64,000 bases of DNA from Psychrobium sp. MM17-31 (GTDB lineage Bacteria; Pseudomonadota; Gammaproteobacteria; Enterobacterales; Psychrobiaceae), in NCBI RefSeq assembly GCF_022347785.1, contig NZ_JAKRGA010000003.1:496001-560000 (forward strand), given 5' to 3'. Under the pieces are notes generated by a model. The model was not told where the DNA came from. It ran no database searches and worked only from the letters and a program-made list of their open reading frames with translations. Position 1 is the stretch's first letter, and each line of letters begins with the position of its first letter. A program made the position numbers and the translations under genes. Shown in pieces: positions 1-64,000 of this stretch.

Positions 1-1308
1 ACAAAATCTTCCATGATGGACATCGCTCGCGCTTACGGTTTTTTCGATGCCAAATGGATCAAGCACAGCGTCAAGGTTGACATAAAATCGCAAACGGCAT
101 TGATTGATTTAGTCTTTGATACTGGTGAGCGTTATCACTTTGGCGCTATAGTGATTGAAGGAAATCATGCCAGCAATGATATCGTGCGCGCGATGGCATC
201 ATTTAAACAAGGCGATGCCTATACCAGCGCAGCCATTGCCAACTATAATATTTCATTAAATCAAAGCCGTTACTTTACTAGTGTTCAGGCTATCCCTGCC
301 CTGCCTAATGGTTTGGATAAGTCGATAGATATCAAAGTAACAGCCATGCATCGACCACGGAATATTGTCGAAGTAAGTGCGGGTGTCACTTCTGAGCTTG
401 GTGAGCGTGGTCGATTGAAATGGGTCAAGCCTTGGATAAATCGTTACGGGCATAGCCTAGAAAGCGAAATCAAGCTCAATCAACAAGAGCAATCTGTCAC
501 TAACAACTATAAAGTGCCCCATGGTGATCCCAATTTAGACTATACCAATTACGTGCTAGGTTGGCGCCATACCAGTAATTTTAACGACACCAATAATCGC
601 TATCGCAAATACTCGCTGCAATGGCAACGACATCAGCAAATCAATGAAGATTGGAAGCGTATCTTGCTGTTAAAATATGAGCGTGAGAAAGATAATACAC
701 AAACCCAAACACGCACCCACCTAATTCCTGGCATCAGTTACATTCGTGAGCGTCGCGAAGGCGGGATCACGCCGCACTGGGGCGATCGTCAATTTGTTTC
801 CGTTGAAGTTTCCGATAAAGCATGGGGCTCACAATCGAGTTTTTATAAACTGTCGTTGCGTTCAAACTGGCTTAGACAATACAACGAAACCCACCAGCTC
901 CTGCTAAAAGTCGAAGCTGGTTACATTAACGCCGATGAGATTAGTGAAGTGCCCATTTCGATGCGTTATTTCGCCGGTGGCGATAATAACCTGCGTGCGT
1001 ATAAATTTAACAGTGTGTCGCCACTAGATAGTGACGATAAAGCTCGTGGTGCCCTCACTCAGCTTTTAAGTACTATAGAATACAGTTATCCCATTAAGGA
1101 AAAGTGGCGTCTGGCTGTATTTCACGATGCTGGTACCATTGGTGATAAATTCTTTGAAGAAAACTATAGCGACGCCGGCATAGGTGTTCGTTGGGAAACT
1201 CCCGTAGGATTGGTTCGTTTGGATTTTGCTAAAGGATTACAAGGCAGTGACATTAAACGATTCGACCGCCCATTCAACATTAGCTTTGCAATAGGGCTCG
1301 ATTTGTAA
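1..1308 (+). CDS. tamA: TamA outer-membrane translocation subunit (5' truncated)
   Basis: Partial gene: the reading frame is open to base 1, so the N-terminus, including signal peptide and first POTRA domains, lies outside the window. What remains is a last POTRA-like domain (about the first 110 residues) followed by an Omp85/BamA-type 16-strand barrel. The block RYFAGGDNNLRAY (about residue 317 from the first in-frame ATG at 13) matches the L6-loop region of TamA, and the protein ends in the alternating pattern of a final beta strand. The stop overlaps the tamB start in a TAATG junction, so the two are translationally coupled. TamA is the outer-membrane partner of TamB, implicated in barrel-protein assembly and envelope lipid transport. 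Family assignment is firm because of the tamB neighbour. Confidence 0.93.
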   Translation, partial: TKSSMMDIARAYGFFDAKWIKHSVKVDIKSQTALIDLVFDTGERYHFGAIVIEGNHASNDIVRAMASFKQGDAYTSAAIANYNISLNQSRYFTSVQAIPALPNGLDKSIDIKVTAMHRPRNIVEVSAGVTSELGERGRLKWVKPWINRYGHSLESEIKLNQQEQSVTNNYKVPHGDPNLDYTNYVLGWRHTSNFNDTNNRYRKYSLQWQRHQQINEDWKRILLLKYEREKDNTQTQTRTHLIPGISYIRERREGGITPHWGDRQFVSVEVSDKAWGSQSSFYKLSLRSNWLRQYNETHQLLLKVEAGYINADEISEVPISMRYFAGGDNNLRAYKFNSVSPLDSDDKARGALTQLLSTIEYSYPIKEKWRLAVFHDAGTIGDKFFEENYSDAGIGVRWETPVGLVRLDFAKGLQGSDIKRFDRPFNISFAIGLDL

Positions 1309-4300
1309 TGAAAAGCCTGAAGTCATCATCAATTACCAAAAAATCGTCTTTTGGATTAGCCGTTGCGATTTTGCTAGTGCTATTTGTTCTATTGACGCCG
1401 TGGGGAAATCGCGTCGCGTTGCAAATCACACAGCAGCTAGTGCCGAATTTGAAAGTGGAGTTAAGTTCCGGCAGTTTACTATTTTCGCCTCGCATAAAAC
1501 GCCTGTCATTCGAGAACGCTCAAATTAGCATCGCTGCAGATAACTTAGCGATTGATTGGCAATGGCGCTGCTTTTGGCATTCTGAGTTATGTGTAACCAA
1601 CGCCACTATTGCCAAGCTCAAATTGGACATAAAAAATGAGGGCGATGATGACGCAGTAGCACTTGAAACCGCCAGCAAAAATTCCATCACTATTGATACC
1701 CATACGCCTTGGCCTATCACCATTGAGCAATTTGCGGTTGATCAACTAAGCGTTTCTTCAAAACAAGCAATAATCGAGGTGCAACAAACAAGGTTTAGTG
1801 GCAGTTGGCAAGCTAGAGGCATCGCGATAAATTATCTCGCTGTAGCTGATGCCAAGGTAATACTAAGTGCTGATGCACAGATTACTAATCGGCAAGTTCA
1901 AAATAATGAAGAGTCATATTTCTCTGCTGACTCTATTGCTAAGCTACAGAGTAAGTGGCGCACCATTGCGTGGCCAATAATTCTCAGCCAAACACAAATA
2001 AAGTCCTTTACTGTGGCCACTGCAGAGCTGCGCTCACAAGATGGTAAGCTAACCCATAACGCAAAAGATATCCTTGTTAGCGCTAGCCTTAACAATCAAG
2101 CGATAAACAGCCTCACTGTCTCAGCACTTATCGATAATTTCCCGCTCAAGCTTGCGATGAAAGGCCAATTAACGCCAAATTTTTCTATCGATTTATCCCT
2201 TAGTGGTGCTCACAACTTTTCGCCACTAGGCGCTCAAGCAACAGCACTTACCTTAACTGGCGACAGCAGTTCAATCGCTATTAAATTAACAACACAAGGT
2301 AAGCTTAACGCGACATTATCAGGCACCGCTTCACCGCTTAATGACAATCTACCTATCAGTCTCGGTCTGACGTGGCAGCCGATTGATATTTATCAGCAAG
2401 AAATTGCAGAGGGATCACTTAAGTTTGATGGTACGTTAAATGACTATCAACTGCGCTTAAATACCCAACTTAAAAATGAGCATTTACCAATATCAAGCAT
2501 CGACCTAGTAGCACATGGTGATTTAAATGCGTTTTCTAACATCGATTTGGCGCTAAAAAACGATCTAGGAAAAGTGCATAGCTCTGGCGACTTTCGCTGG
2601 CGAGATCCAAATGGGGCTCGCATTCAAAGCCGCGGTAAATTGACATTTGATTCACTAAAACTTTCATCGCTAATCGACAAATTACCTGCGACTATCAATG
2701 GTGACATTAGCTATGACGTTGAGCTAAAAAACGAACAATGGCAGCTTACTATGTCACAGCTCGCATTAAACGGTAATGCGCTAGAGCGACCTTTCAATCT
2801 TCAAGGCGTTGTGGACGCTAGATACAACGCAAAAGATCAAAGGAATCCATTTGGGCAGTGGTTCATCGAGACATTGTCGCTGCAACACGGCATAAATGAG
2901 CTGACGTTAAATGGTCAAATCAATACTAAATCGGCTCTTGATGCCAAAATTGCCATTGCAGATCTTGGGCAATCTTTGCCATTTATGCGCGGAGCCAAAC
3001 CCACCAGTATCACTGGAACTATAAATGCTACTGGTCCTATTGATGCTATAGATGTCATCGCTAACTTATCCGGTAATCATATTAGCTACCCCGAATATGC
3101 CATAGATTTAGGCGCAATATCGATAAATGCTAAGACCAAGATTTCACCGCAGGGCATTAGTGAAAGTACCAATTCACACATTGACGTGAGCATTAACCAA
3201 GCAACTTATAGCGATGTATTAACCGATGCAGCGGTGTCGTTATCTCTCGCGGGGGATGCTAAACAACATCAGCTCAGGGCCGATATAACATCAAATTTCA
3301 TCTCAGGAGCACTGGGATTGTCGGGTAGTATTGAAAACACAAACTGGATCAGCGAGTTGACCTCAACAGTACTCAACTACCAGCAATCAACCATTGCCTT
3401 AGCCTCACCAGCCAAAGTTGCCATTGATCTAAAAAACAAAGACATTGACTTGAGTGAGCACTGCTGGCGCACAAAGCTAAATCATAATCAAATGCGATTT
3501 AGCGAACTTTGCTTGGCATCGCCTTTTGAAATCAATACCACGAGCATGCGCTCAAACCTCGCTACGGTGAATGTGACGGGGTTAGATATGCAAGATTTTC
3601 AGGCATACCTGCCAAAGCAGCATCAAGTTACAGGACCTATTACTGGCAACCTGACCTTTCAATCTTTTAACCCCCAAGCACTTAGTTTGGCAACTCAGCT
3701 AGTCTGGCAAGATGGCACTGTAACAAGTGACGTCAATAACAACTTAGTCACCCACCACATTGACTCTTTGCATATTAACAGCGCGGTTAACCGGACCTTA
3801 GCCAACGTTATTTTACGGTTGTCTTCGCCAACCCTAGGTAAAGTCGACGCCAGTATGCTAAGTAACGTTTTTGAGGACTCCCCCTTTATCAGTGGCCACT
3901 TAAATAGCCAAGGCTTACAACTCGCTCCCTACAAACCTTTCTTACGCTATGTGTCAGAATTAGAAGGTGAATTAAGCGTTAGTGCTGGTTTCACTATAGA
4001 TAGCAAAGCACAACAAATTTTCGGTAGCCTCTCGTCTAATGACATTAAAATTGCCAGTGACAAATTGCCAAACACCATCGATGATTTAAATACCAATATA
4101 GTTTTTAACGGCACTAAAGCCTCGCTAACTAGTCAGTTTAAACTGGTACAAGGTCATGGCGATATTAGTGGCTTGTTAGATTGGAGCCAAACACCTAAAG
4201 CAGATCTCACCATTAATGGCCAAGCCCTTAATGTGATGCCGCAAAATGGCGTTGATATTACTTTTAGCCCATCGATTAATGTTGAACTGACACCGACACT

Positions 4301-5144
4301 CGCCAAAATTCGTGGTGATCTTGCCATTGATGAAGCGAATATAGTGCTAGAATCACTGCCTGAATCAGCGGTTGCCATTTCACCGGATGTCACAGTTGTC
4401 TCGCAAGAAAAGCAAAGTTCAGCGATGCTGATTGACCTAGATGTAAAAACCCAATTGGGCGATAAATTACATCTTAACGCCTTTGGTCTCGATTCTTTGG
4501 TTGGCGGAGAGCTCACTCTAAAACAAGACGCTCAACTTCCCTTGAGTGCCTATGGAGAGCTCGGTTTATCTAATGCGACTTACCAAGCGTTTGGCCAGCG
4601 GCTGCTAATTGAGCAAGGGCAAATTATATTTACCGGCTCAGTCAACAATCCAGTTATCAATATTAAAGCAATCCGCGATCCTGTTGATACGAACGATGGT
4701 GTTATTGCCGGAGTCTATGTTAACGGCGATGTTAATCAGCCTGCATTAACCATCTTTTCAGAGCCAGCCCTAGAGCAACAACAGGCGATTTCCTATTTAT
4801 TACGTGGATATGGCCTCGGGAGTGACAGCAATTATGGTCAGAATTTGGCCATTGCCATGTTAGTAAATAGTGGACTCGGTGGCGCTAGTAAAGCAGTGAA
4901 CGCCATCGGTGATGCTGTGGGCATCGATAACCTCAATGTCACTACCTCAGGCAGTGGCGATCAAACGCGATTAGAATTTAGTGGTTTTATCGGCCCGAAA
5001 CTGCAATTACGCTATGGCGTCGGCGTATTCGATGCCCTGCCGGAAGTTGGCCTGCGCTATCAAGTTAATCGCAGGCTGTTCGTTGAATTTATCAATAACA
5101 CTGACCAAGCATTGGATTTACTCTATCAATTTTCATTTGATTAG
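1308..5144 (+). CDS. tamB: TamB inner-membrane-anchored translocation/lipid-transport subunit
   Basis: A 1278-residue protein with one N-terminal signal anchor (about residues 14-32), then a very long stretch of amphipathic beta repeats, and a C-terminal DUF490/TamB domain (roughly the last 330 residues, containing an AYGELGLSN-type segment and ending in an aromatic beta strand). Length and architecture fit TamB, which spans the periplasm as a hydrophobic-grooved beta structure and contacts TamA in the outer membrane. The start is the ATG overlapping the tamA stop. It is followed by convergent topB with only 19 bases between the two stop codons. No frameshift or other anomaly is seen. Confidence 0.93.
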   Translation: MKSLKSSSITKKSSFGLAVAILLVLFVLLTPWGNRVALQITQQLVPNLKVELSSGSLLFSPRIKRLSFENAQISIAADNLAIDWQWRCFWHSELCVTNATIAKLKLDIKNEGDDDAVALETASKNSITIDTHTPWPITIEQFAVDQLSVSSKQAIIEVQQTRFSGSWQARGIAINYLAVADAKVILSADAQITNRQVQNNEESYFSADSIAKLQSKWRTIAWPIILSQTQIKSFTVATAELRSQDGKLTHNAKDILVSASLNNQAINSLTVSALIDNFPLKLAMKGQLTPNFSIDLSLSGAHNFSPLGAQATALTLTGDSSSIAIKLTTQGKLNATLSGTASPLNDNLPISLGLTWQPIDIYQQEIAEGSLKFDGTLNDYQLRLNTQLKNEHLPISSIDLVAHGDLNAFSNIDLALKNDLGKVHSSGDFRWRDPNGARIQSRGKLTFDSLKLSSLIDKLPATINGDISYDVELKNEQWQLTMSQLALNGNALERPFNLQGVVDARYNAKDQRNPFGQWFIETLSLQHGINELTLNGQINTKSALDAKIAIADLGQSLPFMRGAKPTSITGTINATGPIDAIDVIANLSGNHISYPEYAIDLGAISINAKTKISPQGISESTNSHIDVSINQATYSDVLTDAAVSLSLAGDAKQHQLRADITSNFISGALGLSGSIENTNWISELTSTVLNYQQSTIALASPAKVAIDLKNKDIDLSEHCWRTKLNHNQMRFSELCLASPFEINTTSMRSNLATVNVTGLDMQDFQAYLPKQHQVTGPITGNLTFQSFNPQALSLATQLVWQDGTVTSDVNNNLVTHHIDSLHINSAVNRTLANVILRLSSPTLGKVDASMLSNVFEDSPFISGHLNSQGLQLAPYKPFLRYVSELEGELSVSAGFTIDSKAQQIFGSLSSNDIKIASDKLPNTIDDLNTNIVFNGTKASLTSQFKLVQGHGDISGLLDWSQTPKADLTINGQALNVMPQNGVDITFSPSINVELTPTLAKIRGDLAIDEANIVLESLPESAVAISPDVTVVSQEKQSSAMLIDLDVKTQLGDKLHLNAFGLDSLVGGELTLKQDAQLPLSAYGELGLSNATYQAFGQRLLIEQGQIIFTGSVNNPVINIKAIRDPVDTNDGVIAGVYVNGDVNQPALTIFSEPALEQQQAISYLLRGYGLGSDSNYGQNLAIAMLVNSGLGGASKAVNAIGDAVGIDNLNVTTSGSGDQTRLEFSGFIGPKLQLRYGVGVFDALPEVGLRYQVNRRLFVEFINNTDQALDLLYQFSFD

Positions 5145-5163
5145 AGCCTGTCGTTGAATAAAC

Positions 5164-7113
5164 TTAGGTTTTTCGCGAACTAGTTTTCCGTGTGCCTGTT
5201 TTTCGGGTATTAGAAGCTTTCCCTCGATAACTACGCCGCTTCTTAAATTGCTTAGCTGGCGATCCTTTATCTAAGCCAGTAAAAGCATCAAGCGGTGTGT
5301 GCTTAGCTTGGTTCATTAACTGATCTAAGTCCGCCAAGAGTGGCTGCATAAACCCGTTATAACCAAGCTGCTTTTGAGAGATATCATTGAGTTTAGCTTC
5401 CCATAACGCCGTCATATCAGGAGTTGTTGCAGATTGCGGCAATGCTTTAATTAACGCTTTGCCATTATTAGTAGCGTGAATTGATTTATTATTACGCGTT
5501 AAAAATCCGCGTTTAAATAACAATTCAATAATGCTGGCTCTTGTGGCTTCTGTGCCTAAACCATCGGTTTCTTTAAGTACTTTTTTAATCGCAGGATCTT
5601 TAACGTATCTGGCAATCCCCGTCATAGCGGCTAACAAAGTTGCATCAGAAAAAGGCTTAGGTGGCTGAGTCATCTTATCAATGACTTGCGACGACTGACA
5701 ATTAAGTGGCTGACCAACGCTTAACGCTGGCAAGATTACATCTTCACTCTTGTGCTTAAAAAGCGTTTTCCAGCCTATATTATCAATCGACTTCGCTTTC
5801 GCTCTAAACTCACCACCCGCAATATCAATCTCCACCTTCATTTCACTATAATGATGAACTGGATAAAACTGCGCTAAATATTGGCGGGCAATTAATGAAT
5901 ATACATTTGCCTCGGTGCCAGACAAGCTCGCTGACTTTAGCTGCTTCATCGTTGGAATAATAGCGTGATGAGCATCGACTTTACTGTCATTCCAGGCCTT
6001 GGATTTTATCGATGTATCACAGCCATTGACTGCATCTGCTAATGAACTATCGTTATTAGCTATAGCGGCGACTACCTTAGCACCTTCACGAAAGTGCTCC
6101 TTTGGAAGATATCGATTATCAGATCGCGGATAGGTAATTAACTTGTGCTTTTCGTACAGTACCTGACAACAATCTAACACCTGTTTCGCTGACAAATTAA
6201 AACGCTTAGCGGCGTCAATTTGTAGCGCCGATAAATTATAAGGCAACGGCTGATTTAAACGTTTCTTTTGCTTATCGACACTTTTTACAACAGCGGGTTG
6301 ACCGCTTGTTCGCGCCACCACATTTTCTGCAAGCTTGCGATAAATAACTCGCCCCTCATCATCCTGATACTTTTCACAAGCGTCGCTAGGGATCCACTTG
6401 GCATCAAAAGATTCATTAGCTTGTGTGGTTAGCGTTGCCACTACTTCATAAAAAGGCTTAGCGACAAAATGTTCAATTTCTTCATCACGTGCTACTACCA
6501 AACCAAGTACTGGCGTTTGCACGCGACCAACAGATAATACCCCCTGATAGCCTGCGCGCTGACCAAGTACCGTATAAGCACGAGTCATATTCATACCATA
6601 TAACCAATCTGCTCTTGAGCGTGCTAACGCCGAAGCTGATAAGGGCTTAAATTCTTCGTTTACGCGCAAATTGGCTAGAGATTTCTTAACAGCTGTTAAG
6701 TTGAGATCACTAACTAACAATCGCTTGGTCTGCGCCAGCTTTGTGCCCTTTACGCCGCAGTAATGGATAACTTCATCCACTAATAACTGGCCTTCGCGGT
6801 CTGGATCTCCTGCATTAACCAACACGCTAGCTTGCTTAATTAACTTGCGCAGCACACCAATCTGTTTTTTGGTTTTAGGCTTTGGAATAAGTTGCCACTG
6901 CTGTGGCGAAATAGGCAAATAGTCTAGCGACCACTTTTTATAACACTCGTCATAATGTTCAGGTGTCGCTTGTTCTAATAAATGGCCTATACACCACGAG
7001 ACAACGTCACCGTTAGGCAAACTGATATAACCATCGTGTTTCGTTTGTGAAGAAGAGAGGCCATTAGCAATTGCACGGGCAAGGCTAGGTTTTTCGGCGA
7101 TGTATAAATTCAT
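5164..7113 (-). CDS. topB: DNA topoisomerase III
   Basis: Type IA topoisomerase that passes single strands and decatenates DNA. The N-terminal Toprim domain begins NLYIAEKPSLARAIA and carries the acidic metal motif in AGDPDREGQ. The catalytic tyrosine is in ITYPRSD and falls at residue 328 with the chosen start, the same number as in the E. coli enzyme. That numbering supports the ATG at 7113 over an upstream in-frame TTG at 7152. The product is 649 residues and ends in a Lys/Arg/Ser/Thr-rich tail that probably helps DNA binding. No strong Shine-Dalgarno is visible. The gene is convergent with tamB and divergent from the first Oar-like receptor. Confidence 0.95.
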   Translation of the reverse strand: MNLYIAEKPSLARAIANGLSSSQTKHDGYISLPNGDVVSWCIGHLLEQATPEHYDECYKKWSLDYLPISPQQWQLIPKPKTKKQIGVLRKLIKQASVLVNAGDPDREGQLLVDEVIHYCGVKGTKLAQTKRLLVSDLNLTAVKKSLANLRVNEEFKPLSASALARSRADWLYGMNMTRAYTVLGQRAGYQGVLSVGRVQTPVLGLVVARDEEIEHFVAKPFYEVVATLTTQANESFDAKWIPSDACEKYQDDEGRVIYRKLAENVVARTSGQPAVVKSVDKQKKRLNQPLPYNLSALQIDAAKRFNLSAKQVLDCCQVLYEKHKLITYPRSDNRYLPKEHFREGAKVVAAIANNDSSLADAVNGCDTSIKSKAWNDSKVDAHHAIIPTMKQLKSASLSGTEANVYSLIARQYLAQFYPVHHYSEMKVEIDIAGGEFRAKAKSIDNIGWKTLFKHKSEDVILPALSVGQPLNCQSSQVIDKMTQPPKPFSDATLLAAMTGIARYVKDPAIKKVLKETDGLGTEATRASIIELLFKRGFLTRNNKSIHATNNGKALIKALPQSATTPDMTALWEAKLNDISQKQLGYNGFMQPLLADLDQLMNQAKHTPLDAFTGLDKGSPAKQFKKRRSYRGKASNTRKTGTRKTSSRKT

Positions 7114-7165
7114 AACAATATCAAAAGAAAAATAGTAAAAGTTCGAACGCAATCACACAAACAAA

Positions 7166-7181
7166 GGTGATCCAAATCACA
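7166..7181. promoter_or_regulatory. CRP-like palindrome upstream of topB and the receptor gene
   Basis: GGTGA-TCCAAA-TCACA matches the CRP consensus TGTGA-N6-TCACA except at the first base. It lies about 55 bases upstream of the topB start and 200 bases upstream of the receptor -10, so its target is unclear. Binding is inferred from the palindrome only. Confidence 0.4.
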
Positions 7182-7336
7182 AATCAGTAGTTTTTAATAA
7201 ATTTGTGACAGTTACACATCACACCATTCATGACACAAAGGTCAGTTTTTAACCTATTAAATTCAATAGCTTAACAATAGAAAAGCATAAAACTGACAAA
7301 ATAGTCAAATGTAATCAGTAAGTTATTCTATAACTC

Positions 7337-7388
7337 GCGACATAAAAACGTCATATAAGTTCGATATTTTGTACAAAAACCTTATAAT
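7337..7388 (+). promoter_or_regulatory. Promoter of Oar-like receptor 1 with Pho-box-like repeats
   Basis: A sigma70-type promoter is visible: -35 TTCGAT at 7360-7365, 17-base spacer, -10 TATAAT at 7383-7388. Upstream are heptamers every 11 bases, GCGACAT (7337) and ACGTCAT (7348), then GTTCGAT (7359). These are weak matches to the PhoB repeat CTGTCAT, but their phasing equals that of the better copy at 10932 ahead of the paralogue. The segment TTCGATATTTTGT is identical in both promoters. The rest of the 338-base gap holds the CRP-like site and no gene. Confidence 0.6.
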
Positions 7389-7451
7389 TCACCAGCAACA
7401 TTTAAACGAAGTTATTCACTATATGCTTTTTGCACAAGGAAATATGACCCA

Positions 7452-10400
7452 ATGAATAAATTATTGTTGAAAACTGCAACGGCAACAGCTGTCGCATTAG
7501 CCATCGGTCTTTCAGCACCGGCAATGGCAAATGACACCTCATCAGCAATTCGAGGAACAATTACCGATCCTTCAGGAAATGCCGCCACTGGTACCGTCGT
7601 AACTATCACTCACGTACCTTCTGGCACTAAAAAGACAACAACAGTAAACAGCTCTGGCGTTTTTAGCACCAAAGGTCTACGCGTTGGTGGTCCATACAGA
7701 ATTACCCTTGACTCAGATACCTTAGAAGACACGCAAATTAATGACGTGTACCTGTCATTGGGTGATGTCTATCCGTTGGATGTAACCTTGCGTTCTGCAC
7801 AAAGTGTTGAACGAATTTCAGTTACTGGTCGTGTAATCAATGCGCTATCTGGTAGCACAGGGCCTGGGAATAACTTCACTCTAACTGACATCGAAGACGC
7901 ACCGTCTATCAACCGCGACATCAAAGACGTTGTGCGCGTAGATCCGCGTATATCTGTTAACGAGTCAGGCGGTAATGCAATTCAATGTGCCGGTGGTAAC
8001 CCACGTTTCAACAGCCTAACCGTTGACGGTGCTCGTATGAACGATAACTTCGGTCTTAACAGCAACGGCTACCCAACAACTCGTATGCCATTCTCGTTCG
8101 ATTCAATCGGCGAGATTTCTGTGGAACTAGCGCCATTTGACGTTCAATACGGTGGCTTTACATCTTGTAACATCAATGCTGTTACTAAATCTGGCGACAA
8201 CGAGATTTCAGGTGGTTTCTTCTATGATTACACTAGCGATTCTTTCAAAGGTGATTCACTAGAAGGCGATGATATTAGCACTGGTGATTTTGACAAAAAG
8301 ACCTATGGCTTTAACGTTGGCGGCGCTTTAATCGAAGACAAACTGTTCTTCTTTACATCGTATGAAAAGCTAGATGGTGCACAAATCTTTAACTATGCTC
8401 CATTAGACAACGGCCGAATTGATCAAGCAACTATCGACCGTATTCGTGATATCTCTATCAACAACTACGATTATAATCCTGGCACAATAGTGCCTAGCAT
8501 GCCGGTAGAAGATGAAAAGTTATTAGTTAAAATCGACTGGAACATCAACGAAAACCACCGTGCAAACTTCGTTTACAACTACAACGATGGTTTCGAATTA
8601 TCACAATCTGATGGCGGCTCTTCTCGTTTGTCACTATCAAACCATTTTTATGAGCGCGGTGCAGAGCTGCAGTCATATGTAGCCTCTCTATACTCTGAGT
8701 GGAGCGACGAGTTTTCAACTGAAATGCGCGTCGGTTACTCTAAATTAGATAATCGTCAAATTTCGCTAGATCAAGAAAGTGGCTTTGGCGAGATTCGTAT
8801 CGATGCTGGTGATGTTGATGTCTATATCGGCCCAGATGATTCACGTCAGTCGAACAAATTAGAATATGACAATCTATCATTAAAATTAGCCGGTACTTAC
8901 TATTTAGAAGATCACGAAATCTACTTCGGTTATGAATATGAATCGTTAGACGTGTTTAACTTATTTGTTCAACATTCACAAACTGAAACCCGTTTTGGTA
9001 GCATCGACGATTTTGAAACTGGTACCAACGCGCGTGTTTATTACGGCAATGCTTCATCACACAACCCTAATGACGCTGCTGGTGAATTTGAGTACGCATT
9101 AAACACGTTATACGTGCAAGATACTTATACGCTATCGGATTACGATCTAACATTAACTTATGGTCTTCGCTACGATTGGTACACCAGTGACGATGTTCCA
9201 ACTCATAACCAAAATTTTGAAGATCGCTACGGTTTCTCAAATCAGCAAAACTTAGATGGTGTCGATCTATTACAACCTCGCTTTGGTTTCAACTGGGAAG
9301 CAACAGACCAATTAGAAGTTCGCGGTGGCTTTGGCTTATATTCTGGCGGTAACCCAAATGTATGGATTTCTAATAGTTATTCTAATGACGGTATTAGAAA
9401 TATCCAGTTTAATACTAAAGGCCTTCAAATTCTGGGTCCAGATGCCATTGATTTTAACGGTTCGGGCCGTCCTGGATACGACGTACCACAATCATTATAT
9501 GATGCGGTAGGTAGTGGCACAGCGGATGCGTCAACTAATGTCACAGATCCAAACTTTGAAATTCCTTCAGAATGGAAATACGCTTTAGGTGCAACCTACA
9601 CGACCGAAGATGAATACGTGCTAATGGCAGATCTTCTCATCAGCCGCAAGCAAGACTCTGCAATCATACGTAACTTAGCCGATGAAAAAGTGTCTACGGC
9701 ACCAGATGGACGTCCTGTTTACGACAGCGTTAACCACTCACGTAACTCTGACTTATTGTTAACAAATGTCGATGGTAATGATGCTAAATCAACAATCGTT
9801 TCATTATCTATGAATAAGAGCTACGACAATGGTGTGAAAGTGTCTGCATCTTATGCATATAGTGATGTTAAAGACGTTCATCCAATGACTAGTTCAGTGG
9901 CATTCTCTAACTACCACAACATCGCAGTGGTTGATCCAGAAAATCCAGTATTGTCGACTTCTAACTATGAGATCCCGCATCGCTTTACATTAAGTGTTAG
10001 TTACAGTCATGAGTTTATCGACGGTTACCAAACTAAATTCAGTGTATTTGGCCAAGCAAACGAAGGTCGCCCGTATACATATAGTTTCGACAGTGACACA
10101 CGAGGCCTTGGTTTCAACGATTCAAGCCGTCAGCTACTGTACGTTCCATTGGAGAACGATCCGTTAGTGGTTTATGGAGAAGACTTTGATTTAGCAGCAT
10201 TTAATAACTTCATCGAATCTGAAGGGTTAAAACGTGGCGAGATTATGGGTCGTAACACACTACAAAGCGATTGGTGGGTTAAGTTTGATCTGAAAATCGA
10301 GCAAGAATTTGCAGGGTTCTCACCAGATCACAAAGCTAGTGCTTACCTTACAATCAAGAACATAGGCAACTTGCTTAACGACGATTGGGGCGTACTCAAG

Positions 10401-10550
10401 CAAGGTAGTTTCCTACAAGGTGCACTAACCGCAACGGTAACTGATGACAACAAGTACTCGTATAACGAGTTTAACAACCCGAGCCCACAAAGCCGTGTAA
10501 CCGACCCATCACTATGGGAAATGAAGCTAGGCGTAAGATACAAATTCTAA
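7452..10550 (+). CDS. Oar-like TonB-dependent receptor with carboxypeptidase-regulatory domain (paralogue 1)
   Basis: Outer-membrane active-transport receptor of 1032 residues. It has a signal peptide ending near APAMA (residue 26), then a carboxypeptidase-D regulatory-like beta sandwich (about residues 30-115), a plug domain (about 130-250, containing the NAVTKSG motif), a large 22-strand barrel and a terminal Phe in GVRYKF. This is the Oar/OmpA-related receptor class common in marine Alteromonadales. The substrate is unknown. It has only two cysteines, Cys179 and Cys239, both in the plug, which its neighbour lacks. It is a clear paralogue of the gene at 11041, and the promoter is shared in design. 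A Rho-independent terminator follows. A role in phosphate-limited uptake is inferred only from Pho-box-like repeats. Confidence 0.9.
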   Translation: MNKLLLKTATATAVALAIGLSAPAMANDTSSAIRGTITDPSGNAATGTVVTITHVPSGTKKTTTVNSSGVFSTKGLRVGGPYRITLDSDTLEDTQINDVYLSLGDVYPLDVTLRSAQSVERISVTGRVINALSGSTGPGNNFTLTDIEDAPSINRDIKDVVRVDPRISVNESGGNAIQCAGGNPRFNSLTVDGARMNDNFGLNSNGYPTTRMPFSFDSIGEISVELAPFDVQYGGFTSCNINAVTKSGDNEISGGFFYDYTSDSFKGDSLEGDDISTGDFDKKTYGFNVGGALIEDKLFFFTSYEKLDGAQIFNYAPLDNGRIDQATIDRIRDISINNYDYNPGTIVPSMPVEDEKLLVKIDWNINENHRANFVYNYNDGFELSQSDGGSSRLSLSNHFYERGAELQSYVASLYSEWSDEFSTEMRVGYSKLDNRQISLDQESGFGEIRIDAGDVDVYIGPDDSRQSNKLEYDNLSLKLAGTYYLEDHEIYFGYEYESLDVFNLFVQHSQTETRFGSIDDFETGTNARVYYGNASSHNPNDAAGEFEYALNTLYVQDTYTLSDYDLTLTYGLRYDWYTSDDVPTHNQNFEDRYGFSNQQNLDGVDLLQPRFGFNWEATDQLEVRGGFGLYSGGNPNVWISNSYSNDGIRNIQFNTKGLQILGPDAIDFNGSGRPGYDVPQSLYDAVGSGTADASTNVTDPNFEIPSEWKYALGATYTTEDEYVLMADLLISRKQDSAIIRNLADEKVSTAPDGRPVYDSVNHSRNSDLLLTNVDGNDAKSTIVSLSMNKSYDNGVKVSASYAYSDVKDVHPMTSSVAFSNYHNIAVVDPENPVLSTSNYEIPHRFTLSVSYSHEFIDGYQTKFSVFGQANEGRPYTYSFDSDTRGLGFNDSSRQLLYVPLENDPLVVYGEDFDLAAFNNFIESEGLKRGEIMGRNTLQSDWWVKFDLKIEQEFAGFSPDHKASAYLTIKNIGNLLNDDWGVLKQGSFLQGALTATVTDDNKYSYNEFNNPSPQSRVTDPSLWEMKLGVRYKF

Positions 10551-10570
10551 TATTTGTAACCTAGTTACTA

Positions 10571-10600
10571 AAAGGCCAGCATTAAGCTGGCCTTTTTGTT
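10571..10600 (+). terminator. Rho-independent terminator of receptor 1
   Basis: The stem AAAGGCCAGC / GCTGGCCTTT encloses the loop ATTAA and is followed by further T residues, 20 bases after the stop codon. The 490-base gap to the next receptor otherwise contains only AT-rich sequence and the promoter at its right end. Confidence 0.9.
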
Positions 10601-10931
10601 GGCATCTGAAATTTAGCAACATTTAGTTGACATAAGTGACAGGTTTAATGATTGCAAAATTATTACACCTGAAATCGATTTATCGATCAAACTAACATTT
10701 CGCGATAGATAGCCGACATTTAACCGCACTTTTACGTGATTAAACTCACATATTGAACAATTAAAATATGCAACGTTTAATCATTTATAGTGACTAAAAA
10801 CCCACTCAAAATAACAACATCTCATTAACATAATGGCGGCAAAGCATTGTAATCATAGCGTTGTAGCGATTTCTACTAAAATTACATTCACAACATCCAT
10901 TCAAGAAACACTTTCAATTGCTCAAAATATC

Positions 10932-10983
10932 CTGACATCAAACTGTCATAAAGGTTCGATATTTTGTGCGAAATATTTATAAT
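10932..10983 (+). promoter_or_regulatory. Promoter of Oar-like receptor 2 with a Pho box
   Basis: Two heptamers in 11-base phase, CTGACAT-CAAA-CTGTCAT (10932-10949), match the PhoB direct-repeat consensus at 13 of 14 heptamer positions. A third, GTTCGAT, follows in phase at 10954. A -35 TTCGAT (10955-10960), 17-base spacer and -10 TATAAT (10978-10983) come next. The Pho box lies farther from the -10 than in classical PhoB promoters, where it replaces the -35, so the regulator's identity is an inference. Confidence 0.65.
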
Positions 10984-11040
10984 TCACTCGTTTATTAAAA
11001 CTCGTAACCGCTAATTTTAGCATTTAGGAAATATTCAAAA

Positions 11041-14000
11041 ATGAATAAATTACTTAAAAAAACCGCTGCAGCAAGTGCAGTAGCAGCAGCTCTATCGCTG
11101 TCTACAGCTGCATTCGCCAATGACACTTCGTCTGGCATCCGTGGTAAAATCGTTGGCCCTGAAGGCAACGTTGCTGCCAATACAAAAATAACAGTAATCC
11201 ATACTCCTTCTGGTTCTGTAAAAGAAACAGTAACTAACGAAAATGGTATCTACAGCCTTAAAGGTCTACGTGTTGGTGGCCCTTACATGATTGTTGTTGA
11301 TTCAGACGTTTTCCAAGACAAGACTGAAGAAGGCGTTGTACTAAACCTTGGTGAAGTTTACCGCTTGAACATGCAGCTTTCGCCTGTTGGCCAAGCAGCT
11401 GAGACTATTAGCGTTACAGGTTCTTACGTCGGTTTTGATAGCACTGGTGGCAGCTCTTCATACGGTACAGAAGACATCGCGCGCGCTCCAGCTTTCAACC
11501 GTGATTTAAAAGACTTAGTTCGTAACAACCCACTAGCAGTTGTTGATTCAGATGGTGCTCTAAGCATCGGTGGTCAAAACCCGAAATTCAACTCAATCAC
11601 AGTTGACGGCATCGGCCAAAATGACGACTTCGGTCTAAACAGTGGTGGTTACCCAACACAAAGTTCTCCTATCTCTTTAGATGCTGTTGAGCAGATCTCT
11701 GTAAACACTTCTCCTTTCAACACTAAAGTTGGTGGATTCTCTGGTGGTGTTGTAAACGCAGTAACTAAATCTGGTACGAACGAATTCAAAGGCACTGTAT
11801 TTTATGAGTTCCAAAACGATTCGCTAGCAGGTGACCCTAAACTAAACCGCGTTGTAAACCGAAATGGCGATAACGAAACGTTCGAGCTAGGTGAAGAAAG
11901 CACTTGGGGTGCAACGTTCAGTGGTCCATTAATCGAAGACAAACTACACTTCTTCGTGAACTACGAGCAGTTCAAGAAAACTGAACCAGCAGCATTCGGT
12001 TTAGGCGAAGGTTCAAATAAATCTGACGTTACTCAAGAGCAGTACGATCGTTTCCTATCTATCATCGATAAAGAATACGGCTTAACTGATGAGCTTGCTG
12101 GTGATCCAGAGAATAAAGATAAGAAAGCTATCTTCAAACTTGACTGGAACATCAACGACGATCACCGTGCTGATTTCACTTACCAGTGGCAAGATAACTC
12201 TTCTGACCGCAACCACAGTGACCGTGCTGACGAGTTAGTATTAAAATCTAACACTTACACACTAAACACCGTAAATAACAACTTTGCAGCTCACTTATAC
12301 TCTAACTGGAGTGATGACTTCTCGACTGAGATCACTCTTAGCCACAAAAACACTGAAATCAACTCGCTAACAAACAGCGACATTGGTCAAGTGAACGTAA
12401 ACGGTGTTGGTTACATTCGTGAAGACGAAGATGCAGGTATTGAAGGTGTTTCAGGTAGCACTATCGTTTTCGGTACAGATGCATTCCGTCACGCTAACGT
12501 TGCTGAAACTAAAACCCTTAAGTTTAACTTCGACGCTAACTACCTAGTAGGCGATCACGAAATTAACTTCGGTTACCACTACGAGCGTTTAAACAACTAC
12601 AACCTATTTGCTGAAAGCTCACTAGGTGTGTGGACATTTGGTTCCGATCACGACCGCTTCGGCGTTGATGGTTTAGATCGTTTAGAAGCTAAGCGCCCAG
12701 AAACTTTCAACGGCGGTGGTTTCCGTTACAAAAATGCATACACTAACGATGCAAACGACACTGCATACGACCTAACTCGTTCTACTCACGTTTTATACGT
12801 AGAAGATAACTGGACAGTTAACGATGTATTAGATGTAACTTACGGCTTACGTTACGAGCGTCTAACAACTTCTGATGCACCTAAATTAAATGAAGGTTTT
12901 GCTAAAGAATACGGCTACGCAAACACTGAAAACCTAGACGGATTAGACGTAGTACTTCCACGCTTTGGCTTTAAATACTACCTAAGCGATGAAGTAACTA
13001 TCCGTGGTGGTGTTGGTCGTTACAGCGGTGGTAAACCAAATGTATGGATTGCTAACTCATTCACTAACGATGGTATTACTTTCGTTGAGCTAGACAGTGA
13101 TGTTTCTAGCGACTTAGTACGTGACCCAGCAAACGTTGACTTCACTCGAGTTCCTCAAGTTGCACAAGACGCTCTTGTATCTGGAACTGGTAGCACGAAC
13201 TACGTAGATCCTAACTACAAGATGCCAACTGACTGGCGCTTCCAATTAGGTGCTGAAATTGACCTAGATATTCCATACCTTGGTGAAGACTACAAATGGA
13301 ACGTTGAAGCTAACTACGTTAAGCAAGAAAACGCATCATTCTGGGTCGATACCTCTCGCTTGGAAACTGGTAAGACAACAGCTGACGGTCAACGTAAAAT
13401 TTACGAAAGCCGCTACGCCGGTGACAAGTCTTTAGAAGATAACTTCGACATCATGCTAACGAATGCTGACGATAACGGCCGCAGCGTTATCTTGACCACT
13501 AGCTTACAAAAAGAGTGGGACAATGGTATCCGCATGAACATGTCTTACACACACCAAGACATTACTGAAGGTAACCCAGGTACAAGTTCACGTGCGATCT
13601 CTAACTACCAATACAACGTTGCTCTAAACCGTAACGAAGCATTAGTAGGTACGTCGAACTTCGAAATCGAACACCGTTTCGTATTAAACCTAGGCTACAA
13701 AACTCAGTTCGTAGATGGTTACGATACGACGTTTGACCTATTCTTCTCTCGCCGTTCAGGTCGCCCATATACTTACACACTTGGCCTATACCAAGATGAT
13801 GACTTTGGTGACCAAACAGCAGCATACAGCAACACTGTATACCAAGTTTACCTACCAAGTGGCGCAGATGATCCAAACGTTGATTTCGAGAATAGCCGTC
13901 TAACTTACGACGAAATGAAAGCTATTATGGATGAAGCAGGTCTGAGTAAGTACGCTGGTGGTTATGCGCCTAAGAACAGCCATACTCAACCGTGGACTAC

Positions 14001-14289
14001 AACGCTTGATCTAAACATTCGTCAAGAGATCCCAGGTTTCACTGAAGATCACAAAGGTTTATTCTACGTTTCTATTAAGAACCTAGCGAACCTATTAAAC
14101 GACGATTGGGGTCAGGTATACCGCATGCGCTTCCCACAACAAGCGCTATGGGATCTACGCGGTGTTAACGATGAAGGTCAATACCAATACGGTGAGCGCT
14201 TCCGTGGTACAGATGTTCGTAACTACAACGAATTCTACCCAGAAGCTTCTACATGGCGTATTAAAATGGGTGTTCGTTACTCATTCTAA
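11041..14289 (+). CDS. Oar-like TonB-dependent receptor with carboxypeptidase-regulatory domain (paralogue 2)
   Basis: A 1082-residue outer-membrane receptor with the same order as its upstream paralogue: signal peptide ending at STAAFA (residue 26), carboxypeptidase-regulatory-like domain (about 30-120), plug (about 135-250, with NAVTKSG) and a barrel ending in GVRYSF. The first 120 residues and the segment PKFNSITVDGIGQNDDFGLN are close to paralogue 1. The plug lacks the two cysteines seen there. Synonymous codon use is strikingly uniform (GGT, CGT, AAC, TAC, GAA), more biased than in the neighbours, which suggests very high expression. The ATG at 11041 is followed by AAATAAATTACTTAAAAA-type A-rich codons. 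The substrate is unknown. Confidence 0.92.
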   Translation: MNKLLKKTAAASAVAAALSLSTAAFANDTSSGIRGKIVGPEGNVAANTKITVIHTPSGSVKETVTNENGIYSLKGLRVGGPYMIVVDSDVFQDKTEEGVVLNLGEVYRLNMQLSPVGQAAETISVTGSYVGFDSTGGSSSYGTEDIARAPAFNRDLKDLVRNNPLAVVDSDGALSIGGQNPKFNSITVDGIGQNDDFGLNSGGYPTQSSPISLDAVEQISVNTSPFNTKVGGFSGGVVNAVTKSGTNEFKGTVFYEFQNDSLAGDPKLNRVVNRNGDNETFELGEESTWGATFSGPLIEDKLHFFVNYEQFKKTEPAAFGLGEGSNKSDVTQEQYDRFLSIIDKEYGLTDELAGDPENKDKKAIFKLDWNINDDHRADFTYQWQDNSSDRNHSDRADELVLKSNTYTLNTVNNNFAAHLYSNWSDDFSTEITLSHKNTEINSLTNSDIGQVNVNGVGYIREDEDAGIEGVSGSTIVFGTDAFRHANVAETKTLKFNFDANYLVGDHEINFGYHYERLNNYNLFAESSLGVWTFGSDHDRFGVDGLDRLEAKRPETFNGGGFRYKNAYTNDANDTAYDLTRSTHVLYVEDNWTVNDVLDVTYGLRYERLTTSDAPKLNEGFAKEYGYANTENLDGLDVVLPRFGFKYYLSDEVTIRGGVGRYSGGKPNVWIANSFTNDGITFVELDSDVSSDLVRDPANVDFTRVPQVAQDALVSGTGSTNYVDPNYKMPTDWRFQLGAEIDLDIPYLGEDYKWNVEANYVKQENASFWVDTSRLETGKTTADGQRKIYESRYAGDKSLEDNFDIMLTNADDNGRSVILTTSLQKEWDNGIRMNMSYTHQDITEGNPGTSSRAISNYQYNVALNRNEALVGTSNFEIEHRFVLNLGYKTQFVDGYDTTFDLFFSRRSGRPYTYTLGLYQDDDFGDQTAAYSNTVYQVYLPSGADDPNVDFENSRLTYDEMKAIMDEAGLSKYAGGYAPKNSHTQPWTTTLDLNIRQEIPGFTEDHKGLFYVSIKNLANLLNDDWGQVYRMRFPQQALWDLRGVNDEGQYQYGERFRGTDVRNYNEFYPEASTWRIKMGVRYSF

Positions 14290-14311
14290 TATCAGCTAAT
14301 GTAATCTAATA

Positions 14312-14341
14312 AAATACCAACCTTCGGGTTGGTATTTTTTT
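14312..14341 (+). terminator. Rho-independent terminator of receptor 2
   Basis: The stem AAATACCAACC / GGTTGGTATTT has an extra-stable TTCG tetraloop and is followed by a run of T. It lies 22 bases after the stop codon. Confidence 0.93.
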
Positions 14342-14449
14342 GTCTATGGAAAAACATTTGTTAAGGAAATCACACTCTAAATGCAGGATAAGTTTATCAA
14401 TTCTCGCTACTGCCGTATGATAGTGTGACTTTCATCTATCGAGATAATT

Positions 14450-15649
14450 ATGCGCAAGATTCTCATTAGTACAGCGGTTGCTCTATCGCTTATTGGTTGT
14501 AATAGCCAGCCACAACACTCCCGAAACCCAAAAGATTCAACAGTAAAAATAGCGTCGTTTAACGTCAGTATGGACGCGACCAATTACGTTGGCCGCGATG
14601 CAAAGCGGGCGACTAACAAAGTACTTTTAACTGAGCTTAAAAATGGTAATCAGCAAATTAAAAATATCGCTGAAATAATTCAGCGTACTCGCCCTGATAT
14701 CATTCTGTTAAACGAATTTGATTACATCACCGATCCCAAGCAAGGCGTTGAGCGCTTTATCAAAGAATACTTAAATGTTGCGCAGCACAGTGATGTTAGC
14801 GCCATTGACTACCCTTATTACTACTATTCCACCGTCAATACCGGCAAACCAAGCCCTTATGATTTAACGGGTGATGGTAAAGCGACAGGCACGCAAGGCG
14901 ATGCTTGGGGTTTCGGTTTTTTTGAAGGCCAATACGGCATGGTATTACTATCGAAATACCCTATCGATAAAACCAATGTCCGCACCTTCCAGCACTTTAA
15001 ATGGAAAGACATGCCAGGCGCTATGCGCCCTATTGTGCCAAGTACCGGAAAATCATTTTATAGTGACGCAGCGTGGAATGAGTTTCCGTTATCGTCTAAG
15101 TCGCATTGGGATGTACCAGTCACGGTCAATGGACAAACTATCCACGTGTTAGCATCACACCCAACACCACCTGTTTTCGATGGTCCAGAAGATAGAAATG
15201 GCAAAAAGAATCACGATGAAGTGCGCTTTTGGCATGACTATCTGACGCCTAACAAGGCCGACTACATTTATGACGATAACGGTGTATTTGGCGGCATTGC
15301 TGCAAACGCCCGCTTTGTTGTCATGGGTGATCAAAACTCATCATCAACTGAAGGTAATTCGCGTAAAGAAGCCATTGGAGCCTTACTTTCAAGCCCGCTG
15401 ACCAATGACGTATCAATACCAATGAGTCGTGGTGGTGATTTACATAAAACCGACAACAAGCTCTCTAAACATCATACTGCTTATTGGGGAATGCGCGCCG
15501 ACTACGTGCTGCCATCAACCTATGGTTGGGACGTTATTGATAATGGGGTGTTCTGGCCTCATACCGATAGCGAGCTATACCGTTTGGTGAAAGATCGCAA
15601 TGCATCGTCAGATCACCGCTTAGTGTGGTCTACACTAAAGCTAAAATAA
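14450..15649 (+). CDS. Endonuclease/exonuclease/phosphatase-fold lipoprotein
   Basis: A 399-residue member of the EEP (DNase I-like) superfamily. A lipoprotein signal ends at Cys17 (lipobox LIGC), so it is exported and lipid-anchored. EEP landmarks appear in order: SFNVS (36-40), a metal-binding Glu in LLNEFD, the HPTPP segment, GDQNSS, and the C-terminal SDHRLV with the catalytic His. Metal-dependent hydrolysis of phosphodiesters or phosphomonoesters, such as nucleic acid, sugar phosphate or phospholipid head group, is the family activity; the substrate is not evident. It follows two receptors with Pho-box-like promoters, so a role in scavenging phosphate from organic matter is plausible but inferred. 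It has its own intergenic space and no clear Pho box. Confidence 0.85.
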   Translation: MRKILISTAVALSLIGCNSQPQHSRNPKDSTVKIASFNVSMDATNYVGRDAKRATNKVLLTELKNGNQQIKNIAEIIQRTRPDIILLNEFDYITDPKQGVERFIKEYLNVAQHSDVSAIDYPYYYYSTVNTGKPSPYDLTGDGKATGTQGDAWGFGFFEGQYGMVLLSKYPIDKTNVRTFQHFKWKDMPGAMRPIVPSTGKSFYSDAAWNEFPLSSKSHWDVPVTVNGQTIHVLASHPTPPVFDGPEDRNGKKNHDEVRFWHDYLTPNKADYIYDDNGVFGGIAANARFVVMGDQNSSSTEGNSRKEAIGALLSSPLTNDVSIPMSRGGDLHKTDNKLSKHHTAYWGMRADYVLPSTYGWDVIDNGVFWPHTDSELYRLVKDRNASSDHRLVWSTLKLK

Positions 15650-15664
15650 GTACTAAATAGTATC

Positions 15665-15690
15665 AAAGCACAGCAAAGGCTGTGCTTTTT
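15665..15690. terminator. Convergent terminator between the EEP lipoprotein and truC
   Basis: The stem AAAGCACAGC / GCTGTGCTTT has loop AAAG and T residues on the plus side. The truC stop codon (15689-15691) lies in its T tract, so one hairpin serves both genes, more strongly on the plus strand. Confidence 0.85.
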
Positions 15691-16462
15691 ATTCTTCAAA
15701 ATAGGCCAACGGTGAAGTTAGAATATCGCTCCAGCCGACAGCGTCACAAATATTTGTAAACGACTCAGGGATCGGCGCTAATAATTCAATTCCTTCACCT
15801 GAAACAGGATGGTTAAATCGTAGTTGTGCTGCGTGCAGCATTAGTCGCTGCTCACCTAAATGCGCTTTAAAATATTTATTCTGTTTACCATCGCCATGCG
15901 TAGTATCCCCCATTATCGGATGGCGCAAATGCGCTAAGTGACGACGCAATTGATGCTTGCGCCCAGTTAATGGCTTTAAAGCAACTAAACTAAATCGCGC
16001 CTTTTCGTACTTACCAATAGGGGCGTCAAACTCTCCGCTTAATAAATGATGCCAACGAGTTACAGCCTCCTGCGCTTCTTTATCTTGCTGAGCATCTTTA
16101 TCAGCGATTTTATCAAGTTCTTCTTTCAGCGGATAATCAAGCGTGTCATTACCCAATAAATAGCCGCGCACCATGGCAAGGTAGCCTTTTTCAACACTGC
16201 GTTCACTAAATTGTTCGCTTAGCAGTCTAGCGACTTCACTCGATAAGGCAAACAACAATACGCCAGACGTTGGTCTATCTAAACGGTGTATAGGATAAAC
16301 ATATTGGCCAAGCTGGTCGCGTAACATCGTCATCGCAAAATACGTTTCTTTGCGAGCCAAATACGATTTATGAACCAGTAAACCTGCTGGTTTGTTTATG
16401 GCCACCATATGCTCATCGCGATAGATGATTTCTAGTGGCTCGGTAAACTCTAAATTAGACAT
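15689..16462 (-). CDS. truC: tRNA pseudouridine(65) synthase TruC
   Basis: A 257-residue RluA-family pseudouridine synthase. The catalytic aspartate is Asp62 in HRLDRPTSG, preceded by the KPAGLLVH motif and followed by the GRKHQLRRH and H-P-I-MGDTTHGDG blocks typical of the family. TruC isomerises U65 in tRNA-Ile1 and tRNA-Asp in E. coli. Assignment to TruC rather than another RluA member rests on length and on the adjoining yqcC gene, which accompanies truC in Enterobacteria and Vibrio. Its start overlaps the yqcC stop in a TAATG junction, so both are co-translated. Confidence 0.9.
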   Translation of the reverse strand: MSNLEFTEPLEIIYRDEHMVAINKPAGLLVHKSYLARKETYFAMTMLRDQLGQYVYPIHRLDRPTSGVLLFALSSEVARLLSEQFSERSVEKGYLAMVRGYLLGNDTLDYPLKEELDKIADKDAQQDKEAQEAVTRWHHLLSGEFDAPIGKYEKARFSLVALKPLTGRKHQLRRHLAHLRHPIMGDTTHGDGKQNKYFKAHLGEQRLMLHAAQLRFNHPVSGEGIELLAPIPESFTNICDAVGWSDILTSPLAYFEE

Positions 16463-16779
16463 TAGTTAAATTGGCTATCTAGCTCTTTAATTAGCGTTAG
16501 CAGATGACTCACATCCTTCACAGCGCCTTGCCATGATTCTTCAGCCATTGGGTAGATCTCGAATTCTTGAGGCAATGGTAGGCCAGAATCAATAAGCATG
16601 GTCATTTTTGGCAGTAAAACAAATTCTAACCATTGGCAAAAAGTTAACGTATCACAACAAAACGGCTCTGTACTCGCTAATGCCTCTTCGCTTGGCAATG
16701 TTGATTGCCATAGATCTAATCGCACCATCTCCTCGTTGATTTGCTCCAATAACGCTTTAACTTTGTCATTTTGTACCAT
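16462..16779 (-). CDS. yqcC: YqcC family protein (DUF446)
   Basis: A 105-residue all-helical protein matching the DUF446/YqcC pattern: the CQWLEFVLLPKM core and the QEFEIYPMAEESW segment. Its function is unknown in any species; structural work on homologues shows a helical bundle. It is the promoter-proximal gene of a two-gene operon with truC, overlapping by one base. The ATG at 16779 has an AGAGAG ribosome-binding sequence. The conserved linkage suggests a role connected to tRNA modification, which is inference only. Confidence 0.88.
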   Translation of the reverse strand: MVQNDKVKALLEQINEEMVRLDLWQSTLPSEEALASTEPFCCDTLTFCQWLEFVLLPKMTMLIDSGLPLPQEFEIYPMAEESWQGAVKDVSHLLTLIKELDSQFN

Positions 16780-16904
16780 GATACTGCTCTCTTAATAATC
16801 TCTAAAAAACTGGCGCTATCATACGCGCAAGTCTACGCAATACCAATAGCGATGCTTATTAATGATTGCTACAATAGCGCAAATTTTTTTAAAGGTAGTT
16901 TTTT

Positions 16905-17945
16905 GTGGATACCATCAACACGCTTAGTGAATTTTTACTCCAATCTGGCTCGCAATATCGCGTTTTTGATATGGGACGTCGCGTAACGAAAATTAGCACC
17001 GACTTATTTAGTGATTTTGAACACGCCATAACTCCCTACCCATACCCTATTCAGCAACATGCATTCGTCGCCATTGCATTTTGGAACAAGCAGCAAAGCA
17101 AAGAGCACTACGTATGGTTTTTAAAACTACCATTGGATGAACGTGGCTTGCTAGAACAAGCTGCTCGCAGTCAGTTTTTAGAACTTGTCATCACGGCGCT
17201 AGGCAAAGCGTTAGACAAAACGCCGTCAAAAGAAGAGCAATCGGCTCTCGATCACAACCCAATTATCTTTAAGCCATCTGAGCAAAAGCTTGCGGCCTTC
17301 ACCAGCCACATGCGTCACCTGATGAAACTACCACCAAGCCAATATATGAGCCCAGCATTGTCTTATCTTCAAGATGAAAGCCAATTAGATAATTGGCAAA
17401 ATGTCGGCTATCAAGGACTAGCTGATTTATCAGTAAGGCTTGACGATCCTATGATTGCCAGTGCAATTGAGCGTGTGCTAGACAAGCTGCCGCAAGAAAG
17501 TTTCTGCGCACTATGCTGTGCATTAGAAAATAGCAGCGTCAACACAACCATGGCAGACAAATTATTAACTATTCTAGAGCAAGCGCTTTTAGAAAATAAT
17601 GCCATCAAAGCCATTCACACAGCCCGCGCTCTATCAAATGCCAAAGGTGAAGGTTTTGTCAAACAAGCCTATCAGCAACTACTACAAAGCGAACTTGGTG
17701 ATAAGCAACTTGATTTACTTGCTACCATTAGCGGACGATACTGGTCGCAAATCAGCAATGAGCAAAGCGCGCTTGATTATCTAGAAAAGGTTGCTGCTGC
17801 CAATGTAAGCCAAGATATTTTTGGGCAACTGTTTAGCGATCTGGTGTTTATCCCAAATTGTCGTGTTGCTATGTTAAGTGCCCTCAGAAATCCAAATCGC
17901 ACTAATCACTTGGCGAGCTACATCGCTAAATTTATTGGCGCCTAG
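16905..17945 (+). CDS. DUF3549 family protein
   Basis: A 346-residue cytoplasmic protein without signal or membrane segments, rich in helices. It begins with GTG, chosen because AAAGGTAG sits at the right distance upstream and the first residues DTINTLSEFLLQSGSQYRVFDMGR match the usual N-terminus of this Gammaproteobacteria family. Its function is unknown. It is immediately followed by a DUF3301 gene, as in Vibrio and Shewanella, and is divergent from truC-yqcC with a 125-base shared promoter region. The family is confined to bacteria that also carry this cluster, so a housekeeping role is likely. Confidence 0.85.
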   Translation: MDTINTLSEFLLQSGSQYRVFDMGRRVTKISTDLFSDFEHAITPYPYPIQQHAFVAIAFWNKQQSKEHYVWFLKLPLDERGLLEQAARSQFLELVITALGKALDKTPSKEEQSALDHNPIIFKPSEQKLAAFTSHMRHLMKLPPSQYMSPALSYLQDESQLDNWQNVGYQGLADLSVRLDDPMIASAIERVLDKLPQESFCALCCALENSSVNTTMADKLLTILEQALLENNAIKAIHTARALSNAKGEGFVKQAYQQLLQSELGDKQLDLLATISGRYWSQISNEQSALDYLEKVAAANVSQDIFGQLFSDLVFIPNCRVAMLSALRNPNRTNHLASYIAKFIGA

Positions 17946-17955
17946 GACTTACAAT

Positions 17956-18285
17956 ATGGAATTACTCAACATTATTGGCTTACTGATATTGGCTTGTGTC
18001 TTTTGGTTATTTTGGCAAACGCGCGTTATGGCAGAGCTCGCTAAAAGCGAAACAGAGCGTTACGGCGAAAAACACGGTCTACAAATTCTCGCCCTTGCCC
18101 GTACTAATTTAAAAGCATCACGTAATGAACATGGTAGATTTTGTTGGAAAGCAAGCTATCAATTTGAATTTAGTAGTGACGGTGAAAGCTATTACATTGG
18201 ACATATTATGATTAATGGCAACCGAGTCATATCAATTGAAACCCCGGCCTATCGCCAGCCGACTGATACTCATGGTGGATTGTAA
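17956..18285 (+). CDS. DUF3301 family single-pass membrane protein
   Basis: A 109-residue protein with one N-terminal membrane segment (about residues 4-22), a basic/acidic linker and a soluble C-terminal domain containing the FCWKASYQFEFSSDGE block typical of DUF3301. The start is the ATG at 17956, ten bases after the DUF3549 stop; an upstream in-frame ATG inside the preceding gene is rejected because it would add residues with no family match. Its function is unknown. It is probably co-transcribed with DUF3549 and ends just before the terminator hairpin shared with the antisense CsrB RNA. Confidence 0.85.
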   Translation: MELLNIIGLLILACVFWLFWQTRVMAELAKSETERYGEKHGLQILALARTNLKASRNEHGRFCWKASYQFEFSSDGESYYIGHIMINGNRVISIETPAYRQPTDTHGGL

Positions 18286-18330
18286 CGAAAGGTAAGTAAT
18301 AACCTTACGCCGGTTACTTTTTTACAGGCA

Positions 18331-18370
18331 AAGAAAAAGGGTATAGCGCGATTAACGTTATACCCTTTTA
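18331..18370 (-). terminator. csrB Rho-independent terminator
   Basis: The stem AAAAGGGTATA / TATACCCTTTT encloses a 13-base loop. On the minus strand it is followed by TTTCTTT, a good U tract for CsrB. On the plus strand it can also stop DUF3549-DUF3301 transcripts, with a poorer T run. Confidence 0.9.
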
Positions 18371-18856
18371 TGTGAACATGTTTTGCACGTTCTCCTTCAT
18401 AAGGTCACTCCCTAGAACCATCCCCTTACTCATCCTGAGCTATCCACTTGAGCTGTCCTACTCGTGTCCCTGCTACCGTTCTCGGTAGTGTCCTTTACTT
18501 CCTTGTCGCTTCATCCATGTGAATAACCAATCCTGTTATTCTGAGCTGCAACCTAGCAGTGTCCTTGTTAATCCTTTGACCATTTTCCTTAACAGTCCAC
18601 AATTGATGTGTCCTTTCGTTATCCTAACGAGTTATTTCCTATAACTTCCATCCTTAGGCCACAATCCTTGTCAAATAGCTCCTTGCCATTTTTAATCCAT
18701 TGCGATTTTCCTAATCGGCTTGAACATCCTGTTTTTATATCACTTTAACTTGCTTTGGGGTCAATCAAATTATGTTAATTCATTCATCCTGAATGACTGA
18801 TATTTAAATGTGTTAACAACTCACTTCCTGTGTGTTGTTATCAGCTCCATCCGATG
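18331..18856 (-). ncRNA. csrB: CsrB-family regulatory RNA (CsrA sponge)
   Basis: On the minus strand, 25 GGA triplets occur between 18735 and 18371, and four more up to 18856. Many sit in loops of short perfect hairpins, for example GTTAT-AGGAA-ATAAC, CGTTA-GGA-TAACG, GAATAAC-AGGATTG-GTTATTC and TCATTC-AGGAT-GAATGA. This is the design of CsrB/RsmZ RNAs, which titrate the translational repressor CsrA. A Rho-independent terminator closes the 3' end. The 5' end is uncertain. One option is a -10 TACTAT at 18867-18862, giving the long form listed and placing the UvrY-type site about 175 bases upstream. The other is TTGACC/GATATA near 18764-18736, giving about 400 bases. No protein-coding signal is seen on either strand. 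Confidence 0.92.
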
Positions 18857-19024
18857 AGTTAATAGTAAATCAATATTCACCGGACACAAGGCACCCAATT
18901 GACAAAATTGTCTTGGTTATTTTATTGCCACAATCAGAGTCACATACTAAAACCCAATATATCAACAACTTAATAAAACCAGTAAGAGATAGATGGTCAA
19001 ATTTGCAATCGCCGCTTACATCTT

Positions 19025-19042
19025 TGTGAGAGATCTCGCACA
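19025..19042. promoter_or_regulatory. UvrY/GacA-type upstream activating palindrome for csrB
   Basis: TGTGAGAGATCTCGCACA is a near-perfect palindrome and closely resembles the E. coli/Pseudomonas UvrY(GacA) box TGTAAG-N6-CTTACA, including the AGATCT centre. It lies about 175 bases upstream of the distal csrB start, the distance usual for BarA/UvrY control. It is also 172 bases before the SH3-protein gene on the other side. Binding is inferred. The rest of 18857-19214 shows no gene. Confidence 0.75.
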
Positions 19043-19214
19043 AGAGGTTTGAGATATTTCGCCGACCACTCCATTAACCGTAACACGATTATTATTCTTT
19101 TCTTGGCTAAGATGCCTTAAAAACAGGCGGTTTGCGACTAAAAGTGGCTTGCACTAGACCTAACAAAACACTAGGATAACGCTATAAATATTAATAAGAA
19201 TTCTGAGATCCCCT

Positions 19215-19793
19215 ATGTCACCAATTAAACGCCTTTTTCTCGCTAGTAGCGTTGCTTTATTCTCTGCATTTTCATTTGCCCAAGAGGGTTACGTCTCCGA
19301 CAGTGTTTATACCTACCTTCACACAGGCCCTAGTGCAAAGTTTCGCATACTCGGCAGTATTAATGCGGGTTCTAAGATCACCATCGTAGAACAATCTGAA
19401 GACAAGAAATACACAAAGATTATTGATAGTAAAGGCCGTGAAGGCTGGATTATGTCGGAATTTGTATCGACGCAAGAAAGTCTAAAGCACCGCTATGATG
19501 CATTAGAGTCTCGCCTAAATTCACAGTTAGCTTCTAACGAAGATCTAAGCCGTGAATCTAGCTCAGTGAAAAAACAAGTAAGTGCGCTGCAATCTCGCAT
19601 AGATTCATTAACCGGTGAATTAGCACAAGCGAAATCGGATGTCACAGCCGCGCAAGATAAACTCAAAGGCGAAGATGAAGAAATTAAAATTCAGTGGTTT
19701 ACCCGTGGCGGTATTATGGTCTTTGCCAGCTTTTTAGTAGGCGTTATCGTCTGTTCACTATTCTCTAGAAAGAAAAAACGTTCTAGCTGGTAG
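19215..19793 (+). CDS. SH3-domain/coiled-coil membrane protein (TIGR04211, YgiM-like)
   Basis: A 192-residue protein with a signal peptide ending near AFSFA (residue 22), a bacterial SH3 domain (about 25-85, with TYLHTGPS and the REGWIMSEFV strand), a coiled coil (about 88-158), one membrane helix (about 162-184) and a basic RKKKRSSW tail. This architecture is the TIGR04211/YgiM family. The SH3b domain faces the periplasm and probably contacts cell-wall peptides. The molecular role is unknown. It is a single gene next to the csrB regulatory region; a 113-base gap separates it from the response-regulator gene. Confidence 0.88.
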   Translation: MSPIKRLFLASSVALFSAFSFAQEGYVSDSVYTYLHTGPSAKFRILGSINAGSKITIVEQSEDKKYTKIIDSKGREGWIMSEFVSTQESLKHRYDALESRLNSQLASNEDLSRESSSVKKQVSALQSRIDSLTGELAQAKSDVTAAQDKLKGEDEEIKIQWFTRGGIMVFASFLVGVIVCSLFSRKKKRSSW

Positions 19794-19906
19794 TCCGTGT
19801 TTTCTAACTGTTTATACCACTAAATATCCCTTGAAACTCTTAAGATTTTCGATATGTTATTCATAAGAGTCTATTAAAAATCAACTTTCAATATCGACGA
19901 AATCAT

Positions 19907-20968
19907 ATGACAATTCCCGTTTTAATTTGTGATGATTCAAGCTTTGCTCGCAAGCAAATGACCCGCGCCCTCCCCGACAATTGGGACGTGAGTATTTCGT
20001 ATGCAGAAAATGGCGAACAAGCCATCGAAGCCATCAAGGCGGGACTAGGCGATGTGCTCTTTCTCGATTTGAACATGCCAGTTCTCGACGGTTACGGCAC
20101 CTTAGAAGTCATTCAAAAAGAAGACTTACCAACGCTTACTATTGTTGTATCGGGCGACATTCAGCCTTGTGCTCATGCCCGTGTAAAAGCTTTAGGCGCG
20201 CTAGATTTTATTAAGAAACCGACAGATAAAGACAAGGTTAGCGAGCTATTAACTAACTACGGTATTATGCGAGAAGAAGACTGTCTCGCTGCCGAACTTA
20301 TTGCCGACAATCAATCTCAGCTAGCGTCAACAGAAAAAGAGCAAGACAAACACTCTATTACCGAATCAGGCATCAACCTCGATCCTTACCAAGAAGTATC
20401 AAATGTCGCGATGGGGCGAGCAGCAGATCTATTAGCACGCGTACTTAATGTAAAAGTACGCTTGCCGATCCCGAAGGTAAACGCACTTGCCTCAAGTGAG
20501 TTACACATGATGCTAAAAGCCACTGACGAAGTTGATTCGATTTCGGCGGTATGTCAGGGCTATGTCGGTTCAGGTATCGCGGGTGAAGCGCTGATCTTAT
20601 TCTACGACTCTTGCTATAAAGAGCTTGCTAAGCTGATGAATCACGATGGTGAAATCACCGAAGCGGTAGAACGAGAAATGCTAGTTGAGCTGTCCAATCT
20701 ACTTATTGGCGCCTTCTTGAAAGGCTTCTCAGATCAACTTGATTTGTCATTTAGTCAATCACACCCTGAGCTATTAGGACTGCATCGCAATATTGATGAA
20801 CTCATAAATTCCAATACACGCAACTGGCAAGAAATTGTTGCGATAGAAATCAATTACGTGATTGAAGATTACAACATCGAGTGTGATCTCATTATCTTGA
20901 TTACCCAAGACTCCTTACCGATATTGAATAACAAGCTGATTTACCTGCTAGACGAGCAACGCGCATGA
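19907..20968 (+). CDS. Response regulator with C-terminal CheC/CheX-like domain
   Basis: A 353-residue cytoplasmic protein. The receiver domain (about 1-122) has acidic residues in ICDDSSFAR, the phospho-acceptor Asp54 in LFLDLNMP, a Thr/Ser switch in VVSGD and a Lys in IKKP. After a linker comes a domain (about 160-350) resembling CheC/CheX-type phosphatases (EVSNVAMGRAADLLA, later EMLVELSNLLIGAF repeating the E-x-x-N helix pattern). Such fusions may dephosphorylate their own or partner receivers. The stop overlaps the start of the GGDEF gene in ATGA, so the two form a signalling unit. CheC assignment is by motif pattern only. Confidence 0.85.
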   Translation: MTIPVLICDDSSFARKQMTRALPDNWDVSISYAENGEQAIEAIKAGLGDVLFLDLNMPVLDGYGTLEVIQKEDLPTLTIVVSGDIQPCAHARVKALGALDFIKKPTDKDKVSELLTNYGIMREEDCLAAELIADNQSQLASTEKEQDKHSITESGINLDPYQEVSNVAMGRAADLLARVLNVKVRLPIPKVNALASSELHMMLKATDEVDSISAVCQGYVGSGIAGEALILFYDSCYKELAKLMNHDGEITEAVEREMLVELSNLLIGAFLKGFSDQLDLSFSQSHPELLGLHRNIDELINSNTRNWQEIVAIEINYVIEDYNIECDLIILITQDSLPILNNKLIYLLDEQRA

Positions 20969-21924
20969 ACCAAATAGATTACAAAGAATTTCATTGGATG
21001 GTGTCGATGATCAATAGCATCGACGCGGGTTTAGTCGTGTTAGACAACGATTATATAGTGGAGTCATGGAATGGCTTTATGTATCACCACAGTAATATCG
21101 ATGCAGTAGATGCTAAAGGCAGAAATATATTTGAAATTTTCCCGAGCTTAGACAAATCCTGGTTTATGCGAAAAGTTGAAGCTGTTAAAACAATTCAAAA
21201 TCAGTCGTTTATTACCTGGGAACAAAAACCTTACATCTTCCCGTTTAAGAATTACCGCCCTATTACTGGTACTGTTGAGCACATGTACCAAAACGTGACG
21301 ATTTTACCGCTACCGTCGCTAACTGGCAGCATCGACCAGATTTGCTTAATTATCTATGACGTGACTGATATCGCAGCAAACCGCATGGAATTACAAAAAG
21401 CAAATGCTCAGCTTGAAAAGCTCAATAAGACAGATCCGCTGACGCAAATTGATAATCGCAGTGGCTTAGAAGTGAGTGTTAATCTCGCTAACAAGCACTA
21501 CAAGCTACAACAAACTATTAGCTCATTAGTCATGCTCGACATTGATCATTTCAAAAAGATCAATGATACCCACGGCCATCCTGCTGGCGATGCCATTTTA
21601 AAACAGTTGGCTAAGCTCATTAAAGAGACGATGCGCGAGCATGACAGTGTAGCCCGTTACGGCGGTGAAGAATTTGCAATCATTTTGCACAATACTAGTA
21701 GCGACAATGCGAGTCATTTTGTTGAACGCCTGCGTAAGCTCGTCGAAAACACGAAATTTACCTTTGAAGACACGGTTATCAAAGTCACCATAAGTTTCGG
21801 AATTGCTCAAATCTCTACTAAGAATGGCGATAATAAAGCCTGGATGGCAGCCGCCGACCAAGCGTTATATCAAGCAAAGAAACAAGGTCGAAATCAAGGC
21901 GTTGTCTTTGAATCTATGGGGTAA
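20965..21924 (+). CDS. PAS-GGDEF diguanylate cyclase
   Basis: A 319-residue cytoplasmic protein. The N-terminal PAS domain (about 12-140) is followed by a short coiled linker and a GGDEF domain (about 155-315). The active-site loop is GGEEF (residues 233-237), an active variant that makes c-di-GMP from two GTP. The substrate-binding and metal residues in VMLDIDHFKKINDTHGHPAGD are intact. No RxxD inhibitory site is obvious upstream of GGEEF. It is translationally coupled to the REC-CheC-like gene through a 4-base overlap, suggesting the receiver protein controls it. Its last 11 bases overlap the convergent M28 peptidase gene. Confidence 0.93.
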   Translation: MNQIDYKEFHWMVSMINSIDAGLVVLDNDYIVESWNGFMYHHSNIDAVDAKGRNIFEIFPSLDKSWFMRKVEAVKTIQNQSFITWEQKPYIFPFKNYRPITGTVEHMYQNVTILPLPSLTGSIDQICLIIYDVTDIAANRMELQKANAQLEKLNKTDPLTQIDNRSGLEVSVNLANKHYKLQQTISSLVMLDIDHFKKINDTHGHPAGDAILKQLAKLIKETMREHDSVARYGGEEFAIILHNTSSDNASHFVERLRKLVENTKFTFEDTVIKVTISFGIAQISTKNGDNKAWMAAADQALYQAKKQGRNQGVVFESMG

Positions 21925-22852
21925 TACCTTTTAACGCCCGCTGTTCAAAAATCAAATAAAGCTGCTCAACCACGCTGACGCGATTACTAAATCGCGTTGG
22001 CGATATACTCGCCGCAGTGTCTCGTGGCGTATGATAATCGGCATGTTGCCCGCCTCCCACAAACACAAAATCAACGCCTTGTTTCGCAAACGAATAGTGA
22101 TCGCTAGCCTTTTTATAGTCGATAATCTTAGTATTTGAAAAACTGCGATGGGTGCGACGGCTTATTAAACAACTTTGCTCAATCATTTTAACCTGTTGGT
22201 GGACAGGGTCACGTTTAGACCAACTAGCAAGGTAATACAGACGCTTAGCACGCCCCACCATGTCCAAGTTAATATTTAATAATACCTTATCCAAATCAAT
22301 AGTATTTGACGCAATCAATTGCTCGCTGCCCAATAGCCCTTTTTCTTCAGCATCAGTTGCGACAAATAGCACAGTGACCTGCGGGTGGTGCGTCTTAAGA
22401 TAAGTTGCTAGGGCTAGCATCATGGCGACACCAGAGGCATTATCGTCAGCACCATGATAAGTATGATGCCCACGGCCACCTAAATGATCATAATGCGCCG
22501 TAACGACTATATATTGCTCGCTGTTAGATTGACCTTGAATCATCCCAAGCACATTAGTGCCAACTCGTTTGCCAAGCTTAGGATGAGCGAAGCGTTGCAT
22601 ATGACTCCCCTGCCATGGCAAGAGGCCAATTTCATTAAAGCGTTTGATGATGTATTGATAGCTTAGACGATGACCATCACTTCCTGTGCGCCGCCCTGCC
22701 ATTTTAGGTGATGCCAACACCTTTAGATCAGTGATTAATTGTTGGTTAACGCTGTTAGGAACTTGATATGACTTGCAGGGACGAGTTTGATTCATCGATT
22801 GGCAACCGATTAGCAAAATTACAGCGCTTATGCACGCGACCGCTTTTGTCAT
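21914..22852 (-). CDS. M28-family zinc aminopeptidase, lipoprotein
   Basis: A 312-residue exported peptidase. A lipoprotein signal ends at Cys17 (LIGC). The M28 dizinc ligands are all present: His in TAHYDHLG, Asp in GADDNASG, the Glu pair in DAEEKGLLGS, Asp in NLDMVGR and the last His in DYHTPRDT. It should release N-terminal amino acids from peptides in the periplasm or at the outer membrane. The ATG at 22852 is chosen over a GTG two codons upstream because AAGGGGGA is six bases before it but abuts the GTG. It overlaps the diguanylate cyclase gene tail to tail by 11 bases. Confidence 0.9.
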   Translation of the reverse strand: MTKAVACISAVILLIGCQSMNQTRPCKSYQVPNSVNQQLITDLKVLASPKMAGRRTGSDGHRLSYQYIIKRFNEIGLLPWQGSHMQRFAHPKLGKRVGTNVLGMIQGQSNSEQYIVVTAHYDHLGGRGHHTYHGADDNASGVAMMLALATYLKTHHPQVTVLFVATDAEEKGLLGSEQLIASNTIDLDKVLLNINLDMVGRAKRLYYLASWSKRDPVHQQVKMIEQSCLISRRTHRSFSNTKIIDYKKASDHYSFAKQGVDFVFVGGGQHADYHTPRDTAASISPTRFSNRVSVVEQLYLIFEQRALKGITP

Positions 22853-22941
22853 ATCCACTCCCCCTTGAACAATTCCATGTTATTCATTGTTTTAATAAGT
22901 ATAATACGCGTTTAATTACCTTATCTGTCAAACACTAAATT

Positions 22942-23298
22942 ATGAATTTTATTAATCGTATCTCACTGATTGTCACACCAAAATCACCAATGCATCAATG
23001 GGTAAGCGCCGTTGCACAAGACGAAGCTCCAACGTTAGAAGAAATGACAAGCGAATCGAGCTGCTATTTATTAGATGAGCCAGAGTACGAAACAGAGCTA
23101 AACGAGCTTACACAGGCTCTAATTCAAGCCAATTTCCAGCAAATTTGGCGCAATGAACTCGCTGTATGGGATGAATATCTCGATAACGCGCCAAGCGATA
23201 TAAGCCAAGCAACCTTTGAGCAATGGTTTGACGTTCGTCTTTCGGGGTTAACCTTTGATTTGGCAAAACAACCATTAATGATTGCCAAAGTTGAGTAA
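22942..23298 (+). CDS. Hypothetical protein, acidic, 118 residues
   Basis: Not recognised. It is an acidic soluble protein, with no signal or membrane segment, Trp-rich in the second half (IWRNELAVWDEYLD, EQWFDVRLSG). The ATG at 22942 follows a 90-base region shared divergently with the M28 peptidase gene. Codon use and third-position pattern resemble the neighbours, so it is likely a real gene. It lies upstream of cysE with 111 bases between, so co-transcription is possible but not shown. Confidence 0.7.
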   Translation: MNFINRISLIVTPKSPMHQWVSAVAQDEAPTLEEMTSESSCYLLDEPEYETELNELTQALIQANFQQIWRNELAVWDEYLDNAPSDISQATFEQWFDVRLSGLTFDLAKQPLMIAKVE

Positions 23299-23409
23299 TC
23301 CATCACCAACTTAGCGCCAATTCGCTCTATCTTATGAATAAAAACACCTTGCTCCATCCCTTGGAGCATGGCACATTAACACTCTTTACCACTGCTTATT
23401 ACAATAGAA

Positions 23410-24237
23410 ATGACCATAGCTTCACTTTGGGAAGATATTTTAAAAGAAGCCAAAGCCGCCGTTGCCCATGAGCCGCTTTTAACGAATCTTTACCGCAGCC
23501 ATATTATCGATCAACCTTCTTTACCTGCTGCCATGAGTAACATTCTGGCAAGCAAGCTCTATGATACCTATATGCCTGCCTGTGAACTAGAGCGCTTGTT
23601 TAACGATGCGTTTGAAGAGATGCCCTGCTTAGTCGAAAACAGCATTTATGACATTAAAGCTGTGCGCGAGCGTGATCCGGCTATCGAAACTTATCCCGAT
23701 GTCATTTTATACCTCAAAGGATTTCAAGCGTTGCAGGCTTATCGCGTTGCCCATTGCTTATGGAATCGCGACCGCAAAGCACTAGCGAGCTTTATTCAAA
23801 GCCGTGTTTCGGCGACCTTCGATGTGGATATTCATCCCGCTGCGACCGTGGGTAAAGGCGTGATGCTCGATCACGCTTGTGGCATCGTTGTTGGTGAAAC
23901 CAGTGTTATTGAAGATAACGTATCAATTTTGCAAGGCGTAACCCTTGGCGGTACGGGTAAAGAAAGCGGCGATCGTCACCCGAAAGTACGTGCCGGTGTG
24001 CTTATTGGCGCAGGGGCTAAAATCTTGGGTAATATAGAGATAGGTTCAGGTGCAAAAATCGGCGCAGGTAGCGTCGTACTAAAAGCCGTTAAGCCTCATA
24101 CAACAGTGGCTGGTGTGCCTGCTAAACAAATCGGTTCACCAGAGAGTATTATGCCAGCACTAGATATGTGCCAGAATCTTGAAAAAGAATTGGCAGATTC
24201 TAAAAAGAATCCACCAATGTTGGATTTTGATATCTAG
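23410..24237 (+). CDS. cysE: Serine O-acetyltransferase
   Basis: A 275-residue enzyme that acetylates serine with acetyl-CoA, the first step of cysteine synthesis. The N-terminal helical domain (about 1-140, with ERDPA) is followed by a left-handed beta helix of hexapeptide repeats (about 145-250). It includes catalytic residues in DIHPAA, DHACGIVVGE and the loop GGTGKESGDRHPKVR. The C-terminus ends in DFDI; the terminal Ile is the residue that inserts into cysteine synthase CysK. The 111-base leader contains a perfect hairpin, TGCTCCA/TGGAGCA (23350-23368), without a T tract, of unknown role. Confidence 0.95.
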   Translation: MTIASLWEDILKEAKAAVAHEPLLTNLYRSHIIDQPSLPAAMSNILASKLYDTYMPACELERLFNDAFEEMPCLVENSIYDIKAVRERDPAIETYPDVILYLKGFQALQAYRVAHCLWNRDRKALASFIQSRVSATFDVDIHPAATVGKGVMLDHACGIVVGETSVIEDNVSILQGVTLGGTGKESGDRHPKVRAGVLIGAGAKILGNIEIGSGAKIGAGSVVLKAVKPHTTVAGVPAKQIGSPESIMPALDMCQNLEKELADSKKNPPMLDFDI

Positions 24238-24265
24238 GCCTACTTAGTCAACCAAGCCAAAGAGC

Positions 24266-25642
24266 TTAATCAACCAAAGCAAAGAGTGGCGCTAACAAAT
24301 CAGGCAAGTCATCCACCGACTTTTGACGTGATAGCCTATCAAGCGCCACAAAAATCTTCTTTTTATCATCGCTATTAAGGTTATCTAATAACGGCTCCAG
24401 TCCTATTTCATCTAGCACAATACCATCGCGCTGCGCATGATTTCGACCTTTAAGCTGACTAAACATAAACACAAAACGCGCTAAGATTACATAAGGAAAG
24501 TTCTTACTGGCCACAGGTCCCAAGCGCGCTTCATAGCCTCCCATCGGTAGTCCTTTAATTTTTGATGATGCGAGTTTATCAGCGCCAAACCAAGCTGCGG
24601 TCGAGCCAACCACACCGCCGCCAATCGCCCCCAGCATAAATGAATGGCCAGCGACGGCTAAATCTAACGCGCCACCAGCAGCAGCGCCAGTCACAGCAGC
24701 AACACTGGTCAGTTGTTTCTTACTTAATCCCCAGCCATACCACTTTTCGGTATCAAAGAGATCATCCGGCAATGACAATTCGCTATCACTGCGCTCTAAA
24801 CGTTGATGACGGTAAATAAGTTGTAATTCATCCAGCGCATTTTTCTCACGGCGGCGCATCCAATCATAAAACTGTTTCTCAAGCACCGGTTTTAGCGTTT
24901 GTGCTTGAGTTTTCGACAGCGCTTTTTTCCGCGTTTTATACTGCGTCATTTCTTCCAGCAACTGCGCGGCAACAAAGCAGCTTTGAAAGACTTGATGGGT
25001 TGTCTCATTTTCAAAGGCAGAGATGATTGCTCTTAACTGCGCCTGCCACGGTTGATGAATCGCCGCAAAGGCTTGCAGTAATTCTATATGCTGCTCAATA
25101 TCGGCTTTAACTGCATCAAACACCCGCACCACGCTAAAATATTGCCCTAATGCAGCTTGCCAGTTGGCGACATAATCATCGTTTTGAATGGGATTAATCA
25201 GCGCCATAGTCGGTTGCCCAGTCCAGCGTAGTATTTCCATTTCAGCTTCGTATTCTGGACTGTACGGACGAGAGCCATCCACAACATATAAAATTGCCGC
25301 GCCATCGATAATGGGTTTAAGTAACTCAATTTCATCGACAAATTGTTGCTGGCAGCTTTCATCGTTTAAAAACGCTATCACACACTCTCGGCGCTTATCC
25401 GCCGTCGGATTATGAGCCTTTAACCACGCCAATACCTTACGCGGACGCTGAAAGCCCGGTGTATCCACCAAGCGATAATGCGCTTGGCCAATGTTTATAT
25501 CAAAAGTTTCCGAAACAACCGTGGTGCCACTTTGCATGGAAATAGCAATTTGATCATTGCGGGCTAATGTCGACACGACTGACGACTTGCCTTTATTGGG
25601 ATGGCCAACAACTGCAAAACTAGGCACTGTTGAGTTAGTCAT
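24266..25642 (-). CDS. DUF3482 family Era-like GTPase
   Basis: A 458-residue protein with an N-terminal TRAFAC GTPase domain: P-loop GHPNKGKSS (about residues 13-21), G2 threonine region GTTVVSET and G3 DTPG. The G4 motif appears as ALINPIQNDD rather than classical NKxD, so nucleotide specificity is unproven. A C-terminal DUF3482 region contains a glycine-rich hydrophobic segment (GAAAGGALDLAVAG, GGGVVGSTAAWFG) that may insert into membrane. The ATG at 25642 is preferred over one at 25657 because AGGAG lies seven bases before it. The start overlaps the DUF2868 stop by eight bases. The two families regularly pair; their joint function is unknown. Confidence 0.88.
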   Translation of the reverse strand: MTNSTVPSFAVVGHPNKGKSSVVSTLARNDQIAISMQSGTTVVSETFDINIGQAHYRLVDTPGFQRPRKVLAWLKAHNPTADKRRECVIAFLNDESCQQQFVDEIELLKPIIDGAAILYVVDGSRPYSPEYEAEMEILRWTGQPTMALINPIQNDDYVANWQAALGQYFSVVRVFDAVKADIEQHIELLQAFAAIHQPWQAQLRAIISAFENETTHQVFQSCFVAAQLLEEMTQYKTRKKALSKTQAQTLKPVLEKQFYDWMRRREKNALDELQLIYRHQRLERSDSELSLPDDLFDTEKWYGWGLSKKQLTSVAAVTGAAAGGALDLAVAGHSFMLGAIGGGVVGSTAAWFGADKLASSKIKGLPMGGYEARLGPVASKNFPYVILARFVFMFSQLKGRNHAQRDGIVLDEIGLEPLLDNLNSDDKKKIFVALDRLSRQKSVDDLPDLLAPLFALVD

Positions 25643-26849
25643 GCTGTGACTCCTCATCGATATAGTCTCTATCTATAAATAAGCTCCAATCATCAAGGGT
25701 TAGACAAAAGCGGCGCCACTCATCGACATAGTGAGATGCAATGGGTTGCAGATCACCTTCTTTATGATCAATCAGTTCAATCACGCCGTGGGACTGTGTT
25801 AAATAGTCTTTGAGCTCCCCCATTGGCGGCTCCCATGCAGCAACCACTAGAATTTGCGGCCGCTTATCGTCAAGCGCCACTTGTTCATCTTTGCCATGAA
25901 AACCCACTTGATAAACATTGGCAGGAAGCGTTTGGTAAGACGTTTTAATCTTTTCCAATAATGCTGGTGGCATAGCAAGCCAGCAACACAGGTTATAATC
26001 TTTTAGATTAGGGCGCTGATAATTGACCTTCGCAAGCGGCGTTTGCTCAGGCTGCGGATTAACAGGTGCTTTAATTACAACTTCTGTTGGTTGATAGCTC
26101 GGCAAACGGTTAAAGCGCCATGTGGCAAACATGCTGCTGAGTATACGAGGCACAATCGCGTACACCAATTGCGCCATTAATAAATACAACCACCAAGCAC
26201 CAAAATCAGTGTTCGATGAGGTGTTTGATTGCGTAAATCGATTTTCCTGCGTCGCTTCAATTAGCGCGATATTAGGTAATCCCGCATCAAAAAATTGCCA
26301 TGGCAGCGCAATAAATCGAAGCACTGGCTCGATATGACTGGCCGAGAGCAGCGTTGAGCGCCACACAAAGGCAACATCACTAAATAGCAACACCATTAAA
26401 AAAGACACCAGACAACCAAGACTAAAAGCCAATACTGATTGCTGTGAGCACATCATTAGCCAAGGAGCGAACCGTTGCTCGCGCTTTAATTGTGTTAGCG
26501 CCGATTTCTGACTAGCGGGAATGATCGGGAGTTTTAACAATAGCGGTAGAATCTTGAGGGATTGCGCTTTAGGTAACACTTTTGAGACAATCAATAAGAT
26601 ACAAGAAACAAAAGGCCACAGTACGAACAGCGCAATAAAATGCAACAGATTGACTCGCCCCAGCTCATCACCTGACACGACGCCTGCGCTTAACATCAAT
26701 CCGACAATAAAAAATAATGAAATGAAACCAATTTTCAACTGGTTAACTTTACCAAGCTCTGACAAGAAATGAGATCCCAACAACAAAAGGCCTATATTGA
26801 ACAATTTGCCTCTAGGTTGCAATGAACAAGCGTAACAAATTGATTCCAT
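25635..26849 (-). CDS. DUF2868 family membrane protein
   Basis: A 404-residue integral membrane protein with about four to five hydrophobic segments in the first 250 residues (IGFISLFFIVGLMLSAG, FIALFVLWPFVSCILLIV, FSLGCLVSFLMVLLF, WWLYLLMAQLVYAIV) and a soluble C-terminal domain of about 130 residues. It is the upstream member of the DUF2868-DUF3482 pair, overlapping by eight bases, so the GTPase probably works with this membrane partner. No catalytic motif is seen. The ATG at 26849 has a weak ribosome-binding site, and a later start is possible. Confidence 0.82.
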   Translation of the reverse strand: MESICYACSLQPRGKLFNIGLLLLGSHFLSELGKVNQLKIGFISLFFIVGLMLSAGVVSGDELGRVNLLHFIALFVLWPFVSCILLIVSKVLPKAQSLKILPLLLKLPIIPASQKSALTQLKREQRFAPWLMMCSQQSVLAFSLGCLVSFLMVLLFSDVAFVWRSTLLSASHIEPVLRFIALPWQFFDAGLPNIALIEATQENRFTQSNTSSNTDFGAWWLYLLMAQLVYAIVPRILSSMFATWRFNRLPSYQPTEVVIKAPVNPQPEQTPLAKVNYQRPNLKDYNLCCWLAMPPALLEKIKTSYQTLPANVYQVGFHGKDEQVALDDKRPQILVVAAWEPPMGELKDYLTQSHGVIELIDHKEGDLQPIASHYVDEWRRFCLTLDDWSLFIDRDYIDEESQHD

Positions 26850-26904
26850 TAGACTGACGCACTAAAATGTCCTCAAAATCAAAAACAATAATCACGAGCA
26901 ATTT

Positions 26905-27588
26905 ATGTCGCAATCAAAATTAGTGTGGGATCTACCACTACGACTATTCCACTGGAGCTTTGCTGCCACCATTATCGGCTGTTGGATTACCAACGAGTTA
27001 GGCAACGATTACATCGACTTGCATATGCAACTAGGCTACGTTGCCCTAGGATTAGTCATCTTCCGCGTTATCTGGGGAATTGTCGGCACTAAACACGCAC
27101 GATTCGCCAGTTTCTTTCCAACGCCAAATAGCATTAAAGCCTATTTAAGCCTGCCCAAGGACGCGCCACCAGCCATTGGCCATAATCCACTAGGTAGCTT
27201 GATGGTGTTTGCCATGCTGGCGCTAGTACTTGCTCAGGCGGTAAGCGGTCTTTTTGTTGATGATGATGTGTTTTCTAGTGGCCCATACTACAATGCGCTA
27301 GGTGGGGACGTTGATAAAGTAATGGCCTTTATTCATCACAACCTGTTTGATTTCATAATTGCCGCTATCGCATTGCATATTGCCGCCGTGCTGTTTTACC
27401 AGTTTGGTAAAAAACACAGCTTGGTACCGCCGATGATCCACGGTAAGAAAAGCGGTGAACACCTTAATGACGATAATACCATTATCAGCTCTAAGCTAAT
27501 TCTGGCGTTAATTATTGCAGCAGCCACCGCCGCCTTTGTTTATTGGCTTGTCGTACTTAACGTGCCTGAGCCTGAGATGTATTACTAA
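26905..27588 (+). CDS. Cytochrome b561-family di-haem membrane protein
   Basis: A 227-residue protein with five hydrophobic helices, four of which form the bacterial cytochrome b561 bundle. Candidate haem-ligating His residues occur in LRLFHWSF, DLHMQLGY, FIHHNLFD and ALHIAAV. It starts WDLPLRLFHW, the hallmark of the family that includes the b subunit for soluble c-type cytochromes. It likely moves electrons between quinol and a periplasmic acceptor; the convergent cytochrome c' next door is a candidate partner but is in its own transcription unit. Confidence 0.9.
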   Translation: MSQSKLVWDLPLRLFHWSFAATIIGCWITNELGNDYIDLHMQLGYVALGLVIFRVIWGIVGTKHARFASFFPTPNSIKAYLSLPKDAPPAIGHNPLGSLMVFAMLALVLAQAVSGLFVDDDVFSSGPYYNALGGDVDKVMAFIHHNLFDFIIAAIALHIAAVLFYQFGKKHSLVPPMIHGKKSGEHLNDDNTIISSKLILALIIAAATAAFVYWLVVLNVPEPEMYY

Positions 27589-27617
27589 ACTTATACCTTG
27601 CTAAATCGCGCCCATTA

Positions 27618-27650
27618 AAAAAGCCTTATTCAAATGAATAAGGCTTTTTA
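27618..27650. terminator. Bidirectional terminator between cytochrome b561 and cytochrome c'
   Basis: A perfect stem AAAAAGCCTTATTC / GAATAAGGCTTTTT with loop AAAT, with A and T runs on opposite sides, sits between the convergent stop codons. Confidence 0.92.
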
Positions 27651-27670
27651 GTTTCACGAAAGATTAATTA

Positions 27671-28156
27671 TTAGTCTTTCTTGAAATCATCGTGACAACC
27701 ACCACAAGTACGGCCGATACCGCCGATAGCTTTTTTGATTGCTTTCTCATCACCAGACTTAACCACTTTCATTAAGTTAGCAGAAGCCATCGTTAACGCG
27801 TTTGCTTTTTCTGCAAGTAGCTCTGGCTTAGTCCAGTTCGACGCTAGTGCTTCAGTCGATACGTTAAATTTACGAGTATCTGTTGCCATGTAATCAGTAA
27901 TCATCATCGATAGTTGATTAATGCGCGTTGCATTTTTTTCAACTACCGCTTTATCCATTGGCATCTTGCCACGTGCCATAGCGCCCATAGGACCGATGTT
28001 GCTTGCTAATAGCTTGAAAACCGACTGACGTAACTCAGTAGCTTGTTTAGCGTGCTTTTCAGAGCGCGCTTCAGCAGCTGTCGCTGTGCTCATTGCAGCC
28101 GTTGAGGTTAATAGTGCGGCGGTAACTCCCAACACAACTTTTTTCATTGCAGACAT
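27671..28156 (-). CDS. Cytochrome c' (c-prime)
   Basis: A 161-residue periplasmic haem protein. The signal peptide ends near TATA-AEARS. The mature part is a four-helix bundle with the single C-terminal haem motif CGGCH (Cys151-His155), the placement typical of cytochrome c'. These proteins bind NO or CO and are often linked to nitrosative-stress defence. The ATG at 28156 is preferred because AAGGAAG lies just before it; a second ATG three codons on is possible. The neighbouring b561 gene is convergent, not co-transcribed. Confidence 0.93.
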   Translation of the reverse strand: MSAMKKVVLGVTAALLTSTAAMSTATAAEARSEKHAKQATELRQSVFKLLASNIGPMGAMARGKMPMDKAVVEKNATRINQLSMMITDYMATDTRKFNVSTEALASNWTKPELLAEKANALTMASANLMKVVKSGDEKAIKKAIGGIGRTCGGCHDDFKKD

Positions 28157-28244
28157 AAAACTTCCTTTATTCTTGTTTTAAATTCTTATTTTTTCGAACT
28201 AGTTAATCTAGTTTCTCTATCGCTCAAAGAGGAGGTTAAACCAA

Positions 28245-28278
28245 AAAAGGCCACTTTGGGAGAGCAAAGTGACCTTTT
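28245..28278 (-). terminator. Terminator of the TonB receptor gene
   Basis: On the minus strand the stem AAAAGGTCACTTTG / CAAAGTGGCCTTTT has one mismatch, loop CTCTCC and two further Ts. It lies 27 bases after the receptor stop. Confidence 0.88.
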
Positions 28279-28304
28279 GTTGATTTTTTGAGTCGTTAAA
28301 ATCG

Positions 28305-30977
28305 TTAAAATTTGTAACTCAACTGGATGCTGTACTTAGAACCCGGCTCTTTGGCGTATACCTCGATGCCTTGTTGTTCGTAAGTTGTTTGCTCATCGAG
28401 TAGGTTTTTCGCTTTAAACGAAATAGACATATCCTCAACTGGATAATACTTGTAAGTAAAATCCAAACTGTGGAATGGCTGTTCGTAAACGTCATCTAAG
28501 CCGCCACGACCACCGTAAGCGACGCGGTCGCCAAACACGTTGTATACCAAGGTTGCGTTATGAGCTTCGTCTTTTGAATCGAAACTAATTTGGAAGTTAG
28601 TTACCCATTCAGAATGTCCAGTCATACGGCGCTTGGTATTAGTTGGGTCGATTTCGCCACTTTGTGCAATTTCAATTTCCGAATCACTTAGCGTCACGTT
28701 GGCGGCAATAAAGAATTGCTGCCAAATACTTTTCGCATCACCTAAAAACGCTAGGCCTTGTAGTGCTTCAGCTTCAATACCATAAATAAAGCCAGAGTTA
28801 GCGTTATAGAACTTAAGCTGACGCCCTGCTTCACTGATCCGTTGGATTGGCTCGATTGGCGCATCGATGTCTTTATAGAACGCACCGATTGAGTAGTTAT
28901 CACCTGTTTCGCTGTAATATTCCCAGCGCGCATCTAGGTTGTAAATTGCCGAACTCTTAAGCTCTGGATTACCAAAGAAGTCAAAACCTGTCACCGGATC
29001 TTGGAAGCGAACTGGCGATACTTCACGTAAATCTGGACGCACCATAGTTTTACTCAGTGCAACACGCCATTGGCTTAAATCGTCTTCTTTGTATGTCATA
29101 GAAAGCGATGGGAAGAAACCGTCTTCCTGCACGATGTAATCGCTAATTTCATAACGACCGCCTTCATCTGAGATATTACCATCTGGCTCAAGTGGCAATG
29201 TCACGCGGCGGAAATCTTCATAACGCAGGCCAGCGTAGAAAATTAGCTCGTCGTCAAAATCAAGCTCAGCAGAGATATAAACTGCATCGTTTTGCTCAGC
29301 GGCGATGTAATCTTCGGTGTCAGTTGACGCATCTTTTAGTTCAACATCTAGCACGTTGCTATTAATGTTCTCATCACTAAAGATGTCACTAAATTCCTTG
29401 CTTAAAATGTCACCATTGGCATCAGTCGGACGCAGACCAACATCTAAACCAAGACGCGTGGCGTAACTCGTACGGGAGCGCTCGACAAATTGATAACCCG
29501 CTTTAAACGTAACAACTGTCGTATCAAATGCCACTGGTAAACCAAGATCAAAACCGAAGTTTTCCATGTCGTCATCAAGCTGACTGTAGACATATTTCGG
29601 CGCATCTTGGGTATTAAGATGACGGCTAGTGATGGCATTCGCATCGTCAAGTACCACGTTGTAAGTGTAAGAAAGTTCACTTGGTGCGCGGCGCGATGAT
29701 TTCGAGTCGCTGTATTGCCACTTTAACTCTAGCTCCCACCAATCTTCGAAATAGTGAGTCCCTTTTAGCTGATTACTAAGTAGTGTACGCTGCTGAAAAT
29801 CAATGTCGTAAACTTGCAGCGCATTAGGCTCGCCCAAGGTATCGATAGTTTCTTCGATTGCTACAGATACATCGTCTGAACTATCGCTTAGGTAAGTGGT
29901 AAAACTCTCAATCTTGTGGTTGTCATCAAGCTCAAAGCCCATGTTAAACATGGCTGAGAATTTAACCTTAGTATCAGTGCCTTTTACGCGCTTGTCGTTT
30001 TCGACTTGCGTTTGGTTGGCATCACCATCAAGCTCGATGTCTGTTTTTTCATAATTGCTTTGCTCATTTTTATAAGCAAATGCCGCCACGACACCTAATA
30101 AACCTTCGTCACCGATATCCCAGTTAGTACCAAAAGCAAGATTGCCATTTAATGGCTGGTCGGTGCTTTCAGTCGTCACATTCATATCGCGATGTAAATC
30201 AAGCGCAAGATCTCGGTTAAGCTTTGCAGCATCGGCAAAGTTAATGCTGCCGTTACTGCCTGTAATGATATCAATTGGGCTTAAACCGCCATATTGATTT
30301 GTGGTATTGGTAATAGCGCTGGCTAGTGCGCGCGTGCCATCGTCTTTACCTTTCCATTCATCACCGCCACCGTTATAACTAAAGGCATCGTTGCTATCGT
30401 TGGTGTTAAATGACGTACCAATTGACAGTTTCACAAAAGGCTCTACTGGCGTTGATAAGGTGCGAATATCTACATGACCGCCACCAAAAGCGGCAGGTCT
30501 GTCTGCTGACGCACTTTTTTGTACCGATAACGATTCAATAATTGATGCTGGGAACATATCCAGCGGCACAACGTTACGGGTTGGATCTGGCGATGGCACT
30601 ACAGCGCTATTTAGCGAGGTGCTTGAGTAACGCTCACCTAAACCGCGTACGTAAATAAACTTGCCGTCTTTAAGCGTTAAACCTGTAACACGGCGTAGCG
30701 CTGCCGCAGCACTTGAGTCGCCCGTGCGTGATAATTGTTCTAGACCTAAAATATCCCCTACTTGCACTTGCTCGCGGCGCTCTTCCGTCGCAGCAGAAGC
30801 CGAAGTACGTAAACGTCCGGTAATTTGAATGCGCTCTACTGGGAAATATTCAGGGTCTTTTTCTTTTTGAGTGTTCGCCGTATTAACAGTGTTAGCGCTA
30901 GCAACGCCGCTGAGTAACACTGCACTAGCCACAGCTAAGCTAAGTTTGTTTAATGTAAATAATGGCGTGGTTTTCAT
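28305..30977 (-). CDS. TonB-dependent receptor, partner of the duplicated lipoprotein
   Basis: An 890-residue outer-membrane receptor. Signal peptide ends near VASA (residue 28); the plug domain (about 60-175) has SAAAALRRVTGLTL, the conserved YVRGLGERYSS block and the DMFPASIIESLSVQKSASADRPAAFGGG segment; the barrel ends in YSIQLSYKF with the terminal Phe needed for BAM recognition. An AAGG sequence precedes the ATG. It follows the large lipoprotein gene on the same strand, 115 bases apart and separated by two hairpins, so it probably belongs to the same PhoB-controlled unit. Receptor-plus-surface-lipoprotein pairs often import a large ligand; this ligand is unknown. Confidence 0.9.
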   Translation of the reverse strand: MKTTPLFTLNKLSLAVASAVLLSGVASANTVNTANTQKEKDPEYFPVERIQITGRLRTSASAATEERREQVQVGDILGLEQLSRTGDSSAAAALRRVTGLTLKDGKFIYVRGLGERYSSTSLNSAVVPSPDPTRNVVPLDMFPASIIESLSVQKSASADRPAAFGGGHVDIRTLSTPVEPFVKLSIGTSFNTNDSNDAFSYNGGGDEWKGKDDGTRALASAITNTTNQYGGLSPIDIITGSNGSINFADAAKLNRDLALDLHRDMNVTTESTDQPLNGNLAFGTNWDIGDEGLLGVVAAFAYKNEQSNYEKTDIELDGDANQTQVENDKRVKGTDTKVKFSAMFNMGFELDDNHKIESFTTYLSDSSDDVSVAIEETIDTLGEPNALQVYDIDFQQRTLLSNQLKGTHYFEDWWELELKWQYSDSKSSRRAPSELSYTYNVVLDDANAITSRHLNTQDAPKYVYSQLDDDMENFGFDLGLPVAFDTTVVTFKAGYQFVERSRTSYATRLGLDVGLRPTDANGDILSKEFSDIFSDENINSNVLDVELKDASTDTEDYIAAEQNDAVYISAELDFDDELIFYAGLRYEDFRRVTLPLEPDGNISDEGGRYEISDYIVQEDGFFPSLSMTYKEDDLSQWRVALSKTMVRPDLREVSPVRFQDPVTGFDFFGNPELKSSAIYNLDARWEYYSETGDNYSIGAFYKDIDAPIEPIQRISEAGRQLKFYNANSGFIYGIEAEALQGLAFLGDAKSIWQQFFIAANVTLSDSEIEIAQSGEIDPTNTKRRMTGHSEWVTNFQISFDSKDEAHNATLVYNVFGDRVAYGGRGGLDDVYEQPFHSLDFTYKYYPVEDMSISFKAKNLLDEQTTYEQQGIEVYAKEPGSKYSIQLSYKF

Positions 30978-31030
30978 ACCTTGGTGTCCTGTCTTGAAAA
31001 CACATTGAAAATAGAAATCGATTCAACAAA

Positions 31031-31081
31031 GCCGTGGCTAGCACGGCATTGAAACGCCTTAGCACCGTGTAGGTGCTAAGG
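31031..31081 (-). other. Tandem intercistronic hairpins between lipoprotein and receptor genes
   Basis: In transcript order, the perfect 10-bp stem CCTTAGCACC/GGTGCTAAGG (31081-31057) is followed by GCCGTG/CACGGC (31047-31031). Neither has a long U tract. They may be a partial terminator or an RNA-stability element that sets the lipoprotein to receptor ratio. Confidence 0.7.
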
Positions 31082-31092
31082 GCTTGGTTGGA

Positions 31093-33936
31093 TTACTGAG
31101 CGATGAAAACCCAGCCTTTAGTCCAGTCATTGGTTGCATCGAATGCACCGATGAAATCAGTTGAGATAAAGAAGCTATCTACCGTGCTCATGTCTTTACC
31201 TTTACCAAGTAACACAGTGTCACCCGCTGCTGGCATACCGTTTGTTAGATTTACTGCTGCTGCCGCGTTGCCCGCTTGACCTTCAAACCATGTTTGAACG
31301 TTAACCGCATCTGTTGTCGCTGCATTTTCAGAGCTGTATTTGAATGGTTCGTTACAATCAATCACTGAGTGCTCGATAGTTAATTCGCCGTCGTTAACGT
31401 TAGTAACTAAGTCAGCGTAAGTACCGTCTAGCTCTAAACACTCACCCGATTCAGTCGCTGACGTATCGCCTTTACGACCTTGCACTAAGATGTTGTTAAG
31501 TGATGCAGCTGTAGCAACGCGAAGTAAGATACCTTCACCTTTGTCGCCGCTTGCGTTTTCAACATCAACACCAGGTAGGATGGTTACGTTAGAAATCACT
31601 GGCTTAGATACTGGCGTGTCACCGTCACCTTTGTGGCTATCGCCTTCGAAACCGCGATTTGCGCTGCCGTCTTCATGCGTGATGTAAACGAATTGTGCCT
31701 TACCTGTCCAACCGTTAGTCCAGTCTAGGCTGTCATCGAAGTTGTCTGATAGGTAAACATATTTCAGGTTTACAGCGCCGCCCCAGAACTCAACACCGTC
31801 ATCGCCATTAGCGTGAACTTGAATGTGGTCAACTTGTGTGCCGCTTCCTACTGCTGCAAACGAAATACCGTTCATTTCTTGTGTATCATTCACTTTAAAG
31901 CCAGCGTATTTCACAACCACATAACTCAATTGACCGCTGTTATCCGTGTTGTCGTTACCGCCGTATTTGTGGTCCCCTACTTCAAATGACACATCACAGT
32001 TAGTGTGATCATCACATTTGTTCGTTAAACCATTACCCAGTAGTACTAAACCGCCCCACTGACCACGCTCACCAGATGCGCCGTTAATCACGTCTTGTTG
32101 TGATGTCATGGTAATTGGGTGCTCTTGGGTACCCATCGCCATGATTTTTGAGCCACGGCTTACCGCAATGTAACTCTCATCAGTTGCAAATAATTGCGTA
32201 CCCGCTTGAATAGATAACGTTGCAGAGTTGATGTTATCGCCACCAACAATCACCGCACCGCCGTCAATTTTGTACATCACGTTTTTACCCGCTAATAGCG
32301 TTGTGTTAGATGTGATGTTGCCAGAGACGCTACATACAAGGTTTACGTTGCTGTCTTTGTAGATACCCGCTGTTACAGCCTCGCTCGTAGTGCCTACCGG
32401 ACAAGATGTTAATGTTGGTAATTCAGCTGGCGCAGGAGCCGTGCTAACCGCCGTCGTCCAGCCTGTTGTCCAATCGTTAGTGCCGTCGAATGCACCGATG
32501 TAGTCAGCATCTTTTAAGCGCGCATCTTCAGCGGCTAGGTCGTTATTTCCGCCTGTTAGCGCGATAGAGCTCGCGTTTGGCATGTAACCGTTTAGATCTG
32601 ATGCGCCAACTAGGTTGCCGTCTTGACCTTCATACCAATCTTTAACATCAAGGCTTAAAGTGCGGCCTTTTTCTGCGTCAACTTTGGCATCTTTAAACGG
32701 CTCAACACAATCGATTAAGCTGTTTTCAATCGTTAGGTTGCCATCATTTACACTAGTTACCGTGTTGTCGTCGTTAACTTCTAAACACTCGCCAGACGCT
32801 GCGCCGCCTTTGATTAGTGTATTGAAGATGTGTGCACCTGTACCTTTGCGAAGTAAGATACCTTCGGCATCATCACCACCGCTGTTGGTGCCATCGGCAA
32901 CTTCAATAGTTACGTTAGCAATTGCCGGCATAGATTGTGGTGTTGCTGACGCATCACTATTGCTATCTGCTTCAATACCGCGGTTTGAACCATTATCCGC
33001 TTGGCGAATGTAAACGTGCTGCGCGCTACCTTGCCAGCCGTTAGTCCAATCTAGACTGTCGTCGAAGTTTTCAGTAAGCACCACATTTGATACTGATACG
33101 TTACCGCCCCAGAACTCGATGCCGTCATCGTTGTTCATGTGAACTTGTAAGTGGTCAACTGTGGTACCAGAACCAACACCGCCGAAGCTCACGCCGTTCA
33201 TTTCTTGGGTGTCATTGATTTTGAAACCGCCAAACTCAACGCGAACATATTTTAATGTACCTGAGCTATCTTCTTTGTCGTTACCGCCGTAGTTGTGATT
33301 ACCTACTTCAAAAGCTGCATCACATGCTGCTAAATCAGGACAAGTATTTACTGGCGCGTTACCAAGTAATACTAAACCGCCCCATTGACCACCAGCGCCA
33401 GCTTGACCTAGTGCGCTTTCTTTTGATGTGAAGACGATTGGATTTGCTTGAGTACCCTGAGCGTTAATCTCTGAGCTACGGCTTACTACTAAGTAAGAGC
33501 CATCGGCGCCAACTACTTTGGTACCTGCGCGAACTTCAAGCGTGACTGAATTTTCTTTGTCGCCACCCGCAACAACTGCGCCTTCAAGTTCCCAGACAAC
33601 ATCGTTACCTAGAACGATAGTTGAGCCATTTTGGCCACCGGTGTCGCCTGTACCAATTGTTGAATCGCCAGTTGCTGGTGCTAGTGTACCTTTAAGCGTC
33701 CACACTTCTTTGCCATCAATTGAGATGCTGGTATTGCGAGTTGCAAAACCGCTATATGCGAGCTGTTGTGCAGATTGCGTTGGCGTTGGTGTAGGAGTTG
33801 TTGGGGTTGGTGCAGGTGTTGTCGTTTGATCTTTGGTATCTATATTAATATCACCACCACAACCAGCAAGTGCAAGCGCCGTTGCTAAAGCGCCTAACTT
33901 AAACATTCTTTTAATTTGGACAGTTTGAATTTGCAT
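31093..33936 (-). CDS. Large lipoprotein with two tandem beta-helix-like repeats
   Basis: A 947-residue protein. A lipoprotein signal ends at Cys26 (LALAGC), followed by a Thr/Pro linker, then two copies of a roughly 440-residue unit (about 55-495 and 505-945). Each copy contains matching blocks such as GGQWGGLVLLGN, NDTQEMNGVSF, DDGIEFWGG, NFDDSLDWTNGW, and IGAFDxTNDW near its end. Short repeated beta strands with Asn/Asp ladders suggest a right-handed parallel beta helix. Paired cysteines recur in both halves. The function is unknown; a surface-exposed ligand-binding or hydrolytic partner of the downstream TonB receptor is inferred. The ATG at 33936 has GGAG six bases upstream. A GTG at 33981 is rejected. 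The promoter contains a Pho box. Confidence 0.85.
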   Translation of the reverse strand: MQIQTVQIKRMFKLGALATALALAGCGGDINIDTKDQTTTPAPTPTTPTPTPTQSAQQLAYSGFATRNTSISIDGKEVWTLKGTLAPATGDSTIGTGDTGGQNGSTIVLGNDVVWELEGAVVAGGDKENSVTLEVRAGTKVVGADGSYLVVSRSSEINAQGTQANPIVFTSKESALGQAGAGGQWGGLVLLGNAPVNTCPDLAACDAAFEVGNHNYGGNDKEDSSGTLKYVRVEFGGFKINDTQEMNGVSFGGVGSGTTVDHLQVHMNNDDGIEFWGGNVSVSNVVLTENFDDSLDWTNGWQGSAQHVYIRQADNGSNRGIEADSNSDASATPQSMPAIANVTIEVADGTNSGGDDAEGILLRKGTGAHIFNTLIKGGAASGECLEVNDDNTVTSVNDGNLTIENSLIDCVEPFKDAKVDAEKGRTLSLDVKDWYEGQDGNLVGASDLNGYMPNASSIALTGGNNDLAAEDARLKDADYIGAFDGTNDWTTGWTTAVSTAPAPAELPTLTSCPVGTTSEAVTAGIYKDSNVNLVCSVSGNITSNTTLLAGKNVMYKIDGGAVIVGGDNINSATLSIQAGTQLFATDESYIAVSRGSKIMAMGTQEHPITMTSQQDVINGASGERGQWGGLVLLGNGLTNKCDDHTNCDVSFEVGDHKYGGNDNTDNSGQLSYVVVKYAGFKVNDTQEMNGISFAAVGSGTQVDHIQVHANGDDGVEFWGGAVNLKYVYLSDNFDDSLDWTNGWTGKAQFVYITHEDGSANRGFEGDSHKGDGDTPVSKPVISNVTILPGVDVENASGDKGEGILLRVATAASLNNILVQGRKGDTSATESGECLELDGTYADLVTNVNDGELTIEHSVIDCNEPFKYSSENAATTDAVNVQTWFEGQAGNAAAAVNLTNGMPAAGDTVLLGKGKDMSTVDSFFISTDFIGAFDATNDWTKGWVFIAQ

Positions 33937-34044
33937 TGTCTTCTCCGAGGACGAATATAAGTAGTTCGAATTAAGTTGCACAGGAATCTAATGCGCAAAG
34001 ATGACAGTAAGAAGACACAAAATTTTCAGTAATATGTGGTTTTT

Positions 34045-34062
34045 ATGACGCCAATATGACAG
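34045..34062 (-). promoter_or_regulatory. Pho box for the large lipoprotein/receptor operon
   Basis: Minus strand CTGTCAT-ATTG-GCGTCAT: two PhoB heptamers in 11-base phase (first 7/7, second 5/7). A -10-like TATTAC follows 10 bases downstream, the spacing of classical PhoB promoters in which the box replaces the -35. The lipoprotein start is about 110 bases away. Confidence 0.75.
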
Positions 34063-34122
34063 GCACGGCAGGCTTCACTTTGCGGATATATTCGACAAAT
34101 TTGCTCGTGAAGATTTTTTGAA

Positions 34123-34140
34123 TTGTCATCATATTGTCAT
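34123..34140 (+). promoter_or_regulatory. Pho box for the small divergent lipoprotein
   Basis: Plus strand TTGTCAT-CATA-TTGTCAT: two identical heptamers, each 6/7 to CTGTCAT, in 11-base phase, with a -10-like GATAAA about 11 bases downstream (34152-34157). It points toward the TTG start at 34246. With the minus-strand box 60 bases away it makes a divergent pair. Confidence 0.8.
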
Positions 34141-34245
34141 GAAGTTTTCGCGATAAATCCCTGAACTTTTAGGCATAAGCAATTGTCACATAGCGGTATT
34201 TTTTCAATAAGAAACCACTTATTCAGTCTCGAAAAGGAGTATCCT

Positions 34246-34530
34246 TTGTACAAAGCACTATCAATTTTATCACTCGTTCTCTTATTACCCGCCTGTGAAA
34301 TGACACAGCCTGAGCCGTATCAAAAAGACAGAAAGCCAGAGCACCGTACTGAATATAACGGCGCAGAAGGATTAGCACAGGCGCAAAAGGACAAAGTTTA
34401 TTTAATGAACAAAGAACTAGCGGATAAATGTGAACAAGCCAGAACGGCGCTGATCGTGGCACAAGAGAATAACGACACTGCAGATATCAAGCGTCAAAAC
34501 AGTATTATTAAAGATACCTGCGTTAATTAA
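34246..34530 (+). CDS. Small lipoprotein, divergent partner of the Pho module
   Basis: A 94-residue protein read from a TTG start at 34246, chosen because AAGGAG sits six bases upstream and the frame then opens directly with a lipoprotein signal (YKALSILSLVLLLPAC, Cys17). The mature part is short, charged and probably helical (AEGLAQAQKDKVYLMNKELADKCEQ), with two further cysteines. No function is recognised. It is transcribed away from the large lipoprotein from its own Pho box and ends in a strong terminator shared with the alkaline phosphatase gene. A longer reading from 34183 lacks a ribosome-binding site and would mask the signal peptide. Confidence 0.75.
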   Translation: MYKALSILSLVLLLPACEMTQPEPYQKDRKPEHRTEYNGAEGLAQAQKDKVYLMNKELADKCEQARTALIVAQENNDTADIKRQNSIIKDTCVN

Positions 34531-34536
34531 TACACT

Positions 34537-34572
34537 AGCTAAAATGCCGAACAACAGTTCGGCATTTTAGCT
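34537..34572. terminator. Bidirectional terminator (16-bp perfect stem)
   Basis: AGCTAAAATGCCGAAC pairs perfectly with its complement around loop AACA. It lies between the convergent small lipoprotein and alkaline phosphatase stop codons and serves both. Confidence 0.93.
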
Positions 34573-34582
34573 TCTATTGCAA

Positions 34583-36163
34583 TTAGCGGGATGTAGAAAT
34601 TGCAGCATTCATCGCATCAAACACCGTTGTGTTATCAACGTAATTGCCATTCCATTGATAGGGCTTGCCCCACAATTTACGCGCCTTGAGATCAGTGCGA
34701 GTGAACTGCTCAAAATATTCACTACCCGCACCAATCGCCCACAACGGGACTAACTCATTCGTGTGATTACCTGATGCAAATTGATAACCCGGCATATTAC
34801 CTGCGCCATGGTCTTGCACTGCAATAAAGTCATTAAAGGTATCTTGCTGTGGATTAAATCGCGCAGACGCAATAGCAGCTTTACTGCGATCTGCTGCGAC
34901 CCCGCCGCCTTGATGGTTGGTCCATGTTCCCTGTCCCCAAATACCACCACATTCGTGATCAGAGGTAATGATTAACAAGGTATCATCCCAACTCGAATTT
35001 TTCTCTACCCAATCAATCACCGACGCCACCGCTTGATTAAAGGCCATATGCTCTTCAATAAAGCGTGGCATGTCATTGGCGTGCCCCATCCAGTCGACGG
35101 CGCCGCCTTCAATCATTAAGAAGAAGCCACTATCTTTTTGCGCCAACACATTAAGTGCGCCCTGACTCATGGTCGCTAATGTCGGAACATCTTGGTTATA
35201 CGCCATTCCCGACGGTGTATTCGCTGATGATAATCCTTCGCGTGATGCTTGCAGGGTTGAGCCAGAGCGAGCAATACCCACCACACGCAGTGGCAAATGA
35301 TCACCGTTAGCTAATGCCTTAAAACTTGCCTTGTCATCAATATAACGAAAGCCGTTGGCGTTGTTTTGCTGGGTTAAGCTGCGATAGGTTTGTTCACCGC
35401 CGAGATATTTATAACTGCGTTTGTCATCACTCACCAAAGCATCACTGCCGTTATAAAGCGGATGCCCAGCGCCCATTAACACACTTAAATCACTTTGAAC
35501 CATCTCGTTAAAAATATCGGCGTAATTATTACGGCTAGCATTGTGAGCAATGGCCGCCGCTGGCGTAGCATGAGAAATCATCACCGATGTTACGACACCG
35601 GCTGAGCGACCGCTCTCCATCGCTAACTGAGCAATAGTTTTAAACGAGTTCTGACCTGTCCAATCTTTATTAATGCGACCAACAGAGGTTTTGCGACCAC
35701 TCATTAACGCAGTCCCCGCAGCGGCGCTATCTGTGTATGAGGTGTAACTTTTAGCGACAGGATCAAAGTCATTAAGCATCGCATTTTCGAACTTATTCCA
35801 ACGGGTATTTGGGTTATACCCTTGCTCGATAGCACCGGCAGCCAGTGAAACATCAGAGTTTCTCGCCAGAGGTTTACCATCCTTATCAATCAGATTAAGC
35901 GCACTGTGCGATAATCCGTAGACCCTCGGCATAGTGCCATCAGGCCTAACAACTTGATACGCCTGCTTTCCCGCAAGACCTTGATAATAATCAGTTGCCA
36001 GCCAGCCGTTAAAACCGATGCCGTCTGATACCATCAAGATGACATTCTTCGGTGATTTTTTGATTGCTGCGGGTGAGTCAGGTGTTGACTGGAGCGTAGT
36101 ACAAGCGCCGAGCACAATTGCACTCACACAACCAGCTATCGCCAATGATTTACGTAACCTCAT
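34583..36163 (-). CDS. Alkaline phosphatase (PhoA family), lipoprotein
   Basis: A 526-residue exported phosphomonoesterase. A lipoprotein signal ends at Cys21 (LGAC). PhoA-superfamily elements in order are the metal Asp in VSDGIG, nucleophile Ser146 in TDSAAAGTA, the H-A-T-P segment, the EGGAVDWMGH metal cluster, the SDHECGG Asp-His pair and the last His in GNHTNELVPLW. It releases phosphate from organic esters in the periplasm or at the surface. It lies beside the Pho-box module and is convergent with the small lipoprotein, but I find no convincing Pho box in its own 219-base upstream region, which it shares with the radical SAM gene. Confidence 0.93.
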   Translation of the reverse strand: MRLRKSLAIAGCVSAIVLGACTTLQSTPDSPAAIKKSPKNVILMVSDGIGFNGWLATDYYQGLAGKQAYQVVRPDGTMPRVYGLSHSALNLIDKDGKPLARNSDVSLAAGAIEQGYNPNTRWNKFENAMLNDFDPVAKSYTSYTDSAAAGTALMSGRKTSVGRINKDWTGQNSFKTIAQLAMESGRSAGVVTSVMISHATPAAAIAHNASRNNYADIFNEMVQSDLSVLMGAGHPLYNGSDALVSDDKRSYKYLGGEQTYRSLTQQNNANGFRYIDDKASFKALANGDHLPLRVVGIARSGSTLQASREGLSSANTPSGMAYNQDVPTLATMSQGALNVLAQKDSGFFLMIEGGAVDWMGHANDMPRFIEEHMAFNQAVASVIDWVEKNSSWDDTLLIITSDHECGGIWGQGTWTNHQGGGVAADRSKAAIASARFNPQQDTFNDFIAVQDHGAGNMPGYQFASGNHTNELVPLWAIGAGSEYFEQFTRTDLKARKLWGKPYQWNGNYVDNTTVFDAMNAAISTSR

Positions 36164-36382
36164 AGGAGTTTCCTTTACGGTTTAAATAAAGATGCGTATT
36201 TGATGCATCGTCACAAAACCCAATAATGATACATTATAACATTACAGTAAATAGCAATTGTCTTGTATTTTCGAGAGATGTACGGCTTTGTGCGCAAATT
36301 CAAATGACTCCCAGTTTGTTGTCACACAGAACTGCTGTATCATTAGCCGCAGATAAACTCACGAAATTTAACGCCCTAACGC

Positions 36383-37984
36383 ATGCAACCATCTTCGATT
36401 CAACTTGACTTAAAACACATCGATCCAAAAGCCACTAAGTCCTCTGCAAAGCCTATATTTGCTGGTGACACCAGCGATTCGATTGTCTTATCCACCATCA
36501 ATGCCAAATACATTCACGCTAGTCTCGGTTTGCGCTACCTTTATGCCAACTTGAACGAGTTGCAGGCGCAGTGTGAAATTCAAGAGTTTGTGATCCAAAC
36601 TCGCCCGATTGATATCGTCGAAAAAATCTTAGCGGCTAAACCGCGGATTGTTGGTTTTGGGGTATACATTTGGAATATCGTTGAAACCACTAATGTGGTG
36701 AGTTTGCTTAAAGTCATTGCCCCAGAAATTACTATTGTGCTGGGCGGCCCTGAGGTGAGTTATGAATCACAAGGCCAACCTATTGTTGAAACGGCAGATT
36801 ACGTGCTAACTGGCCCTGCCGATAACAGTTTCTATCAGCTGTGTCGTGATATTCTTGATGACAACGCGCCCGAGCAAAAGATTTTGCAGTCTAAGCCCGT
36901 GCAACTCAATGATTTAGCAATGCCGTATGAATATTACAGCGATGACGATATTAAGAATCGTCTCCTTTATGTTGAAGCATCACGCGGTTGTCCATTTAAA
37001 TGTGAGTTTTGTTTATCATCGCTCGATACTTCATCGAATCCGTTCGAGCTAGAGAGCTTTCTCGGTGAAATGGAAACTCTATACCAACGCGGCGCACGTA
37101 ATTTTAAGTTCATCGATCGCACCTTTAACCTCAATATAAAAACCACCATGCAAATTATGCAGTTCTTCCTCGATAAAATGAGTGATGACTTGTTTTTACA
37201 TTTTGAAGTAGTGCCAGATCATCTACCCCGTAAACTCAAAGAAATGCTCACCCTATTTCCACCGGGTAGTTTGCAATTTGAAGTTGGTATTCAATCGTTT
37301 AATGTTGAAGTACAAGCCAACATTAACCGTAAACAGAACAACCCTAAATCGAAAGAAAATCTATTGTGGCTCCGTGAAAACACCCACGCTCATATTCACG
37401 CCGATTTAATCTTTGGCTTACCGGGCGAAACCTTTGAAACCTTTAGAGAGAGCTTTAACGAGCTTTACAAATGTCGCCCTCACGAGATCCAGCTTGGTAT
37501 TTTAAAGCGTCTTAAAGGCAGCCCTATTATTAGGCATACCGAAGCCTTTGATTTACGGTTTAATCCGCTGCCACCATTTAACATTTTGAGTACTGACCGC
37601 GTCGACTTTGCCACCATGCAACTGGTGAATCGTTTTGCCCGTTATTGGGATATGTTGGCGAACTCAGGCCGCTTTAAGAATGCGATGCCAGTGCTATTAG
37701 ACGACAATCCGTTTGATAATTTCTTCGCTATCGCCGATTGGATATTCGAACAAACAGGACAAACTCATCAAATCAATCTCAAGCGATTATTTGAAATGCT
37801 ATCGCAAGCAACGCAATCATTGTTTAGCGACAAACATGAAGCACTGCTAGCAGAGCTAGAAAAGGATCACGCCGCGTCGAAACTCAAAGGACAATTTAAC
37901 CAATTGAATCTTTATTTAGGGCAAGAAAAAGGCGCTGCAACAACGAATAAGTTGATGCAACGCCAACAGCAGCATATGAGCTAA
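36383..37984 (+). CDS. B12-binding-domain radical SAM protein (DUF4080 type)
   Basis: A 533-residue cytoplasmic enzyme. The N-terminal cobalamin-binding-like Rossmann domain (about 30-165) has VGFGVYIWN and VLGGPEVSYE. The radical SAM barrel has the 4Fe-4S cysteines in CPFKCEFC (Cys203, 207, 210) and GLPGE later. A C-terminal DUF4080-like region follows. Relatives without assigned substrates are common; methyltransfer or another radical reaction on an unknown target is the family expectation. Oddly, its last 20 codons overlap a hairpin repeat (37931-37964) that also occurs at 41514. Confidence 0.88.
   Translation: MQPSSIQLDLKHIDPKATKSSAKPIFAGDTSDSIVLSTINAKYIHASLGLRYLYANLNELQAQCEIQEFVIQTRPIDIVEKILAAKPRIVGFGVYIWNIVETTNVVSLLKVIAPEITIVLGGPEVSYESQGQPIVETADYVLTGPADNSFYQLCRDILDDNAPEQKILQSKPVQLNDLAMPYEYYSDDDIKNRLLYVEASRGCPFKCEFCLSSLDTSSNPFELESFLGEMETLYQRGARNFKFIDRTFNLNIKTTMQIMQFFLDKMSDDLFLHFEVVPDHLPRKLKEMLTLFPPGSLQFEVGIQSFNVEVQANINRKQNNPKSKENLLWLRENTHAHIHADLIFGLPGETFETFRESFNELYKCRPHEIQLGILKRLKGSPIIRHTEAFDLRFNPLPPFNILSTDRVDFATMQLVNRFARYWDMLANSGRFKNAMPVLLDDNPFDNFFAIADWIFEQTGQTHQINLKRLFEMLSQATQSLFSDKHEALLAELEKDHAASKLKGQFNQLNLYLGQEKGAATTNKLMQRQQQHMS
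37931..37964 (-). repeat. Palindromic repeat copy 1, inside the radical SAM 3' end
   Basis: A 34-base hairpin with arms beginning GGCGCTGCAACAAC and ending GTTGATGCAACGCC. It is almost identical to the hairpin at 41514-41547. On the minus strand it is followed by TTTTTC, so it can act as a terminator for the convergent gene at 38045 while encoding the C-terminus of the radical SAM protein. Confidence 0.75.
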
Positions 37985-38005
37985 AAACCCTATTACATCC
38001 GAGTC

Positions 38006-38038
38006 AGGTCGTGAACTAATTTAAGTTAGCCACGACCT
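38006..38038. terminator. Convergent hairpin between radical SAM and the ClpP-like lipoprotein
   Basis: The outer stem AGGTCGTG/CACGACCT contains an inner stem AACT/AGTT. It lies between two convergent stop codons with little T tract, so it is a probable weak bidirectional terminator. Confidence 0.6.
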
Positions 38039-38044
38039 CATCCA

Positions 38045-39052
38045 CTAGTTTTTAACCAATAAATATTTATCTAACTCAGCCTGTGTCATTACATGAATAG
38101 ACTCAGCTGGTGCAGCATTGATGGTAAAGAAATAAAAGTCTGGGCCTAACTCGTTACCTAGCATCTCTCTAAAGTACGTTAGCTGTGCACCATGCGCGGG
38201 ATCTGACTTTTTCAGCAAGTGCGCAGATTTTCCATTTTCACAACACCACGCATGTACGCCGACTTTACCGCCTGTTGTATATTCACGTTTGAAACCTGCC
38301 GCAAATAAATCAACGCCGCCAGAGTTCACATCGCCATTTTCACCGATATTCGTCGTTAGCTGCGCCTGTCGAATAAGACGGCCGGTATGCATATTGATGG
38401 CATCGTTAATCGAACCATCAATATTCAGTAAAAATAGTTTTTTAACTTCCGGATTATTCGCGATCATCTCAGAAATCTGGACATAGGTTTTAGTGCCCAA
38501 GGTGCCATTTAATACTGCTTCGGAGCCGCCAATTTCCAGCGTGCTATTACCCGCAGACAAAAACGATTCGTTGATAACTAAGCGAACATTGTGCAATCCG
38601 CCAGTGGATTTATTTTCGACTTGACCGTCATAGACATAATTATCACCTGCTGACGATATTTTAATAGCATCTGTTGCGCTAACTAGCTCCTGAGCGATTG
38701 AAGGGTGACGCACAGAAATGTTTGCGATTGGCGACTCTTTATCCATATCAAACCCAAATGTGACAAAGCCAGCACCTGCGTCATAACGGGCAATGATTGA
38801 CTTTTGCTCTGGGCCAAAATCCCAAAACGTCAACTCATATTTCTTGCCTTCAAACTGAAACTCCACATCAGCGATTTGTTGTTTGTATTTCTCGATATAC
38901 TCTGCAACTTTAGCTGGCGCGATATGGTGAACCACCGCCGTTGATATTTGCTCCGTGGCCTCCTTTTTAGCGTCGCTGCTTGAACTACCACCACAGGCTT
39001 GAATTAAGCCCGATAGCACCAACGCTACCGCAATTTTTTTAGATTTATTCAT
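38045..39052 (-). CDS. ClpP/crotonase-like periplasmic lipoprotein (COG3904-like)
   Basis: A 335-residue exported protein. The lipoprotein signal ends at Cys20 (LIQAC) followed by GGSSSSD. The C-terminal half reads NIDGSINDAINMHTGRLIRQ, then NSGGVDLFAAGFKRE, then GKVGVHAW. This follows the fold signature of COG3904-type ClpP-superfamily proteins (LNSPGG..., SAC..., GVHQ), with Ser of NSGG and His of GVHAW as candidate catalytic residues. The N-terminal 150 residues are unrecognised. It sits between a radical SAM gene and a siderophore receptor. Function is unknown; the assignment is by pattern and moderate. Confidence 0.6.
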   Translation of the reverse strand: MNKSKKIAVALVLSGLIQACGGSSSSDAKKEATEQISTAVVHHIAPAKVAEYIEKYKQQIADVEFQFEGKKYELTFWDFGPEQKSIIARYDAGAGFVTFGFDMDKESPIANISVRHPSIAQELVSATDAIKISSAGDNYVYDGQVENKSTGGLHNVRLVINESFLSAGNSTLEIGGSEAVLNGTLGTKTYVQISEMIANNPEVKKLFLLNIDGSINDAINMHTGRLIRQAQLTTNIGENGDVNSGGVDLFAAGFKREYTTGGKVGVHAWCCENGKSAHLLKKSDPAHGAQLTYFREMLGNELGPDFYFFTINAAPAESIHVMTQAELDKYLLVKN

Positions 39053-39183
39053 GAATACCTCTCATTAGATTATTTTGTATAAATTATACTGATGTGACTA
39101 ATTGAGGCGACTGAAGAAATGATGCTAATTTGTAATTGGCGCTTACACTTCCTTACATTTTTCAAATTAGCTTTTAAGATGAG

Positions 39184-39210
39184 AAACCCCAATGTCCTTA
39201 TTGGGGCTTA
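39184..39210 (-). terminator. Terminator of the siderophore receptor gene
   Basis: On the minus strand, GCCCCAAT/ATTGGGGTTT has loop AAGGAC and a short T run, 13 bases after the stop. The 170-base gap to the ClpP-like lipoprotein otherwise shows nothing. Confidence 0.7.
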
Positions 39211-39222
39211 GATGAAGAACTG

Positions 39223-41346
39223 TTAGAAACTGTACGCTAGCTGCGCCACAACCTCACGTGGTGCACCTGGGAAATGGCCATTGCGCTTGCTAAATCCACT
39301 TACTGCGTATTCCTTATCAAACACGTTGTTAACGTTAATGCTTAATAACACATCATCAAACTGCGTTGTCCAGCTAACATCAAACACCGTGTATGGTTTT
39401 ACACGTTGTTCATCAAAGCTAATTTGCTCACTGACGTAATCAGCGCCAAAGGCAAATGATGAGTCAAACTGCTCGATGTTGTATCTAAACCACAAGCCCG
39501 CTTGGTGCTTTGGTGCATTCACAAATTTATTGCTATCAAGAGAGTTGCGATCAACCCCTTCAACAATTTTGGTATCGTTGTAGGCGTAGTTTGCTGTAAC
39601 ACTTAGGTCTTCGAAAATATCACCAACCACAACAATTTCTGCACCGTCACTTTCTACTAAACCAAAGTTGCGAATAGGCGAAATATTCGGTGTTTCGTCA
39701 CTGTCGATAAAATCAGGGTTCGATTGAACTAGGTTTTCTTTTTCAATTTGATAGAAAGCAATCGTTGTTAAAATACGACCATCGAACCACTCTTTCTTGG
39801 CACCGATTTCTATTTGATTACCCGTTGTAGGTTCGATGCGCCCTAAGCTCTCTTCAAAATCATCGGCACTAACCGGTTTGAAACTTTGCGAGTAGTTAAC
39901 ATAAAGCGAAGTATCAGCCGCTGGCTTATAGGTTAATCCAGCGCGATAGCTTACGTCACTATCGTCATAACTCGTGCTTCCCTTATCGCTGTCGGTTTCT
40001 TCAAATTTATCGAAACGTGCACCTACCATCAGCATCCATTGCTCAGTTAGCTCTACCATATCTTGAACGTACAAACTGCTGCGAGTGCGCTCTAGTCCGT
40101 CACGGTTCATATCTTTGAGTTTATAGGTGCTTGGATCAGTTAGCCCGTAGTTTAAATCAAAGATATTAAGGTTTTTAACGCCGTCTTTTTCATAACGGGC
40201 GCGGAAATAATCGTAGTCGGTTTCAATGTCGTGGAAATCACCACCAAATAAAATCTGATGCTCCATATCCGCCAATGTTGTTTCATAAACAAAATCGACA
40301 GTTAAACTAAGTTCGGTGTTAGCGCGGTATTGATCGCGATATTCACGGCGAATAGTACGGTCATTAATATCCGCTTTGTCATCACCATTCACGTCCACCC
40401 AAGAGCGAGATTCGTGATACGCCTGCTCGCGTTCGTTATCCATATAACGCACAGTAACATTCGACGATAATTGGTCGCTAAAATCGTGCTTGAGATTTGA
40501 CTGCAATACCAAGGCTTTCATGTCTTGAAAATCAAATTTCTCATTGGCGTTATAAGACGGATCAACAAGGAAATTACCATTGTCATCAACTGGTACACCG
40601 CGTAAACGGTTACCACCTAGATTTTGCACTATGTAATCGAAGGTGAAATCTACAGTGGTCGCTTCATCAATGTGATATAGCAGACCACCGGCAACTTCAA
40701 TATTCTCTTGATCGGCGTTGTTTCTAAAACTGTCCTGTGCTTCGTAGAAAGCACCAAAACGATAGGCTAAATCTTCGGTAATGCCATCGGTAATATCAGC
40801 AGAAATACCTTTTAGCGCGAAGTTGCCAAGGGTTAAATTAAGATTCTTCTCAGAAGAGAACTTAGGTTTCTTAGTCACATAGTTAATCATTCCACCCGGC
40901 TCACCGCCGCCATAAATAGCTGCAGCAGGACCTTTTAACACTTCAACGCGCTCAACGTTAAACAGTTGAGGAACGCTAAAACCAGAGAATGGGTCACCGC
41001 GCACACCGTCGTAAAATACATTGCCGTCATCGCGGAAACCACGGAAGGTAACGCCAGAATAACTAAACTCACTCACACCAGCGATTGAGCGATATAAATC
41101 AGTAATATCACGCGCTGCTTGGTCAATAATAAGCTGCTTACTAAGCACCTGTGCCGACAGTGGAATATCGAGTAAATCAGCGTCAACTTTAGTACCAACG
41201 GTGGTTTGCTGATCGAGATAGAAGGTTTGCGCGCGTCCTTTAACTTCAATAACTTCAGTAGCTTCTTGAGATTTTTCAGTTGCAGTAGCGGTATAAGATG
41301 AGGCAAGTGATAGCATCACTGCGCTGTAGATTAAGCTTTTTTTCAT
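39223..41346 (-). CDS. TonB-dependent siderophore receptor
   Basis: A 707-residue outer-membrane receptor of the ferric-siderophore (FhuA/FpvA) type. Signal peptide ends near SSYTATA (residue 23), TonB-box-like EVIEVKG, plug with VTFRGFRDDGN and VLKGPAAAIYGGGEPGG (about 75-150), barrel, and a C-terminal PREVVAQLAYSF with terminal Phe. The ATG at 41346 opens directly into the signal peptide; an upstream TTG at 41382 would bury it. Transcription starts from a promoter overlapped by a Fur box, so iron repression is expected. Substrate siderophore is not identifiable by eye. Confidence 0.93.
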   Translation of the reverse strand: MKKSLIYSAVMLSLASSYTATATEKSQEATEVIEVKGRAQTFYLDQQTTVGTKVDADLLDIPLSAQVLSKQLIIDQAARDITDLYRSIAGVSEFSYSGVTFRGFRDDGNVFYDGVRGDPFSGFSVPQLFNVERVEVLKGPAAAIYGGGEPGGMINYVTKKPKFSSEKNLNLTLGNFALKGISADITDGITEDLAYRFGAFYEAQDSFRNNADQENIEVAGGLLYHIDEATTVDFTFDYIVQNLGGNRLRGVPVDDNGNFLVDPSYNANEKFDFQDMKALVLQSNLKHDFSDQLSSNVTVRYMDNEREQAYHESRSWVDVNGDDKADINDRTIRREYRDQYRANTELSLTVDFVYETTLADMEHQILFGGDFHDIETDYDYFRARYEKDGVKNLNIFDLNYGLTDPSTYKLKDMNRDGLERTRSSLYVQDMVELTEQWMLMVGARFDKFEETDSDKGSTSYDDSDVSYRAGLTYKPAADTSLYVNYSQSFKPVSADDFEESLGRIEPTTGNQIEIGAKKEWFDGRILTTIAFYQIEKENLVQSNPDFIDSDETPNISPIRNFGLVESDGAEIVVVGDIFEDLSVTANYAYNDTKIVEGVDRNSLDSNKFVNAPKHQAGLWFRYNIEQFDSSFAFGADYVSEQISFDEQRVKPYTVFDVSWTTQFDDVLLSINVNNVFDKEYAVSGFSKRNGHFPGAPREVVAQLAYSF

Positions 41347-41390
41347 GAGATTCAAATGTGCTTTGATAAATAAATTCAACAAGGACGCAA

Positions 41391-41419
41391 ATGATAATGA
41401 TTACCAACAACAATATCAA
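41391..41419 (-). promoter_or_regulatory. Fur-controlled promoter of the siderophore receptor
   Basis: On the minus strand a -35 TTGATA (41419-41414), a 17-base spacer and a -10 TATCAT (41396-41391) are visible. The 7-1-7 Fur motif TGATAAT-G-ATTACCA (41392-41406, one mismatch to consensus) covers the -10 region. A further half-site lies near 41418-41428. Confidence 0.85.
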
Positions 41420-41513
41420 TGAGAATTGTATACTATTTTCTTATAGGGTTATAAATCTAAAGAATGGAGTGGAAAGACGCTTGTTATGTATATAGAAATT
41501 CAAGCCAACAAAA

Positions 41514-41547
41514 AGCGCTGCAACAACCGATAAGTTGATGCAGCGCT
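41514..41547 (-). repeat. Palindromic repeat copy 2, terminator of the barrel-protein gene
   Basis: Arms AGCGCTGCAACAAC and GTTGATGCAGCGCT form a 14-bp stem with one mismatch. On the minus strand TTTTTG follows, so it works as a Rho-independent terminator for the gene ending at 41603. It is near-identical to 37931-37964. Confidence 0.8.
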
Positions 41548-41602
41548 ATTAGTATTAAATTAACTAATTCCTCTTCTGATCGCAGAGTAAGAAATTAAAG
41601 TA

Positions 41603-42274
41603 CTAAAATTTGTACAGGAGGTTTAAAGATAAAGAATCTATTGATTTAGTGTCGCGGTATTCAACATTAGCTTGTACCTCTTTAGAAAACCAATAACCAA
41701 ACTCTGCGCCGTATGTAAAATTAGTTTTATTTTCAACTTCTTGCACATGTTCACCACCTATTGAAAAATCAAAATAAAAACTATCATACATCACAACGTT
41801 ATATGTTAAGTCTAGCGAAATATTCTTTGAATTTTCATCCTTAATATATTCGAAAGAATGCTCTTCTCGATTGCCATTATTTGGATTAGTAATAATACGA
41901 GAGCCTTTATACTGACCATCAAAATTAGCACTTGAATATGCAATAGAAATATCAATATTTGAAAGTTCTGTTAATTCGAAAATTTTGCCAACTTTAAGTC
42001 GAATCACAGAATAGTCGACATCAAAATTCCCCGCCTCTACCGTAGCAAAATTTTCGTATTGTGTTTCTTTGTCACCGCTGCTTGAGAAATAGCTTGCTTC
42101 TAAATAAAAATCACCAATCTCTTTATTAGCAACTACTTTAACTCCTTTGGGTTGGAGTGAAGCGATCCAATTGACATCAACCTGTTGATAACCAATTTGA
42201 ACGAAGTCAGTTTTAGACGCCCATGAATTTGATGCTAATAAGAAGGTAAGAATAAGAGAGTAAATAAGCTTCAC
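41603..42274 (-). CDS. Small outer-membrane beta-barrel protein
   Basis: A 223-residue protein with a signal peptide ending at NSWA (residue 19). The mature sequence alternates polar and hydrophobic residues in 8-10 strands with aromatic girdle residues, and ends in LSLNLLYKF with the terminal Phe of outer-membrane barrels. It resembles the OmpA/OmpW-size porin-like class, but no family is certain and no function is assigned. It is more AT-rich than most neighbours and begins the accessory stretch. The gene has its own terminator at 41514. Confidence 0.78.
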   Translation of the reverse strand: MKLIYSLILTFLLASNSWASKTDFVQIGYQQVDVNWIASLQPKGVKVVANKEIGDFYLEASYFSSSGDKETQYENFATVEAGNFDVDYSVIRLKVGKIFELTELSNIDISIAYSSANFDGQYKGSRIITNPNNGNREEHSFEYIKDENSKNISLDLTYNVVMYDSFYFDFSIGGEHVQEVENKTNFTYGAEFGYWFSKEVQANVEYRDTKSIDSLSLNLLYKF

Positions 42275-42350
42275 TATATTTCCCTGTTAATTTTTGTCCT
42301 GAATAAAACGCACATACTAAGAAAATTATCATATAAATCAAGCAAAAAAA

Positions 42351-42830
42351 TCACTTAACGAAACAAGTCTTTGAGTAGAGTTTTCCAACTGGATAAGTCC
42401 AAGATCTATTGCCACGAGTAATCTTGCACCAATCATTTTCGAATTTTCGTTTCTTATCTATCTGAATAACAGCAAAGCCTTTAGAATCTGTCATAACTAA
42501 TTCATCAAAATAAATCTTTGTGCGCTTAAACATAAGCTCTGAATACATCAATAATTCCATTGATTCTTCAGTACAAGGTAATCCGAGTGGTGTTTCTAGA
42601 TACACTTCTATCGTGGCAGAGATTTTATCAAATTTAATTTTTGGCGATGGTAACCAATCATTGCGTAATCCAGCTTTAAACTCTTTTATTAATTGCCTTG
42701 TCGCATATTCATCACCCATTTCGGCTTCAATTTCGCCAATACAGCCCCAACAATTACCACCACAATCGACCGATAGCGGGTCATGTTCTTGGTTTAATAT
42801 TCTGTGGCAAATGCTGCAATTGACGGTCAT
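42351..42830 (-). CDS. Hypothetical protein with N-terminal zinc-ribbon-like cysteines
   Basis: A 159-residue protein, not recognised. Cysteines are spaced as CSIC (5-8), then CGGNCWGC within the first 35 residues, suggesting a small zinc-binding knuckle. The rest is mixed alpha/beta with a further cysteine near each end. No signal peptide. The ATG at 42830 is followed by a normal codon pattern. AT-rich, orphan-like, part of the accessory stretch; whether it was once an integron cassette cannot be shown because no matching end repeats flank it. Confidence 0.65.
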   Translation of the reverse strand: MTVNCSICHRILNQEHDPLSVDCGGNCWGCIGEIEAEMGDEYATRQLIKEFKAGLRNDWLPSPKIKFDKISATIEVYLETPLGLPCTEESMELLMYSELMFKRTKIYFDELVMTDSKGFAVIQIDKKRKFENDWCKITRGNRSWTYPVGKLYSKTCFVK

Positions 42831-42914
42831 GATTTGTAAAGCTGATTACCTTGATAAGAGAAAATGACTAAGTATGTATAAAATCAGTTATCACTCTAGC
42901 TTAATGGCTTTTTC

Positions 42915-43295
42915 TCAACTGCATACACGGTGGTATGATTTATTGAAACAATGTTCCAACTGCTGAGATATATTGGGGTTCTTTTCGATATAATCGGCCA
43001 TCATTTCGAAGAAACCCTCGATATTGTTTTTGTCATATGGTCTGACGTGAACTTTCGTTATTACTCGATGCAATATCTCATTTAGCCATTTAACTCTATT
43101 TAATTTTTCTGCATCATCTAATTCGTCGTCACAAAGATACATTCTTATAGATACGGTCAATGAGTGAGCTAAAACTCGAAAAAAATCACATCTTTCAACT
43201 TCAGAGAAATTCTCGATTTTTGCGATATAAGTATTGAGAAGAATACCAAACTCCTTTTGAAAGCTAGCGATAGTAATCGCTAAAAATATCGGCAG
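42915..43295 (-). pseudogene. Degraded hypothetical gene
   Basis: A frame open from 43295 to the stop at 42915 reads as plausible protein throughout (EVERCDFFRVLAHSL, then DDAEKLNRVKWLNEIL), but no ATG begins it; the first usable start is an internal TTG at 43160 that would leave 81 residues. Just upstream, another frame reads NEPEKIRKLAADIFSDYYR before a stop, also protein-like. The pattern suggests a gene broken by stops or frameshifts, lying where the third cassette would be. Alternatively only the 81-residue part is expressed. Confidence 0.5.
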
Positions 43296-43408
43296 CTAGT
43301 TTACGTATTTTTTCAGGCTCGTTATAGCTTCCTTTTGAAAGATTTGACGTAAATACTCCATGAAATCACTAATTTCCAATTTATGAGTGTCACACAAATT
43401 TTCTGAAA

Positions 43409-43448
43409 TTTTAACGGCCTGAGGTCAGGTTACATGCGCTTGTTAAGC
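43409..43448 (-). repeat. Short attC-like site after cassette gene b
   Basis: On the minus strand it begins GCTTAACAAGCGC (R''-like; the TAA is the stop of gene b) and ends CCGTTAAAA (R'-like), with inner stem CCTGA/TCAGG. At 40 bases it is shorter than normal attC sites and the L boxes do not pair, so it is probably deleted or decayed. Confidence 0.5.
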
Positions 43449-43787
43449 ACAAATGGTAAAGAGAGATTCATTATCAGGCCACTCTCCTTCATATGTATAA
43501 CACTCTAGCGTTGATACTCGCCCCTCTTTAAACCAGAGCAAAACACCAGCGCCAGCCTCTAATTCAGGGTGCTCCAGATGTATTTTAGGAATTTCCTCAA
43601 ATGGTCTATTAGTTTTACTAAGTAGTGGAGTATCAACAGATACCATAATATTTGTAAAAAGGCCCACGCCTGTATAATCTCGATCAATCACACTAGCATC
43701 AACTAACTGCTGCTTAATGATATCTTCTTCAAGATCTCCTTCTATAAGAGTATCCAAAACGGATTGTTCGAATTCGCTCAATTTCAT
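43443..43787 (-). CDS. Integron-cassette-like hypothetical protein b
   Basis: A 114-residue acidic soluble protein (starts KLSEFEQSVLDTLIEGD; contains DRDYTGVGLFT and ECYTYEGEWPDNES), of a kind often seen as solitary cassette genes. Function is unknown. The gene fills its cassette: the preceding bases GTTAAGCACAA (minus strand, 43804-43794) are the exact 11-base complement of TTGTGCTTAAC at its end (43452-43442). The TAA stop lies inside the attC R'' box, as is usual for cassettes. A promoter of its own is not evident. Confidence 0.72.
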   Translation of the reverse strand: MKLSEFEQSVLDTLIEGDLEEDIIKQQLVDASVIDRDYTGVGLFTNIMVSVDTPLLSKTNRPFEEIPKIHLEHPELEAGAGVLLWFKEGRVSTLECYTYEGEWPDNESLFTICA

Positions 43788-43797
43788 AGTTACTTGT

Positions 43798-43899
43798 GCT
43801 TAACGCCTCTCTAATAAGTGAACCATGGCTGGCGGGCGATTCGCTCAGCAAATGGCGTGAAAGTTTTAGTAAATCTTAATTTAGAGGCTTGTTAGTAGG
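43798..43899 (-). repeat. attC-like recombination site between cassettes a and b
   Basis: On the minus strand: R'' CCTACTAAC (43899-43891), L'' GCCTCTAA (43888-43881), a 66-base centre, L' TTAGAGAGGC (43814-43805), and R' GTTAAGC (43804-43798, a perfect GTTRRRY). Outer boxes pair as expected and the 102-base length is normal. The last six bases belong to cassette b, whose own R'' is GCTTAAC. Confidence 0.7.
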
Positions 43900-44217
43900 T
43901 TCACGTCGAACAAATGCGATTATCACAACACTCCAACTATAAAGGTAAACCAATGGCCAAATCATCCAAATTAAAATTGCTAAGAGTTTACTTGTGCGCT
44001 TAAAACAATGATAAGACGAAGTCAGCCAAATCGCGAAAGTAAAGAACAAACCTTGATAAAGTATGATTACTTCCCACCAATACATTTCATCGGAAGTTAA
44101 TGAGTGATCGAAGAACCTTGGATCGTCGATGTAGCTCAAAACGAACATATGCCCCCAAAGTGCTAAACTCCCTACGGTCATTAATATGACAAATTTATAG
44201 TTATCGATAAATCTCAT
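43876..44217 (-). CDS. Integron-cassette-like small membrane protein a
   Basis: A 113-residue protein with three predicted membrane helices (about 9-30, 48-68, 76-100) and a short charged tail; unrecognised. GTTAGTAGG just before its ATG (44229-44221, minus strand) is the exact complement of CCTACTAAC inside its 3' end (43899-43891), the end-complementarity that defines a gene cassette. The coding region runs into the attC site, so the last codons NKPLN are encoded by it. Start-to-attC distance is only a few bases, another cassette trait. Confidence 0.7.
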   Translation of the reverse strand: MRFIDNYKFVILMTVGSLALWGHMFVLSYIDDPRFFDHSLTSDEMYWWEVIILYQGLFFTFAIWLTSSYHCFKRTSKLLAILIWMIWPLVYLYSWSVVIIAFVRREPTNKPLN

Positions 44218-44527
44218 ATGCCTACTAACAGCTTAATATGCGGAAGCTGGCGCGATAAATGTTCGCACCAAATTCATGGTAAAAACGAAAGATAAATTAA
44301 ATATCTAATAATTACAATCATTTAAATTAGTATAAAACAAAGAAATGCGTGAAAGGCGGAAAGAATCCAGATAATAAGTAGAATTAGTTTGTTAAGAAGG
44401 AAATAGCGGAAAAGCAACTATAGATATTGCTTAGAAATGAAAGAACCATAACTATCTAACGACAGCATAGTCGAACGAAAAGCGAAAACTATAAAAAGTT
44501 AATCACCAAATCCGCATCCTTGCGAGA
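44218..44527. other. AT-rich intergenic region with a truncated attC-like half-site
   Basis: 310 bases without a gene. At its left end the minus-strand sequence AAGCTGTTAGTAGG forms the R' side preceding cassette a. The adjoining plus-strand GCTGGCGCGATAAATGTTCGC resembles the core of the attC at 43798 (GCTGGCGGGCGATTCGC). A matching R'' half is not found, so the site looks decayed. The remainder is AT-rich and featureless. Confidence 0.45.
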
Positions 44528-44752
44528 TTACGCATAAGTATCTAAACCGCCATCATCCTTTTTCGACGATGGTTGTTTTTCTTGCTGCTTGTCCACGGTG
44601 TAAGTTGGCTCTTCGCCAGTTAAGGTGGTCTTCTCTTCTTCGACAATGCCCTTTTTATTGGTTTTGTCGATTTTCTTTATGCCCTCTTTCGCTGGCGTAA
44701 CGCTATTGCTCATAGGGCGTGGCAAAATTGAATACAACAGATCTTGTGACAT
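44528..44752 (-). CDS. Small charged, probably disordered protein
   Basis: A 74-residue hydrophilic protein, Lys/Glu/Thr-rich, with no domain or signal, beginning SQDLLYSILPRPMSNSV. An excellent AAAGGAG ribosome-binding site stands seven bases before the ATG at 44752, which favours a real gene. It is transcribed away from metK, with about 240 bases between them. Function is unknown. Confidence 0.6.
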   Translation of the reverse strand: MSQDLLYSILPRPMSNSVTPAKEGIKKIDKTNKKGIVEEEKTTLTGEEPTYTVDKQQEKQPSSKKDDGGLDTYA

Positions 44753-44940
44753 GTGCTGCTCCTTTCTTAATCCACTCTGGTTAGACTCAGTTAAACGTAG
44801 CTAGTAACTCTTTGATGTTAATACCTTGTTATCGGCCGAAATTCGATTGTCTTTATTTTATTCAACAACTCGACTAAATGAGTACTGTGTCCCACTAATT
44901 AATAAATTGCTATGGCATCTTTTATTTATTTCATTACAAT

Positions 44941-44956
44941 AGACGTCTAGACGTAA
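44941..44956 (+). promoter_or_regulatory. MetJ operator upstream of metK
   Basis: Tandem met boxes AGACGTCT-AGACGTAA: the first is a perfect 8/8 match to the MetJ consensus and the second 6/8. They lie 38 bases before the metK start, consistent with repression of SAM synthesis by MetJ plus S-adenosylmethionine. Confidence 0.92.
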
Positions 44957-44993
44957 AAACACCTTTTTAAATTTTAACGGAAGGCTTTCTGCT

Positions 44994-46145
44994 ATGGCAC
45001 AACACCTTTTCACTTCAGAATCAGTTTCTGAAGGTCACCCAGATAAAATTGCCGATCAAATTTCTGATGCCGTTCTTGATGCAATTTTAGCACAAGACCC
45101 TAAAGCACGTGTAGCGTGTGAAACCTACGTAAAAACTGGCATGGTAATGGTTGGTGGTGAAATCACTACTTCAGCTTGGGTAGACATCGAAGAGATCACT
45201 CGTCGCACAGTTCGCGATATTGGCTATGTTCATTCAGACATGGGCTTTGATGCTGACTCTTGTGCAATCTTAAATGCTATCGGTAAGCAATCGCCTGACA
45301 TTAACCAAGGTGTTGACCGTGAAGATCCTAAAGATTTAGGTGCGGGTGACCAAGGCCTAATGTTTGGTTACGCAAGCAATGAAACTGATGTATTAATGCC
45401 TGCGCCAATCACCTACTCTCACAAGTTAGTAAAACGCCAAGCACAAGTTCGTAAAGACGGTACATTGCCGTGGTTACGCCCTGATGCAAAATCACAAGTC
45501 ACTTTTGCTTATGAAAATGGCATTATCACTGGCATCGATGCCGTTGTTTTATCAACACAGCATTGTGACACTATTGGTCAAGATGATTTAGTTGAAGCGG
45601 TAATGGAAACTATCATCAAGCCTACTCTGCCTGAGAAGTGGCTAACTAAAGATACTAAGTACTTCATTAATCCAACTGGCCGTTTCGTTATCGGTGGTCC
45701 AATGGGCGATTGTGGTTTAACTGGTCGTAAGATTATTGTTGATACCTACGGCGGCATGGCTCGTCACGGTGGTGGTGCTTTCTCTGGTAAAGATCCATCA
45801 AAAGTTGACCGCAGTGCAGCATACGCAGCGCGTTATGTAGCTAAGAACATCGTTGCAGCTGGTCTTGCTGATCGTTGTGAGATCCAATTGTCATACGCTA
45901 TTGGTGTTGCTGATCCAACCTCAATCAGCATCGAGACATTCGGCACAGCGAAAGTTGACGAAGCAACATTGATTCGCCTAGTACGCGATCACTTCGATCT
46001 ACGTCCATATGGCCTAATCGAAATGCTAGATTTAAACCGTCCAATCTACCAGCCTACTGCGGCATACGGTCACTTTGGTCGCGACGAGTTCCCTTGGGAG
46101 CGCACAGACAAAGCTGAAGCATTAAAAGCTGACGCAGGTCTATAG
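44994..46145 (+). CDS. metK: S-adenosylmethionine synthetase
   Basis: A 383-residue enzyme forming SAM from methionine and ATP. All family motifs are present: [19 protein letters not shown] at the start, the [12 protein letters not shown] active-site block, [14 protein letters not shown] and the [20 protein letters not shown]-loop-like segment. Length equals that of E. coli MetK. GGAAGG precedes the ATG. The promoter carries tandem MetJ boxes, and a strong terminator follows 15 bases after the stop, so it is monocistronic. Confidence 0.98.
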
Positions 46146-46160
46146 TCTCAAGTTATTTAG

Positions 46161-46193
46161 AAAGCCAGATTGTGATGCAATCTGGCTTTTTTT
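46161..46193 (+). terminator. metK Rho-independent terminator
   Basis: The stem AAAGCCAGATTG / CAATCTGGCTTT has loop TGATG and a run of T. Confidence 0.95.
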
Positions 46194-46229
46194 ATGCCGA
46201 AAATTCAATAGAAAGCATGAGTTAATTTT

Positions 46230-46246
46230 CTTAACCCTCTCTTAAC
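46230..46246 (+). promoter_or_regulatory. PmrA/QseB-type direct repeat before the efflux operon
   Basis: CTTAAC-CCTCT-CTTAAC is a perfect 11-base-spaced direct repeat, 47 bases before the GTG start. It has the form of operators bound by OmpR-family regulators of the PmrA/QseB group (YTTAA-N6-YTTAA). The response regulator encoded at the end of this operon is the likely ligand, by inference. Confidence 0.6.
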
Positions 46247-46292
46247 TCCATATTTCTTACACTCACTTCACATTGTAATTTGTGAGGTTCCA

Positions 46293-47633
46293 GTGAAAAG
46301 ATTATCTCCCTTAGCCATTGTTATTGGTTTACTGTCGATTCAGGCGTGCTCTACGTTTGAAGACGTAGATTATGCCAATCGTGCCAACGAAAACTTAGCG
46401 ACCTTTGCCAAAAGCTCATTAGTTGAGCAACAGTCTAGCGTGACATTAGCGCAGGTTATTGCCATTGATGAAGTTGATGAACTCATTGCCATCGCGCTTA
46501 AAAACAATCCTAATCTGCAACAAACGCTACTAAGTTTTAAAATTGCGCAGCAGCAATCTGGGATCAGCGATGCCAATTTATGGCCAAGCGTATCAGGCAA
46601 CATTAACGCGAATAAATCTGAAAACAGCAGCACAAGTTACAACACTAGCTTAGAAATAAACTGGACTCTCGATATTTGGCAACAGCTGAGCAATGCCAGT
46701 GATGCCTCGTCAGCGAGTATGCTGGCGTCTGGTCACGCTTATCAAGGTGCTAAAGATTTGTTGGTGGCTAACGTTATTAACGCCTATCTCGGTTTAGTGC
46801 AATCAGCACAATTAATTGATATTGAAACGGCACGTGTTGAAAAACTCGCGACTAATGAGCAAATCATTATTAATCGTTACCAGCAAGGATTAATGGATCT
46901 CAAAGAGTTAGATACGGCTAAATCGAATACTCAAACCAGCCGCGCTACTTTGGTTAACTATCAGGCGCAATATCAACAAGCGCTGCGTAATTTGAGTTTG
47001 TTAACTGGCGTTGCGTCACAGGAATTGAGTTATCGTCGAGACTTCCCTCAAGTTGAATTACCGCAAGCAGAAATTACCACCGAGAATATTGGTCGCAGGC
47101 CCGATCTGCAACAGGCGTACCAACAGATTATTGCATCGCAATTCCAGCATAAAGTCGCTTATAAATCTCTGCTGCCATCGTTGTCTATAACAGGTTCGCT
47201 CAATGGAAATAATACTAGTCTGCATGATGCGCTATTTGGCTCATCGACGTGGCAATTGTTAGGTCGCCTGTCTGCGCCAATTTTCAATGCTGGTAAACTC
47301 ACCAGCGAAGCAGAAATTGCCAAACTCACCACTCAGCAACGTTATTGGGGATTCCAACAACAATTGCTCACCGCAATCAATGAAGCTGACAATGCCATTG
47401 CTAACGAAAAGAGTTTGAGTGAGCAGTTGGCACTGACGAAAGACGCACTGGCAAATGCTAAGCGCAGCGAAGCCAGTTATATCAACCGCTATCGCCAAGG
47501 CACAGTGACCTTAGTCGATTTACTACAGATCCAACAACAAACATTTTCACTTCAAGCACAGGTTACACAGCTGACCTATCAACAATTGACCAATCGCGTA
47601 TCACTTGGCCTTGCATTGGGATTAGGAGCTTAA
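46293..47633 (+). CDS. RND efflux outer-membrane factor (TolC/OprM-like lipoprotein)
   Basis: A 446-residue outer-membrane channel. A lipoprotein signal ends at Cys19 (SIQAC). The two internal repeats of the outer-membrane efflux family are evident, with long helices and RRPDLQQAYQQI and RQGTVTLVDLLQIQQQTF marking repeat ends. It begins with GTG after a GAGG sequence. It is the first gene of a five-gene operon with adaptor, pump, response regulator and kinase, with gaps of four bases or overlaps in most junctions. It should dock to the adaptor-pump complex to export drugs or toxic metabolites; substrate unknown. Confidence 0.9.
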   Translation: MKRLSPLAIVIGLLSIQACSTFEDVDYANRANENLATFAKSSLVEQQSSVTLAQVIAIDEVDELIAIALKNNPNLQQTLLSFKIAQQQSGISDANLWPSVSGNINANKSENSSTSYNTSLEINWTLDIWQQLSNASDASSASMLASGHAYQGAKDLLVANVINAYLGLVQSAQLIDIETARVEKLATNEQIIINRYQQGLMDLKELDTAKSNTQTSRATLVNYQAQYQQALRNLSLLTGVASQELSYRRDFPQVELPQAEITTENIGRRPDLQQAYQQIIASQFQHKVAYKSLLPSLSITGSLNGNNTSLHDALFGSSTWQLLGRLSAPIFNAGKLTSEAEIAKLTTQQRYWGFQQQLLTAINEADNAIANEKSLSEQLALTKDALANAKRSEASYINRYRQGTVTLVDLLQIQQQTFSLQAQVTQLTYQQLTNRVSLGLALGLGA

Positions 47634-47637
47634 CGCT

Positions 47638-48795
47638 ATGACTATTATTAACAAAAAAACGGTAATTACCTCGGCTTGCGTGGCAAGCATTTTTCTGGCG
47701 ATTAGCATCAATGGTGCGCTTTCTGCCAACCAAGAACGTACGCCGCCACCGAAAGCCCCCGTGCAATATCCACAAGTCTCGGTGTCAACGGTGCAATCAA
47801 CGTCACACCGAGCAACCGTTAGTGCTTATGGTGAAGTGACTTCACGCAACAAACTATCACTTACCTCTCAAGTCAGTGGCAAGGTTGTGACGTTAGCGCC
47901 GAATTTTCTAAGCGGCAAAGTATTTAAGCAAGGTGAAGTCATTGCTAGTCTCGAAACCATTGAATATCAACAAGCAGTCGCCAATGCTATCGCGTCTCTG
48001 GCTGATGCAGAGCTTGCATTAGCTCAAGAAGAGCTCAACGCCAAACAAGCGGAAGCTGAATGGCAACAATCAGGATTAGCTGATCATCAAGCCTCTGATC
48101 TCGTGTTAAGAAAACCGCAGTTGGCTGCGGCAAAGGCCAAGTTCGAGCTGGCGAAGCAATCGTTAGAGAAGGCGGAGTACGATTTATCGCAAACGAAAAT
48201 CACCGCGCCATTTGACGCGCTTGTTGTCAGCAAAGCTATTCAAGTTGGCAGCAATGTGCAAGCAGGCAGTGAAATTGCGGTCATTTATGACATTTCACTA
48301 TTTGAAGTTGCCCTACCATTATCAACTGCACAATGGCAGTCACTTAATCAAGGCGACAAATCAGCCTATGCTCATTCGGCAATTACCTTGAGCGATGATG
48401 CTAATAACCTTCAGTGGCCAGCAACGTTTAATCGGGTCGAACAACACATTAATGCCAACAGCAGACAGCGCTCTTTAATTGTTAATGTCAGCAACCCATT
48501 AGCGCTGGCGACACCGCTGTTTCCAGGTACCTTTGTAAAGGCTACTGTCGAGGGAACAACCGTCGACAACTTATGGAAACTGCCAGCATCGGCCTTAATT
48601 GACAATCATACAGTGTGGCAAATTAGCGATGAGGATTTATTAAGGCCCTTAGCAATTGACGTTGTTTTCTCACAAGACAATGCGGTTTACGTGAGACCTA
48701 AAGCGCAGATCAGTCAGGCGAAAATCGTCAACCGTCCGTTGGCAAGCTACTTAACCAACATGAAAGTCGTCCCACAATTAGAGGAGGTTCTATAA
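47638..48795 (+). CDS. RND efflux periplasmic adaptor (HlyD/MFP family)
   Basis: A 385-residue membrane-fusion protein. An N-terminal anchor or signal (about residues 8-28) is followed by the split lipoyl domain (SGKVVTLAPNF...GEVIASLE and ITAPFDALVV), an alpha-helical coiled-coil hairpin in between (about 105-180), and the beta-barrel domain. The stop overlaps the pump start in TAATG. It bridges the inner-membrane RND pump and the outer-membrane factor encoded on either side. Confidence 0.92.
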   Translation: MTIINKKTVITSACVASIFLAISINGALSANQERTPPPKAPVQYPQVSVSTVQSTSHRATVSAYGEVTSRNKLSLTSQVSGKVVTLAPNFLSGKVFKQGEVIASLETIEYQQAVANAIASLADAELALAQEELNAKQAEAEWQQSGLADHQASDLVLRKPQLAAAKAKFELAKQSLEKAEYDLSQTKITAPFDALVVSKAIQVGSNVQAGSEIAVIYDISLFEVALPLSTAQWQSLNQGDKSAYAHSAITLSDDANNLQWPATFNRVEQHINANSRQRSLIVNVSNPLALATPLFPGTFVKATVEGTTVDNLWKLPASALIDNHTVWQISDEDLLRPLAIDVVFSQDNAVYVRPKAQISQAKIVNRPLASYLTNMKVVPQLEEVL

Positions 48796-51700
48796 TGGAG
48801 TCTCATTCACCTCAACGCGGCATTATCGCGTGGTTTGCGGGCAATAGTGTCGCAGCCAACCTATTGATGATTTCCGTGATAGTACTCGGGTTACTCTCGT
48901 TTAATCAGCTGCGTAAAGAAGCATTTCCACCGTGGGCAACGGATTCAATATCTATCTCGATGACCTACGACAGCGGCGACGCCAAGCTGTCTGAAGAAGG
49001 CATAGCCATAAAAATAGAAGAGGCGCTAGCGACTGTACAAGGCATAAAACGCGTTACTTCAACGTCGAATGCTGGCGGCGCTAATGTAACCGTTGAATCG
49101 AAATCTAGCTACGACTTAGATATTCTTCTGCGCGATGTAAAAGCGAAAGTTGATGCAATCTATAGCTTTCCTGGTGATGCTGAAAAACCTGTCATCGCTA
49201 AGCAAACATCGCTTGAGCATGCCTATTCAATCAAGATTTATGGCAATAGCGATCGCCGTTCGTTGCAAGCAATTGCCGAACGCCTAAAAGTTGATTTATT
49301 AGCAGAATCATCCATTTCTAATGTGTCGATTAAAGGCAAGGCTGAGCCAATGATGTCGATTGAGCTCGATGAACAAAAGCTGCAGGCTTATGGTTTGTCA
49401 TTTTCTGATGTCGCTAATATCGTTAATAACGAATCGAGCACTGGTATTTCTACCAGCCTGCGTAACCAAGATAAGGTGGTACGCTTAAAAGTTGCTGAGC
49501 AAGCTTACTTGCAACAAGAATTTGCTAACTTACCACTGCAAACACTTAGCGACGGCTCAATCGTACGTTTAGGTGATGTGGCGACTGTGAGTGATGAATT
49601 CTCTGATAGCACCTTTGTTGTGGGCCGCTACAACGGTATGCCGGGTATTGGCGTAGAAATTAATGTCGATGAAAGCGGCGATGTCTTAAAAATTATCGAA
49701 CAAGCCGATAAGGTGGTTGCTTCATGGCAGGAAAGCGCCCTGCTGCCACAAGGCGTCAGCATTGAAACGTGGAATGACGGCGGCGCTTTGATCCGCGATC
49801 GCTTAGCACTGTTAATTAAAAATGCGCTTTCTGGTATCGCATTGGTGTTCATCGTTTTAGCGATATTCTTAAATTTACGCGTTGCCTTTTGGGTAACAGC
49901 GGGCTTGCCGTTCATTTTCTGTGGCACCTTGTTCTTTATGACGGGGAATTTCACAGGCATGTCGATTAACGAAATGACCACCTTTGGCTTTATTCTCGCC
50001 CTCGGGATTGTGGTGGATGATGCGGTTGTGGTTGGCGAAAGTATTTATGCCACCCGTAAAGCACAAGGCGATACCTTACAGTCGACGATTGCAGGTACAA
50101 ATAAAGTCGCCGTGCCGACCATTTTTGGCGTCTTAACAACAGTTGCCACCTTTGCTGCCTTAGCAAATGTTGAAGGCGGTATGGGTCAGGTTTATTCGCA
50201 GTTTGCTGTGATAGTGACGATTTGTTTACTGCTGTCTGTGGTGGAATCAAAACTTATTTTGCCTGCGCATTTAGCGCATTTAAATACTCACCGTAAACCA
50301 AGCACAGGTTGGCGTAATCTATGGCCGCGGATCCAAGCGGGTGCAGATAATGGTTTGAATTGGGTCAACGAGCGCCTATACACACCTGCAATTGAGCTTG
50401 CGGTAAATTATCGATATGGCGTTTTAGCTGGCTTTATTACTATCTTTATTTTAGTGATGGGCATGACGCAGCACGGTAGCGTTCGATTGGCGTTTTTCCC
50501 TGATATTCCGGGCAGTACCATTCGCGCAAGTCTTTCTATGCAAAATGATGTCAGCTTTGGACAAACTCACAAGAACCTGCTCGCTCTAGAGCAACAAGCT
50601 CAAGCTGCTGATGCAAAACTAATGGCGCAGTTTGATAAGCAAGGTACTGGGATCGATACCATCGAAGTTATTGGCGAAAGTGATTTATCAGGCGCTATCA
50701 GCGTTGAGCTTGATAAAGGCGCGCCTTATTCGCTCAATGACTTCACGCGCATGTGGAAGGAATTGGCAAAACAACCTGAAGGTGTGCGTAAACTCGATAT
50801 TCGCAGCGGCTGGGGTGGCGGTGATAATTTCAGAGTTGAATTAAAAGCATGGAATGACGAAACCATCCGCGCTGCTGGTAAAACGATTAAATCTGCGGTG
50901 AGCGAAATCGCCGGCGTAAGCTCTATTGATGACAACTTCGATTCGGGACAGGCGCAATTAAAGTTCACGCTTACCGAACAAGGAATGGCGTTAGGACTAA
51001 CGACGCAAAGTTTATCACGTCAGGTTTTACAAGCCTTTGGTGGCGAAATCGTCCAACGTTATCAGCGCGGTAAAGACGAGGTGAAAGTGCGTATTCGTTA
51101 TCCACAATCTCAGCGCCAAACGGTTAATGATGTGATGAACGCCATGGTGAGATTGAGCAATGGTCAAACAGTACCATTAACAGCTGTGGCGGCGGTACAT
51201 GAAGAATATCAACAAAACGAAATCACTCGTATCTCAGGATTACCAGCGGTGTATGTCAGCGCGCGAGTCGATAAAGATGTCATTTCTTCAAATGAGCTAG
51301 TGCAGCAGTTAGAAAAGTCTGTCGTGCCACAATTATTGGCAACCTACCCTGACTTGAAAATTCATTTTGCTGGCGAAGCGGAAGAGCAAGCAGAAACTCA
51401 AGGGTCGATGACGCGTTTATTCATCATTGCAATGGGCGCCATTTATATCCTGCTCGCGATCCCACTGCGCTCTTATGTTCAACCTGTGATTATTATGATG
51501 GCGATTCCGTTTGGACTAGTCGGAGCGATTTTAGGTCACTGGTTAAATGACATGGTGCTAAGCATTTTATCGTTCAATGGTATAGTCGCGCTCAGTGGGG
51601 TTGTGGTTAACGATAGCTTGTTATTGGTGTCTCGTTTTAATGCCCTGAAAAAAGACAATGTAATAGAAAAAGCTATTACCATGGCGTGTACAAGCCGTCT

Positions 51701-51947
51701 GCGTGCCGTGCTATTAACGTCAATTACAACCTACGCTGGCTTAATGCCGCTGCTTAGTGAAACGTCGGCACAGGCACAATTTATTATTCCAGCAGCCGCA
51801 TCATTGGGCTATGGGATCTTATTTGCCACTGTTATCACATTGATTTTAGTGCCATCATTACTGATGATTCATCAAGATGCCTTAAATCTCATTGCAAAAA
51901 TCAAGGCGCTTTTTACAAAGAATGAGGAAGTGATGCATGAGCATTAG
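48795..51947 (+). CDS. RND-family efflux pump (AcrB/MexB-like superfamily)
   Basis: A 1050-residue inner-membrane proton antiporter with 12 transmembrane helices in two repeats and two large periplasmic loops. The TM4 aspartate pair used for proton relay is present in GIVVDDAVVVGE. TM10-12 contain GVVVNDSLLL. The N-terminus GIIAWFAGNSVAANLLM resembles the MdtB/CzcA-like pumps more than AcrB, so substrate class (drug versus other) is open. The stop overlaps the response-regulator start by 11 bases, indicating one operon. Confidence 0.93.
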   Translation: MESHSPQRGIIAWFAGNSVAANLLMISVIVLGLLSFNQLRKEAFPPWATDSISISMTYDSGDAKLSEEGIAIKIEEALATVQGIKRVTSTSNAGGANVTVESKSSYDLDILLRDVKAKVDAIYSFPGDAEKPVIAKQTSLEHAYSIKIYGNSDRRSLQAIAERLKVDLLAESSISNVSIKGKAEPMMSIELDEQKLQAYGLSFSDVANIVNNESSTGISTSLRNQDKVVRLKVAEQAYLQQEFANLPLQTLSDGSIVRLGDVATVSDEFSDSTFVVGRYNGMPGIGVEINVDESGDVLKIIEQADKVVASWQESALLPQGVSIETWNDGGALIRDRLALLIKNALSGIALVFIVLAIFLNLRVAFWVTAGLPFIFCGTLFFMTGNFTGMSINEMTTFGFILALGIVVDDAVVVGESIYATRKAQGDTLQSTIAGTNKVAVPTIFGVLTTVATFAALANVEGGMGQVYSQFAVIVTICLLLSVVESKLILPAHLAHLNTHRKPSTGWRNLWPRIQAGADNGLNWVNERLYTPAIELAVNYRYGVLAGFITIFILVMGMTQHGSVRLAFFPDIPGSTIRASLSMQNDVSFGQTHKNLLALEQQAQAADAKLMAQFDKQGTGIDTIEVIGESDLSGAISVELDKGAPYSLNDFTRMWKELAKQPEGVRKLDIRSGWGGGDNFRVELKAWNDETIRAAGKTIKSAVSEIAGVSSIDDNFDSGQAQLKFTLTEQGMALGLTTQSLSRQVLQAFGGEIVQRYQRGKDEVKVRIRYPQSQRQTVNDVMNAMVRLSNGQTVPLTAVAAVHEEYQQNEITRISGLPAVYVSARVDKDVISSNELVQQLEKSVVPQLLATYPDLKIHFAGEAEEQAETQGSMTRLFIIAMGAIYILLAIPLRSYVQPVIIMMAIPFGLVGAILGHWLNDMVLSILSFNGIVALSGVVVNDSLLLVSRFNALKKDNVIEKAITMACTSRLRAVLLTSITTYAGLMPLLSETSAQAQFIIPAAASLGYGILFATVITLILVPSLLMIHQDALNLIAKIKALFTKNEEVMHEH

Positions 51948-52617
51948 TGTGCTATTGGTTGAGGACGATATCGATTTGGCCTCAACCATCGTTGATTATC
52001 TCGAAATTGAAGATATCACCTGCGATCACGCCGCCAATGGCGTGCTCGGTTTAACACTGATTGAGCAAAATAACTACGATGTTATTTTGCTCGATATCAA
52101 TCTGCCACGACTCGATGGCCTGAGTGTTTGCCAGCAGGCACGCAACGCCAGCAATGAAACGCCAGTGTTGATGTTAACCGCCAAAGATACCTTGGCGGAT
52201 AAAATTGCTGGTTTTAATGCGGGAACGGATGATTATCTCGTTAAGCCATTTGAGATGGACGAGTTAGTCATCCGTATAATCGCCTTATCAAAACGGCGCA
52301 GTAAACAAATTACCACGCTTGCCATTGAAAACTTAACCTTAGACTTGCAAACAAAGAGTGCACGCAGCGATGTTAAGGAGCTTAAGCTCACGCCGATAAC
52401 GTTCAAGCTATTAAAAATGTTTATGCAAGACACCAACGAACCAATATCACGTGAGTCGTTAATGCGAGGTATTTGGGGAGATTTTCAGCCCGATAGTAAT
52501 AGTTTGAAAGTGCATATTCATCACCTGCGTAAACAATTCGAACGTTGTGATGTGCATGCCGCTATAACCAATAAGCCGGGCCTAGGTTTTATCTTACACG
52601 GCACCAAACAGCTGTAG
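51937..52617 (+). CDS. OmpR-family response regulator of the efflux operon
   Basis: A 226-residue two-domain regulator. Receiver: acidic pair in LLVEDDIDLA, phospho-acceptor Asp53 in ILLDINLP, Thr in MLTAKD and Lys in LVKPF. C-terminal winged helix (about 128-222) includes LKLTPITFKLL and the recognition-helix region SLKVHIHHLRKQF. It starts within the pump gene. It probably controls its own operon through the CTTAAC repeat at 46230. Fourteen bases separate it from the kinase gene. Confidence 0.93.
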   Translation: MSISVLLVEDDIDLASTIVDYLEIEDITCDHAANGVLGLTLIEQNNYDVILLDINLPRLDGLSVCQQARNASNETPVLMLTAKDTLADKIAGFNAGTDDYLVKPFEMDELVIRIIALSKRRSKQITTLAIENLTLDLQTKSARSDVKELKLTPITFKLLKMFMQDTNEPISRESLMRGIWGDFQPDSNSLKVHIHHLRKQFERCDVHAAITNKPGLGFILHGTKQL

Positions 52618-52632
52618 TTTTAGAGGACTCAA

Positions 52633-53907
52633 ATGAGTATTCGCACCTATTTATTTGCTTCACTCGCTGGATTAGTTCTCTTGATCTCAGCATTTTTGTC
52701 GTTTCAAAGTGCCAAGATTTTTATCGGCGCCTTTCAAATGGCCAGCGAAGATATCATGATAGAGCTGGGTTTGGACTATCACAGCGGTAAGATTACCGAG
52801 CCGCAAGTGCTCGATTATTACATCACCTCTGATTGGCAACAGGTGCCGAGCCAAATCAAACGTCACTTCCCATCACCAGAGCTAAAGCCGTTTACGCTGC
52901 ATACGCGATTTATTGACTGGAACTATATATCGCCACCTAATCATATCTATTCATTGGTCGTTGTAAAAAAAGAAGGCTCTGCGGTTTATATCAGCCGTTA
53001 TAAGGAAAATTTGCGCGATGAGATAGCTAAGGAACATCCGGATGAGTTCTTTATCGATCCTATGGTGATGATTATTCTAATCGGCAGCGGATTTTTCATA
53101 TTATTTTTAGTAACTCTTTGGTTTGTGTTTAAAAAAGTGGCTCGCCCGATGGAGTCGTTAAGGGACTGGGCGAGTAATTTAACAATCGATAATATTAACG
53201 AACCTTTGCCTGCGTTTCGCTTTAAAGAGCTCAATGAGCTAGCAACACTTATTCACCATAACTACAGCTCACTAACAGCATCCGTTGAGCGAGAACGCAA
53301 GTTCTTGAGCTACGCCAGTCATGAATTGCGCACGCCTATTGCCGTGCTACGTAGCAATTGTTCGTTACTGGAAAAAGTCAATGCTAGCCCTAGTGACAAG
53401 GAGCGCTTAATCAGAGAACGTATTAATCGCGCTAGCCTCACCATGAAGTCGATGACTGAAACGCTATTGTGGCTAAGTCGCGATGAAGCTGAGGAGATGC
53501 CAACCGACGATATCGAGCTTGGGCAGCTCATTGAGCAGTCTTTCGATGAATTAAATTATCTTACTGCAGGTAAATCGATTGAAGTTGCCATTGAGCGAGA
53601 TGATTCAGTGATTAATTTAGCGACCACGCCAGTAACCTTGGTAGTCAACAACTTGATTCGAAACGCCTTACAACACACGCAACAAGGGACTGTCGCTATC
53701 CATCAAGCTAATGATAAAATTATTATCACCAATGTTGAAACCGCAGGCACACATCAACAATTTGTCAGTGAACTAGGATTTGGATTAGGTAATCAACTTA
53801 TTCAAAATCTAATCAACCGTTTTGGCTGGAAATTTGACAAACAAGTGACCGATAATCAATACAGAGTCATGGTCAAGTTTTCGAGTCCAAATAACGAGGA
53901 AAGCTGA
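52633..53907 (+). CDS. Sensor histidine kinase of the efflux operon
   Basis: A 424-residue kinase with two membrane helices (about 7-29 and 155-177) enclosing a periplasmic sensor domain of about 120 residues, a linker, a DHp domain with His230 in SHELRTP, and a short ATPase domain. The N box (VNNLIRNALQHT) and a GFGLGNQLIQNL G2-like segment are present, but the usual DxGxG G1 motif reads ITNVETAG, so ATP-lid chemistry may differ. The 3' end overlaps the convergent kinase gene by 35 bases. SD GAGG-like sequence precedes the ATG. Confidence 0.9.
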   Translation: MSIRTYLFASLAGLVLLISAFLSFQSAKIFIGAFQMASEDIMIELGLDYHSGKITEPQVLDYYITSDWQQVPSQIKRHFPSPELKPFTLHTRFIDWNYISPPNHIYSLVVVKKEGSAVYISRYKENLRDEIAKEHPDEFFIDPMVMIILIGSGFFILFLVTLWFVFKKVARPMESLRDWASNLTIDNINEPLPAFRFKELNELATLIHHNYSSLTASVERERKFLSYASHELRTPIAVLRSNCSLLEKVNASPSDKERLIRERINRASLTMKSMTETLLWLSRDEAEEMPTDDIELGQLIEQSFDELNYLTAGKSIEVAIERDDSVINLATTPVTLVVNNLIRNALQHTQQGTVAIHQANDKIIITNVETAGTHQQFVSELGFGLGNQLIQNLINRFGWKFDKQVTDNQYRVMVKFSSPNNEES

Positions 53908-55813
53908 TATCAAAGGATGTTCCCTCACCCACTGTACTTTGACACTCAATATGGCCACAGAGGGTGTGGTTTACTAAGTTGAAAATAATATGCATGCCTA
54001 AGCCGCTGCCACCTTTACCACGGGTGGTGGTAAAGAAAGGATCATAGATTTTTGACAAATGTTGCTTGTTGATTCCTTTACCGGTATCGCGGAATTTGAA
54101 GTGCACAGTGTCATTGTCTAATTTGATAACTAAACTAATCTTGCCGGATTGTTGAGGCTCAAAGGCGTGATTCAAACTGTTCATCACTAAATTGGTCACG
54201 ATTTGCGACACGGCACTTGGCGAACTCAAGACGTCAAAATCATCTTCGGTGAAGAATTCAATGTCGATAGGACGCTTGCGCATGGTCGGCTGCAGACTCG
54301 TTAACACCTCTTGCACATAAGCCTTCATCTTAAATAATCGCGCAGCCTCGCTAGATTGATCAACAGCCACCTGCTTGAAACTACCAATAAGACCTGCCGC
54401 TCGTTGCAGGTTGTTCATAATGAGCTCTGAGCTTTCTACGGCTTGTGTCATATAGCCGTCGAATTCCTTGCGGGTCATTTTCTGCGCTTTGCTTTTCTCA
54501 TCAAGTTCCTTCGTTCGCAAATCCAAATAGGAAGCGGCAGTTAAACTGACACCAATTGGCGTGTTGATCTCATGCGCAACACCAGCCACTAAGCCACCAA
54601 GCGCTGCCATTTTTTTGGACTCTAATAACTTCTCTTGCGTTGTTGTTAGGGTATCAAAGGATTCTTGTAATTCTTTGGTTCGAGATTTAACCGTTTGTTC
54701 GAGGTCACGCTGATGGCGCTCGAGTTGTTGTTCATGGGATTTTTGCTTAGAAATATTGGTCAATGACAAAATCATGCCACCGTGTTTATTGTTTTTATCG
54801 ACACTCGCTAATGACACTAAATACCAGTTTTGATATTGCTCTAAAAAGACCTCTTCGTTTGATACTTTTTGATGCGTTTTTATGGCCTCACAGTACTTGC
54901 ACTTACCGTCTGTACTTTTGGGGTGAAAGAATTGATGAACGTGCTTATACATAAGGACATCACGACTAAATGAAAACTCCTTAAGCACTGCGCGGTTGAC
55001 CTGTGAAATAACACCTTCGCTATCAATTTTTATCGCAGAAGTAGGAATAGCATCATAACTATTGGACTGTTGAGAAAGCAGTTGTATTGGCTGTTTTAAT
55101 GCGGTTTTGATAATGGCAATGTAGATGAGCCAAAATGAAACGAACTTTAGCAGATGCCCAAATACAAAGGCGGCGCCGTGGAAATCGCTATACAAGGTGA
55201 AACAGAATTCAGCAATGATTTTCAGCGCGATTGCCGCCTGTAAGTTTTGATACACACGCGGCGCTATTAACGCGCGTTTTCTGGCTAATAAAATCATCGC
55301 CAGCGCCATCATCGTCATAATGACGTATTCACCTGCTACTTTATATATCGATAAACCACCGTCTGCAAACATCTTCGGATATTCGACAAAGAAACTAGCT
55401 TTGGCACTGGCGATTATCATGGCGACAGCTGCAATTATCGCGAGGGGCTGGTTTAAACGGCGCCTAATCAGTAAGGGTGCAAACAGCAATGCAGAAGCTT
55501 CGAAAAATCGTGCAAACATCCATAATTTAACGGTGGTTTCTGGCGTTTTGGCATAATCAAATGGCATTCCTGTCACTGTGAATGCATGCATCAAGTCAAT
55601 AACGGAAACCCCGCAATAAGAAATAGCGAGGAACAAGAGTAAGTCGTTTTTGATAAAGCTACGAGTGTTGGCTACAACCACAATCATCAATAGCCCGACA
55701 AACACAGACATTAGTTCGGCTAAGGTGTGAAATAGTAATACGCCGTCAAAGACGCGTAGCCCAATGAGCAAGCCGACAACAATAACGGGAAATGCAAATG
55801 ACCTGATAGGCAC
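53873..55813 (-). CDS. MASE3-type membrane sensor histidine kinase with PAS domain
   Basis: A 646-residue kinase. About seven N-terminal helices (1-240) resemble the MASE3 sensor module (DLMHAFTVTGMPF). A PAS domain (about 255-370) contains a CKYC cysteine pair. Next are a coiled coil, a DHp domain with His414 in VAHEINTP, and a complete ATPase domain (NLVMNSLNHAF N box, DTGKGI, GKGGSGLGM). No receiver or partner regulator is adjacent. Tail-to-tail overlap of 35 bases with the efflux kinase gene makes the two transcripts partly antisense. Confidence 0.88.
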   Translation of the reverse strand: MPIRSFAFPVIVVGLLIGLRVFDGVLLFHTLAELMSVFVGLLMIVVVANTRSFIKNDLLLFLAISYCGVSVIDLMHAFTVTGMPFDYAKTPETTVKLWMFARFFEASALLFAPLLIRRRLNQPLAIIAAVAMIIASAKASFFVEYPKMFADGGLSIYKVAGEYVIMTMMALAMILLARKRALIAPRVYQNLQAAIALKIIAEFCFTLYSDFHGAAFVFGHLLKFVSFWLIYIAIIKTALKQPIQLLSQQSNSYDAIPTSAIKIDSEGVISQVNRAVLKEFSFSRDVLMYKHVHQFFHPKSTDGKCKYCEAIKTHQKVSNEEVFLEQYQNWYLVSLASVDKNNKHGGMILSLTNISKQKSHEQQLERHQRDLEQTVKSRTKELQESFDTLTTTQEKLLESKKMAALGGLVAGVAHEINTPIGVSLTAASYLDLRTKELDEKSKAQKMTRKEFDGYMTQAVESSELIMNNLQRAAGLIGSFKQVAVDQSSEAARLFKMKAYVQEVLTSLQPTMRKRPIDIEFFTEDDFDVLSSPSAVSQIVTNLVMNSLNHAFEPQQSGKISLVIKLDNDTVHFKFRDTGKGINKQHLSKIYDPFFTTTRGKGGSGLGMHIIFNLVNHTLCGHIECQSTVGEGTSFDISFPRYLDSKT

Positions 55814-55971
55814 CTATTTCATCCTCATATAAAACTCAATACCAATAAACGATATTTCTTATCCTAGTAATAAAATAACACTAATTAAATTAGACAACCA
55901 TCGGATAGTATTATTTAATCTCTGCCATTAAATCGATAAAACTCTGTTTGACCATTACTTTTCAGGTACTG

Positions 55972-56340
55972 ATGCCCATGACAACACAAAATATAATCAC
56001 CGAATTTAAAAACAATGTCGTTGAACCACAATCATTCTATGGTTTATTCGACGACAACGCTCAAGAATGGCTGATCGTTGATGCTAATGGCAGCGAGGGA
56101 TTTGATGCACTACCGCTGTTTTCAACGCCAGAGACTGCAGCTGCGCAACTAAGCGGCGAATGGCAGGACTTTAGTGTTTCTGAGATTACTGTTGATGATT
56201 GGTTGGAATTCTGGATGGATGATTTAAATAGCGCTGATATCGTCATCGGCATTGATTGGGGCAAAACCGATGACGTCATTGAGGTGAGTTTAAACGAATT
56301 TACGCAAGCGATAATGTCGATTGAGAAACTCACAAAGTAA
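55972..56340 (+). CDS. DUF2750-like hypothetical protein
   Basis: A 122-residue acidic soluble protein. The pattern FYGLFDDNAQEWLIVDANG..., LPLFSTPETAAAQLSGEW and a C-terminal hydrophobic helix resembles DUF2750 proteins; function unknown. The ATG at 55972 is chosen because AGG lies five bases upstream; an ATG at 55978 is equally in frame and an upstream in-frame ATG at 55948 lacks a ribosome-binding site. It is convergent with bioD, with two bases between stop codons. Confidence 0.7.
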   Translation: MPMTTQNIITEFKNNVVEPQSFYGLFDDNAQEWLIVDANGSEGFDALPLFSTPETAAAQLSGEWQDFSVSEITVDDWLEFWMDDLNSADIVIGIDWGKTDDVIEVSLNEFTQAIMSIEKLTK

Positions 56341-56342
56341 GT

Positions 56343-57002
56343 CTAAATATATTTAAAAAGCCCATCGTGATATTGCTGGTGTGCGACAACTTCACCTAGT
56401 AATGGGGCGTCTATCGCTTGCTGCAAATAGGCTAGATTGTCATCGTAATATGGCATTCTATCAATCAGCTGATTCGCCACCCAGCCTTTAATTGTTAAGC
56501 CATCGGCTTTAATCGCCTCAATCGTTAACAGCGCATGGTTAAGGCAACCTAACTTCATACCTATCACTACAATCACTTCACACTGCTGCGCTTGCACAAA
56601 CTGGCTTAACAGCTCTTTATCATTGAGAGGTAGTCGCCAGCCACCAGCCCCTTCAATCAAAGCAATATCACTATGACCACGTTCATGCTGCCACCAATTA
56701 TTTAACGTGTCGATATTAAGCGCAGCGCCCTCTTTCACCGCCGCAATATGCGGTGCAATCGGCGGCGCAAAGCAAATTGGATTAATGCGCTGATAATCAA
56801 ATTGCTCGGAGCTAGCATCAATTAGCGTTAATGCATCATCGTTTTTTAACTCGCCGTCAATTAACTCTGCACCTGCTGCAATAGGCTTGTAGCCAATCGC
56901 ACTGCCTTGTTTGGCAAGGTGTTGCAGCAATAAAGCTGATACGAAGGTTTTGCCGACATCGGTATCTGTGCCTGTCACGAAATATACGCGTTGTTGATTC
57001 AT
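56343..57002 (-). CDS. bioD: Dethiobiotin synthetase
   Basis: A 219-residue ATP-dependent carboxylase that closes the ureido ring of dethiobiotin. The P-loop is GTDTDVGKT near the N-terminus, followed by YKPIAAG and the IEGAGGWRLPL segment typical of BioD. The ATG at 57002 is preferred (AAGAAG upstream) over an in-frame start at 57056, which lies inside bioC. Last gene of the bioBFCD operon. Confidence 0.96.
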   Translation of the reverse strand: MNQQRVYFVTGTDTDVGKTFVSALLLQHLAKQGSAIGYKPIAAGAELIDGELKNDDALTLIDASSEQFDYQRINPICFAPPIAPHIAAVKEGAALNIDTLNNWWQHERGHSDIALIEGAGGWRLPLNDKELLSQFVQAQQCEVIVVIGMKLGCLNHALLTIEAIKADGLTIKGWVANQLIDRMPYYDDNLAYLQQAIDAPLLGEVVAHQQYHDGLFKYI

Positions 57003-57031
57003 AGTTACTTCTTTAAGTTCATGTTTTTCGC

Positions 57032-57850
57032 TTAAACAGGCTTTTTCAAGCTGCAATAAGCCACTTGATAAGTTGCGCTTAATCCGCGCTCAGTTCTAAA
57101 TACTTCATAGCCCTGCTGAATTTTGCGCAAGGTGCTGCGCCCCATCAGTCCTTGAGATTTAGCGGCGGTGTTATTTGCGCCAATAGCCTTTAAATCTCGC
57201 ATCAGTTCAAGCGCACTATCGTAGTAAAGTACTTCAGCCTGATTAGTGTATGAGGTCAGTTCAAACTGACTTTGCTCAATAACTTCTTTTAGGGCAAGTT
57301 CAGTTAGGAAGCTATTGATGTGTTGTAAGTCGTCCACCTGACGCCACGCACTCGCTAGCTCATAAAGCGTGCCATCGAGTAAGGTTGAAAAGTGAAATTC
57401 ACTGCCCGGTGTTAGCACGCGATAAGCCTCTGAGAGCGCCTTTGATAGATCGTGCACCCATTGCAGCATCAAGCTTGAGAAGATGCCATCGACACTTTCA
57501 GTGTCAAGTGGCAGCGATTCAGCATCGCCAAGCAGCCAGTTAACATCAATATGATGATTGCGCGCTTTAGCAAACTCCAGCATTTGCGGCGCAATATCAA
57601 CGCCAATTAGGCCAGATGATTTATCAGCCAACGCACTCGTAAAATAGCCGGGGCCAGTACCTAGATCCACCAGCTGATTAACGCGTTGTTGGCGCTCTAA
57701 TAGCTTGTTGCCAACACGACGTTGCAGTGCCGCACCGCTGTCATAACTACTAGCACTATTGGAAAAGGCACTGCTGATTTTATCCTTATCGATTGCACTG
57801 GCGGGTGCGCTATTGTTATTTTCATTCAATAGAAATTGCTCATTGGTCAT
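57032..57850 (-). CDS. bioC: Malonyl-ACP O-methyltransferase
   Basis: A 272-residue SAM-dependent methyltransferase that makes the methyl ester primer for pimeloyl-ACP synthesis. Motif I is VDLGTGPGYFT, motif II region GVDIAPQML, and post-I/III contain GDAESLPL. The N-terminal AFSNSASSYDSGAALQ segment is the usual BioC opening. Its start overlaps the bioF stop by 11 bases. No bioH-like esterase gene is in the window. Confidence 0.95.
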   Translation of the reverse strand: MTNEQFLLNENNNSAPASAIDKDKISSAFSNSASSYDSGAALQRRVGNKLLERQQRVNQLVDLGTGPGYFTSALADKSSGLIGVDIAPQMLEFAKARNHHIDVNWLLGDAESLPLDTESVDGIFSSLMLQWVHDLSKALSEAYRVLTPGSEFHFSTLLDGTLYELASAWRQVDDLQHINSFLTELALKEVIEQSQFELTSYTNQAEVLYYDSALELMRDLKAIGANNTAAKSQGLMGRSTLRKIQQGYEVFRTERGLSATYQVAYCSLKKPV

Positions 57851-58997
57851 TTGCTACCTCTCTTGCCTCAATCAATGCCTTTACTAACGCATCAATATGC
57901 GAAAACTCATGATTCGCCGATAAGGTTATGCGCAGTCTCGCAGTATTAGGCGGCACTGTTGGTGGTCTGATAGCACTAACCCAAATACCTTGGGATTTTA
58001 GGTGATCGCTCATCGCTATCGCTTTATCGCTTTTTCCGATTATTATCGGCTGAATTGCGCTATGCGATGGCATCAATGCTAAGCCGTAGCGTTGACATTG
58101 TTGTCTAAAATAGTCGATTCGCGCTGCCAGCTTTTCACGTCTGCCCGTCTGTTGTGCTAATTCAATGCTTTTGATGGTTGCCGCAACCACAGGCATTGGC
58201 AATGCCGTCGAGTAAATATAATGACGACAGGTATTGGTGAGATAATCGATAACATCACTGCTTGCCGCAACGAAAGCACCACAAGTGCCAATAGCCTTAC
58301 CAAAGGTTGCCATTAAAATATCAGGCGTAATCTTGGCTTCTGCGCAGGTTCCGCGTCCATCGCCATTAATGCCAAAGCCGTGGGCATCGTCTACCATTAG
58401 CCAACTGTCATGCTCTTTAGCTAAGCTTGATAATTTAGCTAAATCACCTTGATCGCCATCCATCGAAAACACGCCTTCGCTTACCACTAATTTATTGTCG
58501 TGATTGCTTTTGTCTAACAGTGTATGAAGACGGGTCATATCATTGTGAACAAAGCGTTGCATGGTAGCGGGAGATTGCATTCCTGCTTCCATGAGAGAGG
58601 CGTGATTTAGCTTATCTTGCAATAGTAAATCACCATCGCTCAGCAGTGCTGAAATCACGCCACTATTGGCGGCAAAGCCAGAGCTAAACAACATTGCCCG
58701 CTCGCAACCAGTAATCTCACAGATTAGATCTTCGAGACGTTGATGCAGCACGCTATATCCAGTCACAAGACTCGAGCCGCCACTGCCGATGCCATAGTCA
58801 TTTATTGCGTTAATCGCCGCAGTTTTGACTAATGGATCTCTCGCCAATCCCAAGTAATCATTGCTTGAAAAATTAACGTAATCACGACCTTGTCGGCGCA
58901 ACAAGATGCCATTACCACCTTCAACACTCGTCACTTGACGATGCAAGTGCTGTGATTGAAGCGCCGCCAGTGACAACGCTAGCCCTTTAAAACTCAT
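57840..58997 (-). CDS. bioF: 8-amino-7-oxononanoate synthase
   Basis: A 385-residue PLP enzyme of the alpha-oxoamine synthase family, condensing pimeloyl-ACP with alanine. Visible are NYLGLA near the N-terminus, GSGGSSLVTG, DDAHGFG, and the PLP-lysine region ATFGKAIGTCGA. Eleven bases separate the bioB stop from its start. Length matches E. coli BioF. Confidence 0.97.
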   Translation of the reverse strand: MSFKGLALSLAALQSQHLHRQVTSVEGGNGILLRRQGRDYVNFSSNDYLGLARDPLVKTAAINAINDYGIGSGGSSLVTGYSVLHQRLEDLICEITGCERAMLFSSGFAANSGVISALLSDGDLLLQDKLNHASLMEAGMQSPATMQRFVHNDMTRLHTLLDKSNHDNKLVVSEGVFSMDGDQGDLAKLSSLAKEHDSWLMVDDAHGFGINGDGRGTCAEAKITPDILMATFGKAIGTCGAFVAASSDVIDYLTNTCRHYIYSTALPMPVVAATIKSIELAQQTGRREKLAARIDYFRQQCQRYGLALMPSHSAIQPIIIGKSDKAIAMSDHLKSQGIWVSAIRPPTVPPNTARLRITLSANHEFSHIDALVKALIEAREVANDQ

Positions 58998-59008
58998 TGA
59001 TAGTAGTC

Positions 59009-60055
59009 TTAGTTAGCAGCGTCGTAAAACAGATTGTCTTTTTCGCTCATTTGCACCGCATCCATAATCGATGCTTCATAAGCTTCATCTGAATATTGAC
59101 GAGTGCGCTCGGTATTGATACCTAGCTTTTTAAACAAGTTAACGTCGGTCGATTCTTCTGGGTTTGATGTCGTTAATAGCTTACAACCGTAGAAAATCGA
59201 ATTAGCGCCCGCCATGAAACACATCGCTTGCATTTGCTCGTTCATTTTCTCGCGTCCCGCCGATAAACGAACGTGAGATTTAGGCATCATAATACGCGCC
59301 ACTGCAATGGTACGGATAAATTCGAAATGCTCTAAATCATCAACATTTTCAAGTGGCGTACCTTTTACTTTAACCAGCATGTTAATTGGCACACTGTCTG
59401 GATGTTGCTCAAGATTTGCAAGCGCCATTAATAAACCGTAACGGTCGTGCTCTTTTTCACCCATGCCTAAGATGCCGCCACTACAAACTTTCATGCCTGC
59501 GTTACGCACATATGAAAGCGTATCTAAGCGATCTTGATAAGTACGGGTTGTAATAATTTGGTCGTAAAACTCCGGCGAGGTATCTAAGTTGTGATTGTAG
59601 TAATCAAGACCTGCATCACTAAGTTGCTGTGCCTGCTCAGCCGTTAACATCCCCAGTGTCATACAGGTTTCCATACCCATATCACGTACCTGACGCACCA
59701 TATCTAATACGATAGGCATATCGCGATCGCGTGGGTTTGACCAAGCAGCCCCCATACAAAAGCGGGTTGAGCCGACAGATTTTGCATGTTTCGCCGCTTT
59801 AATAACCTTTTCAACTTCCAATAGTTGTTCTTTTTCAAGGCCAGTTTTATTGCGCGCCGATTGCGGACAGTATTTACAATCTTCTGGGCAAGCACCTGTT
59901 TTAATTGATAATAAAGTAGAAACTTGCACTTCATTTGGATTGAAGTGCTCACGGTGAACCATTTGTGCTTGAAACATAAGATCATTAAACGGCTGATTAA
60001 ATAATGCCTCAACTTCTTTTAACGTCCAGTCGTGACGGATTGGTGTTGTGCTCAT
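59009..60055 (-). CDS. bioB: Biotin synthase
   Basis: A 348-residue radical SAM enzyme inserting sulfur into dethiobiotin. The 4Fe-4S cysteines are Cys56, Cys60 and Cys63 in CPEDCKYC, and the second-cluster ligands lie in FCMGAAW, CMTLG and [17 protein letters not shown] near the C-terminal third includes the arginine ligand of the auxiliary cluster. First gene of bioBFCD, transcribed from the divergent promoter region with the BirA operator. Confidence 0.98.
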
Positions 60056-60112
60056 TGCTAACTCTATTATTGCTATTAAATTATTTGGCTAGGATACGTT
60101 ATTGCGCTAACC

Positions 60113-60143
60113 TGTCAACCAAATGCAACTTAACAGATTTACA
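60113..60143. promoter_or_regulatory. BirA operator between bioB and bioA
   Basis: TGTCAACC-N15-GATTTACA is an inverted pair close to the BirA consensus TGTAAACC-N14/16-GGTTTACA. It lies in the 135-base divergent promoter region, so biotinyl-AMP-bound BirA should repress both directions. Confidence 0.85.
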
Positions 60144-60190
60144 TCTGGCGATACTTTGTACGATTGTAATTTAAATATTTGAGTTTTAGT

Positions 60191-61471
60191 ATGACCCCAT
60201 CTGATTTTAGTTTTGACAAAGAACACATCTGGCACCCCTACACGTCACTGATAGCACCGCTTCCCTGTATTGGAGTCGTTGAAGCGCACGGCGTTGAGCT
60301 AGTGCTTGACGATGGCCGCAGACTTATTGATGGTATGAGCAGTTGGTGGTCGACAATTCACGGCTATAACCACCCTCGACTTAACGAGGCGGCTAAAAAT
60401 CAAATCGACAAGATGTCACATGTGATGTTTGGTGGCATTACGCATCCAAGTGCGGTGAGCATGTGTCGTAAGTTAGTTGAAATGACAGCTAAGCCACTCG
60501 ATCGCGTTTTTATTTCTGATTCGGGCTCTGTGGCAGTAGAAGTCGCGTTAAAAATGGCTATTCAATATTGGGTGGCCAAAGGCCAACCTGAGAAATCACA
60601 GATGCTCACTATTGAGCATGGCTATCACGGCGACACCTTCGCGGCGATGTCGGTGTGCGATCCTGTCAATGGGATGCATGATTTGTTTACGGGAGTGCTT
60701 GCAAAACAGCGCTTTGCAACGGCGCCACAAATTGGCTTTGACGATGAATGGCGCGACAGTGATATTGCCCCACTTAAAGCGCTTTTTGAAGCACATCATC
60801 AGCACGCGGCGGCAATAATTCTAGAGCCAATAGTACAAGGCGCTGGCGGCATGCGGATGTATCATCCCAACTATCTTAAAGCAGTGCGTGAGTTATGTGA
60901 CGAATATGATGTACTGCTAATTTGCGACGAAATTGCCACTGGCTTTGGCCGAACTGGTAAGTTATTTGCCTATGAGCACAGTGAAGTTGTGCCAGATATT
61001 CTATGCTTGGGCAAAGCGCTCACAGGTGGCTATATGAGCCTTGCAGCAACTATAACTACGGCTGCGATTGGGGAAATGATTTGTAAAACCAAAGCAGGTG
61101 TATTTATGCACGGTCCTACCTTCATGGGTAATCCATTAGCTTGTGCAGTTGCTACTGAAAGCTTAACGATGTTGCAAGAAGGCGATTGGCAAACTCAGGT
61201 GCCGCACATTGAATCGCAACTAAAACATCACTTTTCCAAATTTGAGCAGCTCCCTCATGTTCAAGACGTCCGCGTGCTTGGCGCCATTGGCGTTATCGAA
61301 TTAGTTGAACCTGTTAATATGGCAACAATTCAAGCCGCGTTCGTTGAGCAAGGCATTTGGGTTCGACCATTTGGCAAATTAGTGTATATCATGCCGCAAT
61401 ACATTATTTCTGATGATGAATTAGAAACCTTGTGCAACGGCATTTATAAGGTGATTACCAGGGCCTGTTGA
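60191..61471 (+). CDS. bioA: Adenosylmethionine-8-amino-7-oxononanoate aminotransferase
   Basis: A 426-residue class III PLP aminotransferase forming 7,8-diaminopelargonate with SAM as donor. Motifs: HIWHPYTS at the N-terminus, DGMSSWWSTIHGYNHP, the PLP aspartate in ICDEIATGFGRTG and the lysine in CLGKALTGGY. The ATG at 60191 is chosen over a TTG at 60179; neither has a strong ribosome-binding site. Divergent from bioB. The last codons (encoding RAC) and stop lie within the left inverted end of the fold-back element at 61460. Confidence 0.96.
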   Translation: MTPSDFSFDKEHIWHPYTSLIAPLPCIGVVEAHGVELVLDDGRRLIDGMSSWWSTIHGYNHPRLNEAAKNQIDKMSHVMFGGITHPSAVSMCRKLVEMTAKPLDRVFISDSGSVAVEVALKMAIQYWVAKGQPEKSQMLTIEHGYHGDTFAAMSVCDPVNGMHDLFTGVLAKQRFATAPQIGFDDEWRDSDIAPLKALFEAHHQHAAAIILEPIVQGAGGMRMYHPNYLKAVRELCDEYDVLLICDEIATGFGRTGKLFAYEHSEVVPDILCLGKALTGGYMSLAATITTAAIGEMICKTKAGVFMHGPTFMGNPLACAVATESLTMLQEGDWQTQVPHIESQLKHHFSKFEQLPHVQDVRVLGAIGVIELVEPVNMATIQAAFVEQGIWVRPFGKLVYIMPQYIISDDELETLCNGIYKVITRAC

Positions 61472-61633
61472 ACTTTTTAGAATGAATTTTGTGCAATTGA
61501 CAAGGCTTTTCGCAAGGCATGAGGAGCGACGCCTAGTTTACCTAGGCGAGCGACGAGAAACGTAGCGAAAATGTCTTGTCATTGCATCCGAACAATTCGC
61601 TGCAAAAACCTTCTCTAAAGACCAACAGGCCCT
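61460..61633. repeat. 174-bp fold-back (MITE-like) element
   Basis: Terminal inverted repeats AGGGCCTGTTG / CAACAGGCCCT (61460-61470, 61623-61633) are perfect. Inner arms also pair: TGACAAG (61498) with CTTGTCA (61575), adjoining TTTTCGC/GCGAAAA, and a central stem GCCTAG/CTAGGC (61531-61547). No ORF is inside. Both flanking genes end in it: bioA TGA at the left end, the hypothetical gene TAG at the right end. It may also serve as a bidirectional terminator. Confidence 0.8.
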
Positions 61634-62021
61634 ATTTTAAAATAAACTCAGCTCGCTTGGAAAATACTGCGATAGCTTGTTCAATGGTGTCGCAGTAATT
61701 GCTCTCACCACCAAAAGCCTTTTCTTGATGTTGCCGAATTCTGCGTAAACACTCATTTGGTATCACGTAAATACTATCAACACATCCGTCGCTTTTTGAC
61801 TTTTGCTCCATCGCCGCTCCCATTTTTATTACTTCGGGAGAACTTAGGGCATCATCCGACATATAAATTATTCGAAACCATTGCTGGTAATCTTTTTGAG
61901 CTGATACTTTCTTGCGTTCTTTTACTAGACGTAAAATTCCTTCTTCATTAAATGCTCCCTGCAATTTATAAATTAAAATGTTTCCAACCCATTCAAATTC
62001 CACATTGCCATGAGCAATCAT
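61632..62021 (-). CDS. Hypothetical protein, possible STAS/SpoIIAA-like fold
   Basis: A 129-residue soluble protein, not firmly recognised. Alternating beta and alpha segments (GNVEFEWVGNILIYKLQGAF, then WFRIIYMSDDALSS) recall small SpoIIAA/STAS-like proteins; this is weak. Its stop codon is provided by the right terminal repeat of the fold-back element. It is divergent from fur, sharing a 165-base upstream region that contains an imperfect inverted repeat GCAAATG/CATTTGC (62072-62101). Confidence 0.6.
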   Translation of the reverse strand: MIAHGNVEFEWVGNILIYKLQGAFNEEGILRLVKERKKVSAQKDYQQWFRIIYMSDDALSSPEVIKMGAAMEQKSKSDGCVDSIYVIPNECLRRIRQHQEKAFGGESNYCDTIEQAIAVFSKRAEFILK

Positions 62022-62186
62022 TGTTATCTCTCTTCATACATTTAGGCTTGTCAGTTTTATCGGCAAATGTGGTAAAAAATTTAACCATTTGCTATAAATA
62101 ATTTAACAGTGAGGATCTTTTATAATGAAATCTTAGATTTACACTGTTATTATTAATTTCAATTCAACTTCTGAAAAGAGACAACA

Positions 62187-62609
62187 ATGGCTGACGAAAA
62201 TTTAGCATTAAAAAAAGCGGGTCTAAAAGTTACCCTTCCGCGTATTAAAATTTTAGAAATCCTGCAATTGCCTGCTAATCAACACATCAGTGCAGAAGAT
62301 CTCTACAAAATCTTGTTAGAGCAAGGTGAAGAAATTGGTTTAGCGACGGTTTACCGCGTATTAAACCAATTCGACGATGCAGGTATCGTGACTCGTCATC
62401 ACTTCGACAGTGGTAAGTCAGTGTTCGAGCTAAGCAGTAAAGAGCACCACGATCACCTAGTTTGTTTAACATCTGGCCGCGTTATTGAGTTCCACGACGA
62501 AGTGATTGAACAACGTCAGCGTGATATTGCAAAAGAGCACGGCATTAAGCTTACTAACCACAGCTTATACCTATATGGTGTGCCAATCGACGAAGACGGC
62601 GAAAGCTAA
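62187..62609 (+). CDS. fur: Ferric uptake regulator Fur
   Basis: A 140-residue iron-responsive repressor. The winged helix (ISAEDLYKILLEQGEEIGLATVYRVLNQF) and metal-binding dimerisation domain (SKEHHDHLVCLTSGRVIEF, then LTNHSLYLYG) are complete. Residue 93 is Cys as in E. coli, but position 96 is Ser and the C-terminal cysteines are absent, so the E. coli-style structural Cys4 zinc site cannot form; P. aeruginosa Fur shows this can be tolerated. The Fur box at 41391 is a likely target. A strong terminator follows 31 bases after the stop. Confidence 0.97.
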   Translation: MADENLALKKAGLKVTLPRIKILEILQLPANQHISAEDLYKILLEQGEEIGLATVYRVLNQFDDAGIVTRHHFDSGKSVFELSSKEHHDHLVCLTSGRVIEFHDEVIEQRQRDIAKEHGIKLTNHSLYLYGVPIDEDGES

Positions 62610-62640
62610 TATAAATTGCAGATAACTAATCTGTTAATAG

Positions 62641-62669
62641 AAAAAAGAGCTCTTGGAAGCTCTTTTTTT
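62641..62669 (+). terminator. fur Rho-independent terminator
   Basis: The stem AAAAAAGAGCT / AGCTCTTTTTT has loop CTTGGA and continuing T. Confidence 0.95.
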
Positions 62670-62718
62670 ATGCCTGCTCTAATTCCACAAGCAACATCAC
62701 ACAAAAACGCCAGACAAA

Positions 62719-62750
62719 AAAATGCCGCTCATATCAATGCGCGGCATTTT
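62719..62750. terminator. seqA terminator
   Basis: The stem AAAATGCCGC / GCGGCATTTT has a 12-base loop with A/T runs on both sides. It lies 23 bases after the seqA stop and can also back up the fur terminator. Confidence 0.88.
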
Positions 62751-62772
62751 CATTTTTGGAATTTAGGAATCG

Positions 62773-63345
62773 TTAAATTTGCTCGGCAATCTGTTTTGCC
62801 ATTGCCTTATCACATCCCATCACCACTAAAGCTTGCGTTAACATAGAGCGCTTCTTGCCAGTATTTGAATTGGTAATTACCCAATATGGCGTTTGACCAA
62901 TTTGCTTCGGTTTAGTGCTGGCATTTGACGCTAATAATGTTGCTTCATCTTTGGCAAAATAAACACGATCGCGACCGCTAATTGATAACACAGCATCAAA
63001 ACTTGAAGGCATCACGTGATAGCTTTGCTCAAGTAGAAACAGGAAACGACCTACTGCAGCTTTGTGCTCACTAATATCAGTTAACGCTAATAGTGAAGAA
63101 AAATCACCAGAGACACTGCTTGCTTCCATTGTCTTCGCAGGCTCACTTTGCTCAGGTACACTTGCCGTCACTTTTGCGGCAGCTTTTACCTGTGCAGGAT
63201 CTTTTAATGGGCCATCTACGACAATTTCACCTACTGCAGGTAAACCAAGCAAACGACGGAGGATGCTAGACGCATCTTCGCCAATAGACTCTGTTTGGCT
63301 TGCAATGTAACGGTATAGGTCGTTTTCTACCTCGATGGATTTCAT
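62773..63345 (-). CDS. seqA: Replication-initiation modulator SeqA
   Basis: A 190-residue protein that binds hemimethylated GATC and sequesters oriC. The N-terminal oligomerisation helix-turn (KSIEVENDLYRYIASQTESIGEDASSILRRLL) and C-terminal DNA-binding domain (SGRDRVYFAKDEATLL, IGQTPYWVITNSNTGKKRSML) are both intact, joined by a longer, Ala/Ser-rich linker than in E. coli. SeqA implies Dam methylation in this organism. Monocistronic by its terminator. Confidence 0.97.
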   Translation of the reverse strand: MKSIEVENDLYRYIASQTESIGEDASSILRRLLGLPAVGEIVVDGPLKDPAQVKAAAKVTASVPEQSEPAKTMEASSVSGDFSSLLALTDISEHKAAVGRFLFLLEQSYHVMPSSFDAVLSISGRDRVYFAKDEATLLASNASTKPKQIGQTPYWVITNSNTGKKRSMLTQALVVMGCDKAMAKQIAEQI

Positions 63346-63467
63346 TTTAACCCCTTATAAATCAAAATAATTTCTTCAAAATCGCAGGATGATTTTTATA
63401 ACAGTCCTGCGATTATACATAACGAGCGACAAAGCTCCATTACTTTTGAAAATTGCTTATTTTGAGA

Positions 63468-64000
63468 CTATTTTGACACGCGGCGATAATCGCGATATTG
63501 CGGCATCCAGAAGTTTTTCTCGATTTTAGCGCGCAGCATATCGTCATCGATAGCTAATGCATGACCTTGTTCAATAGCGACTTTAGCCACGTCAAATGCC
63601 ATCTGTTTACTGATGTTGGCAATTTCAGTGAGTGGCGGTAATAAACTGCCCTCACCTGATTGCACCATCGGTGATACCTTGGCTAAACACAGACTAGTTG
63701 CCATTAGCATTTCATCCGTTACGCGTTTTGCACCACAGGCAATAACGCCAAGGCCTAAACCAGGGAAGATATAGCTATTGTTACATTGCGGAATTTCATA
63801 AGTATCACCATTGTATTCAAATGGTGCAAACGGACTACCAGTGGCAACAATCGCCTTACCATCAGTCCATTCAATAACTTGCATCGGCGTCGCTTCAACT
63901 TGCTTCGAAGGATTACTCAACGGAAAAATAATCGGACGCTGACAGTGCTCAGCCATTGTTTTAATAACCGCGTGGGTAAATAAGCCCGGCTGGCCAGATA
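63468..64000 (-). CDS. maeA: NAD-dependent malic enzyme (5' truncated)
   Basis: Only the C-terminal 177 residues are in the window; the frame remains open to base 64000 (reading [30 protein letters not shown]). The sequence covers the end of the NAD-binding domain and the C-terminal block ([29 protein letters not shown]). This is the large malic-enzyme form (MaeA/SfcA), which oxidatively decarboxylates malate to pyruvate. The start lies beyond the right edge. Confidence 0.93.

Follow-up and report, generated by a model that had tools for sequence, protein, structure and literature searches.

The gene pair encoding a large, internally duplicated lipoprotein and a TonB-dependent receptor in Psychrobium sp. 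MM17-31 is probably a PhoB-controlled, two-gene outer-membrane system for phosphate acquisition. We hold this view because of the statistics and conservation of a half-site array in the promoter of the pair, the stable pairing of the two genes, the phoBR, pst, or phoU neighbors of the pair, and the literature on related lipoproteins. Computation yielded the array in the promoter, the order of the genes, the duplication, the predicted class of fold, and the conserved pairing, and it showed that some relatives link the pair to phoBR/pst/phoU, to TonB-ExbBD, or to genes of type II secretion. The analyzed stretch, referred to below as the window, comprises 64,000 nt (contig NZ_JAKRGA010000003.1, positions 496,001 to 560,000, forward strand) and contains the following features:

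28305 to 30977, minus strand: TonB-dependent receptor of 890 aa, encoded second in the pair
31093 to 33936, minus strand: large lipoprotein of 947 aa, with the LAGC lipobox (Cys26) and two predicted tandem beta-helix domains, ElpS/FI-FII-like
33937 to 34245: intergenic control region, 309 nt, three two-slot Pho boxes
34246 to 34530, plus strand: small lipoprotein, 94 aa, lipobox LPAC, outside the conserved module
34583 to 36163, minus strand: alkaline phosphatase lipoprotein (PF00245, 157.6 bits), outside the Pho-box unit

Two of these starts differ from the initial annotation: the large lipoprotein, previously begun at a GTG at position 33981, was reassigned to the ATG at 33936, preceded by GGAGAAGACA, and the small lipoprotein, previously begun at 34183, most likely starts at the TTG at 34246, preceded by GGAG. 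The receptor has a Pfam Plug match (31.4 bits), and its score of 207 bits against TIGR01782 (TonB-Xanth-Caul) lies under the curated cut-off of 310. A sequence search of solved structures with the lipoprotein and the receptor returned zero matches. The internal duplication of the large lipoprotein, as already proposed, is real, with 206 of 399 aligned positions (52%) being identical. Its domains carry conserved acidic clusters (DDGxE and DDxxD), and Cys26 of the lipobox is invariant in 12 sequences. When a model of the whole lipoprotein (pTM, 0.49) was submitted to Foldseek, the top match was a PL6 lyase, with an E value of 6.5e-5 but a TM score of only 0.16, and because of this poor match the C-terminal half was used instead (pLDDT, 68; pTM, 0.69; 90 of 455 residues under 50). 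While the Foldseek result for this half was weak on its own (best E value, 0.017), the model has a beta-helix, polygalacturonase-like fold, matching PL6 alginate lyase 7dmk (VIA Z, 16.9; rmsd, 3.8 across 276 residues) and polygalacturonase 2iq7 (VIA Z, 15.6). A PL6-like predicted fold does not, by itself, prove enzyme activity. On the strength of the model, the large lipoprotein consists of two beta-helices in tandem and is of the ElpS and FI/FII kind; since members of this kind have already been studied, the earlier statement that it has no recognized function was too strong.

The region between the two divergent lipoprotein genes contains the following promoter elements, with mismatches counted against CTGTCATN4CTGTCAT:

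34001 to 34062, minus strand: PhoB-like half-sites, six in all, spaced in an 11-bp register (CTGTCAT, GCGTCAT, ACCACAT, CTGAAAA, GTGTCTT, CTGTCAT)
34001 to 34018, minus strand: proximal Pho box, 2 mismatches, overlooked initially
34045 to 34062, minus strand: distal Pho box, CTGTCAT-ATTG-GCGTCAT, 2 mismatches, reported initially
34123 to 34140, plus strand: divergent Pho box, TTGTCATCATATTGTCAT, 2 mismatches, with GATAAA at 34152 to 34157
33990 to 33985, minus strand: -10-like hexamer TAGATT, 10 nt past the proximal box
34034 to 34029, minus strand: -10-like hexamer TATTAC, 10 nt past the distal box
34152 to 34157, plus strand: -10-like hexamer GATAAA, 11 nt past the plus-strand box

Both Pho boxes described initially are thus present where they had been placed, with 2 mismatches each, as are the -10-like hexamers 10 to 11 nt downstream. 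In total, the 309-nt region holds three Pho boxes, and the two on the minus strand form the ends of the six-slot array. The E. coli Pho promoters (pstS and phoA) consist of direct CTGTCAT half-sites in an 11-bp register, with a -10 element about 10 nt downstream; register and -10 spacing are alike here, where there are six slots, with the inner ones weaker. Single Pho boxes prove little by themselves: the window contains 8 matches with up to 3 mismatches versus 5.4 expected (a number equaled in 22 of 100 shuffles), and the genome contains 22 matches with up to 2 mismatches, 3 of them in this intergenic region, versus 18 for the reversed pattern. The direct, CTGTCAT-like half-sites in 11-bp register do rise above chance. 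The array at 34001 to 34062 is the best-scoring site of the window (31.0; next independent site, 24.0), and when the 64 kb was shuffled 100 times, a score of 31 was never reached (mean, 24.8; largest, 29). Three of the four two-slot sites scoring at least 12 in the entire window fall within the 309-nt region, and three such sites were obtained in none of 1,000 dinucleotide shuffles of that region. The genome also encodes PhoB (364.6 bits, above the cut-off) and PstS, on a contig other than that of the window, with similar but shorter half-site arrays at both pstS and phoB; these motifs were ranked within 11 kb, the pstS array being the top four-slot site of its 11-kb stretch. Judged from the DNA, we consider the Pho boxes real and better than first reported. 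The predicted Pho control of the lipoprotein-receptor pair is supported at this level, whereas the three-gene module with the small lipoprotein did not stand.

Counting the window, arrays were present in 25 of 29 orthologous promoters (no clear array was seen in L023, L027, L028, and L029), and 11 bp was the best period in 27 of the 29 when the period test was rerun on all of them without an anchor. An anchored promoter profile took 25 of the 29, its search expression having missed the window, L009, L010, and L023; because, for the slot beside the proximal half-site, a spacing of 8 bases fitted better than one of 11 (mean, 4.6 versus 2.6 of 7), the array in those 25 promoters is not perfectly regular. 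The best-conserved core among the relatives is the TGTCAT half of the proximal box, while the distal box is found with 3 mismatches in L009 and is recognizable in L010. In most relatives, a segment resembling TTAG or TTAA lies about as far from the proximal box as TAGATT does. Additionally, L009 keeps the plus-strand box, as TTGTCATAATTCTGTCAT with GATAAA, although the small lipoprotein does not follow there. Promoters in another family of the same order carried similar arrays. Among 15 further gammaproteobacterial promoters, five (L123, L128, L129, L131, and L138) lacked a clear six-slot array immediately ahead of the lipoprotein gene, with 58 to 254 of 300 shuffles scoring as well. In L128, L129, and L131, the pair comes after pstS on the same strand.

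As judged from gene order, the conserved unit consists of two genes, those of the lipoprotein and the TonB-dependent receptor. The linkage between them held throughout the close relatives, with the receptor gene following the lipoprotein gene in all 28 close loci; across 29 loci, only these two genes were common to all, and the next neighbor family was found in 9. In 62 wider regions, which are related by descent and in part from close genomes, so that counts are not independent, a receptor was present in 56, in 51 of them no more than 1 kb from the lipoprotein gene and on its strand (versus 0 of 40 controls) and 2.2 to 6.8 kb off in 5 (L073, L075, L077, L083, and L133). The 62 regions, from 58 genomes, comprise 20 from a first set, 2 of 6 from a second, and 40 from a third, for which 39 of 49 further genomes with a match were included. 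Congener regions L087 to L090 were excluded as apparent duplicates of L010, L024, L009, and L014; L136 is probably the same as L035 and, hence, probably also among the 28 close loci; L069, with only part of a receptor at the edge of its contig, was scored as a miss; and the sequence of L079 ends beside the lipoprotein gene. The 40 controls, one of which had a lone TonB match, were hand-picked at round coordinates in 30 of the 58 genomes, all of the third set.

Of the 62 wider regions, 11 had phoB, pst, or phoU genes as neighbors of the pair, versus 0 of 40 controls. The remaining 51 regions contained none of the tested Pho/Pst genes, and the tested phosphate, secretion, and ExbD genes were found beside the pair in none of the 28 close loci. 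Four close loci showed a weak TonB-like match (54 to 61 bits). In L128, L129, L130, and L131, the order on one strand is phoB-phoR-pstS-lipoprotein-receptor (domains checked in L128); in L075 and likewise L077, it is ExbD-TonB-TPR-receptor-361aa-PstS-lipoprotein-PstC-PstA-PstB; and in L079, PhoU-PstB-PstA-PstC-PstS adjoin the lipoprotein. TonB and ExbD genes occurred together in 21 of the 62 regions versus 0 of 40 controls. GspD and GspE were found in 13, of which 11 were ordered lipoprotein-receptor-gsp on one strand; the lipoproteins of the 13 were single domain in 6 cases (about 49 to 53 kDa) and double in 7.

This arrangement recalls ElpS (CC0170) of Caulobacter crescentus, described as a LAGC-lipobox lipoprotein of about 50 kDa, made in phosphate starvation and encoded beside the TonB receptor gene CC0171, with type II secretion genes following lipoprotein and receptor in the published arrangement; its authors reported relatives in Shewanella (PMC2996285). 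Counting against the reading favored here, the same report states that the cc0171 receptor gene is constitutive and that its deletion did not abolish ElpS (PMC2996285). The LAGC lipobox and adjoining receptor recur in the window pair, and the lipoprotein-receptor-gsp order recurs in the 11 regions mentioned above. Unlike ElpS, with one domain by its reported size, the lipoprotein studied here has two fused domains, and neither the window nor the 28 close loci contain GspC, GspD, or GspE; the gspD matches of this genome lie on contigs C4, C6, and C2 (best, C4:6793, 543.8 bits), with the window on C3. The putative kinship with ElpS is indirect only, through the BLAST statement of its authors and the ElpS-like gsp loci. 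FI and FII of Flavobacterium johnsoniae (PUSIII and PUSIV), phosphate-starvation-induced and beside TonB transporters, with FII in a phoBR cluster, are reported to share 31 to 36% identity over 50 to 54% coverage with the Caulobacter lipoprotein and to resemble polygalacturonase structurally (PMC8115612). For both ElpS and FI/FII, induction by phosphate starvation and surface location are taken from the published accounts (PMC2996285, PMC8115612). The window pair resembles FI/FII in the predicted polygalacturonase-like structure and the adjoining TonB transporter; it belongs to another phylum, the gammaproteobacterial relatives are linked to phoB-phoR-pstS, whereas FII is reportedly linked to phoBR, and the two are likened by description. 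The initial comparison to SusCD-style logic holds as an analogy, since in SusCD and PusCD, too, a TonB receptor and a lipoprotein form one gene pair. The SusD fold consists of helical repeats, unlike the predicted beta-helix here. Membership was rejected, as the lipoprotein had no Pfam or NCBIfam SusD match and the receptor had no SusC model match.

We propose that, at low phosphate, PhoB~P would bind the array and start transcription of both genes. The outer membrane would anchor the lipoprotein, which probably faces outward; there, the acidic face of each beta-helix domain may capture a phosphate-bearing ligand, perhaps via a divalent metal, and the lipoprotein would hand it to the adjoining receptor. 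The receptor would use energy from TonB-ExbBD to import the ligand, and PstS-PstCAB would take up periplasmic phosphate, whether it arrived as such or was freed by phosphatases. Phosphate acquisition is well supported as the predicted role of the pair, and this part of the initial proposal of organic-phosphate import stands, through the phoBR, pst, and phoU neighbors seen in the wider regions and in none of the close loci; the organic part is not favored by the neighborhoods. Tentatively, the ligand might be plain inorganic phosphate or a metal-phosphate; the double beta-helix would then concentrate phosphate at the surface, the receptor would drive it inward against the gradient, and PstS would take it directly after outer-membrane passage. 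In some relatives, receptor, lipoprotein, PstS, and ABC transporter are encoded together, as one trans-envelope line. It is possible, if doubtful, that the ligand of the lipoprotein is instead an organic phosphate or a polymer carrying phosphate, such as phytate, a nucleotide, or a phosphorylated glycan, which the receptor imports and periplasmic phosphatases cut. The best structural matches of its model are proteins acting on polysaccharides, an alkaline phosphatase gene adjoins, and the Flavobacterium authors predicted organic phosphorus targets for the FI/FII clusters (PMC8115612), but the phosphate neighbors in relatives, where present, are Pst, PhoBR, or PhoU, and the adjoining phosphatase lacks a Pho box and conservation beside the pair. 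Moreover, three phosphatase or nuclease queries (the alkaline phosphatase of the window, choice-of-anchor I, and EEP) matched none of the 62 regions or 28 close loci, and among 57 genomes (38 with PhoX), with short contigs limiting the count, no PhoX match lay within 9 kb of the lipoprotein gene, the nearest being about 12 kb away (G543).

That the lipoprotein assists extracellular phosphatases, the role suggested for ElpS, with the receptor as a sensor or an unrelated, coregulated transporter, seems unlikely. ElpS overproduction was reported to raise alkaline phosphatase activity, with ElpS itself being no phosphatase, but deletion of elpS reportedly did not lower this activity (PMC2996285), and the stable pairing and the TonB and ExbD neighbors are as transport would predict. 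Quite improbable, too, is a Pho-controlled importer of an iron, calcium, or zinc complex serving metal-dependent phosphatases in phosphate starvation. Most characterized TonB receptors import metal complexes, and DDGxE and DDxxD could bind metal; against this, the telling neighborhoods hold phosphate genes (within the searched set of phosphate, secretion, TonB, and ExbD genes), and the matches of this receptor do not include the siderophore-receptor model TIGR01783, although a different receptor of the window does match it. It is very improbable that the Pho boxes are chance matches and that the pair lies outside PhoB control: single-box counts barely exceed expectation, but the array outscored every window shuffle, its period is conserved, and similar arrays occur at pstS and phoB and in the second family.

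Textbook passage of phosphate through the outer membrane is passive, through porins. The repeated presence of the pair among runs of phoBR-pstS or pst genes speaks for active outer-membrane uptake of phosphate or a phosphate compound and suggests that an energy-driven gate, apparently turned on by phosphate depletion, may pull phosphate through this membrane. The window pair would join the already known ElpS/FI-FII kind. The accounts of ElpS (2010) and FI/FII (2020) left the role of these proteins unclear, and the neighborhoods reported here offer a concrete, testable pathway, with many genomes containing the pair available for choosing test strains. Searches of the open-licence PMC literature found nothing on the Shewanella-type pair except the remark on Shewanella relatives in the ElpS paper (PMC2996285).

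Finally, two neighboring genes were ruled out as members of the unit. The three-gene module proposed initially, including the small lipoprotein, was rejected: this gene was found beside the pair in none of the 28 close loci (two of which, L010 and L024, hold less than 700 bases upstream), was restricted to this genome among 9 of the genus examined, and, this genome aside, had relatives in the order (247 genomes) that numbered 2 clear and 2 marginal ones. Neither clear relative had a two-slot score above 10 in its 3.2-kb locus, nor a Pho box. The alkaline phosphatase gene does adjoin, as first noted, but was likewise rejected as a member; its upstream region (36164 to 36400) has no Pho box (best two-slot score, 9.5; opposite strand), and it was not beside the pair in any of the close loci. 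This genome encodes two more alkaline phosphatases.

The large lipoprotein gene and the TonB-dependent receptor gene following it constitute, in our interpretation, a Pho-controlled outer-membrane phosphate-acquisition system. The genes concerned are the following:

31093-33936, minus strand: large lipoprotein, 947 aa
28305-30977, minus strand: TonB-dependent receptor, 890 aa, 115 bases downstream of the large lipoprotein gene
34246-34530, plus strand: small lipoprotein, 94 aa, start most likely TTG 34246
34583-36163, minus strand: alkaline phosphatase lipoprotein

Two homologous halves, 52% identical to each other, make up the large lipoprotein, which starts at ATG 33936, preceded by GGAGAAGACA; relatives use the corresponding start, with GGAGA. 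The leader directly before it (33934-33955), which reads TCCGTCTTCGGAGATGACAATG in most relatives, shows strong conservation, seemingly beyond the need of a ribosome-binding site.

Within the 309-base gap between the two lipoprotein genes, both Pho boxes of the initial annotation (34045-34062, minus; 34123-34140, plus) are present, with two mismatches each, as is a third, previously overlooked box at 34001-34018. Single Pho boxes are uninformative here (8 in the window versus 5.4 expected; 22 in the genome versus 18 for the reversed pattern); it is their arrangement that is informative. On the minus strand, between 34062 and 34001, six PhoB-like heptamers succeed one another at intervals of exactly 11 bases; the outermost are strong and the inner ones weaker. 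This array is the top site of the 64 kb (score, 31.0; next independent site, 24.0), and its score was reached by none of 100 dinucleotide shuffles of the window (largest, 29). The same register recurs in this genome in four half-sites before pstS, the top four-slot site of its 11-kb stretch, and three before phoB, both being ranked within their stretch. PhoB and PstS are encoded on another contig than the window. Judged from these promoter sequences, the pair is almost certainly under Pho control.

The array was also found in relatives. Among 29 promoters (the window plus 28 close loci from Shewanella, Parashewanella and unclassified relatives), 25 carry it by the criterion of at most 3 of 300 shuffles scoring as well (failing: L023, L027, L028 and L029), and a period of 11 fits best in 27. 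The best-conserved element is the proximal TGTCAT half, i.e., the box that had gone unnamed, followed in most promoters by a TTAG- or TTAA-like segment some 7 to 10 bases downstream. A further family of this order has an array before the lipoprotein gene in, e.g., L067, L122, L124, L125, L126 and L137, but no clear one in L123, L128, L129, L131 and L138.

The proposed linkage of receptor and lipoprotein holds, the receptor following the lipoprotein in all 28 close loci, but its extension to a three-gene module does not: the small lipoprotein is beside the pair in none of them. It occurs in this genome only among nine of the genus; 247 genomes of the order yielded two clear relatives, both lacking a Pho box. 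Nor does the alkaline phosphatase next door, itself without a Pho box, qualify as a partner (0/28 loci). Because no other neighbor family reaches more than 9 of the 29 loci, window included, the pair evidently stays together while its surroundings change. The plus-strand box and its -10-like hexamer are kept in one close locus, L009 (5537-5554), where the small lipoprotein is absent and the next plus-strand gene encodes a radical SAM protein whose counterpart in the window carries a B12-binding domain.

The pair most likely belongs with a known kind, that of the lipoproteins ElpS and FII. PMC2996285 describes Caulobacter ElpS as an approximately 50-kDa surface lipoprotein produced at phosphate starvation, its gene adjoining the TonB receptor gene cc0171 and type II secretion genes, and notes relatives in Shewanella and Bacteroides as well as co-occurrence with cc0171. 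Phosphatase activity rose upon ElpS overproduction and was not lost upon deletion, and type II secretion was needed for release but not for surface sorting (PMC2996285). For Flavobacterium johnsoniae, PMC8115612 reports FI and FII, strongly induced by phosphate depletion and adjoining TonB transporters, with 31 to 36% identity to the Caulobacter lipoprotein (50 to 54% coverage); the FII gene sits in a phoBR cluster. A 2024 study of the Caulobacter PhoB regulon (PMC11208175) lists PstSCAB and various TonB receptors as well as type II secretion. Our pair would work alike, with its lipoprotein doubled; unlike at the ElpS locus, type II secretion genes are not adjacent. The genome has a gspD and two DUF3450 genes, none adjoining the pair, so it may possess type II secretion as well as a TonB system of the linked kind (see L129 to L131 below).

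Profile searches of the class (274 genomes) and the phylum (348 genomes) detected the lipoprotein family, in single or double forms, in 20 and 52 genomes, respectively, this genome counted. Of 62 regions drawn from 58 genomes, 56 held a receptor like that of the pair, always on the same strand and in 51 cases no more than 1 kb away; 21 held TonB plus ExbD; 13 held GspD plus GspE (lipoprotein single in 6, double in 7); and 11 held PhoB, PstS, PstA/C, PstB or PhoU. All of these counts were zero in 40 control regions, taken from 30 of the genomes. Four regions (L128 to L131) read phoB-phoR-pstS-lipoprotein-receptor on one strand, continued in L129 to L131 by DUF3450-ExbB-ExbB-ExbD-TonB; the domains of L128 were checked, and PstS of L129 exceeds the TIGR02136 cut-off. 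L075 reads ExbD-TonB-TPR-receptor-361-aa protein-PstS-lipoprotein-PstC-PstA-PstB; in L073, GspC, GspD and GspE adjoin lipoprotein-PstS-360-aa protein-receptor, and in L079, PhoU-PstB-PstA-PstC-PstS adjoins the lipoprotein. An approximately 360-aa protein lies between receptor and PstS in L075 (9068-10153), L077 (12195-13280) and L073 (9579-10661), without a Pfam match in L075 and L073. Further members of the family, in three genomes as second copies, had no receptor in the part covered (L072, L074, L076, L079, L081); several have a non-lipoprotein N terminus, and L079 is truncated by a contig end. In a congener (L090), an extra gene (11101-14205) directly upstream of the large lipoprotein encodes a 1,034-aa product that bears weak similarity to the lipoprotein (28% over 263 aa) and has no Pfam or NCBIfam match.

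A role in phosphate acquisition is likely, and TonB-driven import of the ligand only somewhat less so; ligand, handover and surface exposure in Psychrobium sp. MM17-31 are what we infer. Inorganic phosphate has about an even chance of being the main ligand, and organic phosphate is the less probable choice. The tested phosphate genes are absent from 51 of the 62 regions and from all 28 close loci. Three phosphatase/nuclease queries had no match in either set, and in 57 genomes no PhoX match came closer than 9 kb to the lipoprotein gene. For one receptor adjoining a phytase, a marine TonB transporter survey proposes phytate (PMC3400609).

The C-terminal half of the large lipoprotein is, according to its model (pLDDT, 68; pTM, 0.69), a right-handed beta-helix, comparable to PL6 alginate lyase (VIA Z, 16.9; rmsd, 3.8 over 276 residues) and polygalacturonase (VIA Z, 15.6); Foldseek gave an E value of only 0.017. 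Residues invariant in eight divergent domains include D215, D216, E219, D237, D238, D241 and E267 (first-row numbering). D216 and D238 are separated by 22 residues, roughly the length of one beta-helix turn, and so may together make up an acidic face.

Elsewhere in the window, a second strong Pho box, CTGACATCAAACTGTCAT (10932-10949, plus; one mismatch), precedes the gene of a TonB receptor that contains a CarboxypepD_reg domain (11041-14289). Next comes a lipoprotein belonging to the endonuclease/exonuclease/phosphatase family (14450-15649), and the locus possibly serves nucleic-acid phosphate scavenging. On contig C2 of the same genome (stretch L100), a six-slot Pho-like array, the best of its 7.5 kb (score, 26.0), precedes a choice-of-anchor I protein gene (1867-3699), from which another lipoprotein-like gene diverges. 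Finally, a 335-aa lipoprotein without a Pfam or NCBIfam match (38045-39052) adjoins a siderophore-type TonB receptor (39223-41382; TIGR01783, 304.7 bits, above the cut-off).
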